This document shows positions 1 through 34,934 of a stretch of 34,934 nt of DNA, one piece after another. The notes below the pieces were generated by a model. The model had not been told where the DNA came from. It searched no databases and worked only from the letters and a program-made list of their open reading frames with translations. Every line of letters starts with the position of its first letter. The stretch's first letter is position 1. The stretch is taken from the NCBI GenBank assembly GCA_022826005.1, contig JAJDVT010000069.1, positions 1 to 34,934 of the forward strand, in the 5' to 3' direction. Source of the stretch: Gemmatimonadota bacterium (GTDB lineage: Bacteria > Gemmatimonadota > Gemmatimonadetes > Longimicrobiales > Gaopeijiaceae). The position numbers were made by a program, and so were the translations under genes.

Positions 1-1
1 T

Positions 2-295
2 CCGGTGCTGCCGGCGTCCACGGATACCTCAAGATGCGTGGGCCGCTCGCTAGTCCGCTACTGGTGGAACCGAGCCGAGAAGCTCGGGGGTTTGGAACCC
101 CAGCGCGGCAGAGGCTGGCACTCGCTGAGGCGGAAGTTCGCCAGCGACCTGATGGACCAGCCCCTGAAGGTGCTCTGCGAGTTGGGAGGCTGGAAGACGG
201 CCAAGACCGTGCTTCAGTGCTACCAGAGGGCCGACGAGGACCGGCTTCGGAAGGCGCTCGCGAGTCGCCGCACCGGGGCGCTCAATCCCGTTTAG
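2..295 (+). CDS. Tyrosine recombinase/integrase, C-terminal part (runs off left edge)
   Basis: This is the catalytic C-terminus of a phage-type integrase; the reading frame is open to the left edge, so the N-terminus lies outside the window. Visible features are the H-x-x-R box (HSLRRKF) and, about 35 residues later, GGWK followed by TVLQCYQ, whose tyrosine fits the nucleophile of the family. Such enzymes carry out site-specific strand exchange through a 3'-phosphotyrosine intermediate. The first box arginine lies upstream of the window or is not identifiable here. Its neighbours on the right are gene remnants, consistent with an old integrated element. Whether the full gene is intact cannot be judged. 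Confidence 0.8.
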   Translation, partial: PVLPASTDTSRCVGRSLVRYWWNRAEKLGGLEPQRGRGWHSLRRKFASDLMDQPLKVLCELGGWKTAKTVLQCYQRADEDRLRKALASRRTGALNPV

Positions 296-418
296 CGGGA
301 ACGAATCGGCGGGAGTCCTGACCTCCAATCCCGTAACCTCAACCATCGCAACACGATGCGAATCTGTTACCTCCCGCCGTTACGTCAGGGTCAAGGGGGC
401 TTGTAGGGTGCGACCCGT

Positions 419-682
419 TCAGAAGAGCATACCGCCGCCACCATACCCGGAGCTCCGGCGGTCGTACCACTCGATGCCCCGCTGGCGGATATGTTCCCGC
501 AACGTTTGATCTCGTATCGAGTCGTACAGCAACAGGTCCACCGACTGCGCCATCGGAAGCTCGTCGATCGCCGCAGCCAGACACGCCTGGTCGTGACATG
601 GGCCGGGTTGCCGTGCATCTCCCAGATCCACCGATCCGGCTGGCGGGTGACCGTCAGCAACGAGCGAAGAGACGCTGTCGTA
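419..682 (-). pseudogene. Remnant of a MNT/HEPN-type nucleotidyltransferase antitoxin
   Basis: A minus-strand frame closed upstream by a stop at 683-685 reads a short product whose C-terminal half resembles the end of small DNA-polymerase-beta-like nucleotidyltransferases: AAIDELPMAQSVDLLLYD, then LREHIRQRGIEWYDR. The GS-x10-D-x-D catalytic block expected upstream is not recognisable; only a weak GSVDL stretch is seen. The fragment lacks the ATP-binding half and no HEPN partner is adjacent. I read it as a decayed antitoxin gene. It is the only thing recognised in the otherwise gene-free stretch from 296 to 763. Confidence 0.4.
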
Positions 683-720
683 CTACCGGGAGGTGACGAA
701 AGCCCTCATCCGGTCAGGCC

Positions 721-740
721 GGCCGCCGCACATGGCGGCC
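721..740 (-). terminator. GC-rich hairpin downstream of the ZrgA-like gene
   Basis: A perfect 7-bp inverted repeat, GGCCGCC (721-727) and GGCGGCC (734-740), with a 6-base loop lies 24 bases beyond the stop of the minus-strand gene at 764. There is no T-run after it, so it may only be a weak or protein-assisted terminator. Confidence 0.35.
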
Positions 741-763
741 CCGAAACGGCACGCCCGGCCGGC

Positions 764-1435
764 TCAGAACCGGAACGAGGCATCGGGCGCGACCCGACCG
801 GCCGCCTCTCCCGCCGCGGTGAACACCGTCAGGTCCACCTGCACCACGTCGGGCAGGAGGTCCGCGAACCGCAGGCTCGCCCCTCCAAGCGGCTCGCGGG
901 AACAGGTGAGGGTGGCAAGGAGGCGCACTTCTTCGTGTTGGCTGGCCTCATCCTCTTCGTGTTCGCCGCCCTCGTCCTCTTCGTGCTGGTGGCCTTCATC
1001 CTCGTGAGCGTGCTGGTCCTCGCCGGCATGGTCATCTTCTACACCCTCGGGAGCCTGCACCTCCGCCGAATCCAGCGCGCAGGTCGCCCCGTCCGGAAAG
1101 GCGATGAGACGAGCGCCACCGGTGCGGAGTCTGTCGAGGGCCTCCGCTACGGTGGCCCGCTCCTCCGCCGAGCGGGGAGCGCGCTCGAAGCCGAACACGG
1201 ATTCCGCCGGGAGTTGCAGGTCGACGGTGAGGCGGGTGCCGTCCACGGCCAGGCCCAGTCGAGCGATGCCGTGTTCGTGGGCCCCGGCCGTCCCCAACCG
1301 CTCGCCCTCGACCAGGGGAGGATCGAGACGCGCGGAGGATGAATCGGCGCACGCGACGCACAGCAGAAGAAATGGGACCGCCCACCCGACGAAAGGGAAA
1401 CGGACTTCTGGTCGATTGAGTGTGACGAAGGTCAT
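764..1435 (-). CDS. ZrgA-like (DUF2796) histidine-rich lipoprotein
   Basis: Predicted 223-residue envelope lipoprotein. The N-terminus has a hydrophobic segment ending in CVAC, a plausible lipobox at about residue 33. After it comes HEHGIARLGLAVDG, the typical opening of the ZrgA/DUF2796 family, followed by TVDLQLPAESVFGFE. From about residue 128 to 165 there is an acidic, His-rich loop with many H-E-D-E repeats, the expected metal-binding region. ZrgA proteins are linked to zinc uptake in gammaproteobacteria; the role here is inferred. The ATG at 1435 was chosen because it precedes the signal sequence; the longer open frame upstream encodes an unrelated PIN fragment. No zinc transporter genes lie next to it. 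Confidence 0.75.
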   Translation of the reverse strand: MTFVTLNRPEVRFPFVGWAVPFLLLCVACADSSSARLDPPLVEGERLGTAGAHEHGIARLGLAVDGTRLTVDLQLPAESVFGFERAPRSAEERATVAEALDRLRTGGARLIAFPDGATCALDSAEVQAPEGVEDDHAGEDQHAHEDEGHQHEEDEGGEHEEDEASQHEEVRLLATLTCSREPLGGASLRFADLLPDVVQVDLTVFTAAGEAAGRVAPDASFRF

Positions 1436-1545
1436 GGCGAGGGCCCCGGTGGTTGCGTGCCTACAGAATACGATACAGCCGCCGATTCCTCCACCGACAT
1501 GCATTCCCGGACGACGCTTGGCCCTCCCTTGTCGCCGATGATCGT

Positions 1546-1663
1546 GAAGGGTAGTGGTGAGAAGCTCGTCGTCCACCTCGTGCAGGATCCGGCGACACTG
1601 GTCGTGCTGGTGGTCGTTCGCATCGAACAGGGCCACCAGGGGGCCGACGTCGACCGGGATCAC
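1546..1663 (-). pseudogene. N-terminal fragment of a PIN-domain (VapC-like) toxin
   Basis: About 40 residues match the start of VapC-type PIN ribonucleases: VIPVDVGPLVALFDAND, then CRRILHEVDDELLTTTL. The first catalytic aspartate (VDVGP) is present, but the similarity ends after the second helix and the remaining acidic residues are not found in any frame downstream. The frame runs on into the 5' flank of the ZrgA-like gene, so the toxin is a truncated relic. It accounts for most of the gap between 1436 and 1765. Confidence 0.55.
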
Positions 1664-1765
1664 CGGGAGGCCATGGCGGCTCGGTCCGCTGTCTCCCCCG
1701 GGGTTCAGCGTGATACCCCGGCAATACAACCCGGGGCAGCGGGCAGGGGAGCGGTCGGCCCGCTG

Positions 1766-2365
1766 TCAGCTCCCGCCCCCCGGCAGATACTGCGCCGGGA
1801 TCGGGTGGTCGGGGCTCTCCCCCAGCCAGTAGATGGACACGACCCACCAGCGGGTGCCGTCGTTCAGCAGCTGGAAGGAGTTGATGCCGCGGGCGAAGGG
1901 TTCCGGATCCGTCTCCAGCCTGCGCGACTCGTAGGTGCTGAACGCGTGCGCGATGACCCCGTACTGCTCGGTGACGCGGTTGATCTCGACCTCGTGGAAG
2001 CCGTTCTGCTCGAGCCATGCGCCCGAGTTCTCGGCGTACTCGTCCGGGGTCATGATGCGCCGTCCGTAGGCGCCGCCGGGCGAGCGGCCGACCGGGCTCA
2101 GGGTGGCGCCGGGAGCGAAGAGCGAGCGGAAGCGGTCCCAATCGCGGGCCACGCCGGCGTCGCCGGAGATGACATCGTAGACGGCTTTCATGATCGCGTC
2201 GATGGACTCGACATCGGCGGGGTCGGCGGGGGGTGGCGCGGGGGCTTCGCGCGTGGAGGCGGTGGCCTCCTGGGCCGAGGCGGTGGCCGGGGCGAGGGTG
2301 GCCGGGGCGGTCAGGGCCGCTGCCGTGAGGAGGAGGGCGAGGGGGGTGGGGGGGTGGGGTGCCAT
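1766..2365 (-). CDS. Secreted NTF2/SnoaL-like protein
   Basis: This 199-residue protein has a Sec signal peptide rich in Ala and Leu ending near ATASAQ, then a Pro/Ala linker to about residue 50. The rest looks like an NTF2/SnoaL-fold domain: IDAIMKAVYDVISG, DWDRFRSLFAPGATL, and NSFQLLNDGTRWWVVSIYW near the end. Members of this fold bind small hydrophobic molecules or act as isomerases or hydrolases, but no catalytic residues can be assigned here. The ATG at 2365 precedes the signal peptide, with an AAGG stretch a few bases upstream. It is divergent from the Rieske oxygenase gene across 171 bases, so the two may share control. Confidence 0.65.
   Translation of the reverse strand: MAPHPPTPLALLLTAAALTAPATLAPATASAQEATASTREAPAPPPADPADVESIDAIMKAVYDVISGDAGVARDWDRFRSLFAPGATLSPVGRSPGGAYGRRIMTPDEYAENSGAWLEQNGFHEVEINRVTEQYGVIAHAFSTYESRRLETDPEPFARGINSFQLLNDGTRWWVVSIYWLGESPDHPIPAQYLPGGGS
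2341..2361 (+). other. G-tract with quadruplex potential at a gene start
   Basis: Runs of 6, 7 and 4 G separated by single T bases lie on the plus strand, which is the template strand at the very start of the minus-strand NTF2-like gene. The run encodes Pro-rich codons of the signal peptide, so it may be only a composition effect. Confidence 0.3.
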
Positions 2366-2437
2366 CGGTCTGCCTTGGGAAGTGGGAGATTGAGGGGCCG
2401 AAATGTACCGCCAGGACGTCAGCGAGGGGAGTCGCTG

Positions 2438-2466
2438 TTCAGTTGAAGGATCACGTGCGCTATATT
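2438..2466 (+). promoter_or_regulatory. Candidate promoter for the Rieske-P450-flavoprotein genes
   Basis: In the 171-base divergent spacer, TATATT (2461-2466) resembles a -10 box, 17 bases after a weak TTCAGT (2438-2443). A CACGTG palindrome (2453-2458) lies between them and could be a regulator site. The -35 match is poor, so this is only a suggestion. Confidence 0.25.
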
Positions 2467-2536
2467 CCACTACAGTCTGTGCTTGGAGTGTCGCATCCCC
2501 AGGTTCCGCCAACCCGATCGCCGAGGCCCGCGCCCT

Positions 2537-3643
2537 ATGCCAACGACAGCCAGCAGGCCGCGCCCAACTCGCATCGACGCCTTGCCGCCCTTCCCCGAGG
2601 GATGGTATCTGATCGCCACACGCGAGTCCATCGAGAAGAAGAGGCTGATCGAGAAGACGTGGATGGGCGAGCAGATCGTCGCATGGTGCGACGAGACCGG
2701 TGCAATTTGCGTCGCCGACGCCTTCTGTCCCCACCTGGGCTCGCACATGGGACCGACGGTCGGCGGCCGTGTGCGCGACGGTTGCCTGGTTTGTCCCTTC
2801 CACGGGTTCACCTTCGACACGACCGGCCAGTGCGTCGCCACTCCCAACGCCCCGGCCCCCAAGGCCGCGCGGCTCAAGGTCTACCGTACCAGGGAGATCC
2901 TCGGCCTGATCTTCGCGTGGTGGGGCACCGGCGGACGGCCGCCACAGTGGGACCTTCCGGAGGAACCGGCCGCCGGCCCGAAGTGGAGCAGGGTGCTCAC
3001 CACGACCCTCCGGTTCCGCGGCCACCCCCAGGAGACGACGGAAAACTCCGTGGACGTGGAGCATCTGGAGTACACGCACGGCTACAGCAACGTGCGGCCG
3101 ACGGAAATGGCGATCGACGGCGCCTACCTCAAGAGCGCCTTCGACTTCACCAGCGTGCGACGGACCGCGGGCCTGTTCGATGTCGTGGCAGACGTGTCGG
3201 CGGTCGCCCACGTCCATGGCCTGGGCTTTTCGTTCGTCGAAATCCATGAGAAGGGCATCGGCATGCACTCGCGCATGTGGGTGCTCTCAACGCCGGTCGA
3301 CGGCACGTTTGTGGAGTTGACGCTGGCCACCCAGGTGCATGAGATCCGCAAGCCGGGGCAATTCTTCAAGGGCCTGGGGTTCCTCCCGGTGAGCCTCCGT
3401 CACAGGCTGATGGCCCGCCTCTTCATCAGCGAGGAGAGGCGATACGTAGAGCAGGACGTGGTCATTTGGGACCGCAAGCGCTACCGGTCACCCCCCCGCC
3501 TATGCCAGGCCGACGGCCCGATCGGGAAGTACCGGCTGTATTGCCGTCAGTTCTATCCTGACTTACAATTACGCGTCACGCCACCGAGCCGAATCGGTTT
3601 GGCGAAAACAGTCGAGCGCCCTGCCCATCAGGGCCAGGCGTGA
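2537..3643 (+). CDS. Rieske non-haem iron oxygenase (KshA/DAF-36-like)
   Basis: Predicted 368-residue oxygenase. The Rieske centre is complete: C64-P-H66 and C86-P-F-H89 bind a [2Fe-2S] cluster, with the typical surroundings FPEGWYLIA and DAFCPHLG. The catalytic domain has the mononuclear iron motif around N170: D173-x2-H176-x4-H181. The layout matches steroid 9-alpha-hydroxylase oxygenase (KshA) and cholesterol 7-desaturase (DAF-36/Neverland) proteins, so a sterol-like or polycyclic lipid substrate is plausible but not proven. No ferredoxin or reductase gene lies nearby. The ATG at 2537 was preferred over one at 2483 because the extra 18 residues look like untranslated spacer. The P450 fusion gene follows after 31 bases, suggesting one transcript. 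Confidence 0.85.
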   Translation: MPTTASRPRPTRIDALPPFPEGWYLIATRESIEKKRLIEKTWMGEQIVAWCDETGAICVADAFCPHLGSHMGPTVGGRVRDGCLVCPFHGFTFDTTGQCVATPNAPAPKAARLKVYRTREILGLIFAWWGTGGRPPQWDLPEEPAAGPKWSRVLTTTLRFRGHPQETTENSVDVEHLEYTHGYSNVRPTEMAIDGAYLKSAFDFTSVRRTAGLFDVVADVSAVAHVHGLGFSFVEIHEKGIGMHSRMWVLSTPVDGTFVELTLATQVHEIRKPGQFFKGLGFLPVSLRHRLMARLFISEERRYVEQDVVIWDRKRYRSPPRLCQADGPIGKYRLYCRQFYPDLQLRVTPPSRIGLAKTVERPAHQGQA

Positions 3644-3674
3644 GATCCGGGTCAGAGAGAGTAGAGCCAGGCCG

Positions 3675-5702
3675 ATGTCAGTTGCTGCAGAAGCGGTGAA
3701 GACCGAGCACCTGAGCCTCCCCGAGGAACTCATCCTGATGCTCCTCAACGAGGAGAACGGCTACTTTCATCAGGTGCCCGGCTGGCAATTGAACTGTGCT
3801 GTCATCGGCGCTGTCCTCGCGGAACTCTCCCTCCAGTCGCGCATCGATACGGATCTGGAGTCCCTTTTCGTTGTGGACGAGTCGGAAACAGGCGACCCCG
3901 CCCTCGACCCGATTCTGAAGACGATCGCGAAGGAATCCCGGACACGGAATGCCACCTACTGGATAGAACGGCTCGCTCTTCGCGCGGAGTCGATCATCGA
4001 TCTGACCCTGGACCGCCTGGTCGAAGAGAAGATCCTGGAACACCACGAAGGCGAGTTCTGGACGCTGGCCAGTACCGCCTGGAAGCCCGACCCCTACAGC
4101 AGACCCCGGGAAGTCACCGTCGGTCATTTCATCAAGACGCGGATCGGCAACCTGATCCTGACCGACATGATTCCCGATCCGAGAGAAGTCATCCTCATCT
4201 GCCTCGTCAACACCTGCGACGTCTTTCGCTTCATGTTCAAGCTCGATGAAGAGGCCGAGGAGCGCATCGAGTTCATCTGCAGGATGGATCTCATCGGTCG
4301 TTCGATATCCGAAGCGGTCCTGCACAACGCCTCTGCGCCCCTGCTCCGGCGTGCTCACCTCACGAAGCAGATCCCGGCTGTGGGGCTGCGTGACCTGCTG
4401 CGCAGTCCCCATGTGCGCGACGGCAACCTTCCCGCGCTCTTTGCCGAGCTGGCAGGAAAACACGGCCCGGTTTTCAAGCTCCCCATGCCGTTCGCGGAGC
4501 CCATGATCTTCCTGGCCGGCCCGGAGGTCAACCACTGGACGAACCGGCACGGGCGCATGTACCTCCGGGCGAGAGAGTACTTTGCCGACTTCGAAAAGGT
4601 CTACGGTGCGTCCGGAGTCCTGCCTGCATTGGACGGCGCCGACCACTTCCGGCTTCGCAAGGCCATGGCGCCCGCCTATTCACGCCGTAGACTGCAGGGC
4701 CAGGCGGATGAACTGTACCGCCATGCCCGCGAATCCATGGCCGGCTGGAAGGTCGGCGATTCCTTCCAGGCACGGCGCATGTGCCGACACATGATCAACG
4801 GTCAGATCTCACCTCTCTCCGTCAGCGTCGACTCGCAGGATATCTTCGACGACCTGATGGCGTACAAGGAACGGGCGCTCACGGTCCATATCATGAAGCT
4901 CCTGCCGGGGTTCGCGATGAAGACTCCGGCAATGAAGCGCACCGCGCGGGCCATCGACACGCTTCTCGCGCGTGTCCAGAGCGTCCATACACCTGCGCAG
5001 CGGGCCGGCTGCCCGAGGGACCTGGCGGATGATCTTTTCAGTCTCAATGCGAGTGATCCTCAGCTGGTGCCGGAGTCCAATCTGCGCTTCGCCCTGTCGG
5101 CGGCGCTGATTGCGAGCGTGTATCTCGGTGACGCGTTCAGCCTTGTGTTGTACGCCATGGCGACGCAGCCCGAGTACTACGCCAGGATTCGGCGTGAAGC
5201 CGATGCCATGTTCGCCAACGGAGATCCCGATGGCGATGCCTTCACCCCGGCAGCGGTGGACGTGACCCACCGCTTCGTCACCGAGTGCCTGCGCATGTAT
5301 CCGATCGTGCCGGCATCCATGCGAAACGTGATGAACTCGTGCGTGGTGGAGGGCTACGAGCTGCCCGTTGGCGCGCGGGTCACCATTGCCCAGACGGCCC
5401 CCCACTACATGGAAGATGTCTTCCCGGACCCCTTCAAATTCGATATCGACCGCTATCTGCCGCCACGCCGTGAGCACCGCGGTCCCGGGTACGCGCCGTC
5501 CGGGCTGGGCACGCACAGGTGCCTGGGCTTCCGGTGGATGGAGCTACAGCTGATGGTCAACGTTATGCTGGTCGCACACCACTTCACGCTCGAGGTGGCA
5601 CCGGAGAACTACAAGCACCGGTTCAGCCCGTTTCCGTCGATGAAGCCGAGCAAGAAACTGAAGTTCCGAGTCGCCGAAACGGTCCGTGAGGTGCCGGTCT
5701 GA
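3675..5702 (+). CDS. GPP34 domain-cytochrome P450 fusion protein
   Basis: One uninterrupted 675-residue frame joins two families. Residues about 12-218 match GPP34 (GOLPH3-like): LSLPEELILMLLNEENG, GAVLAELSLQSRID, FVVDESETGDPALD and LDRLVEEKIL. In eukaryotes GPP34 binds phosphatidylinositol-4-phosphate on membranes; the bacterial role is unknown. Residues about 235-675 are a P450 with the K-helix E537-x-x-R540, a PERF-like region near FDIDRYLP, and the haem loop ending H614-R-C616-L-G618. Two positions deviate: the near-invariant Phe of F-x2-G-x3-C-x-G is Ser609, and the I-helix acid/alcohol pair is replaced by V-Y-L at 482-484. It lies between the Rieske and flavoprotein genes. My inference is a membrane-docked oxidase with unusual oxygen chemistry. 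Confidence 0.85.
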   Translation: MSVAAEAVKTEHLSLPEELILMLLNEENGYFHQVPGWQLNCAVIGAVLAELSLQSRIDTDLESLFVVDESETGDPALDPILKTIAKESRTRNATYWIERLALRAESIIDLTLDRLVEEKILEHHEGEFWTLASTAWKPDPYSRPREVTVGHFIKTRIGNLILTDMIPDPREVILICLVNTCDVFRFMFKLDEEAEERIEFICRMDLIGRSISEAVLHNASAPLLRRAHLTKQIPAVGLRDLLRSPHVRDGNLPALFAELAGKHGPVFKLPMPFAEPMIFLAGPEVNHWTNRHGRMYLRAREYFADFEKVYGASGVLPALDGADHFRLRKAMAPAYSRRRLQGQADELYRHARESMAGWKVGDSFQARRMCRHMINGQISPLSVSVDSQDIFDDLMAYKERALTVHIMKLLPGFAMKTPAMKRTARAIDTLLARVQSVHTPAQRAGCPRDLADDLFSLNASDPQLVPESNLRFALSAALIASVYLGDAFSLVLYAMATQPEYYARIRREADAMFANGDPDGDAFTPAAVDVTHRFVTECLRMYPIVPASMRNVMNSCVVEGYELPVGARVTIAQTAPHYMEDVFPDPFKFDIDRYLPPRREHRGPGYAPSGLGTHRCLGFRWMELQLMVNVMLVAHHFTLEVAPENYKHRFSPFPSMKPSKKLKFRVAETVREVPV

Positions 5703-5776
5703 CGTATGGGAACCCCGCGGGGCCCGGGAGCCGCGCGGCCGGTGACGGGAAGGCAGCGCCGCGACGGATAGCCATC

Positions 5777-7120
5777 GTGGGCGGGGGCGTTTCGGGCCTC
5801 GGAGCCGCCTGGGCGCTCCATCATCACCCGGACCGGTTCGACTTCCAGCTCTTTGAAGCGCGGGATTGCGTAGGGGGGAATGCGGTCACTGCCGACATGC
5901 CGCAGGATGATGGTGGCTCAATTCCCTTCGACATATCCGTCACCGCCTGCATTCCGTCGGTGTACCGGCACATGCTGCTGTTGATGGAGCAGTTCGGCAT
6001 CGACCTGATCGATACCAGATTCAGCTACAGCGTCAAGTACCGCGGCCGTGTCTATGCCCACGATTTCGATTCCGACATCCGGGATCGGCTGCGGGCGGAG
6101 ATTGTGAAGTTCCAGCGACTCCTGAGGCGCCTGCACCGCTTTGGCGGGCTGACCCGTGCCCGATCGAAGTTCCTGAACGCCCTCAATCCGTTCAATTACA
6201 TCAGCATGGGAGCCCTTCTGAACCTGGCCGGGCTATCCGGGGACTTCAGGTACAAGGTGCTGAAGCCGATGTTCGTCAACTTCCTGATGGCGACGAACGT
6301 GTTCGACATGCCCGCCGCGCTTTTTGCAAGATACCTCGAGTTTTTTGACATCGAATCCTCGACGCCCATGCAAACGTGGGACCAGGGAACGAGACGCATT
6401 TACGAGAACCTGACCGCCGGTTTCCGGGACAGGATCCATCTCAACCGTCCTGTACGCAAGGTATACCGCCGGAAGTCCCATGTCGTGGTCGAGGACGAAG
6501 ACGGGGCACAGGAGACGTTCGACGAGGTAATCTTCGCGTGCAATGCGAACCAGACATTGATGATACTCGACCGGCCCACAATGCTGGAGCGCTATATCCT
6601 GTCCTCGATACGGTACGAGAGCGAACTCCACAACCACGCTATCGTGCATTCCGACGCGTCGGTGCTTCCGGACAACGAAGTACAGCCGATTACTACGCGC
6701 AGCAATCACATCGAGCAATACGGGGCCAGGCCGGACAACTATGAAATCACTTACATAATGCACAACCAGCAGCCGTGGGCCGGCAGGTCGGATAAGCCCT
6801 GTCTGGTGACCTACAACCCGGTCAGCCGCATCGACGAACGCAGGATCGTCGGCAGGTGGTGGTTTCAGCATGTCGTCCACGATGTTCGCCACGTCGCCCT
6901 CCTCGTCCCCCTCTTCCGATTCATTCAGGGAAGGAGGCGGACGTGGCACTGCGGCGCCCACACACTGGTCAACAGCCAGGAAACCTGCTTCGTCAGCGGG
7001 CTCGCCGCCGCCACCCAGATCGGTGCAGACTACCCCTTCGACGACGCGGAAGCGCGCCGGTCATTCAACCACTACGGCAGCATCCTGCACGGATGGCGGT
7101 TCAGGAAGGCGCGGGGGTAA
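5777..7120 (+). CDS. FAD-dependent oxidoreductase, amine-oxidase-like (start uncertain)
   Basis: Flavoprotein of about 447 residues with a dinucleotide-binding motif (GGGVSGLGAAW), a glutamate ending the second strand (FEARDCVGGN) and a C-terminal FAD segment near CFVSGLAAATQIGADYP. It resembles the predicted NAD/FAD-binding proteins of the COG2907 group. The GTG at 5777 is the only standard start in frame, yet it cuts off the first beta strand: RRIAIV is encoded just upstream and the frame stays open back to 5690 with no ATG or GTG. An ATG at 5706 is in another frame, so a lost base or a CTG/ATA start is possible. It follows the P450 gene and overlaps the RND gene tail-to-tail by 20 bases. 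Confidence 0.75.
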   Translation: MGGGVSGLGAAWALHHHPDRFDFQLFEARDCVGGNAVTADMPQDDGGSIPFDISVTACIPSVYRHMLLLMEQFGIDLIDTRFSYSVKYRGRVYAHDFDSDIRDRLRAEIVKFQRLLRRLHRFGGLTRARSKFLNALNPFNYISMGALLNLAGLSGDFRYKVLKPMFVNFLMATNVFDMPAALFARYLEFFDIESSTPMQTWDQGTRRIYENLTAGFRDRIHLNRPVRKVYRRKSHVVVEDEDGAQETFDEVIFACNANQTLMILDRPTMLERYILSSIRYESELHNHAIVHSDASVLPDNEVQPITTRSNHIEQYGARPDNYEITYIMHNQQPWAGRSDKPCLVTYNPVSRIDERRIVGRWWFQHVVHDVRHVALLVPLFRFIQGRRRTWHCGAHTLVNSQETCFVSGLAAATQIGADYPFDDAEARRSFNHYGSILHGWRFRKARG

Positions 7121-10100
7121 GGGTCCGACCGGCGGGTGCCTCCACCGCCCGCCCCTTGCGCCGCGCAACCCACTTCAGGTGGATCGAGGACAGCGCCGGC
7201 ACCAGGAACATCAGAATGGCCGTGGTGAAGAGGATGCCGCAGCCGACCGAGGCGGAGAAGGGGACGAAGAACTGCGCCTGAATGGCATCTTCGAGGATGA
7301 GGGGCGTGAAGCCGAGGAACGTGGTCAGCGAGGTGAGCATGATCGGGCGGAAGCGTCCCTTGGCGCCTTCTATGATCGCCTCTCGCACCGGAAGTCCTTC
7401 CTCGAGTTCCTGGTCGATGAAGTCGATCATGACCAGGGAATCGTTCACCACCACGCCGGCCAGCCCGAAGATCCCGATAAACGACTCCGAACTCAGGGTC
7501 ACGCCCAGGATCCAGTGGCCCAGGATCACCCCGATGAACCCGAACGGGATGATGGCCATGATGATGAAGGGCTTGGTGTAGGAGCCCAGCGGAATCGCCA
7601 GCAGCGCGAAGATCAGGATCATGGCGATCCCGAACCCGGGCCCCAGTGCGTTCATGGACTCCAGCTGCTGCTGCTGCTCACCTCCAAAGGAGTATTTGAG
7701 GTTCGGGTCCTCGGCGACGAGCGGCGCAAGGATGTCGTTCTCCAGAATGTTGTTGGCCTGCCCGCCGGAGATCACCGCCGCGTCCACATCTGCGGAGACC
7801 CTGACGACGCGCTGGCCGTCCTGGCGATGGATGGCGGTCGGCGACCTGCCCGAGCTCAGGGAAGCCACCCGGCTCACAGGGACTTCCGCGCCGGCCGCCG
7901 TCCGGACCAGGGAGCTCTCGATGTCGGTGATCGAGTTGCGCTGTTCCTCGGGCAGCCGCACGTACACGCGCACCTCTTCCCGGCCGCGCTGCACCCGCAG
8001 GGCTTCCGCGCCGAAGAACGCGGCGCGCGTCTGCATGGCGAGGTCGTCGAGGGTAAGGCCCAGGGTTCGCGCCTCGGGAAGCAGGCCGAGCTGGATCTCG
8101 GGGATGCCGGGGGTAACATCGGAGCGGATGTCGTGGATGCCGCCAACCTCACGAAGACGATTGACGACCGACGTTGCGATCCCGGGGAGGCGCTCGGGGT
8201 CGGGATGCGACAGCACCGCCTCGACCGGATTGCCGAGGTCGTAGATCTTGCCGGTGATGGTGATCGACCGCACATGGGGCAGGATACCCACCTCCTCGCG
8301 CCACACCTGCACGACGTCTCCTGTGGGAATTCGCCTGTGCTGCGCGTCCAGGAGCTTGAACGCTATGGTGGCGACATTGGCTTCCGGGTTCAGGTTGGGA
8401 TTGGGACTGAGTCCCCCTCCCTCGATCCGCGGCCGTTGACCAACGGTAATCGTGACTCCGGAAAGAAGAGGAAGAGCGTCGGCGGGCCGGTCTGCGGAGA
8501 TGCGCGCGATGGCCCGGTGGCCGGCCGCTTCCAGTTCGCGGGCCACCTCGTAGGTTCGCTCGGCCGTCGTCCCGTCCGGCATCTCAAGGGTGGCGGTTGC
8601 GAAATCGCCCTCGACCTCGGTGGCAAAAGTGAACGAAACGATGCCGGCCGGCAGCAGCGCAGCGCAAAGGATGAGCAGCGCAACGGCTCCCGAGAGCGTC
8701 AGTCCGGGACGGTCGGTCGCGAAAGTCACCGCGCGATGAAGCGGTCCCTGCACGAACCTGCCCAGCAGCAGATCGACGCGACCCTGAACCCGGGCCACGA
8801 CTACGCCCGCGCGCGTCCGGGGCGCCCACTCCGGGCCGTGGAGATGGTGGGACAGGTGGTTGGGCAGCACCAGCAGCGATTCGACCAGCGAGATCACCAG
8901 CATCGCGATGACGATGGTCGGCAGCGCCTTCCAGGTCTGTCCGACACCTCCCGGAATGAAGAGCAGGGGAGCGAACGCGGCCACAGTGGTCAGCACCGCA
9001 AAGATCAGCGGCACCTTGATCCGGCGTGCACCGCGGATCGCCGCGACGACGCCCGGCGTGCCCTTCATACGCTCCAGGTGGATGTGCTCGGAGACGACAA
9101 TCGCGTCGTCCACGACGATCCCGATCGCGAGGACGAACGAGAACAGGGAGACCGCGTGGATCGCCAGGTCGAGTGCAAACATGACGGCCAGGGCACCGAT
9201 ACCCGAAACGCCGAGGCCGACGGCTACCCAGAAGGCAAGCCGTAGTTCGAGAAACAGCCCGAGTGCGATCAGCACCAGCAGGAGTCCAAGCAGACCGTTC
9301 TTGATGAGGATCGCGGCGCGCTCCTCAAAGGCGTCGGACTCGTCGTTCCAGATGGTGATGCCCACGCCGTCCGGGAGGGAGGGGGCAATCTCGTTGGCGA
9401 CGTGCTCCCGCACGGCGCGCGCCACATTCATCACCTTCTCGCCGTCGGCGCGCGAGACCTCCACGAACACGGCCGGCAGGCCCTGGTGCCGGACGATCAG
9501 ATCGACGTCCTGGAAGCCGTCGCGCACCTCGGCGATATCACCCACCCGGACGACCGTCCCGTCACTGCGGCTGATGAGGACGATCTCCTCGAAGTCCTGT
9601 TGATCGTAGCTCTGCCCCAGGGTGCGCACCCGGACCTGGGACTGCTCCGTGTCGATGCTGCCGGCAGACAGGTCCAGGGAGCTCCGCCGAACCGTGTTGG
9701 CAACATCGGTCAGCGTGAGTCCGAGGGCCCTCAGCCGCTCCAGGGGCACCTCGATCGAGATCTCGTAGTTTCGCACGCCGCTCGTCTCGACCTGGGAGAC
9801 GGAGGGCAGCGCGGCGAGCTCGTCCTCGACGCGGTATGCGAGCTCCTTCAGAGAACGCTCGCTCACATCGCCGAACACGACCAGGCGCATCACGCTCTGG
9901 GCGTTGGTCATCTCCCTGATCTGGGGCCGTTCCGCTTCGCCCGGGAAGGTCTGAATGCGGCCGACCGCCGCTTCGACATCGGCCAGGGCATCGTTCATGT
10001 CCGTGCCCGAACGCATTTCCACCCTGACCGATCCCATGCCCGGGGCCGCCACGGACTTGACCCCCTTCACGTCGCCCAGCCCCTCGACCTCGTCCTCGAT

Positions 10101-10331
10101 CTTGACGACGATGCCCTCCTCCACCTCCTCGGGCGTGGCGCCCGGATAGGCGACGGAGACTTCGACCTGGTTGAAGGGGACGGTGGGCCACGCTTCCAGC
10201 TCAAGCCCGAACAGCGACGCCACTCCCGCGACGATGATTCCGATCATCAGCAGATTGGCGGCAACGCCGTTGCTCGCCATGTAGGCGATCGGACCGGGAG
10301 GTTCGCTGTGGTGTCTCTCGTCGGGACTCAT
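7101..10331 (-). CDS. RND efflux permease, AcrB/HAE1-like
   Basis: A 1076-residue inner-membrane pump of the resistance-nodulation-division family, which exports compounds with the proton gradient. It has the N-terminal TM1 (NGVAANLLMIGIIVAG), two large periplasmic domains opening with VEVSVAYPGATPEEVE, and the TM4 segment IGIVVDDAIVVSEHI carrying the paired aspartates of proton relay. The second half repeats the fold and ends with VVNDSLVMIDFIDQE and FTTAILMFLVPAL. Length is normal for the family. The ATG at 10331 was chosen because the preceding 56 residues look like spacer; a GGAGG sits about 12 bases upstream. No membrane-fusion or outer-membrane partner is adjacent, so it must work with proteins encoded elsewhere. 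Substrate unknown. Confidence 0.9.
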   Translation of the reverse strand: MSPDERHHSEPPGPIAYMASNGVAANLLMIGIIVAGVASLFGLELEAWPTVPFNQVEVSVAYPGATPEEVEEGIVVKIEDEVEGLGDVKGVKSVAAPGMGSVRVEMRSGTDMNDALADVEAAVGRIQTFPGEAERPQIREMTNAQSVMRLVVFGDVSERSLKELAYRVEDELAALPSVSQVETSGVRNYEISIEVPLERLRALGLTLTDVANTVRRSSLDLSAGSIDTEQSQVRVRTLGQSYDQQDFEEIVLISRSDGTVVRVGDIAEVRDGFQDVDLIVRHQGLPAVFVEVSRADGEKVMNVARAVREHVANEIAPSLPDGVGITIWNDESDAFEERAAILIKNGLLGLLLVLIALGLFLELRLAFWVAVGLGVSGIGALAVMFALDLAIHAVSLFSFVLAIGIVVDDAIVVSEHIHLERMKGTPGVVAAIRGARRIKVPLIFAVLTTVAAFAPLLFIPGGVGQTWKALPTIVIAMLVISLVESLLVLPNHLSHHLHGPEWAPRTRAGVVVARVQGRVDLLLGRFVQGPLHRAVTFATDRPGLTLSGAVALLILCAALLPAGIVSFTFATEVEGDFATATLEMPDGTTAERTYEVARELEAAGHRAIARISADRPADALPLLSGVTITVGQRPRIEGGGLSPNPNLNPEANVATIAFKLLDAQHRRIPTGDVVQVWREEVGILPHVRSITITGKIYDLGNPVEAVLSHPDPERLPGIATSVVNRLREVGGIHDIRSDVTPGIPEIQLGLLPEARTLGLTLDDLAMQTRAAFFGAEALRVQRGREEVRVYVRLPEEQRNSITDIESSLVRTAAGAEVPVSRVASLSSGRSPTAIHRQDGQRVVRVSADVDAAVISGGQANNILENDILAPLVAEDPNLKYSFGGEQQQQLESMNALGPGFGIAMILIFALLAIPLGSYTKPFIIMAIIPFGFIGVILGHWILGVTLSSESFIGIFGLAGVVVNDSLVMIDFIDQELEEGLPVREAIIEGAKGRFRPIMLTSLTTFLGFTPLILEDAIQAQFFVPFSASVGCGILFTTAILMFLVPALSSIHLKWVARRKGRAVEAPAGRTLTPAPS

Positions 10332-10473
10332 CTTGCCGGGTCCGCCTCCGGTCTGGTCCGGCGTCTCATGATCGGCCTGCAGCAGGCATCGCCCCGAAGG
10401 ATAGTCGGTGCCGTGTCTGCATGCCATATTGTACCATCGCGATACGACGATCACCCCGGGCAACGAGGACACC

Positions 10474-10794
10474 ATGGCCAAGTACATGTTCCGCACCAAC
10501 TACACGCAATCCGGTCTGAAGGGACTGCTCGCCGAGGGCGGCACCGGCCGGGAGGCTGCCCTGCGCCAGACGGTCGAGGGCGTCGGCGGCACGCTGGAGG
10601 GGTTCTACTACGCCTTCGGCGACTGCGACCTGTACCTCATCACCGACCTGCCCGACGAGGCGGCCGCGACGGCGCTCTCGCTGAACATTGCCGCTGCGGG
10701 CGCACTCACGGTGTCCGTGACCGTTCTGCTCACGGCGCAGGATGTGGACGAGGCAGTCGCCAGGAAAGTGGGGTACAGGCTTCCCGGCGCCTGA
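10474..10794 (+). CDS. GYD-domain protein
   Basis: Small 106-residue cytoplasmic protein matching the GYD family: it opens with KYMFRTNYTQSGLKGLL, has the central GGTLEGFYYAFGDCDLYLI and ends KVGYRLPG. The family adopts a ferredoxin-like, dimeric alpha/beta-barrel fold and its function is not settled. The ATG at 10474 has GAGGA (10465-10469) 4 bases upstream and gives the usual family start; a longer frame from 10408 adds residues not seen in the family. It is divergent from the RND pump gene across 142 bases. The third position of the name-giving GYD motif is Arg here. Confidence 0.8.
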   Translation: MAKYMFRTNYTQSGLKGLLAEGGTGREAALRQTVEGVGGTLEGFYYAFGDCDLYLITDLPDEAAATALSLNIAAAGALTVSVTVLLTAQDVDEAVARKVGYRLPGA

Positions 10795-10895
10795 AGTCCT
10801 GCGGCCAACTACGCCGTTCCAGGCAGAACGTCCGGCGCCACGCCGCCCTCGGTGCGGCGCACGGACTATCCGCCGACCGCCAGGAGCTGACCTGC

Positions 10896-10938
10896 CATTG
10901 ACAGCATTGACATCACGATATAATGTGTGATGTCAATG
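10896..10938 (+). promoter_or_regulatory. Promoter inside an operator palindrome of the toxin-antitoxin operon
   Basis: A perfect 11-bp inverted repeat, CATTGACATCA (10905-10915) and TGATGTCAATG (10928-10938), encloses a consensus -10 box TATAAT (10919-10924). A partial extra copy, CATTGACA (10896-10903), lies directly upstream in the same orientation and contains TTGACA (10898-10903), 15 bases before the -10 box, a slightly short spacing. The layout fits autorepression by the ribbon-helix-helix antitoxin encoded 28 bases downstream, as is known for FitAB/VapBC operons. Confidence 0.7.
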
Positions 10939-10965
10939 AATGCACTCCAACGACAGCAGTGGACA

Positions 10966-11202
10966 ATGGCTCAACTCACGGTCCGTCGGCTCTCTCGTCA
11001 GATCATCGACGGTCTCAAGCAGCGCGCCGCGGCCAACGGCAGGTCCGCCGAAGCGGAACACCGGGAGATCCTGCGGCATACCCTGCTCCCCGCCGAGGGG
11101 ACGTTCGCCGAGCGGGCCCGGGCGATGCGGCAGCGTCTCGCATCCTGCATCGACAGCACCGACACGATTCGCGCGGACCGAGACCGGGACACGTTGCCGT
11201 GA
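10966..11202 (+). CDS. FitA/VapB-type ribbon-helix-helix antitoxin
   Basis: A 78-residue protein with the standard FitA-like start AQLTVRRLSRQIIDGLKQRA followed by GRSAEAEHREILRHTL, the ribbon-helix-helix DNA-binding unit. The C-terminal tail, rich in Arg and Asp, would wrap the toxin. The ATG at 10966 was chosen because family members start at this point; upstream ATG codons at 10930 and 10936 fall within or beside the operator repeat. Its stop overlaps the toxin's GTG start (GTGA), so the two are translationally coupled. It probably represses its own operon through the inverted repeat just upstream. Confidence 0.85.
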   Translation: MAQLTVRRLSRQIIDGLKQRAAANGRSAEAEHREILRHTLLPAEGTFAERARAMRQRLASCIDSTDTIRADRDRDTLP

Positions 11203-11645
11203 CCGGGTACGTCGTCGACGCGAGCGTGGCCGTGAAGTGGCTGGTCGCCGAATCCCTCTCCGAAGAGTCGGCGACGCTGCTTGACTCGGGTGTGACGCTA
11301 CTGGCGCCCGATCTGCTCTTCGCCGAAGCGACAAGCGCGCTGGCCGCCAAGCACCGGCAGGGTGAGATGAGCCCTGAACAGCTCGCCGAAGCGGTCGACC
11401 TGCTGCGTACCGCCCCGGTGGCCACACCGCTTTCAATGCGCCGGCTCGCCGCCTCAAGCACACGTCTTGCGAGCGACCTGGGGCATCCCGTGTACGATTG
11501 CTTCTACCTCGCGCTGGCGATTCACGAGAACTATTCGGTCGTAACGGCGGACACCCGCTTCCATGACAAGGTGCGCAAGCACCCGTACCTCGCCGACCGG
11601 GTGGTTCATGTCGCCGAACTGGCCGGCGGCGAGCCCGCTGGATGA
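11199..11645 (+). CDS. PIN-domain ribonuclease toxin (VapC/FitB-like)
   Basis: A 148-residue PIN nuclease with the acidic residues expected at the active site: D7 (VVDASVAVKW), E43 (FAEATSAL), D100 (VYDCFYLALA) and D118 (TADTRF). Members cut RNA in a magnesium-dependent way, often tRNA or rRNA. The GTG at 11199 overlaps the antitoxin stop and gives the family-standard N-terminus. All key residues are present, so it should be active unless bound by the antitoxin. The HEAT-repeat gene ends 26 bases away on the opposite strand. Confidence 0.88.
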   Translation: MTGYVVDASVAVKWLVAESLSEESATLLDSGVTLLAPDLLFAEATSALAAKHRQGEMSPEQLAEAVDLLRTAPVATPLSMRRLAASSTRLASDLGHPVYDCFYLALAIHENYSVVTADTRFHDKVRKHPYLADRVVHVAELAGGEPAG

Positions 11646-11671
11646 GCTCGCCCCACACAGCCGGGCGCGTG

Positions 11672-12967
11672 TCAGCCCGCCGACTCCCGCGCACCTCGCG
11701 GCAGCGTTGCGGTATCCGGTCCGGGATCCCGCGCAGCCCGCGGCAGCGTGTCGACCTCGAAGTCGGCCGCGGCTGCGGCGCGGGGTAGCGCGGCTCGCGC
11801 CTCCAGCTTTCTGATCGTGTCCGTGACCGCCCGCTCCACCACCTCCGGCACGCGGTAGCTCCGCAGGACTTCGCGAAGCCGGGGGAGCGCTTCCATCGCA
11901 TGGATCTCGGCAAGCGCCCTCGCGGCATCCACGCCGGCCGCCCCCTCGATTGCGCCCGCGAGCGCCGCGATGATCTCCGCCCGGTACTCGCCGCCCCGTG
12001 CCCTGAGGCGCGCGAAATCGCCCTCGAGCGCAGCGAGCAGGGTCTCGGCCAGCTCCTCCTCGCCCAGTCGCCCCAGAGCCTCGGCGACCCTGCCCTGAAT
12101 CGCCCGGCCTTCCGCCTCCCGCATGTCGCCAAGCAGCGGGATGAGGTGGCCGACCGCGTCCCGGTCCCCGATCTCGGCGAGTGCCTCGATGGCCAGCGCC
12201 CTGAGCGGAGCGTCCTCGTCCCACAGAACCGACGCAAGCGCCGGAACCGCCGCGGCGTTCCCCAGCCCGCCCAACGCGGCTGCTGCGTCGCGTCGCGGTT
12301 TGTTGCCATCCCAGAGCACGTACGTGTCCTCGATCCGGCCCCCGGGCGCACGCAGGCGCCGCATGTGGATCCGCACATCGTCCTCATACCCGCTGCCGTC
12401 GTGACAGAGCTCCTGCAGGACCTCGGCGAAGAGATCGAAGAGGCTCCGGAGCTGGGCGAGATCCTTGATCACCTCCTGGGCCCGGAAGTGAAGCTCGTCC
12501 ATCCCGGCGTGGAACTTGCTGAACCAGCCTTCGTGCCCCTGAACGGACAGGTGAATCCGGGGCTGGGCGTCGATGAGCTCACGGATCCTCGGATTGTCGA
12601 AGAGCCGCCACACGCGCTCCGGCGCGTTTGCCTTGATTACGAATTCGTCGTCGAAGCGCGGGTGGCCGACGTGGATATCCTGCATGCCCAGCGCCTTGCC
12701 GAGCTCCGTAAAGAGGCTGGCCCTGTAGATTTCGAACCTGAAGCCCTCCGGGTTGAAATAGGGAGCGCGGAGCCTGGTGAAGGTCTGGTGCACATTGCCG
12801 GTGCTTTGCGTGTGCGTGTCGAGCGTGATGATCCAGTCGCCCGTGCGGGCCTGGACGGCCGACTGGCCGAAGAAGCCGCCTTCGTGAAACTGCCCGTCCA
12901 CCTCGCGGGAGAGTTGCCGCCAGATTTCGTCGCGGCTCGGCCCGAAGAGGGCTTTGAGAAAGCTCAT
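11672..12967 (-). CDS. HEAT-repeat protein paired with an Hsp70-like protein
   Basis: Predicted 431-residue cytoplasmic protein. The N-terminal about 220 residues form a mixed domain I do not recognise, including DIHVGHPRFDDEFVIKAN and FSKFHAGMDELHFRAQEV. From about residue 225 to 370 there are HEAT/PBS-lyase-type repeats: RRDAAAALGGLGNAAAVPAL, APLRALAIEALAEIGDRDAV, and further helices. The C-terminus is Pro/Arg/Ala rich and probably disordered. Its ATG overlaps the stop of the Hsp70-like gene (ATGA), so the two are coupled and probably work together. HEAT arrays are protein-binding scaffolds; a client-recognition or co-chaperone role is my inference only. Confidence 0.7.
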   Translation of the reverse strand: MSFLKALFGPSRDEIWRQLSREVDGQFHEGGFFGQSAVQARTGDWIITLDTHTQSTGNVHQTFTRLRAPYFNPEGFRFEIYRASLFTELGKALGMQDIHVGHPRFDDEFVIKANAPERVWRLFDNPRIRELIDAQPRIHLSVQGHEGWFSKFHAGMDELHFRAQEVIKDLAQLRSLFDLFAEVLQELCHDGSGYEDDVRIHMRRLRAPGGRIEDTYVLWDGNKPRRDAAAALGGLGNAAAVPALASVLWDEDAPLRALAIEALAEIGDRDAVGHLIPLLGDMREAEGRAIQGRVAEALGRLGEEELAETLLAALEGDFARLRARGGEYRAEIIAALAGAIEGAAGVDAARALAEIHAMEALPRLREVLRSYRVPEVVERAVTDTIRKLEARAALPRAAAAADFEVDTLPRAARDPGPDTATLPRGARESAG

Positions 12968-14556
12968 CGCAGTCGCACCACCGGGTGATTGACCTTCAGG
13001 TCGGTCTTGCGTTGCAGGTCGTATACGGTAACACAGAGCCAGCGGTTCTCGTCAACCGAGTAGGTCACGCGAAGCCGGGGTGCCGTCCCCCGCCCGGGCG
13101 GACTCAGCGGCAGAGCCGGGTCGGCCTCGTTGAGGCACAGGCAGAACGCCCGTTCGCCGGCGGTCCGGGGAACGAAGTAGCTGGAGCCGTTGGCCCGCTC
13201 GTCCCATGCGACCGGACGCCCCGCAACCCGCCCCACCTCGCAGATGAAGAGGTTGATCTGCTGCTGGCCATCGAAGCCGGGGGCGTAGTACCGGGTCACG
13301 AAGTCGTCCGCCGTCGGGAAGGACGTGCCGCCGGGGATGAGCAGCTCGTACTCGGACTCGCCGACATCGTCGGGCAGGAGGCGAATGGCGTAGTCGTGGT
13401 AGATGAAGTCCTCGACGTGCGCGCCTCCCGCAAACAGGCACGCTCCCCGGGCCACCGCCTCGAAGGGGAGCCACTCCCGCACCTTCTCCCGCCCGAGAAC
13501 ATCGCTCACGACGTTGCGCACCTCGGGAAGCAGGGTGGATCCCCCTTCGAGAATCACGTCGTCGATGTCGGCCGGCGGCACGCCGTGCCGGGTCTGCATT
13601 TCGGTGAGCAGGGCGTCCAGAAGCTCCCTGATCCGCCCGTACAGGCCGTTTTCGGCGAGAAGGTCGCGCAGAACATGGTAGTCCAGCCTCCCGTAGGATT
13701 CGTTGCGGAAGGTGAAGTCTCCCTCGTTTCCCGCGCTCGCGAGCAGTTTCACCCGTTCCGCCTCCCACTTCAGCGCGACCTCCCATTCGGGCCAGTCGTG
13801 CAGCGCGGCCGGAACGAAGCGCTCCAGAATCCACCGGTCGACGTCGTCCCCGCCGATCTCGACCGCCTGCTTCGCCAGCACCTCCGCCCGCCCGGTCTCC
13901 ACCGTTCTCGCGCCCCGGGTGCGCACCACCGCGGCCTCCATCGATCCGCCGCCGAAGTCGAAGGCCACGAGCGTGGTGGGGCGTCCGACATCCACGCCGT
14001 AGCCAAGCGCCGCGGCGACCGGCTCGTCGAGCGTGCGGAACGTGATCCCGGCCGGCTTCCCACGGAGCCGCGCCCAGATCCGTTCCCACCACCCACGCTG
14101 CTTCACACCCCTGAGGATCCCCAGCAGCTCCGCCCGGTACGTCTCGTAGAACCCGCTCGGCGTGGCAATGGTCACATCGGCGACCTCCTCGCCGAATCGC
14201 GTCTCGAGGGCCCGGATCACCTCGCGCAGGAAGAAGGTCGCGACATCCTGCGCCGTGAACATCCTCCCGCCCGCGCGGGCCATCGCCCGTCCGCTCTCCA
14301 TTCCCAGGTGCCGCTTGAATCCGCGCGCGAACCCCGTCGCCCGCCCGTCCCAGTTGTAGGTGACCGCCTTCTGCCCGATCAGAACGTCCTCGCCGCCCGC
14401 GTCCATCACGCACACGCACGACGGGATGACCGGGGTCTGCGTCAGGGGCTCCATCTTCGCCAGCTCCGGGAGGTTCACGACGTGCGCCCGCCCCGACCGG
14501 TCTTCGCAGACGGTCGTGTTGGATGTCCCGAGGTCGATGGCCCAGTGGGTTGGCAT
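12964..14556 (-). CDS. Hsp70-family ATPase without a normal substrate domain
   Basis: A 530-residue protein with an Hsp70/actin-type nucleotide-binding domain: phosphate-1 motif AIDLGTSNTTV (about 6-16), connect-1 segment DEPVAAALGYG (about 177-187), phosphate-2 motif AFDFGGGSMEAAVV (about 198-211), and an adenosine motif DVILEGGSTLLPEVR. After about residue 390 there is only a short beta-rich tail, so the usual substrate-binding domain with its helical lid is reduced. The ATG at 14556 precedes the family start; upstream residues in the frame look like spacer. It is coupled to the HEAT-repeat gene and divergent from a propeller gene 164 bases away. Confidence 0.8.
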   Translation of the reverse strand: MPTHWAIDLGTSNTTVCEDRSGRAHVVNLPELAKMEPLTQTPVIPSCVCVMDAGGEDVLIGQKAVTYNWDGRATGFARGFKRHLGMESGRAMARAGGRMFTAQDVATFFLREVIRALETRFGEEVADVTIATPSGFYETYRAELLGILRGVKQRGWWERIWARLRGKPAGITFRTLDEPVAAALGYGVDVGRPTTLVAFDFGGGSMEAAVVRTRGARTVETGRAEVLAKQAVEIGGDDVDRWILERFVPAALHDWPEWEVALKWEAERVKLLASAGNEGDFTFRNESYGRLDYHVLRDLLAENGLYGRIRELLDALLTEMQTRHGVPPADIDDVILEGGSTLLPEVRNVVSDVLGREKVREWLPFEAVARGACLFAGGAHVEDFIYHDYAIRLLPDDVGESEYELLIPGGTSFPTADDFVTRYYAPGFDGQQQINLFICEVGRVAGRPVAWDERANGSSYFVPRTAGERAFCLCLNEADPALPLSPPGRGTAPRLRVTYSVDENRWLCVTVYDLQRKTDLKVNHPVVRLR

Positions 14557-14720
14557 GGGGGGGAAGGTAGTTGTCGGTGGATGAATCCGCGCCAGCGCCG
14601 AAAGCGGCGTTGCGCAGCGCCGGCAAGGCGAAACCCGGTCACTTCGGGTCCCGTAGCTGAATACGAACTCGCCTTCAATGTGCATCCGCAGGCCCGCCGA
14701 ATTCCAGGGAGCAACACGAC

Positions 14721-16019
14721 ATGAATCTTCACGAACCGCTCGTAGCAACTGTAGTCGGCACAGTGCTCACCGTTGCCTCGGCACAGTCGCAGGCCCAGGA
14801 CCGGCCGCTGACCGCCGATTTCCCCGAGGTCTACCGCGTAGGCGGGCTGATGGCGGAGGACTGGGCCCAGTTCACCCGCCCCGGGCCGATGGGCTTCGAC
14901 GGCTCGGGCAATCTGTACGTCCTCGACGAGGCGGCTTTTTGGGTGATCGTCGTCGATACGAACGGGAAGCTGGTGAGGACGGTCGGGCGCCAGGGCAAGG
15001 GACCCGGAGAGTTTCAGCGGCCCGGCGACCTGGTGGTCTGGCGCGATGGGACCTTCGCCGTTCCCGACGCCGGCCACAACGCGTTCCAGATCTTCGGCAC
15101 GGACGGCGCGCTTGAGCACTTCGTCAGGATGACCGCCGAGCAGTCGCCCCTCGCGATGGACCCGGCGGGTCTTTCCCTGCGGCCCGGCCCGCGGACAGGC
15201 GAAGTGTACCGCCAGGGCCAGCCCGATGTCCTTGGGCAGGTGTTCGGTGTTCTGGGGCAGCTGTTGGGCGGGGAGTTGAGCACCTCGGGAGTCGATCACC
15301 GCGGGCTCGAGCGACTGGAACTGGGCGGAGAAGTGGCGGTTGCGGAGCCGGTCGTTGAGGGCTGGCAAGTACCCCGTGAGAAGAGCACCGGGGAATTCAC
15401 CCTGAACGACCTCGCGAACGAGTCCCGAGCCACAGATGCGATCGTCGGCTTGATGACCGACGCCGAGATGTACTTTGAGCCCGACCTGCACTGGGATGCT
15501 CTGCCCGATGGCTCGATCGCCTACTCCGACTCCTCGGCCTATCAGGTCAGGCTTGTCGCGACGGACGGTTCCCCGAGCGGCATGCTGCGGCGGCCGCACG
15601 AGCCCGAGCCGGTCACCGGGCAAATCCGATCCCGCATGATCGAGTGGGCACTTCGCGACTTCGAGGGCCAACTCGATGGCGCGGACGAGGAGGATCTGGC
15701 CCGCGCGCCCAACCTGCCTGACGCATTCCGCGAGGGATTGGTGAGCCGCGAGTTCTTCCACGAGGTGCCGGTCGTTCGCCAGGTGCGGGCCGGCTGGAGC
15801 GGCACGCTCTGGGTCCAGCGGCGCGGTGACGAGCCCTGGGATGACGACGGCCCCATCGATGTCTTCGGCGCGGATCGCGAGTACGCGGGCACCTTCCCCG
15901 CCGGCGCCGCGGAGATCCCGGCCGCCTTCGGACCCGGCGGCCTGGTGGCCTTCTGGGAGCTGGACGAACTCGATGTTCCGAGCATCGTCGTGAAGAGGTT
16001 GCCAAGGGCACTGAGATAG
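14721..16019 (+). CDS. 6-bladed beta-propeller protein, secreted (copy 1)
   Basis: A 432-residue protein with a Sec signal peptide (to about residue 26, ending SQAQ) but no lipobox. It belongs to the NHL-like 6-bladed propeller family shared by seven proteins in this window. Typical blade strands are GNLYVLDEA and [10 protein letters not shown], followed by GPGEF at 94-98. The middle carries an insert of about 60 residues rich in Gly and Val ([15 protein letters not shown]) absent from the other copies. The ATG has GGGAG about 10 bases upstream. Substrate and partner are unknown; it probably acts in the periplasm or outside the cell. Confidence 0.75.
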
Positions 16020-16127
16020 CGCCACACTCAGGTCGGAGCACCCCGTCCGGGCCCGGGTCGAGGAGTCGCCTCGGCCGGCGAAAACGGCCGCGGAACGGGT
16101 GGCTCCCGTCAAGGAGGACCACCGGCC

Positions 16128-16859
16128 ATGGCCGAAGACAAGCGGGATCGTTCGGCTTCGCGCCAGGACGAAAACAACAGCGCGCCCGGGATTCCGGCCG
16201 GGTTGCTGGCGGCGCTGATCGTCGCGGTCTTGGCGCTCTTCGGCATCGGTGCCCGCTACCACTTCTCCGGCGATTTCAACGTCATCCACTGTCTGTTCAG
16301 TCTGTTCTTCTCTCTGAACCTGCTGATCTGCTATTGGGAGGCGTGTCTCTTCTTCCGCCACGACTACATCGAGGCGCGCGCCGGGTATTGGCGCGGTCGA
16401 CAACGCGAAACCGGCCGCACACCAGCCGTCGAGTTTCTTGCCACCAGGGTGCCGCTCAAGCGGATCCTGTCCCCTACCGTTTGGGCGGACGCCTGGGCGA
16501 CGTACTCGATGACCGATCCGTCGTACACAGATCGCCGGACCCTCGGTTTTACCGTCGACATCGGCAACGGGTTCGTCACGCCCATCCCGACACTGATCCT
16601 GTACGCGGCGTATACCGTCGGTTTCCTGCCGGCAGTCGTCGCCGGGATTGTCGGGGCCATGCTGTTCTGGCAGTGGGTGTACGTGTCTTCGCTCTACTGG
16701 GTCAGTTTCTTCGTGGCGGGGAGGGGGAGGCACGTAACCAGGCGGGAGCTGTACACCTACGTCATTGCCCCGAACGCGATCTGGATCCTGATACCGGCGT
16801 TCGGGCTGTACGTCTCCGTTCGTTTGATCCTGGACGGCAACTACGGTATTCTGGGATAG
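16128..16859 (+). CDS. Membrane protein resembling the EXPERA/EBP fold
   Basis: A 243-residue protein with about five membrane segments, starting at residues 22-40. The region WATYSMTDPSYTDRRTLGFT, then a Pro-containing helix, a W-x-Y-x-S-x-x-Y helix and VIAPNAIWILIPAFGLY follow the order of conserved features in human emopamil-binding protein (sterol delta8-delta7 isomerase). The likeness was judged by eye. The catalytic His and second Glu of that enzyme do not appear to be kept, so isomerase activity is doubtful. A strong AAGGAGGA ribosome site (16111-16118) supports the start. It lies between two propeller genes on the same strand. Confidence 0.6.
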   Translation: MAEDKRDRSASRQDENNSAPGIPAGLLAALIVAVLALFGIGARYHFSGDFNVIHCLFSLFFSLNLLICYWEACLFFRHDYIEARAGYWRGRQRETGRTPAVEFLATRVPLKRILSPTVWADAWATYSMTDPSYTDRRTLGFTVDIGNGFVTPIPTLILYAAYTVGFLPAVVAGIVGAMLFWQWVYVSSLYWVSFFVAGRGRHVTRRELYTYVIAPNAIWILIPAFGLYVSVRLILDGNYGILG

Positions 16860-16931
16860 CAAACCGGCAGACGTTGGTCCTCGTCCAACGGGTGGGCCAT
16901 TCGCAATCCCCCTCGACCCGGAGGCAGGCCG

Positions 16932-18143
16932 ATGAAGATTCGCAGCCTGGCGACTATCCCCGCACTCGCGGCGATGGCCTGTGCAGCAGACCAGGAGGCC
17001 GACCGCCCGCCCGGAGTCCGCACCGAGTTCCGCGACAGCGCCGGGATCCGCATCGTCGAGAACGCCAACCCTCCCGAGGGTTCGCGGCTGGACTGGCGGC
17101 TGGGGCCCGAGCCGCTCGTTTCGATCGGGAGAATGGAGGGCGAGGAGCCCTACCTGTTTACGCGCATCTTCGGTGCCACGATGCTCTCCGACGGGCGGAT
17201 CGTGATCGGCGACGACGGAACAAAGGAGTTGCGGGTATTCGACCGGCAGGGAAACCACCTGGAGACGTGGGCGGGGGAAGGGCAGGGGCCTGGAGAGTTC
17301 GGTCCCGTCCAGCTGTGGGGGTTGTCACCGCTGCCCGGCGACTCCGTCATCATTCTGCAATACGGTTTCGCGGAGCTCAGCGTCTACGGCCCGGACGGAG
17401 AGTTCCTGCGCCGCTTCGTGCCGGAGAGCAGCCAGCGGGACATTCAGGACTGGACCAAAAGCCTCTGGCCGCGCGATGTGTCGCGCGACGGCCTGCTCCT
17501 TGCGGTCCAGGACATGCTCTACAACGACCCTGCGGATGTGGAAGTCTGGGACGCGGCGGGTGAACTTCGGGGTTCGCTGGGGATGCACCCCGGCCGGGAG
17601 GCGATCCGCGACGGTTGGGGGACTCCCCTGGAGCCACTGATGTTCTCCCGCAACACGTTCCTGCAGGCTTGGGGCGGCCTGTTCTTCATCAGTACGAACC
17701 GCCGCTACGAGCTGCAGGGGTTCGCGCTGGACGGCTCGCTGGCCCGAATCGTTCGCCTCGACCGCCCGCCGCGCGCCCCGGCCGACGCCCACATCGAGGC
17801 GTACATCGAAGACGGACTGTCCTCGATTCCGAGTGACCAGGCAGGGCGCCGGGCGGAGCTCCGCGGGGAACTGCTCGACATGCCGGTCGCCGAACACCTG
17901 CCGGCCTTCGCCGTCTATTGGACCGACGCCCTCGATCACCTCTGGGTCTGGGAATACGAGGCTCCCGGAGAGGAAACCCCCGGCACGCTCTTTACCGTCT
18001 TCGAGCCCGATGGCCGGGTCCTGGGGTACTTCGAGATTCCGGAGGGGATGTTCATCCTGGAGGCCGGTGCGGACTACATTCTATTCCGCGTGCGGGACGA
18101 ACTCGGAGTGGAAACCGTGCAGTTGTGGCCGCTGGAGCGTTGA
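16932..18143 (+). CDS. 6-bladed beta-propeller lipoprotein (copy 2)
   Basis: A 403-residue lipoprotein; the signal peptide ends in AMAC, giving an acylated Cys17. The propeller opens with DSAGIRIVEN and PEGSRLDWRLGPEP, followed by LSDGRIVIGDDGTKELRVFD and GPGEF at 119-123. The closest relative in the window is the gene at 29508-30587, which shares these segments almost word for word. The last blade is complete here (EPDGRVLGYFEIPEG). GGAGG at 16920-16924 lies 7 bases before the ATG. It ends 32 bases from the convergent TlpA-like gene, with an AT-rich inverted repeat between them. Function unknown; probably displayed in the envelope. Confidence 0.8.
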   Translation: MKIRSLATIPALAAMACAADQEADRPPGVRTEFRDSAGIRIVENANPPEGSRLDWRLGPEPLVSIGRMEGEEPYLFTRIFGATMLSDGRIVIGDDGTKELRVFDRQGNHLETWAGEGQGPGEFGPVQLWGLSPLPGDSVIILQYGFAELSVYGPDGEFLRRFVPESSQRDIQDWTKSLWPRDVSRDGLLLAVQDMLYNDPADVEVWDAAGELRGSLGMHPGREAIRDGWGTPLEPLMFSRNTFLQAWGGLFFISTNRRYELQGFALDGSLARIVRLDRPPRAPADAHIEAYIEDGLSSIPSDQAGRRAELRGELLDMPVAEHLPAFAVYWTDALDHLWVWEYEAPGEETPGTLFTVFEPDGRVLGYFEIPEGMFILEAGADYILFRVRDELGVETVQLWPLER

Positions 18144-18146
18144 AGT

Positions 18147-18185
18147 TGTAAACTCGACTTGGCCAACTGTAAAGTTCAGTTTACA
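18147..18185. repeat. AT-rich inverted repeat between convergent genes (element A)
   Basis: TGTAAACTCGACTT (18147-18160) and AAGTTCAGTTTACA (18172-18185) pair at 12 of 14 positions around an 11-base loop. The right arm includes GTAAA-N6-TTTAC (18169-18184) and overlaps the stop codon of the TlpA-like gene. The left 14-mer occurs again at 31609-31622 on the opposite strand. It could serve as a bidirectional terminator, though no T-run is present, or be a mobile-element footprint. Confidence 0.55.
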
Positions 18186-19417
18186 TTCGGCGGATCGGCC
18201 TCGGGCTTGGTCACAGGGATGACCTCGGGTCCGGGCGTGAACCCGTCCTCCCCCAGCAACTCCACCCGTGCCTCTTCGTCGGCCCCCGTTGCCTGCAAGA
18301 TCACGTCGTAGAGCGATTCCACGCTGTGCGACCTGCCGCGCACCACCCCCTCGCGATCCACCGCGATGTAGGTGGGCACGCCTTGTATCGACCAGTCGTC
18401 GTACAGCCTGGACCGCTCCCCGACGAACCAGTTGACGTAGGGCAGATCCATGCGGTCGTCCATGAATCCCTCGACCAGCTCCACGTTCTCGTCGATGCTG
18501 ATCGTGATGACCTGGAAGTCCCGGTCGGCGAGCACCTGCTGGAGACGTTCGACATCCGGCAGGCTGGCGATGCACGGCGCACACCAGGTCGCCCAGAAAT
18601 CGAGGAGCAGCACGTTGCCGTGGTAATCGCTCAGCGACTCCTGGCCGCCGCCGACGCGCAGCGCAGTGGCCTCGGGGAGGACGGCGCCTACGGTCACGTT
18701 TTCCAGTGCGTACAGCACGGGCTCGATCGCCACGCCGCCCGGCTCACCCCGAAAGACTTCCACGTCGCTGTACTCGTCGACCACCAGTTGCGCCATGCGG
18801 GTGACTTCCTCACGTACCCGCGCACGGTCGGCCGGGGTGGACCGGAGATTGTCGACATCCATCAATCGTTCCGTGGCGGACCAGAACGCGCCCCGGGCGC
18901 GAAGCACGCGGCGGTCGCTGTGGGCGACGACGTTGTCGACCAGATCCACGCCGCGCTCCCCGCCGAAGCGGATCAGCCCCAGGAGCATCCGATTGAGCCG
19001 CAGGTCGTCGATGTAGTGCGCCTCGAGAAGTTCGTAGACGGTGTCCTCGTACCGTTGGCGCTCGGAAGCGTCGACTGAGCGCAGTTCGTAGAAGGCGAAG
19101 TGCAGAGCAAGGAAGCCCAGATCGTCCGTGGGATTCGCCCTGGCGATCCGCATCGCCGCTGCCATGGCCGGGCCAGGGTCCAGCTCCCGCAGTCCCAGCG
19201 CCGCTTGCGCGTCACCCATCGACTTGCCCTCGTTGCCCGCCTGCCTCATCCACTCGCCGGCCCGCAGCCGGTTCATCCGCTGGTCGACCTTGTAGCTCTC
19301 GACCGTCTGCCAGGCCTCGATCCGTTCGGGAGCGCCGCCGCCCGCCGAACCGGCCTCCGTGTTCGTGCAGCCCGCGAGCAGCAGCCCGGCGCACAGTGCC
19401 GTCATGATCCTGTTCAC
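18176..19417 (-). CDS. TlpA-like thioredoxin lipoprotein (413 residues)
   Basis: Lipoprotein thiol-disulfide oxidoreductase. The signal peptide ends LLLAGC (Cys17). About 230 helical residues of unrecognised type follow, then a redoxin domain from about residue 245 with the active site WC279-A-P-C282 and the cis-proline segment GVPTYIAVD. TlpA/ResA proteins reduce or oxidise envelope proteins, for example during cytochrome c maturation. The start is a GTG with GGAGG 7 bases upstream; the ATG four codons later is less well placed. The next gene upstream on the same strand, 133 bases away, encodes a second long thioredoxin lipoprotein, so they may act in the same process. Confidence 0.8.
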   Translation of the reverse strand: MNRIMTALCAGLLLAGCTNTEAGSAGGGAPERIEAWQTVESYKVDQRMNRLRAGEWMRQAGNEGKSMGDAQAALGLRELDPGPAMAAAMRIARANPTDDLGFLALHFAFYELRSVDASERQRYEDTVYELLEAHYIDDLRLNRMLLGLIRFGGERGVDLVDNVVAHSDRRVLRARGAFWSATERLMDVDNLRSTPADRARVREEVTRMAQLVVDEYSDVEVFRGEPGGVAIEPVLYALENVTVGAVLPEATALRVGGGQESLSDYHGNVLLLDFWATWCAPCIASLPDVERLQQVLADRDFQVITISIDENVELVEGFMDDRMDLPYVNWFVGERSRLYDDWSIQGVPTYIAVDREGVVRGRSHSVESLYDVILQATGADEEARVELLGEDGFTPGPEVIPVTKPEADPPNVN

Positions 19418-19550
19418 TTCCTTGCCTCCAGCCGATTGGGCACGTTTCCTCCACAGCGCGGAGACTAGCAGGTGGGGCCTTTGGGGGAAAGGGAAGCGCT
19501 ACCGCCCAAGTCGCAGCGACCGGTGCGAGGGACATGAACCGGTCACCGCA

Positions 19551-21587
19551 TCAAGGCGCCCCGCCCGTCCGCAGCGCATCGATCCGGATCGCCGTCTGGT
19601 GCTCGTACCCCTCTTCGTAGAACCCCTCGCGCCGGTACTGTATCAGCCCGTCCGGGTCCAGAAAGAAGGTCGTCGGCCACGCGAGGATCTTGAAGTCCGT
19701 GGCTCTCCCCTGGTCATCGAGCAGGACCGGAAAGGTGTAGCCTTCCTCCGACAGCAGCTCTGCCACAGCGTCGCGGGATGACCCGGCGCCGGCCACGGTC
19801 AGGAACACGACCTCGTCGTCGCCCTCGTACTTCTCCAGCAGTTCGACGAAGTGCGGTAACTCCGCAAGGCAGGGCCCGCACCAGGTGGCCCAGAACTTGA
19901 GGACCACGACCTTGCCGGTGAGGTTGCCGAGCGCCCACTGGACGCCGTGCTGGTCGGGCAGTGCGAGATCGGGTGGCCCCAGTTCGAGCCGGGCGCCGAG
20001 GGCGCGAGCTTCCAGCTCCGCCTGCACGATGGGTTGGCGCACGGCGAGACGCTCATCGACGGCTTCTACCGGAAGGCCGGCGGCTGTCGCAGCCTCCTCG
20101 GCGGTTGCGCGCCAGCCTCCATCGTGAGCGAGCGCTTCGACCAGCATGCCGAGAGCCCGCTGGGGCTGGTCCGTGCGCATGAGGTGGCGCCCGAACTGCG
20201 CGAGCGTCTGGCTGCCCGGGGACTCGGTCGCAAGTTCCTCGAACAGCTCGCCCGCGGCCTCGGTCTCGCCGAGCTGGGCCAGCGCCCGAGCCTGCAGCAC
20301 CCGTGCGGAGGTGATCAGCGACTGCCGGGACCGCTCCCGCGCCTCGCCCAGGCTCCCCGCATAGATGAAGCCCGGGCGGTCCGCGCGCAGTGCCTCCTCG
20401 AAGTCGGTGGCCTCCTCGAGGACCCGCTGCGGCTGGATCCCGTAGTGAAGCAGGCGGCTCAGCGACGAGATGGGCGACGCGTTCTGCCAGGCGATATAGT
20501 CCATTGTGGCTTCGAACAGGGCTTCGGCATGCTCCGTAGCGAGCCCCGGACTGCGCGGCTCGGCCGCCATGGAGACGGGTTGGTCGCCTTCCGCCGATTC
20601 TTCGGCCACGGACCGGTCCGCAATCTGCCTGACGGCCATCAGGCGGCGGCTGGCCCAGATCGCACGGTGCAGCAGCGCTGGCAACTGCATTCCCTCGTCC
20701 ACGATGCGAAATACCTCGTCCGTCGACTCCGACTCCGACGGTCCGTACAGGATTGTCTGGAACTTGACGACCAGATCCCAGTAGCGCAGATCGTCCGCCA
20801 GGATTCCCCGGTCCGGAGCCGCCAGCAGACGCGACATCCAGTAGTCCTTGTCCTCGTCCCGCTGCAGTCGACTCAGCCCGTACGCCAGCCGGTAGAGGAT
20901 CGGGGCCGGGGTCTCGGCGTCTTCCCTGTGCCGGGCGCCCAGATCGGCCAGAGCCGCGCCGAGCGAGTCCCTCAGAACCTGGCTTCGGTCACCCTCCTGC
21001 AGGTCCGCGAGCGCCAGCTGTGCCAGACCCAGGTGATGGAGGAACACCGGGTTGTCGGACTCCGCGACGCGATAGTCCATGAGGACTGCGTTGTAGGCCT
21101 CGAGTTCCCCCAGGTCCGCCGCCGCATCCTGCGCATTCTCGTACAGTTCAGGTCGCTGGCTGGCGTTTTGCAGCGCGCGGGGGAGGAGTTCCATCACCTT
21201 CTCCGCGTACCGTCGATCCGACTCGTATGCGCCGGCCCAGTACAGGGAGTGGAAGTACCCGTCCCACGCCGCGGCGTCCCCGGGCTCCAGTTCGAGGACG
21301 CGCTCCCAGGCCTCCGCGGCCGTCGCGTTCAACTCGAAGTAAGCGGCCAGCGCGGCGTACCGGGCATGCGCCTCGGCGTCGTCCGGCCTGGCGGTGCGGG
21401 CCGAATCGAAGCGGTGCATGGCGCGCTCGAGGTGAATGGCTTCGACGTCGGCGCCGGCGTCGGACATCAGGGCGTTGTGGGGGCGGGCGTCGGCGCAGGC
21501 GGCCGCCAGGGTGAGGGTGGCGAGAGCGGCGGCGGGGGCGGTGGCGGCGAGGGTGGCGGGAAGCGGGGTGGCGGGGCGGCGTGTCAT
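19551..21587 (-). CDS. TPR-like repeat lipoprotein with C-terminal thioredoxin domain
   Basis: A 678-residue envelope lipoprotein. The signal peptide ends in AAAC. A long helical region follows, with TPR-like units (DDAEAHARYAALAAYFELNA, then AAEAWERVLELEPGDAAAW). The C-terminal about 140 residues are a TlpA-type thioredoxin domain with WATWCGPCLAELPHF and the cis-proline segment WPTTFFLDPDG. The ATG at 21587 has AGGAAGG about 7 bases upstream and precedes the signal peptide, so it was preferred to a start at 21620. The long helical part could dock client proteins to the redox domain; that is inference. Clients unknown. Confidence 0.75.
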   Translation of the reverse strand: MTRRPATPLPATLAATAPAAALATLTLAAACADARPHNALMSDAGADVEAIHLERAMHRFDSARTARPDDAEAHARYAALAAYFELNATAAEAWERVLELEPGDAAAWDGYFHSLYWAGAYESDRRYAEKVMELLPRALQNASQRPELYENAQDAAADLGELEAYNAVLMDYRVAESDNPVFLHHLGLAQLALADLQEGDRSQVLRDSLGAALADLGARHREDAETPAPILYRLAYGLSRLQRDEDKDYWMSRLLAAPDRGILADDLRYWDLVVKFQTILYGPSESESTDEVFRIVDEGMQLPALLHRAIWASRRLMAVRQIADRSVAEESAEGDQPVSMAAEPRSPGLATEHAEALFEATMDYIAWQNASPISSLSRLLHYGIQPQRVLEEATDFEEALRADRPGFIYAGSLGEARERSRQSLITSARVLQARALAQLGETEAAGELFEELATESPGSQTLAQFGRHLMRTDQPQRALGMLVEALAHDGGWRATAEEAATAAGLPVEAVDERLAVRQPIVQAELEARALGARLELGPPDLALPDQHGVQWALGNLTGKVVVLKFWATWCGPCLAELPHFVELLEKYEGDDEVVFLTVAGAGSSRDAVAELLSEEGYTFPVLLDDQGRATDFKILAWPTTFFLDPDGLIQYRREGFYEEGYEHQTAIRIDALRTGGAP

Positions 21588-21760
21588 GGGTCGGCCTTCC
21601 TGAGAGGGCTGGTTGCGCATGCACTGGAGAGGACAGCGCTCGTCTATTCGACGTTGGGACGGTGTAAAGCGTTGTCACAGGGAGCAGGTCGATGGTTGCT
21701 CCTGGCAACGCGGGCCGACAAGCGCGCGATGGCCTTCCTCAGGCTCCGGGCAGCGCAAAT

Positions 21761-21783
21761 GCCGCGGCAGTTTTGTCCGCGGC
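21761..21783 (-). terminator. Hairpin after propeller copy 3
   Basis: GCCGCGG (21761-21767) and CCGCGGC (21777-21783) form a perfect 7-bp stem with a 9-base loop, 10 bases past the stop of the minus-strand gene at 21794. No clear T-run follows. Confidence 0.4.
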
Positions 21784-21793
21784 CTGTCAGGGC

Positions 21794-23050
21794 TCAGGAT
21801 CCCTCCCTCTGGATCCGGTACCGCACCACCCGCTGCACCCCTTGCTCGTCCTGGGTCACGGCCCACACGTGGTTGCTGCCGAAGACCGGGACCGGAAAGC
21901 TGGTGAACCCGTCCGGCGCGACCACCACACCCAGGTAGGTTCCATCCGGCTCGAAGACGTCGTACAGGGTGTCTTCCTCCCAGGTCACGGGGAAGGAAGC
22001 GGGGTCGCCGGGGTCGTGGTCCGCGTTCTCCACCGGGCGTCCCTCGGTCGAAAGCCGCACCCAGATGCGCCCGTCCCGGCCGGCCCGCAGCGCCCGGAAG
22101 AACGGTTTGCGGCCCGGGATCGCCGGGCCGTCCCAGTCCCAGCCCGGGAGCGACCGCCGTATGCGCGCCACGGTGAGGTCGCGCTGGTAGGCCCGCTCCG
22201 CGTCCGATGCCGTGACCGGATCCCGGCTGCGTTCGATCCGGAGGACGCCATCGTCCCGCGACAGGTCGATCCGGTAGTCGGTTGAGAGGCCGGTGAGGAA
22301 GTGGCCGCTCGGGTGAAAGGTCCAGTGAAACCGGGGAGCGAAGGGGACGCCGTAGGTCACCGACATGCCGCCGGGCGCCTCGGCCCTTACGTAGGGGGCT
22401 TCGTAGTCGCTCGATGGCTCCGGAAGGGTGTCGAGATGCGTCCCGTCGGGGCCGAGAACGATGATCTCCATCACGAGCTCGTCCAGGCGGGAGAGGTCGC
22501 CGGCGAGCAGATAGGTCCGGCCGCGCGTGTCGGTGTACAGAGGCGAGAAGGTTGAGACACCCCCGGAGTACCTCCACACGGCTGTCTCGCCCTGCCCGGG
22601 GCCGAATACCGTGACCCGCTGGTTCTCGGGATCACGCACGGCAAGCCGCCCGTCCGGCAGCGCGGCGATGGCCTCCGCCTCGGTGAACTCGCCGGGACCC
22701 TCGCCGCGCCGCCCCAGCGTCTCCACGTACACCCCGAGCGAATCGAAGACGCGGACGTGCTGCGCCTGCAGGTCCAGGACGTAGACTGCCCCGTCACCGG
22801 CCACCGCGATCGAGCGGATGTTGCCGAAGAGGTACTCCTCCGGGCCGTCCAGCCGGCCGATCGTCATCTCGGGCACGAGCGTGGCTTCGGCGCCCCAGAC
22901 GGCTCCCGAAAGGGTGCGGACCACCGTCGTGTCACCGATGGTTTCGACGACGGCTTCGGGTGCGGAGCCGGGACGGGCCGAGTCGGCGCCGCAGGCGGTG
23001 AGGAGGGCGGTGGAGGTGGCCAGGAGGAGGGTGAAGGCAGCTGTTCGCAT
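21794..23050 (-). CDS. 6-bladed beta-propeller lipoprotein (copy 3)
   Basis: A 418-residue lipoprotein with signal peptide ending LLTAC (Cys20). Blade features include GPEEYLFGNIRSIAVAGDGA, VYVLDLQAQHVRVFD and GPGEF at 118-122. Full length for the family, with a last blade FEPDGTYLGVVVAPDG and ending VVRYRIQ. The ATG at 23050 has AGGAG 9 bases upstream. It is divergent from propeller copy 4; the 290 bases between them hold no gene I can support. Function unknown; envelope location inferred from the lipobox. Confidence 0.8.
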   Translation of the reverse strand: MRTAAFTLLLATSTALLTACGADSARPGSAPEAVVETIGDTTVVRTLSGAVWGAEATLVPEMTIGRLDGPEEYLFGNIRSIAVAGDGAVYVLDLQAQHVRVFDSLGVYVETLGRRGEGPGEFTEAEAIAALPDGRLAVRDPENQRVTVFGPGQGETAVWRYSGGVSTFSPLYTDTRGRTYLLAGDLSRLDELVMEIIVLGPDGTHLDTLPEPSSDYEAPYVRAEAPGGMSVTYGVPFAPRFHWTFHPSGHFLTGLSTDYRIDLSRDDGVLRIERSRDPVTASDAERAYQRDLTVARIRRSLPGWDWDGPAIPGRKPFFRALRAGRDGRIWVRLSTEGRPVENADHDPGDPASFPVTWEEDTLYDVFEPDGTYLGVVVAPDGFTSFPVPVFGSNHVWAVTQDEQGVQRVVRYRIQREGS

Positions 23051-23340
23051 CGTGGCATCTCCTCGCTCGCCGGCAGTCCGATCGCTCTTGATCTCCAGTA
23101 TGCGTTTGGCATTCGGATTGACGCCAGTGTTGCCGTGAAAAGCCCGCGAACAGGCCGCCGGGGATCGGCCAGCGCCAACGCGGCGTCGATGGCAGCCTTC
23201 GTGCCGACCAGGTGTCGACCAGTGCAACCCTTCGCCACCCCCCGCTGTCCATCGAACAGGTCGCTGCCGCCGACAGCCGACGCCTCGCCGCCCCCGGTGA
23301 CAGGCGGGGATAGTCCCTCGAACTCGTACACGGAGTTGTC

Positions 23341-24573
23341 ATGAACCCCGCGACGCCGCCCGCCTGCCCCGAGGTCGCCCCAACGTCTGTTCGTCGGGCC
23401 GCAATTCTCGCACTGTGCGTGGCCCCGTTGGCCACCCCTTCCGCTCACGGCCAGGACCTCGCGAACGCACCGGTCCGCGAAGTGCGCGAAATACTGCGCC
23501 TCGGCGACGCCGTCGACGTGCCCGACTGGCTCACCTTCGCGGCCGAGCCACGGCTCATGCTGGACGCCTCCGGACGACTCTTCGCGGTGCCCGGCAACGA
23601 CCCGCGGATCCGCGCCCTGTCCGCGGACGGCCAATTCATCCGATACATCGGTAACAGGGGAACGGGGCCCGGTGAGTTCTCCTATCTCTACCGGACGGGT
23701 TTCGCCGGCGATACGCTGTGGGCACAGGACATGTTCGCGGCCAGAACGTCATTCTTCGATACCGCGGGCGCCCACATCAGAACCGACGCGAACACGGGCC
23801 AGCCGGAGATGGGGTCGGGATACGCGATGAAGAGGCCGCTCGCGGATGGCCGGCAGCTGGTCGTCGGGCCGGCGGGCGAGGCGGCCGATGGCCAGCGGTC
23901 CAGGATGGCCGTTGCGATCGGGCCACGCGACGGATCGCGGAGCGACACCGTGGCGTTCGTTCTGGAGAGCACAACGATGGAGATCGAAGGGGTCGGGAGC
24001 TTCGCTCACAGGCTGGTGGCGGCACCCCCGATCTACGGCAGGCTGCCGGACGGGAGCGGTGTGGTCGTCGTTGATTGGGGAATCGACCTGCCCGACCGCG
24101 TGACCGTCCGGCGCTACGGTCTCGATGGCCGACTGACGACCGAGAGCGCACTGGGTTTCGCTCTGCGCGAGATTCCGGCGGACGTCAGGGAAGCCTACAT
24201 CGAGGAGGGCATCGCGATGTTCCGGCGCACCGCCGAATCGCTGCCCGAGACCGTCGGCCGGCAGGTGCCCGCCAATCTGCGGGCCGCCGTCATCCGGGGA
24301 TCGATCATCCCCGACTACTATCCGCCTGTTCAGTCGCTGTTCGTTACCCATGAAGGCCGCGTCTGGCTGCGGTTGGATAGCGCAGGCGGAGACGACGACG
24401 CGGCGGACGAATGGGTCGTTGTCGGACCGGACGGCACCCCGGAGTTCCGGATAGGCGCGCCGCCGGGGGTGACCTTCAAGGCCGCGCACGGGGATCGGGT
24501 TTGGGGCACAGGGAAGACCGAGATGGACATACCGTACATCGTTCTGTACGAATTGGCGCCGTCGGGCGGCTGA
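23341..24573 (+). CDS. 6-bladed beta-propeller protein, secreted (copy 4)
   Basis: A 410-residue protein with a signal peptide ending near SAHGQ and no lipobox, so it is probably periplasmic or released. It has the family strand pattern: LMLDASGRLFAVPGNDPRIR, GQFIRYIGNRG and GPGEF at 109-113. It also has the internal helix common in this family (ADVREAYIEEGIAMF) and a closing blade VGPDGTPEFRIG. The ATG at 23341 has GGAG about 6 bases upstream. It is divergent from copy 3. The 262 bases downstream, up to the thymidine kinase start, contain nothing I can identify. Confidence 0.78.
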   Translation: MNPATPPACPEVAPTSVRRAAILALCVAPLATPSAHGQDLANAPVREVREILRLGDAVDVPDWLTFAAEPRLMLDASGRLFAVPGNDPRIRALSADGQFIRYIGNRGTGPGEFSYLYRTGFAGDTLWAQDMFAARTSFFDTAGAHIRTDANTGQPEMGSGYAMKRPLADGRQLVVGPAGEAADGQRSRMAVAIGPRDGSRSDTVAFVLESTTMEIEGVGSFAHRLVAAPPIYGRLPDGSGVVVVDWGIDLPDRVTVRRYGLDGRLTTESALGFALREIPADVREAYIEEGIAMFRRTAESLPETVGRQVPANLRAAVIRGSIIPDYYPPVQSLFVTHEGRVWLRLDSAGGDDDAADEWVVVGPDGTPEFRIGAPPGVTFKAAHGDRVWGTGKTEMDIPYIVLYELAPSGG

Positions 24574-24835
24574 CCTGCACGGCTCACCCCACTGCGAAGC
24601 TCGCACGTCCCGCGGCCGCAAGGCGTTGGCACCACCCCCGGGCCCATCGCTAGCTTGGTCCAGGAGTCCAGCCCGCTGCGCCACGGTTCCGCGAGATCAA
24701 GATGAAGCGACGCCAAACCCTGCCCCTCGTGTGTGCCGCATCAGCCTGCCCGGTGTGGTTTTCATTTCCGACTACGAGACTGGACATGTCGCCGTTTGTG
24801 GTGACGAGTTCGCCTGTCCGGGCATGACGAGGGCA

Positions 24836-25474
24836 ATGGTACACAGCACGATACGCGGGGGGATCGAGGTGGTTGCCGGCGTCATGTTCAGCGGCAAGTC
24901 CGAGGAGCTGATGCGGCGCGTCCGGCGGGCGCTGATCGCCGGACGGAGGGTTCAGCTCTTCAAGTCGCACCTCGACGACCGCTACGGCGGCCAGTTCCTG
25001 ATCTCGTCCCACGACGGGCGGCAGATCGACGCCGAGCCCGTCTCAAACTCCGTGCAACTCGCCGAGAAGGTCCGGGCGGAGACGCAGGTCGTCGCCATCG
25101 ACGAGGCCCAGTTCCTGGACGATGGCATCTGCGAGGTTGTCGATGCACTGGCCGATGCGGGAAAGCGCGTCATCGTCGTCGGCATCGACATGGACTTCCG
25201 TGGCGAGCCCTTCGGTCCCATGGGGCCGCTCCTGGCGCGCGCGGAGCGGATCGACAAGCTGGACGCGATCTGTGTGGTGTGCGGCGATTCGGCGACGAGA
25301 AGCCAGCGCCTCATCGGCGGGAAGCCGGCGCCCGCGGAAGGCCCGACGATCCAGGTGGCGGGCGCGGAGAGCTACGAGGCGCGGTGCCGGCGGTGTCACG
25401 AGGTGCCGAAGCGGGACCGGGCCCAGGGGGAGCTGGTCCTGCGGCGGCGGGAGGAGGGGTGGGAGGGGGTGTAG
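24836..25474 (+). CDS. tdk: Thymidine kinase (type II)
   Basis: A 212-residue enzyme that phosphorylates thymidine to dTMP with ATP in the salvage pathway. The P-loop is GVMFSGKSEEL (about 15-25), the Walker B/catalytic motif is DEAQF with E90, and a C-terminal zinc site is formed by CVVC and CRRC pairs. The lasso segment is present near GPTIQVAGAESYEARC. The ATG at 24836 has GAGGG close upstream and gives the normal length; the ATG four codons earlier is an alternative. The C-terminal tail is Arg/Glu rich. It is not obviously part of an operon with its neighbours. Confidence 0.92.
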   Translation: MVHSTIRGGIEVVAGVMFSGKSEELMRRVRRALIAGRRVQLFKSHLDDRYGGQFLISSHDGRQIDAEPVSNSVQLAEKVRAETQVVAIDEAQFLDDGICEVVDALADAGKRVIVVGIDMDFRGEPFGPMGPLLARAERIDKLDAICVVCGDSATRSQRLIGGKPAPAEGPTIQVAGAESYEARCRRCHEVPKRDRAQGELVLRRREEGWEGV

Positions 25475-25590
25475 TGGGATGCGTGATCCGGGCCTGGCCG
25501 AGCACCTTCATCCTGGACGCGGACGGCGCCGTACGCTTCGTGGACAAACGCAAGTACGGGATGATCGTTCGTTCGTTGCGAATACCCTAA
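25474..25590 (+). pseudogene. C-terminal remnant of a TlpA/redoxin-like domain
   Basis: A 38-residue frame beginning at a GTG that overlaps the tdk stop reads AWPSTFILDADGAVRFVDKR. This matches the cis-proline and last-strand region of TlpA thioredoxins; the intact paralogue at 19551-21587 has WPTTFFLDPDG at the same place. The catalytic C-x-x-C part is absent. It looks like the tail of a deleted gene. It ends inside a CCCTAA/TTAGGG inverted repeat. Confidence 0.45.
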
Positions 25591-25703
25591 AAGAAACGAT
25601 ATGTCCAGTCACTTTCGTTAGGGAACGGGCGGGGGGGATGGTTAGCAAAGTTTCTTCCCCAGCCAGACAGCTAAGAAAAGTAAAAGGCTTGAATCTTTCT
25701 TAG
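25585..25703. repeat. Two AT-rich inverted repeats upstream of the Fic gene
   Basis: CCCTAA (25585-25590) pairs with TTAGGG (25618-25623), with GAAA/TTTC partly matching inside. Further on, CTAAGAAA (25671-25678) pairs with TTTCTTAG (25696-25703) across a 17-base loop. The region is clearly AT-richer than its surroundings. The repeats may be terminators, regulatory sites for the Fic gene 104 bases on, or scars of an insertion. No gene is seen between 25591 and 25806. Confidence 0.45.
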
Positions 25704-25806
25704 AAAACCGCCAAGTTGGGATTCCAACCTGTCGATTCCACCTCCGCGACGCTCTGCCGCCGGGACAGCGGACAGAGCTCGCTGGCCACACGAAAGCCCT
25801 ACAGCC

Positions 25807-26976
25807 ATGCGGCGCGAATCCACTGGCACCCATGAAGTGACAGTTGGCGGGGGAGAGACCGTGCGAGCGTTCGTGCCCTTGCCACTCCCACCTGTCCCGG
25901 AGGTCGATTTCCGGGAGGGGCTCTGTCGTCCCCTCGAAGCCGCCACCGCAGCACTCGGGCGACTCGATGCGGTTACGGAGTTGCTTCCGGACGCGACCGT
26001 CTTCGTCTACGGCTACGTCCGGAAAGAGGCTGTCCTGTCCTCCCAGATCGAGGGCACTCAGTCCTCACTCGCCGACCTGATGCTCCATGAAGCAGGTGGC
26101 TCGCCCGATGTCCCCTTCAGCGACATCATTGAGACGTCGAACGCCGTCGTGGCCCTCAATCATGGTGTTGAGCGCCTGCGAGGCGGCTTCCCACTCTCGA
26201 ATCGTCTCATGCGCGAGATGCACGCCAGGCTGCTGGCGAGCGGCCGCGGAGCGGCGATGCTGCCGGGCGAGTTCCGGCGATCGCAGAACTGGATCGGGGG
26301 CTCGCGTCCCGGCAATGCGGCCTTCGTGCCGCCACCCCCCAACCACGTCCAGGATTGCATGGCCGACCTGGAGCGGTTCATTCACGCCACGGACGACGGA
26401 CTTCCGGTCCTCGTCAAGGCCGGGCTGGCACATGTGCAGTTCGAAACCATCCACCCCTTCCTGGACGGTAACGGCCGACTGGGACGATTACTGATTACCC
26501 TGATGCTCTGCGATGCCGGACTTCTGAGGGCGCCGCTCCTCTACCTCAGCCTCTACTTCAAGCGCAATCGAAGCGCCTACTACCAGCTCCTGAACGACAT
26601 CCGGCACACCGGGGACTGGGAAGCGTGGCTGCGGTTCTTCCTGGAGGGTGTGCGAGAGGTTGCGGAGGGAGCTTTCGCGACGGCCCGGTCCGCCAGCGAA
26701 ACGATCCGGGACGACCGGTCGCGAATCGGGCGTCAGGGAAGGCGTGCGGGTTCGGCGCTCCGGGTCCACCAGGCCCTCGTCGAACGGCTGGTCGGGCGCA
26801 TCGGCGGCCTCGCGTCGCGAACCGGGCTGTCCGCACCGACGGTAGCCGCGGCGCTTCGGCTTCTCGAGAAGCTCGACATCGTGCGCGAGATCACCGGCCG
26901 CCAGAGGGGCAAGGTCTACCGCTACGAGCGCTACCTGGCCGTCTTGCGGGAGGGCACGGAAGAGCCGCCCGAGTAG
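25807..26976 (+). CDS. Fic-family AMPylase with N-terminal inhibitory motif and C-terminal winged helix
   Basis: A 389-residue Fic protein that would transfer AMP (or another nucleotide part) from ATP to protein hydroxyl groups. The catalytic motif is intact: H216-PFLDGNGRLGR. The inhibitory motif (S/T)-x-x-x-E-(G/N) is present near the N-terminus as SSQIEG (78-83), placing it in the self-inhibited class with the inhibitory helix before the core. A dimer/Fic_N-type domain fills residues 20-110. The end (about 325-375) is a winged-helix domain: SRTGLSAPTVAAALRLLEK. This layout is typical of chromosomal Fic proteins in bacteria; targets are unknown. It stands alone, with no antitoxin gene next to it. 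Confidence 0.88.
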   Translation: MRRESTGTHEVTVGGGETVRAFVPLPLPPVPEVDFREGLCRPLEAATAALGRLDAVTELLPDATVFVYGYVRKEAVLSSQIEGTQSSLADLMLHEAGGSPDVPFSDIIETSNAVVALNHGVERLRGGFPLSNRLMREMHARLLASGRGAAMLPGEFRRSQNWIGGSRPGNAAFVPPPPNHVQDCMADLERFIHATDDGLPVLVKAGLAHVQFETIHPFLDGNGRLGRLLITLMLCDAGLLRAPLLYLSLYFKRNRSAYYQLLNDIRHTGDWEAWLRFFLEGVREVAEGAFATARSASETIRDDRSRIGRQGRRAGSALRVHQALVERLVGRIGGLASRTGLSAPTVAAALRLLEKLDIVREITGRQRGKVYRYERYLAVLREGTEEPPE

Positions 26977-27098
26977 TTGGGACCTCAAGGATCTGAGCCT
27001 GCGGCGTTCCGCCAGAATGCCTACGGCTGGCTGGAACGACCGTCCCGCCACTATCTTGTTTTCGAAGTCTTGCGGCACCCTTGACAGGAGCGATCCCG

Positions 27099-27638
27099 AT
27101 GACTCACGCCGCCTTTCTCCCGCCCGCTCCTTCCCGCTGGGCCCGCCCGAAACGCCTGCGCCCGCTCGGTCGGCGCCTCGCATGCCTGCTGGTCTCGGTG
27201 GGCGCCATCGCGCCCATCGCCTGCGACAATCTATTCTTTCCCGTGGAGACGCATGTCGTGGTGGGGTATGTGGAATTCGACGGTCCCGTTTTCCGCGACA
27301 CGGTGGAGATCGCTGACACGGTAACCGCCAATGCCGCTCTGGAGATCACGTTCAGGACAGTAGGCGGCGGCTGCCATGAGGGTGGCCATACCGACGTTCG
27401 CATGGCGGGGCCGTCAGCGATCGTGACCCCCTACGATTCGCTGCTGGTCGACCGTGACCCTCTCGCTGTCTGCACGCTTATACGCCGGAGCTTTTGGCGC
27501 ACGGTGACCGTGGTCTTCCCCGATCCCGGAACCGCTCTGGTGGAGCTTCGGTACAGCACCGACATCGGCGATAGTCCCGAGGATCACAACTCGGACGGGC
27601 GGAAGGTGTACATTGTGGAGGTGCTGTCGGCGAACTAA
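27099..27638 (+). CDS. Hypothetical lipoprotein
   Basis: A 179-residue protein of unknown function. The basic N-terminus (RPKRLRPLGRR) leads to a hydrophobic segment ending APIAC, a good lipobox. The mature part is predicted to be beta-rich, with repeated Val/Thr strands (HVVVGYVEFDGPVF, TVTVVFPDPGTALVELRY). Two further Cys residues (GGGCHEGG and AVCTL) could form a disulfide. The ATG at 27099 has AGGAG (27086-27090) 8 bases upstream, preferred over a TTG at 27081. Its stop overlaps that of the convergent small lipoprotein gene. Confidence 0.65.
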   Translation: MTHAAFLPPAPSRWARPKRLRPLGRRLACLLVSVGAIAPIACDNLFFPVETHVVVGYVEFDGPVFRDTVEIADTVTANAALEITFRTVGGGCHEGGHTDVRMAGPSAIVTPYDSLLVDRDPLAVCTLIRRSFWRTVTVVFPDPGTALVELRYSTDIGDSPEDHNSDGRKVYIVEVLSAN

Positions 27639-27916
27639 GATAGTCCGCCAGCGGTCAGCCCTCCGAGACACCTCATGCCGCCGAACCAGACGGTCTCCTC
27701 GTCGGTCAGAATGACTCTGGAGATCAGGCCGGCGCCGTAGATCGAATCGCCCTCCTGTTCGACAGTCAGGTCAAGCACCGACATGTTCGCGAGCCCGTCC
27801 GCGCGCCAGGCGCCTGTGCCCACGTACTGGCCTGCCAGGTCGGGGAACTCTTCGGGTGCGGTCGTGTCCGTGCATGCCAGCAGGGCTACCAGCAGGAACA
27901 TGCCCGTTGTTCGCAT
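27635..27916 (-). CDS. Small hypothetical lipoprotein
   Basis: A 93-residue protein with signal peptide ending ALLAC (lipobox) and a short mature domain containing LAGQYVGTGAWRADG and DLTVEQEGDSIYGAGLI, a pattern of short beta strands such as those seen in small lipocalin-like or calycin-like domains. I do not recognise a family. The ATG at 27916 precedes the signal peptide. It lies 73 bases downstream of propeller copy 5 on the same strand and may be co-transcribed with it. Confidence 0.6.
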   Translation of the reverse strand: MRTTGMFLLVALLACTDTTAPEEFPDLAGQYVGTGAWRADGLANMSVLDLTVEQEGDSIYGAGLISRVILTDEETVWFGGMRCLGGLTAGGLS

Positions 27917-27989
27917 TGTCTTTCTCCTTGGTCCACAGCCGTTCGCGGCAGCGGCGAAGCGGTAACGGGAGTGTTTCCGGAGTGCACGC

Positions 27990-29300
27990 TCAGCGCGGAC
28001 ACGGGGAAGTCGCACTCCCGACCCGGCCCGAGGGCAATTCCGGCAGATTATGGATCAGGATGCGTTCGATTTCCATCTCGTCCACGTCCCGGACGGCGAT
28101 TCGCCCGCCCTCGATGTCCAGCAGCCGGTTGCCGCGCGGCACCGTCACCCGCCCGACGGGGCAACCGAGCGGGTCGAAGAGGTACCACGGCGCGGGTTCT
28201 TCCGTCGTCGCGAACCCCGTCACCCAGACAATGCCGGCCTCATCGTCCACGGCCATGGCCCGCAGGGGGGGAACGAAGGATGGATAGGGCACCTCGTCAA
28301 GAGCCCGCCGCATCCTCGCCTCCGACCCGGCAGCGCGCCGAAGATTCGCTTCGCGGAATTCGGCGATGTCGCGATCGGTCACCGGGCGCTCGGGTGGCAG
28401 CCTGACGACGAGTTCCAGCGTTCCGTCCGCATGTACACGGCGGAACTCGCCGTTCATGCCGTCCTGCACCCACAGCAGGCCGTTTCCGAATAAGAAGTCA
28501 TGGCCCGTCGGGAAGAGGAGGGGCGCGAACATCCCCTCCCGGCTGACGTAATGAGGCTCCGCGACGACGGTCGCGAGGCCCGGAAGCCGCTCTGCGGAGG
28601 GACCCTCATCGAGGTTCACCACGCTTGCGACGACCTGGAACGGCTTGCTCAAGCTCCCCCGGTTACCTACGGGGATCATGCGGGCATTGTCCACCGCGAT
28701 CCGTACCGGCGAAAAGACGCCGATCGGGCTGATTGATGGTGACCACGGACCTGGAACGCTCGATTCATGGCTCAAGCCCGCCTCCGTCAACCGCGCCCTG
28801 GTGAGGCGATTGATCAGCCTGTCCCAAATGAAGAAAAGGCTGTCGCCAAGGCTCTGCATCCAGTCGAGGACCTCGAATTCCCCTGGTCCTTCTCCCTCGC
28901 CCCCGATGCTCGATACGAAGCGGCCGTTGCCGTCGAAGTACCGTAGTTCGTAGTCCTGGAGATCCGCGGTCACGATCCCGGCAGGCACCAGCTCCGCGCT
29001 CACGATCCACCGAAAGAAGTACTCCTCCGCGCCGTCCGCGGCCCCGATGGTGTCCACTCCCGGCGCGAAATCGATGACGGGGAAGGCTTCATCTTCGAGC
29101 AAGGCGTAGGTGACGATTCTGGTCCCCGCGCTGTCGCTCACAGTGATCATGGCGGTGTCAGCCGGTGTGTCGCATCCGACGCAGCCGATGGCGATGGCCG
29201 ACGCCAGGAGAAACGCTCGCGGACGCTGATCCCGGTGGGCACGATGCGGCTTGAGCGATCTTTGTTCCGCGAGCTCCGCTACGGGCATGCTGGCTGCCAT
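27990..29300 (-). CDS. 6-bladed beta-propeller lipoprotein (copy 5)
   Basis: A 436-residue lipoprotein. A basic N-terminus of about 28 residues precedes the hydrophobic segment FLLASAIAIGC; either Cys40 or Cys43 may be acylated. The propeller starts with DSAGTRIVTY, followed by DYELRYFDGNGRFVSSIGG and GPGEF at 138-142. It has the family's mid-domain helix (DIAEFREANLRRAAG) and full blade complement. The start at 29300 was chosen over upstream codons because the extra residues look like spacer; a second ATG 12 bases later is possible. It lies downstream of copies 6 and 7 on the same strand, but is separated from copy 6 by 207 bases that contain element C. Confidence 0.78.
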   Translation of the reverse strand: MAASMPVAELAEQRSLKPHRAHRDQRPRAFLLASAIAIGCVGCDTPADTAMITVSDSAGTRIVTYALLEDEAFPVIDFAPGVDTIGAADGAEEYFFRWIVSAELVPAGIVTADLQDYELRYFDGNGRFVSSIGGEGEGPGEFEVLDWMQSLGDSLFFIWDRLINRLTRARLTEAGLSHESSVPGPWSPSISPIGVFSPVRIAVDNARMIPVGNRGSLSKPFQVVASVVNLDEGPSAERLPGLATVVAEPHYVSREGMFAPLLFPTGHDFLFGNGLLWVQDGMNGEFRRVHADGTLELVVRLPPERPVTDRDIAEFREANLRRAAGSEARMRRALDEVPYPSFVPPLRAMAVDDEAGIVWVTGFATTEEPAPWYLFDPLGCPVGRVTVPRGNRLLDIEGGRIAVRDVDEMEIERILIHNLPELPSGRVGSATSPCPR

Positions 29301-29476
29301 CTTGCCGTTCCTTCGGTTGGGCGGGTCCCTGCAGGTCGACCCGGTGGTCGATGGTCGCAAGGTATCCGGACGCCCGGGAAGCTGGCCAGCCCGGGGACGG
29401 TTCCAACCTTTCCGGGCCCCATAATGTCTCACAGCCAAGGGGATCGGTCCCCCAACTCCCGCGATCAGGCGAACGT

Positions 29477-29501
29477 CATGTCAATTTTACAAAATGTCAT
29501 G
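29477..29501. repeat. AT-rich near-palindrome (element C)
   Basis: CATG (29477-29480) and CATG (29498-29501) flank ATTTT (29484-29488) and AAAAT (29491-29495). It lies 6 bases beyond the stop of propeller copy 6. On the minus strand it ends TTGACATGAC, the same ten bases found downstream of the M14 peptidase gene near element B. The rest of the 301-base gap to copy 5's start appears empty. Confidence 0.5.
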
Positions 29502-29507
29502 TTCTCT

Positions 29508-30587
29508 TTACTTTTCCCCGCCGCGGGTACCGTCCTGCGCCCCTCCCTGGGCCGATTGGCCCGACCGGGCCGCGGGCCTCGCCTCGAGCGGGAAGCTGTA
29601 CTCCCGCACCCAGAGGTGACCCGTGGCGTCGCTCGCGACCGAACCGTAGGCGGGAAAGTGTTCGGCCACCGGCGTCGATCGGGCCTGGCGGCGTATTTCG
29701 TCGGGGGCGGTCCCGGGACGGGCATTCTCTTCGACATAAGCGAGCACCTCTGCCTCCGTCGGTGCACGCAACTCGTGACCACGCCGAACGATTCGGGCAA
29801 GCCTGCCGTCCGTGGTGAACGCCTTCAACTCGTAGCGGAAGTTCGTGCCGACGATTACAAGATCGTTCCACAGTGTCAGGACCGACCCTCTCCGGTAGGC
29901 CGTGGCCCGTGTCGTCCCGCTCCGCTCCGAGCCCGGGTGCATCCCCAGCGAGGTCAGCAGCTGGCCCTGGCCGCCTCTGAGTTGCAACTCGATCATGCTC
30001 TCATCGTCGGCAATTCCGGCGACGAGGATCGCCCCGTCCCTCGTGACGGACAGCGGATTCCATCGGAAGCCGGGGGTAGTCGCGTGGTCCGCCAGGGCGA
30101 ATGTGCGCTCGTAGCTGCCCTCCGTGTCGAAAACGGAGATGCCCGAACCCGGTGCCCTCCATGCCGCGATCGAATCGCCCGGCCACGGCCACAACGTCAG
30201 GAGGCGCTCGAATTCGCCGGGTCCTTGGCCCTCGCCTCCCCGGCTCGTCAAGTGACTTCCCCGGGCGTCGAAGAACCTGAGTTCGTGCGAACCGCCGTTC
30301 GCCACCACGATTCGCCCATCGCTCAACCTCATCGCATCGCGGACAAAGTACAGCGTGTACGGGTCTTCGCCGTCCACCTCCCCGATGGACAGGTCTGGCT
30401 CCGGGCCGATCCGCCAGTCCAGCCGCGAGCCTTCGGGAGGGCGGGGGTTTTCGACGATGCGGATTCCGGCGCTGTCGCGGATCTGGACGGCAGAGTCGCC
30501 GATGGACGGGTCGTCCGACTGGCAGGCCACGGACGCCAAGGCGACGAGGACGGTTGCGGGGGAGATCGATCTGGCGGCCGTGCCCAT
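29508..30587 (-). CDS. 6-bladed beta-propeller lipoprotein, last blade missing (copy 6)
   Basis: A 359-residue lipoprotein with signal peptide ending ASVAC (Cys22). It shares DSAGIRIVEN, PEGSRLDWRIGPEP, LSDGRIVVANGGSHELRFFD and GPGEF (122-126) with copy 2. Similarity holds to HLWVREYSFP near residue 330; then, where copy 2 goes on with a full final blade of about 50 residues, this one has a low-complexity Gly/Gln/Arg tail and stops. The truncation point lies next to the AT-rich element C. The ATG at 30587 is 2 bases after the upstream gene's stop, with GGAGG 8 bases before it, so it is coupled to copy 7. It may be folded incompletely or non-functional. Confidence 0.75.
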   Translation of the reverse strand: MGTAARSISPATVLVALASVACQSDDPSIGDSAVQIRDSAGIRIVENPRPPEGSRLDWRIGPEPDLSIGEVDGEDPYTLYFVRDAMRLSDGRIVVANGGSHELRFFDARGSHLTSRGGEGQGPGEFERLLTLWPWPGDSIAAWRAPGSGISVFDTEGSYERTFALADHATTPGFRWNPLSVTRDGAILVAGIADDESMIELQLRGGQGQLLTSLGMHPGSERSGTTRATAYRRGSVLTLWNDLVIVGTNFRYELKAFTTDGRLARIVRRGHELRAPTEAEVLAYVEENARPGTAPDEIRRQARSTPVAEHFPAYGSVASDATGHLWVREYSFPLEARPAARSGQSAQGGAQDGTRGGEK

Positions 30588-30588
30588 C

Positions 30589-31518
30589 TCAGCCCTCCGG
30601 CCGCCAGACATCCAGGACGGTCACGCCCGAATCGTCCTTGCGCTCGGAGACGATCAGGCCGTCGTTCGTGAAGCCGGTGCCGACCCATGGGAATCGCTGG
30701 CTTCTCAGGACCAGACCGCGATCCGGATCGATCACCTCGACAATCGTGTCGCGACGCCGCTCGTCCACGATCAACCCCACATGGTCTACAGGAGCCCATT
30801 CGGGGTCGGCGAGCGTGACAAGCGTCCAGATCAAGCCTTCTTCATCGATGTGAACAGCCATCAAGTACGGTGGGGCGGGTTCCCTGGCAGGGTCCAAGGG
30901 GCCTTCCACCTCCCTATCGGGGAACCACTCTGCCTCGCGCTTCAGCACTCTCAGCAGGGTCCCGTCCGCGGCATACTCGGACACTTCATATCGATCGGGG
31001 CGCCCGGCCCAGACGGTCATCCCCGCGGCAACGAGACGCCGCTGATAGGCAGACGGCCTGAACTGGAGGATCGGCCCGGCCGGCACCAGGGGGCTGGCCG
31101 ATCCGTCAGGCCGGATCACATGCATGATGTATCCGGTAGCGGCCGCCGTGTGCTCGCCCCCGGCCACGACGAGGGTGCCGTCGTCGAGCTGGGCCATGTC
31201 GTGCGGATACGGATTGATCGGGAGCAGCTGTGTGCGGGCCACGGAGCCGTCGGCGTTCAATACCGTCAGTCGCAAAACCGATCCGTCCAGCACGCCCAGT
31301 GAGTCTCCACGAAGCACCATGAGTCTTCTGATGGTCCCATACTCGCCCGGGCCCTCGCCTCGACCGCCCCACACGGAATCGAGGGTGCCGTCGGAGCCGT
31401 ATACCAGGATGGACTGCGCAGGACGAGGCCAAAGACCGTTACGACACGCAATCAAAGCGGACAGAAGGGCGAGCGCAGCTGCGAAGATGATCGGATTGGT
31501 CTTCATTGCTCGCGCCAT
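30589..31518 (-). CDS. Short 6-bladed beta-propeller lipoprotein, first blade mostly missing (copy 7)
   Basis: A 309-residue lipoprotein with signal peptide ending ALIAC (Cys25). Right after it comes SILVYGSDGTLDSVWGG and GPGEY at 56-60; in the other six copies this motif lies at 94-142. The opening part of the propeller, including the DSAGI-type segment and first strands, is therefore absent, while the rest is normal to VSERKDDSGVTVLDVW. The start could also be the ATG at 31506. Its stop is 2 bases before the start of copy 6. Either a compact variant or an internal deletion that kept the signal peptide. Confidence 0.72.
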   Translation of the reverse strand: MARAMKTNPIIFAAALALLSALIACRNGLWPRPAQSILVYGSDGTLDSVWGGRGEGPGEYGTIRRLMVLRGDSLGVLDGSVLRLTVLNADGSVARTQLLPINPYPHDMAQLDDGTLVVAGGEHTAAATGYIMHVIRPDGSASPLVPAGPILQFRPSAYQRRLVAAGMTVWAGRPDRYEVSEYAADGTLLRVLKREAEWFPDREVEGPLDPAREPAPPYLMAVHIDEEGLIWTLVTLADPEWAPVDHVGLIVDERRRDTIVEVIDPDRGLVLRSQRFPWVGTGFTNDGLIVSERKDDSGVTVLDVWRPEG

Positions 31519-31605
31519 AAGAGGAAGGGGATCTTCGTCAGCTTGGATATTTTGGCTGCGGCAAGTGGTTGCTCACACGGTCATGTCAACTGCGCCTGAC
31601 AGAAC

Positions 31606-31622
31606 GTAAAGTCGAGTTTACA
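31606..31622. repeat. AT-rich palindromic element (element B)
   Basis: GTAAA-N6-TTTAC (31606-31621), 3 bases after the stop of the M14 peptidase gene. On the minus strand it contains the same 14-mer, TGTAAACTCGACTT, as element A's left arm. Beyond it on the minus strand, TTGACATGAC repeats the end of element C. Confidence 0.5.
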
Positions 31623-31624
31623 CT

Positions 31625-33274
31625 TTAGCCCCCCGGCACCCTCAAGATCGGATACAAGCCCCCAGCCTCCAGCCGATCCGCCAGGAACCCCCAGTTCGCG
31701 AACCCGTCGTCGGACTGGGGCTCCAGCAGGCTGAAGAGCAGGCGGCCCAATGGCAGATCGGCGCTCGCCCACATGTCTCCGGGGGCAGGGGTCACCTGCG
31801 TGGGCTCGTACCGCCCGAAGAGCGTCTGCTCGTTGCGCCCCTGGAACGGGCGAGCGGAGGTCCTCACCGAATCGATGTGGAACGCCTCTACATCCAGCGG
31901 CGCCGCGTCGGCCGGCTCGAACCAGACACCGTGCGCGGCGAGGCGGGTCAGGACATCCTCGAGCTCCGCGGGGATAAGGTAGCCCCGGGGCACGCGCTCG
32001 CTGAGCGTCGGCGTGAACGTCCCGTACTCGTACATGGGCACGACGTACTGGGTGTCGGCGCGCAAGAGCAGAGGACGGCCCGTGAGCGGATGCGCCTCCT
32101 CGACCGTGGCGCCCATGAGGATGTCGACCCGCTCGGCTGACCGCTCTGGAACGGCACGAAGCGCAAGCGATTCACCCACCACGGACGCGGCATCGGCCTC
32201 CGCGACGATCTGCCGCACCTCTTCCCCGTGCTCGTGCACGTAGTCCAGGATCTCCTCGACGAAATACAGCGTCGCGAGCACGCGCTCCTCGAAGGTCGCG
32301 TAGGAATAGGCCTCGCTCAGGATCGCGATCCGGTTGCGCAGGCCGATGTAGTTGTTGTTGAAGCGGGGGCGGTGGTCGAAGGTGTACCAGCCGCGCTCGC
32401 CTCCGCCGCGCGCGGACGCGTTGCCGTAGTAGTAGAACTCCCAGCCGTACTTGTCCCGGATCTCGCCGGTGACGTGGGGAAAGAGCCCGTCGCGCAGGAA
32501 GGCGTCGATGGCCGGGGGCGTGTTGGGATGGAGGGGGGGCGAGTAGGTGAGATGGTAGGCGTGCTGCGTCCCGTTCGTCGTGTGCAGATCGACGGCCACG
32601 TGCGGATCGTATCCGCTGAACAGCCGCGCTACCGACCGCGCTTCGGGCGACTCGAGCTTCATGTGATCGCGGTTCAGGTCGTAACCCTGGGCGTTCGGGC
32701 GCTGGCCCATCCCGCCGATCGGCCCATGCTGGCGGCCCCGATTGGTGAGGGTCACCCGCTCATTGCCGTCCGCGTTGTAGATGGGCGCGATCAGCAGGAC
32801 CATCGACTCGCGCCACTCCCGGTGTTCACCGGCGAGGAGGTCGCGGAGCAGCATCTGGAGCGCCTCCTTCCCGCACACCTCGCCGGCGTGGATGTTGCCC
32901 TGCAGGTAGACCACCGTCTTGCCGGAAAGCCAGATGGATGCCGCACTCGGATCCGGGATGTCGCCGACGATGGCCAATGGGAGCGCCCGCCCCTCGGTCG
33001 TATAGCCGAATGTCGTGTAGTGGACCGACGGCGAGGCGGCCGCGGCGCGCTGGAGGAAGTCCACGACCTCGGCGTGCGAGCTGGTTTCCCGGTAGTCGGT
33101 CCGCTCGGCGCGGGTGAGGAAGGCGTCGTCCGGGGGCGGAGACGGGTTGCAGGCGGTGAGGAGGGCCGCCGCCGTCAGTCCGTGTGCAAGTCCCCGGGTG
33201 CATCGAGAGCGACGGGGCGACGGCTGGGCCGCCGGGCGATCGGGAGTCGCAGTTCCAGTGTTCGAGGTCGCCAT
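31625..33274 (-). CDS. M14-family zinc carboxypeptidase lipoprotein
   Basis: A 549-residue envelope peptidase. After a basic N-terminus the signal peptide ends LLTAC (Cys42). The zinc site is H129-A-G-E132 with the distal H231 (VDLHTTNG), and E321 (ILSEAYSY) fits the general base; NRDH at 201-204 provides the Asn-Arg substrate-binding pair. These residues define carboxypeptidase A-like enzymes that cut C-terminal residues. The C-terminal about 170 residues form an accessory beta-rich region. The ATG at 33274 is the only good start. Three propeller lipoproteins follow on the same strand, suggesting an envelope peptide-handling context (inference). Confidence 0.85.
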   Translation of the reverse strand: MATSNTGTATPDRPAAQPSPRRSRCTRGLAHGLTAAALLTACNPSPPPDDAFLTRAERTDYRETSSHAEVVDFLQRAAAASPSVHYTTFGYTTEGRALPLAIVGDIPDPSAASIWLSGKTVVYLQGNIHAGEVCGKEALQMLLRDLLAGEHREWRESMVLLIAPIYNADGNERVTLTNRGRQHGPIGGMGQRPNAQGYDLNRDHMKLESPEARSVARLFSGYDPHVAVDLHTTNGTQHAYHLTYSPPLHPNTPPAIDAFLRDGLFPHVTGEIRDKYGWEFYYYGNASARGGGERGWYTFDHRPRFNNNYIGLRNRIAILSEAYSYATFEERVLATLYFVEEILDYVHEHGEEVRQIVAEADAASVVGESLALRAVPERSAERVDILMGATVEEAHPLTGRPLLLRADTQYVVPMYEYGTFTPTLSERVPRGYLIPAELEDVLTRLAAHGVWFEPADAAPLDVEAFHIDSVRTSARPFQGRNEQTLFGRYEPTQVTPAPGDMWASADLPLGRLLFSLLEPQSDDGFANWGFLADRLEAGGLYPILRVPGG

Positions 33275-33356
33275 CGGTTCACCGCGCCTTTCCGTGGGGT
33301 GGGATGCGTGACGGTGCCGACCATAAGGTACACCGTGGCCATCAATCGCGCGCTTC

Positions 33357-33770
33357 CTACCGCAGTTTGAGTGTCTCAGTGAAGTCCGCAGGCGTCACGA
33401 TCTTGATGCCACGGAAAGGGTCCAGGGCCAGAAGATCCGCGTCACCGGTGACGATAACGTCCGCCTCCCCGTTGACGGCCATCTCCAGCACCTGATCGTC
33501 CTTGGGGTCTCGACATGCGTGAACCGATTCACGAATCTCAACCAGGTGGGCCATGCGGACGAACTCAACGAGGAAACGCTCGCGCTGATCGGGTTCCACG
33601 TACCGGTTGAACTTCGGGCGCGAAAGGACATCCTGTAGTTCTGTCAGGAATGCCGCGGATGTAAGGATCCTCCCGCTGTCCAGCGCGTGCAGGAAGGCAA
33701 GACCCGGCTTGGAAGCGTTGAAAAGGAGGGCGCTGACGATAACGTTGGTGTCGAAGACATACCGGGTCAT
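33357..33770 (-). CDS. PIN-domain toxin of a toxin-antitoxin pair
   Basis: A 137-residue PIN nuclease of the type annotated as putative toxin component, PIN family: D7 (YVFDTNVIVSAL), E44 (FLTELQDVLSRPKF), D92 (DPKDDQVLEMA) and D110 (TGDADLL) form the expected acidic site. The ATG at 33770 overlaps the antitoxin stop (ATGA), so the pair is coupled. It is a different subfamily from the VapC-like toxin at 11199. All catalytic residues are present. Confidence 0.85.
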   Translation of the reverse strand: MTRYVFDTNVIVSALLFNASKPGLAFLHALDSGRILTSAAFLTELQDVLSRPKFNRYVEPDQRERFLVEFVRMAHLVEIRESVHACRDPKDDQVLEMAVNGEADVIVTGDADLLALDPFRGIKIVTPADFTETLKLR

Positions 33771-33988
33771 CAAGCGTCGAGAATGGAGCGCAAGATCTCC
33801 GGGGTAAGGCCGCGCTCCTGTGCGCTGCGGCTGACCTCTTCCATGATTTCGCGAAGGGACTTGCTGCTACTCGTGGCTTCCCGTAACCGGAGATTGACGA
33901 GGACATCCAGTTTCCGGCGATCGCGAGCCGAAACCGTCCTGTAGGCCTGCGCCACATCCGCATCCACTGCAACTGTGATTGTGTCCAT
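33770..33988 (-). CDS. Antitoxin partner of the PIN toxin
   Basis: A 72-residue protein starting DTITVAVDADVAQAYRTVSA, then RRKLDVLVNLRLREAT, and a helical C-terminus that would bind the toxin. The first strand followed by two helices fits a ribbon-helix-helix DNA-binding protein. The ATG at 33988 is used; a TTG directly before it is an alternative, with GGAG about 9 bases upstream. Position and overlap with the toxin support the assignment more than the sequence itself. No clear operator palindrome was seen upstream. Confidence 0.7.
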   Translation of the reverse strand: MDTITVAVDADVAQAYRTVSARDRRKLDVLVNLRLREATSSSKSLREIMEEVSRSAQERGLTPEILRSILDA

Positions 33989-34235
33989 CAATGTTTCTCC
34001 AGTCCTTGCTCACCCAGTCACGGCCCTCCTGATTTGGCCGCGTGCCACACATGGGGAAGATTGCACGGGCAGGAGGCATGTCAAGGATCCGCGCCCTTGC
34101 GGTACCGACCTCGGCAGTCGTCGCAATCCAGGCAACCACCTCAGTTCGTACACTGACAGACAGGAACGTTGGCGACCAATGGGCACCTGAACCGGTTTTC
34201 GATACACTCAGATGGCCATCAACAAGGAGTGATTC

Positions 34236-34848
34236 ATGAGGCGCACCCTGCGGACCGCGGCAATCACCTTCGCGGCACTCCCGGCAATCCTCGCCATCTC
34301 GGTTCGCCAGGGCACGGGAGCTGCCGAAGCCGGCGGAGGGGGAGGACGAGTCGAAGCTGCTCACATTCATGCAGGCCTTCGAGGGCGAGCCCTACGGGAT
34401 CGAGTGGACGACCGACGCCCGCATCTCGCATCTGGAGATGACCAACGACATCACCCGGCCCGGCGCCCTTCCCCTCGTCGACATGGAGATCGACGGCCAG
34501 ACCGTATCGCTCGTGCTCGACACCGGCGGCGACCGGCTCTACCTAGACAGGGACATCTACGCGAGCCTCGGGCTCGCCACCCTCGCCAACCGTCGCATCA
34601 CGCTGCGCGAACGCACTCCCGACGCCCTCGCGCAGGTCATGGCAACCTTCGGCGACACCCCGCCGGTCGAAGCGCCCTTCTTCATGACGGGCACGCACCT
34701 CATGGTCGCGAAGGGCAGCCTGAACGGCAACGAAGGCATCAACTACTTCATGGATTCGGGGCTCGCGATGAGCATGCCCATGATCGTGGTCGACGTGGAC
34801 CTGCCCCGCTTTCACGGACGATTAGTTCTTGGGGTTGATAGTGTGTGA
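34236..34848 (+). pseudogene. Aspartyl-protease-like protein, frameshifted and cut short
   Basis: The signal peptide (RRTLRTAAITFAALPAILA) is in one frame starting at the ATG at 34236, with AAGGAG 8 bases upstream. The protein then continues in another frame: EDESKLLTFMQAFEGEPY, followed by the retropepsin-like motif VLDTGGDRLYLD. Removing one G from the run at 34338-34342 joins both parts into a single frame, so this is a one-base frameshift (or a sequencing error). The second frame ends at 34848 shortly after VDVDLPRFHG, where the composition changes abruptly, so the C-terminal half is lost or displaced. Function: secreted protease-like protein, probably inactive as it stands. Confidence 0.6.
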
Positions 34849-34934
34849 TTTGGTTTGTGCTTTCGCCCTTCCAACGGTGGAGAGGGGCAGCGAGCGACTC
34901 TGGAGAAGCGAGCGAGGACGAGAAGTCCGGAGAG
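34815..34934. other. Composition break and G/T-rich edge sequence
   Basis: From about 34820 the sequence turns AT- and T/G-rich with stops in the protease frame, then becomes purine-rich with two AGCGAGCGA copies (34891-34899 and 34910-34918). No coding frame is seen. It may be the end of an insertion running off the window. Confidence 0.4.

Follow-up and report, generated by a model that had tools for sequence, protein, structure and literature searches.

The window analysed here, a stretch of 34,934 nucleotides, is the start of contig C4 in a draft genome of 4.85 Mb whose RpoB clusters with Gemmatimonadetes MAGs. Genes for a Rieske oxygenase (RO), a GPP34-P450 fusion and an amine-oxidase-fold flavoprotein (FLV) lie head-to-tail on the plus strand (Table 1). 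An earlier sequence-only reading had proposed this arrangement; Pfam confirms all three genes, and the gap of 31 bases given for RO and P450 is the figure found here. The second gap, stated as about 75 bases between P450 and FLV, holds if FLV starts at GTG 5777, but we judge this start too late. With it the FAD fold would lose its first strand (RRIAIVGGG), homology shows the frame conserved further upstream, to about 5714, and the P450 stop codon TGA (5700-5702) shares bases with a CTG in the FLV frame (5699-5701). CTG 5699 is thus a possible start, and the two genes may have no gap at all. The statement that no transporter lies inside the set is literally true, but an RND pump gene overlaps the 3′ end of FLV by 20 bases.

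Table 1. Features of the module in the window
Feature	Positions	Strand	Support or remark
Rieske oxygenase (RO), KshA_C type, 368 aa	2537-3643	+	Pfam Rieske 1e-15, KshA_C 2e-25
GPP34-P450 fusion, 675 aa	3675-5702	+	Pfam GPP34 7e-31, p450 3e-32
GPP34 domain of the fusion (residues 15-215)	about 3717-4319	+	
Cytochrome P450 domain of the fusion (residues 249-663)	about 4419-5663	+	
Amine-oxidase-fold flavoprotein (FLV)	about 5700-7120	+	Pfam Amino_oxidase 2e-17
AcrB-type RND transporter	7101-10499	-	Pfam ACR_tran 4e-158; convergent to FLV
c63, predicted membrane protein, 243 aa	16128-16859	+	counted in the module by association

Several other genes of the window were recorded. A ZrgA-family zinc uptake protein is encoded near the contig start (764-1408, minus strand), and a Fic/DOC family protein with a winged-helix tail at 25807-26976 (plus strand). 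A PIN-domain (VapC-like) protein is encoded at 10923-11645 (plus strand), and genome G021 has an 88%-identical stretch close to its own copy of the module (L099:384-848).

The KshA_C domain of RO scores 90.6 bits against a Pfam cut-off of 23.3. Its ligands to the [2Fe-2S] cluster and the mononuclear iron are C64, H66, C86, H89, N170, D173, H176, H181 and D307, and the motifs CxH...CxxH and NxxDxxHxxxxH together with D307 are kept in at least 95% of 49 homologues. The best solved relatives are 3-ketosteroid 9alpha-hydroxylases. In domain and ligands, the assignment to the KshA/DAF-36 type made from the sequence is borne out. In contrast, RO cannot be equated with the C-4 sterol demethylase SdmA, as it reaches 32.9 bits where the NCBIfam equivalog cut-off is 600 bits. 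A separate SdmA-type Rieske protein is found in the sterol clusters described below; it scores 398 bits, likewise below that cut-off. From its family, RO would act on the ring system of a sterol by hydroxylation or desaturation, as KshA and DAF-36/Neverland do at C-9 or C-7.

In the fusion protein, the GPP34 domain scores 108.4 bits, above the Pfam cut-off, and phmmer found no relative of it among solved structures. Relatives commonly have standalone GPP34 proteins with about 40% identity to this N-terminal domain, so it is the fusion that is special and not the GPP34 domain. A literature search on GPP34 with P450s in bacteria returned nothing relevant. By analogy with its eukaryotic role, the domain may serve as a membrane anchor; the module gives the bacterial GPP34 domain a biochemical context. 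In these symbionts the fusion forms a family of several members: a further GPP34-P450, divergent and about 43% identical to the first, adjoins that first copy or lies near FLV at L068:12121-14142 and L065:13441-15444.

The P450 domain has the haem cysteine loop and the ExxR motif in all 70 homologues. At the position usually held by the acid-threonine pair of the I helix, 69 of the 70 copies carry a tyrosine (Tyr483), a placement that comes from sequence alignment. The alignment also makes this helix one residue shorter than in a canonical paralogue of the same genome (L097). Among solved P450s, bacterial CYP51s come nearest, matching residues 469-651 only. Because of this limited match and the change of threonine to tyrosine, an identity as CYP51 was rejected; a separate P450, presumed to be CYP51, is present within the same sterol clusters.

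The nearest solved proteins to FLV are LkcE, which matches near full length, and then the polyenoic fatty-acid double-bond isomerase group 2b9w. These relatives suggest a dehydrogenase or a double-bond isomerase. The AlphaFold model of FLV (mean pLDDT 49) is too poor for fold comparison, as is that of c63 (mean pLDDT 44). The c63 protein is found in 39 of 196 related genomes, nearly all of them carriers of the module, and in Nitrospirota and Chloroflexota its gene lies within the sterol clusters; copies adjoining FLV, the cyclase or SdmB (L059, L060, L069, L070, L077) are 62-66% identical. Profile searches with c63 gave chance matches only. A match to EBP (E 0.2) is below threshold and non-significant, so no sterol-isomerase role is claimed. 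As a side observation, c63 is a candidate for a missing sterol enzyme.

Co-occurrence of the genes was examined in 196 relatives. Strong homologues are present in 39 genomes for P450, 42 for RO, 34 for FLV and 35 for the sterol methyltransferase. P450 and RO are together in 38 genomes, a near-perfect nesting, and pairwise Fisher tests among the four families give p values of 1e-21 to 1e-34, uncorrected for phylogeny. The carriers belong to 6 of 90 genera. When 395 genomes were drawn from the phylum, 6 of 138 genera had the GPP34-P450 family, called at E <= 1e-60, which takes in more distant paralogues of about 32-43% identity. Among 296 Nitrospirota genomes the family appears in nine. The sequence-only reading had named a failure of the three genes to co-occur in relatives as the outcome that would speak against it; they do co-occur.

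A collection-wide scan with one genome per species (84,980 species) yielded 59 further P450 loci. Within 10 kb of the P450, these loci contain RO (39 loci), an RND pump (30), the sterol methyltransferase (27), FLV (26), a sterol-sensing MMPL pump (17) and an MpaB-type oxygenase (10). As the co-occurrence in relatives shows, the grouping of the oxidative genes is not due to chance, but the set of three was drawn too small: the module also includes a pump, a methyltransferase and a membrane protein, and it forms no fixed operon. Gene order varies widely between loci, and the exact succession RO, P450, FLV was seen, among the loci examined, in the window and in genomes G021 and G014. Rearrangement is recorded in L038, L045 and L082, where about 54 residues of a P450 C-terminus remain beside RO. 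In these three loci an MpaB/rubber-oxygenase-type (MPAB_Lcp_cat) haem oxygenase gene lies between P450 and RO (L045:13108-14316, L038:13426-14634, L082:13404-14612), next to this C-terminal remnant, which derives from a second P450 copy.

The neighbourhoods in other phyla connect the module to sterol genes. At least two canonical sterol genes stand beside it in four Nitrospirota loci (L039, L059, L060, L077) and two Chloroflexota loci (L069, L070), drawn from a squalene-epoxidase/oxidosqualene-cyclase (SE-OSC) fusion, CYP51, ERG24, SdmA and SdmB. In L059 and L060, P450, FLV and c63 follow one another, and the opposite strand carries the epoxidase-cyclase fusion, the presumed CYP51, ERG24, SdmA and SdmB. 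Profiles confirm the families (PF08491 with PF13243/PF13249 and TIGR03463, PF01222, PF08498). The SdmA and SdmB models match at 2e-119 and 2e-87, both under the curated cut-offs, and the cluster P450 is presumed to be CYP51 from its position and its match to P450s in general rather than from a curated CYP51 model. The neighbouring methyltransferase has a Sterol_MT_C domain (PF08498, E 3e-13). A cyclase lies within 11 kb in 5 of the 59 loci; with the loci taken as independent, the chance probability is about 4e-5, a value which is only a guide since several of them are related. Two tandem ERG24-type sterol reductases were also noted adjoining FLV, RO and P450 (L042:4223-6629 and L043:3792-6192, both minus strand). 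Since the canonical pathway is not near most Gemmatimonadota carriers, the sterol linkage rests on the other phyla. Within these limits, the earlier suggestion that the set tailors a membrane lipid or a polycyclic isoprenoid is supported, with sterol genes adjoining the module in six loci of two phyla.

Transport genes recur in these neighbourhoods. HlyD and TolC partners adjoin the RND pump in Latescibacterota and Verrucomicrobiota, and the MMPL pump of Chloroflexota contains a sterol-sensing domain. The position of the pumps, and for MMPL also this domain, points to export. A relation to BstABC sterol transport found no support: the MMPL neighbour scores 27 bits where the BstA equivalog requires 1400, and the RND pump (L067 copy) has no BstA match at E 1e-5 or better.

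How did the module come to be so widely distributed? RpoB sequences of 28 carrier genomes form twelve groups at 68% identity, corresponding to at least nine phyla or classes. Between lineages, FLV is 69-86% identical, and in all 111 between-group pairs its identity exceeds that of RpoB (median 79% against 59%), which points to cross-phylum transfer. The same excess is seen in 310 of 348 pairs for P450 and in 34 of 34 for the methyltransferase but in only 56 of 142 for RO, so RO may have a history partly separate from that of FLV. In the trees, mostly phylum clusters are joined by short, weak branches and clear mixing occurs only in places, for example in a fully supported P450 group of Chloroflexota and Alphaproteobacteria. 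Transfer between phyla therefore appears occasional and not rampant, with descent afterwards. Some MAG contigs may be mis-binned. The records of L045, L046, L048 and L082 are titled Gammaproteobacteria, and these titles look wrong; for L045 the title was rejected, as its RpoB groups with Gemmatimonadota.

The traced hosts are sponges. The jk18x loci come from Ircinia symbionts (PMC9531527) and the bin22, bin75 and bin76 loci from Aplysina aerophoba symbionts (PMC5649159, with agreeing accessions), and the codes RHO, COS, IRC and APA appear to match host names of PMC8163846. No non-sponge sample was met among the loci whose sample was traced; SB06, Plut, CO36, 277c, 287ce and the chromosome assemblies are untraced.

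The origin of the sterol probably differs between carriers. The genome of the window has a sterol methyltransferase on contig C103 and an ERG24-type reductase on C81. It also has an oxidosqualene cyclase fragment, a C-terminal portion truncated where contig C79 ends and 78% identical to the Nitrospirota fusion. The search for cyclases advised by the sequence-only reading gave this fragment in the genome of the window; most genomes with P450 or RO have no cyclase match of the oxidosqualene type. G021, a single contig with 99% completeness, contains RO, P450 and FLV, and the cyclase, ERG24, the methyltransferase and c63 were not found in it. In G001 (single contig, 97%) the picture is similar, and c63 matches only in part. 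Both belong to the carriers without a cyclase, which also lack the methyltransferase and any ERG24 above cut-off. Many carriers therefore most likely use an external sterol, which would have to come from the host or from neighbouring bacteria.

We consider it likely that these genes form a module for sterol tailoring which has spread horizontally among bacterial symbionts of sponges. As the module recurs in symbionts of many phyla, partly beside sterol-making genes, these bacteria probably remodel sterols by an undescribed route. A sterol is the predicted class of substrate, well supported by linkage and co-occurrence; the exact reactions, their order and position, and the sterol as substrate of each single enzyme are inferred. 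The substrate would be made in the cell in some symbionts and obtained from the sponge or neighbouring bacteria in many others. Besides the proposed action of RO on the rings, the membrane-targeted GPP34-P450 may perform a further oxidation or a rearrangement, FLV may create a double bond or move one, and the methyltransferase would alkylate the side chain. The RND or MMPL pump could deliver the resulting sterol to the host or the outer membrane.

Two other readings of the whole module have to be weighed against sterol tailoring. The KshA-like Rieske protein, the P450 and the flavoprotein could start the breakdown of host sterols, with the pump expelling toxic products. The solved 3-ketosteroid 9alpha-hydroxylases closest to RO, the missing sterol synthesis in many carriers and the AcrB-type pump next to FLV would fit such degradation or detoxification. 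We nevertheless regard it as unlikely, because the neighbours are biosynthetic (methyltransferase, cyclase, CYP51, ERG24, SdmAB), side-chain methylation is not a degradative step, and no KstD, Hsa or side-chain beta-oxidation genes were seen among the conserved neighbours. Slightly less probable still is the tailoring of a hopanoid, carotenoid, terpene or other polycyclic isoprenoid or membrane lipid, the sterol genes being merely co-located on a mobile island. Repeated linkage to sterol genes in varied orders and two phyla is hard to explain by hitch-hiking, the sterol methyltransferase is linked in several lineages, and matches of the hopene-cyclase type in relatives are mostly in non-carriers; on the other side stand the many carriers that lack a cyclase and the broad superfamilies to which P450 and FLV belong.

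Within the sterol reading, the chemistry of the P450 deserves a separate consideration. The enzyme might be a rearranging or peroxide-using haem protein and no monooxygenase, a tentative proposal. The replacement of the acid-alcohol pair by a conserved tyrosine, combined with the deletion of one residue, raises its chance, and P450s without the I-helix threonine include CYP74, prostacyclin synthase and thromboxane synthase. However, known monooxygenases may lack this threonine as well: P450eryF has none and is a monooxygenase.

Whether the sponge or its bacteria make the unusual demosponge sterols matters for the symbiosis and for the reading of sterane fossils. With this module in common, symbionts of many phyla could alter sterols of the host or the community, using among other enzymes a membrane-targeted P450 with tyrosine chemistry in place of the acid-threonine pair, and could thereby be a source of some unusual 'sponge' sterols (for example ring-oxidised, Delta5,7 or 9,11-seco) that are now credited to the animal; we put this forward as a speculation that is somewhat doubtful. 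The module names concrete undescribed enzymes beside bacterial sterol pathways, across phyla and also in symbionts without a detectable cyclase, and symbiont tailoring of host sterol becomes directly testable.

Comparison with characterised enzymes shows partial resemblances. RO shares the KshA_C domain and the Rieske and iron ligands with KshA and DAF-36/Neverland; neither a ferredoxin nor a KshB-like reductase that could serve as its redox partner was seen in the module. LkcE and the fatty-acid isomerase 2b9w match FLV over nearly the full length but are distant from it, and the context of FLV is a sterol one.

Among gene clusters, the msb cluster of a Melophlus symbiont comprises an epoxidase-cyclase fusion, a demethylase, a reductase, a Rieske protein with its reductase and a methyltransferase (Mohanty et al. 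2020, PMC7074536). Its Rieske protein was likened to a C-4 demethylase, and neither a GPP34-P450 nor an amine-oxidase-type flavoprotein is mentioned. Sponge-symbiont sterol methyltransferases that yield 24-isopropyl sterols are clustered with sdmA and sdmB (Brown et al. 2023, PMC10070321); the main text names no P450 or Rieske protein, and the supplements may draw unnamed neighbours. The accessible part of Kelly et al. 2022 (PMC9531527) describes clusters of steroid genes (CSGs) in Ircinia symbionts of about ten phyla with horizontal spread. It names no KshA-type Rieske protein, GPP34-P450, flavoprotein or pump, and the available main-text portions of all three papers do not mention the module. 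Because the jk18x and A. aerophoba loci come from the same published data, earlier work may already have come across their neighbours and left them unlabelled. The earlier claim of an undescribed pathway is accordingly to be divided: sponge-symbiont sterol clusters and sterol methyltransferases are already known, but the module and its fused P450 appear in no text searched. The module often stands without a CSG, and the window itself has none of the genes ERG24, CYP51 and lanosterol synthase that make up its core. It is in Nitrospirota and Chloroflexota that the CSG core (ERG24, CYP51, cyclase and methyltransferase flank) adjoins the module.

Follow-up and report, generated by a model that had tools for sequence, protein, structure and literature searches.

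Background

Copy 6, a gene for a 6-bladed-propeller-like protein of 367 amino acids (29508..30611, minus strand), lacks about its last 53 codons and ends at a palindromic sequence, which raises the questions of how the 3' end was lost and what the palindrome is. The gene lies in a stretch of 34,934 nucleotides from a Gemmatimonadota bacterium (GCA_022826005.1, contig JAJDVT010000069.1), hereafter called the window. Its neighbors, all on the same strand, are a single-copy M14 zinc carboxypeptidase gene that served as an anchor (31625..33274), a short propeller-like gene, copy 5 (30589..31518), between the peptidase and copy 6, and the propeller gene next downstream, copy 7 (27990..29300, with an in-frame ATG at 29300). 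An intact propeller gene, copy 2 (16932..18143, plus strand), encodes 403 amino acids. The first-pass annotation had described copy 6 as following copy 2 up to the final blade and then ending in a low-complexity tail, had attributed the loss to a deletion or insertion scar marked by a near-palindrome 6 bases after the stop, and had proposed that orthologous loci be compared for an intact 3' end. We asked whether the loss is derived and whether the palindrome is a scar.

Loss of the 3' end of copy 6

The description of the coding sequence was confirmed by an alignment of eight sequences, in which copy 6 was 43% identical to copy 2 and 60-61% identical to the orthologues from genomes G098 and G153, and could be aligned up to about residue 347; beyond this point the seven other proteins ran on for about 50 residues, while copy 6 ended in ARSGQSAQGGAQDGTRGGEK. 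A Pfam search of copy 6 returned no family, PF17170 (6-bladed beta-propeller) included; copies 2, 5 and 7 matched PF17170 below the cut-off and the gene at 14721-16019 matched it above the cut-off. Copy 6 was placed among the propellers because of its identity to copy 2. AlphaFold models, both built on the eight sequences, had five strands after residue 340 in the intact orthologue from genome G098 (pLDDT 76, pTM 0.77) and only the tail after this residue in copy 6 (pLDDT 65, pTM 0.59). Since the sequence of these five strands is missing from copy 6, the closing blade and part of the preceding one are absent.

A search for the copy 6 protein across 23 genus genomes listed no match, self excluded, that extended beyond query residue 351 of 367; nearly all stopped at or before residue 349, and the reading frames of the matches continued past the point where the similarity to copy 6 ends. 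None of the matches listed from these 23 genomes was an orthologue with the tail of copy 6. Two loci were orthologous by context, G098:C103 (L110, L212) and G153:C152 (L109, L232). In both, the M14 peptidase (85-87% identity) stands beside a copy 6 orthologue (60-62%), and the same G098 contig also carries the thioredoxin gene (75%), copy 7 (56%) and copy 2 (60%). The proposed comparison gave a clear result: the DNA homology of copy 6 to the two orthologues breaks at position 29571 and both keep an intact 3' end, so the loss in copy 6 is derived. The closest relative, G064 (93% identity in the peptidase), is colinear with the window apart from the absence of 27964-31558, a segment that holds copies 5, 6 and 7 and the palindrome, and is therefore uninformative on how the 3' end was removed.

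The non-homologous 3' end of copy 6 (29508..29571, minus strand) encodes a 20-residue low-complexity tail closed by a TAA codon at 29508-29510. A DNA-level comparison of this tail with the lost blade revealed no similarity (p=0.15). A stretch that may be left over from the last propeller strand, DPLGCETLWGPER, lies downstream in another frame (29407..29445, minus strand). Its similarity at the peptide level had p=0.005 against resampled DNA, and 2 of 117 tiles, the region itself among them, scored as well or better; at the DNA level it was not significant (p=0.61). The last strand may, at the peptide level, survive downstream of the palindrome, a point kept as unproven; if so, the event would have been a replacement or decay, not a clean deletion.

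The dN/dS ratio was 0.35-0.41 between copy 6 and its orthologues as compared with 0.28 between the orthologues, and 0.15-0.17 for the peptidase. The gene is therefore not drifting freely and its constraint is at most relaxed, which argues against reading copy 6 as a pseudogene. By itself, the truncated propeller is a minor gene-decay event.

A double-dyad element at the stop codon

The palindrome is part of a 39-bp element that consists of two 18-bp dyads, TGTNA-N8-TNACA, with a 3-bp spacer, so that their starts are 21 bp apart. The copy at the end of copy 6, designated site 2 (29474..29512, minus strand; dyads 29474-29491 and 29495-29512), has 2 mismatches and contains the copy 6 stop. The position first given for the near-palindrome, 6 bases after the stop, was incorrect: the TAA is within the element, and the inner 23-bp near-palindrome (29478-29500, 8 of 11 positions paired) begins 8 bases past it. 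With up to 3 mismatches allowed, this inner 23-mer had no matches in 100 shuffles. When the same genome was searched with the copy 6 stop region, only the AT-rich part was hit, by dozens of short matches.

Double dyads were defined as two TGTNA-N8-TNACA dyads with exactly 3 bp between them and up to 2 mismatches. Three are present in the window and none occurred in any of 100 first-order Markov resamplings. The single dyads of the window, with up to 3 mismatches, numbered exactly six, in three pairs with starts 21 bp apart. Site 1 (18147..18185) lies 3 bp past the copy 2 stop and also holds the stop of a thioredoxin/redoxin lipoprotein-like gene (18176..19417, minus strand), the last 20 or so residues of which run into the site. 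This C-terminal extension corresponds to 18176-18247, and the G098 orthologue ends earlier; the thioredoxin gene, like copy 6, takes its stop from a double dyad and has an altered C-terminus. Site 1 is kept in G064, though only 25 of 39 bases agree. Site 3 (31584..31622), 2 bp past the peptidase stop, was found in this genome and G064 only: 18 of 20 peptidase orthologues had no site there and, among 37 loci from named genomes, it was present only in the G064 record.

A spacer scan over 395 kb (the window and stretches of contigs C81 and C3) detected 26 double dyads with the 3-bp spacer and 0-4 with every other spacer from 0 to 12. Genome-wide there were 183 double dyads (up to 2 mismatches) and none with the reversed control. 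The number per genome was 30-270 in 22 of the 23 genomes of the genus, and G193 had none. When 200 genomes were drawn from the phylum, single dyads (up to 1 mismatch) numbered 24-114 in 14 of 15 other genus members, 0 in G193 and 0-12 in the 184 genomes from outside the genus, for which controls gave 0-9 and the largest counts were in the most distant family. Among 121 family genomes scanned, 10 of 11 from the sister genus, g4, had 1-6 double dyads (control 0) and the other 87 had 0-2 each. The element is almost confined to one genus. One double dyad in a sister-genus genome (G210:C232:25-63) is identical to cores of a miniature element, or MITE, in the window's genome (L055, L069) and represents either contamination or transfer. 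No description of the double dyad was found in titles and abstract openings of the literature on the genus, on related element types and on molybdate regulators.

Pairing was analyzed in 109 distinct sites. Between the half-sites of a dyad there was no excess pairing (z -0.3 and -1.8), the dyad centers had z values of -2.4 and -3.3, and pairing over the whole 39 bp was weak (z 1.4, with 2.3 for its inner pairs), with G2, C17, G23 and C38 constant or nearly so. Given this lack of covariation within dyads, we take the element to be duplex DNA rather than a hairpin. At the gathering score, Rfam gave one match in L035, L001 and L199, a small SRP RNA, and none at a site or MITE. A hairpin or RNA element was ruled out by the missing dyad covariation together with the lack of an Rfam match at the site.

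A candidate regulator

There are three sets of conserved sites in g4. One of these, site B, precedes an operon that encodes a regulator (HTH_3/HTH_31 and PBP_like domains), modA and modB, the last two above NCBIfam cut-offs, and did so in all four g4 genomes fetched. One of the 37 sites in genome G067 precedes the orthologous operon, modC included, and in the window's own genome, where modC is also present and the regulator gene is at L313:8766-9869, minus strand (G000:C26), a site lies 67 bp upstream of the likely ATG. The distance from site to regulator was 38-105 bp upstream, depending on the ATG chosen, in six of six operons, an ascertained figure since all of the operons (this genome, G067 and four g4) were found via their sites. 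The number of operons common to three site sets expected by chance was 0.004-0.011.

PDB matches to the helix-turn-helix of the regulator were CylR2 and a member of the PbsX family, and an XRE fold was assigned on this basis. The occurrence of the same element before the regulator operon, together with this resemblance, makes the regulator the best candidate binder. The element is most likely the dispersed operator of the XRE-type HTH_3-PBP_like regulator, which we infer to bind it, and would have spread partly inside a MITE. A scan of genes next to the sites, 27 of them upstream and 20 downstream, revealed no shared theme; this incoherence counts against the operator reading and led us to reject a plain regulon.

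Judged by eye, a gene in the window (3675-5702) joins a GPP34-like domain to one that resembles cytochrome P450. The mod operons of G000 and G067 likewise have a GPP34-like gene upstream, again identified by eye.

Position of the sites and alternative explanations

The positions of sites were surveyed in 762 kb of this genome, of which 395 kb was chosen without regard to sites and 367 kb lay around sites, with our own gene finder. The 50 sites classified were distributed as 9 in MITEs, 36 in other gaps and 5 inside predicted genes. Tandem gaps held 27 of the 36 non-MITE intergenic sites, convergent gaps, in which an operator controls no start, held 5, a point against the operator reading, and divergent gaps held 4 (for depletion, p=0.15 relative to the number of gaps and p=0.02 relative to their bases). 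All 37 sites were classified in G067; 29 were intergenic (18 tandem, 6 divergent and 5 convergent) and there was no depletion from divergent gaps (6 of 29, p=0.67); the idea of such a depletion was rejected. Sites that start between -12 and +5 bp from a stop codon numbered 16 of 36 in this genome compared with 10.9 expected from gap sizes (p=0.011), 5 compared with 4.2 expected among the intergenic sites of G067, and 16 compared with 10.0 expected in three genomes under a null conditioned on gap size (p=0.008). A strong stop-codon rule was considered, as a first null gave 9% versus 12 of 26 sites, and rejected: the gap-size null weakened the preference and, with a modest excess here and none in G067, a strict rule is unsupported. 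Elsewhere in this genome, a tandem array of secreted ankyrin-repeat genes of about 1,100 amino acids (G000:C3:75900-109900; L124-L126) includes several genes with a double dyad 2-13 bp past the stop.

These counts bear on the explanation that the element is a REP-like or terminator-like 3' element, selected at gene ends, and that the truncation is incidental. Each of the three sites in the window overlaps or borders a stop codon, the excess near stops in this genome points in the same direction, and the REPs of E. coli are also near stops (PMC12306157). However, no terminator-like site (a G+C stem followed by a T run) was found in 27500-34900, covariation for a hairpin is absent within dyads and weak over the element as a whole, and the sites of G067 have no stop preference. 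We consider this explanation unlikely.

A second alternative is that the double dyads are recombination or cassette-boundary sites and that gene shuffling at one of them cut copy 6. When the window was compared with G064, three of three comparable sites were no more than 90 bp from an indel boundary: the 3.6 kb absent from G064 begins 25 bp beyond site 3, copy 2 is missing from it at 90 bp from site 1, and a double dyad in G064:C24 stands at the position of the PIN-domain gene region of the window (10795-11692). However, sites and whole-gene indels both lie in gaps, so that their overlap may be trivial and was not counted as evidence, no recombinase was linked to double dyads, and two 18-bp dyads on one helix face are not, to our knowledge, a usual crossover site. 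A cut by gene shuffling is thus decidedly unlikely.

The scar explanation, in which a mobile element (an IS or MITE) entered the 3' end of copy 6, decayed and left its end behind, gains some support from a large family of MITEs in this genome. These are about 250 bp long with inverted ends, TAGCAGYCCGTGGATAA and TTATCCACGGGCTGCTA (L035:2890-3138 and at least 40 other places; a first look in this genome gave 163 candidates, of which 40 were scored), the double dyad is the core of part of the copies, and the core in the window has its place among these relatives (E=1e-6). The MITE was present in 23 of 23 genus genomes. In G193 (L129-L158), which has the MITE and neither dyad core nor bare sites, the 14 copies aligned all lack the approximately 77 bp that hold the dyads, and one copy in the window's genome (L073:1081-1270) likewise lacks the dyad core. 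Another copy (L016:2958-3210) is upstream of an rplL-like gene (ribosomal protein L7/L12, by eye). A MITE origin of the copy 6 tail was suggested by a weak alignment and ruled out by an anchored profile alignment, in which the match between the flanks of site 2 and the MITE profile extended no further than 5 bp on the left, as at most bare sites, and was not significant on the right (p=0.16); clear MITE copies had left-hand scores of 45-155 or right-hand scores of 50-102. Site 2 is bare, without MITE arms or inverted terminal repeats, as are sites 1 and 3, which are beside intact genes. On inspection, no insertion sequence was noticed at site 2. An invasion of copy 6 by a mobile element is thus very improbable. 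The part of the original proposal that holds is the loss, which the two intact orthologues indicate to be real and derived; the palindrome, one of 183 dispersed elements, two others of which adjoin intact genes, is neither an IS end nor a MITE scar.

There is only a slight chance that an assembly or binning error joined two sequences at 29571. The genome is metagenome-assembled, in 143 contigs with 3.92% contamination, and the junction was confirmed by no relative, G064 being without this stretch, but past the junction there is a proper genus-type double dyad and then copy 7, which has its orthologue in the same G098 cluster. An ancestral short form, with copy 6 never having had the last blade and the orthologues having gained it, is hardly credible: no point was found in its favor, copies 2 and 7 and both orthologues have the same C-terminal strands, and all other listed genus matches continue in frame.

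Discussion

The explanation that we prefer is that copy 6 was truncated and now ends in a dispersed double operator of the mod-operon regulator; as a whole, we judge its chances to be evenly balanced. In this lineage the 3' part of the copy 6 coding sequence was lost; the ancestral sequence beyond 29571 is either gone or unrecognizable, and the frame now runs on for 20 codons and stops at the TAA of the 39-bp element, the presumed double operator. With starts 21 bp apart, the two 18-bp dyads would lie on the same face of the helix and could bind one regulator dimer each, side by side. In the sister genus, with 1-6 copies per genome, the operator would be mostly a local control site. In the genus of the window it would have spread to 30-270 positions per genome, some of them MITE cores and most of them bare sites in gaps between genes. 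The bare sites would be occupied by the regulator, and the site and the truncation may have arisen together, a link drawn from a single case.

Several known systems resemble this arrangement in part. The tandem operators of XRE or lambda-type repressors also consist of adjacent 17-18 bp dyads a few bases apart with variable centers, and the candidate binder here is of the HTH_3 type. These repressors have a few sites in each phage or regulon, whereas here there are 30-270 sites per genome, mostly outside divergent promoters. As in ModE-type control of modABC, the regulator adjoins modABC and presumably senses an oxyanion, through its PBP-like domain. However, ModE has a LysR-type HTH with molybdate-binding domains, while the present regulator combines HTH_3 with PBP_like, and has another operator and genome-wide dispersal. 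The stoperators of cluster A mycobacteriophages (PMC9283540) are likewise many repressor-type sites spread across a genome, but they are asymmetric sites in phage genomes, to which the repressor binds as a monomer, in contrast to the paired symmetric dyads, putative binding sites, of a bacterial chromosome. REP/BIME elements (PMC12306157) are also short extragenic palindromes and often lie just past stops, near which double dyads are in modest excess in this genome but not in G067; the double dyad differs in having no hairpin covariation, conserved half-sites and free centers.

A broader and more tentative proposal, which we hold to be possible but doubtful, is that the operator of a molybdate-operon regulator escaped local control and was amplified in one genus, partly via a MITE, until it occupied up to 270 positions in a genome. 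A single XRE protein that senses a ligand would then coat gene boundaries throughout the chromosome as a roadblock or domain marker, and genes such as copy 6 would borrow their stop codons from the operator. If the dispersed sites are bound, this would be an unusually clear case of the passage from a local operator to a genome-wide array within one genus, for which G193, with a MITE that has no dyad core and with no bare site, and the sister genus, with only 1-6 sites, provide the comparators. In that case, the way in which a transcription factor passes from local to global action would be open to direct test.
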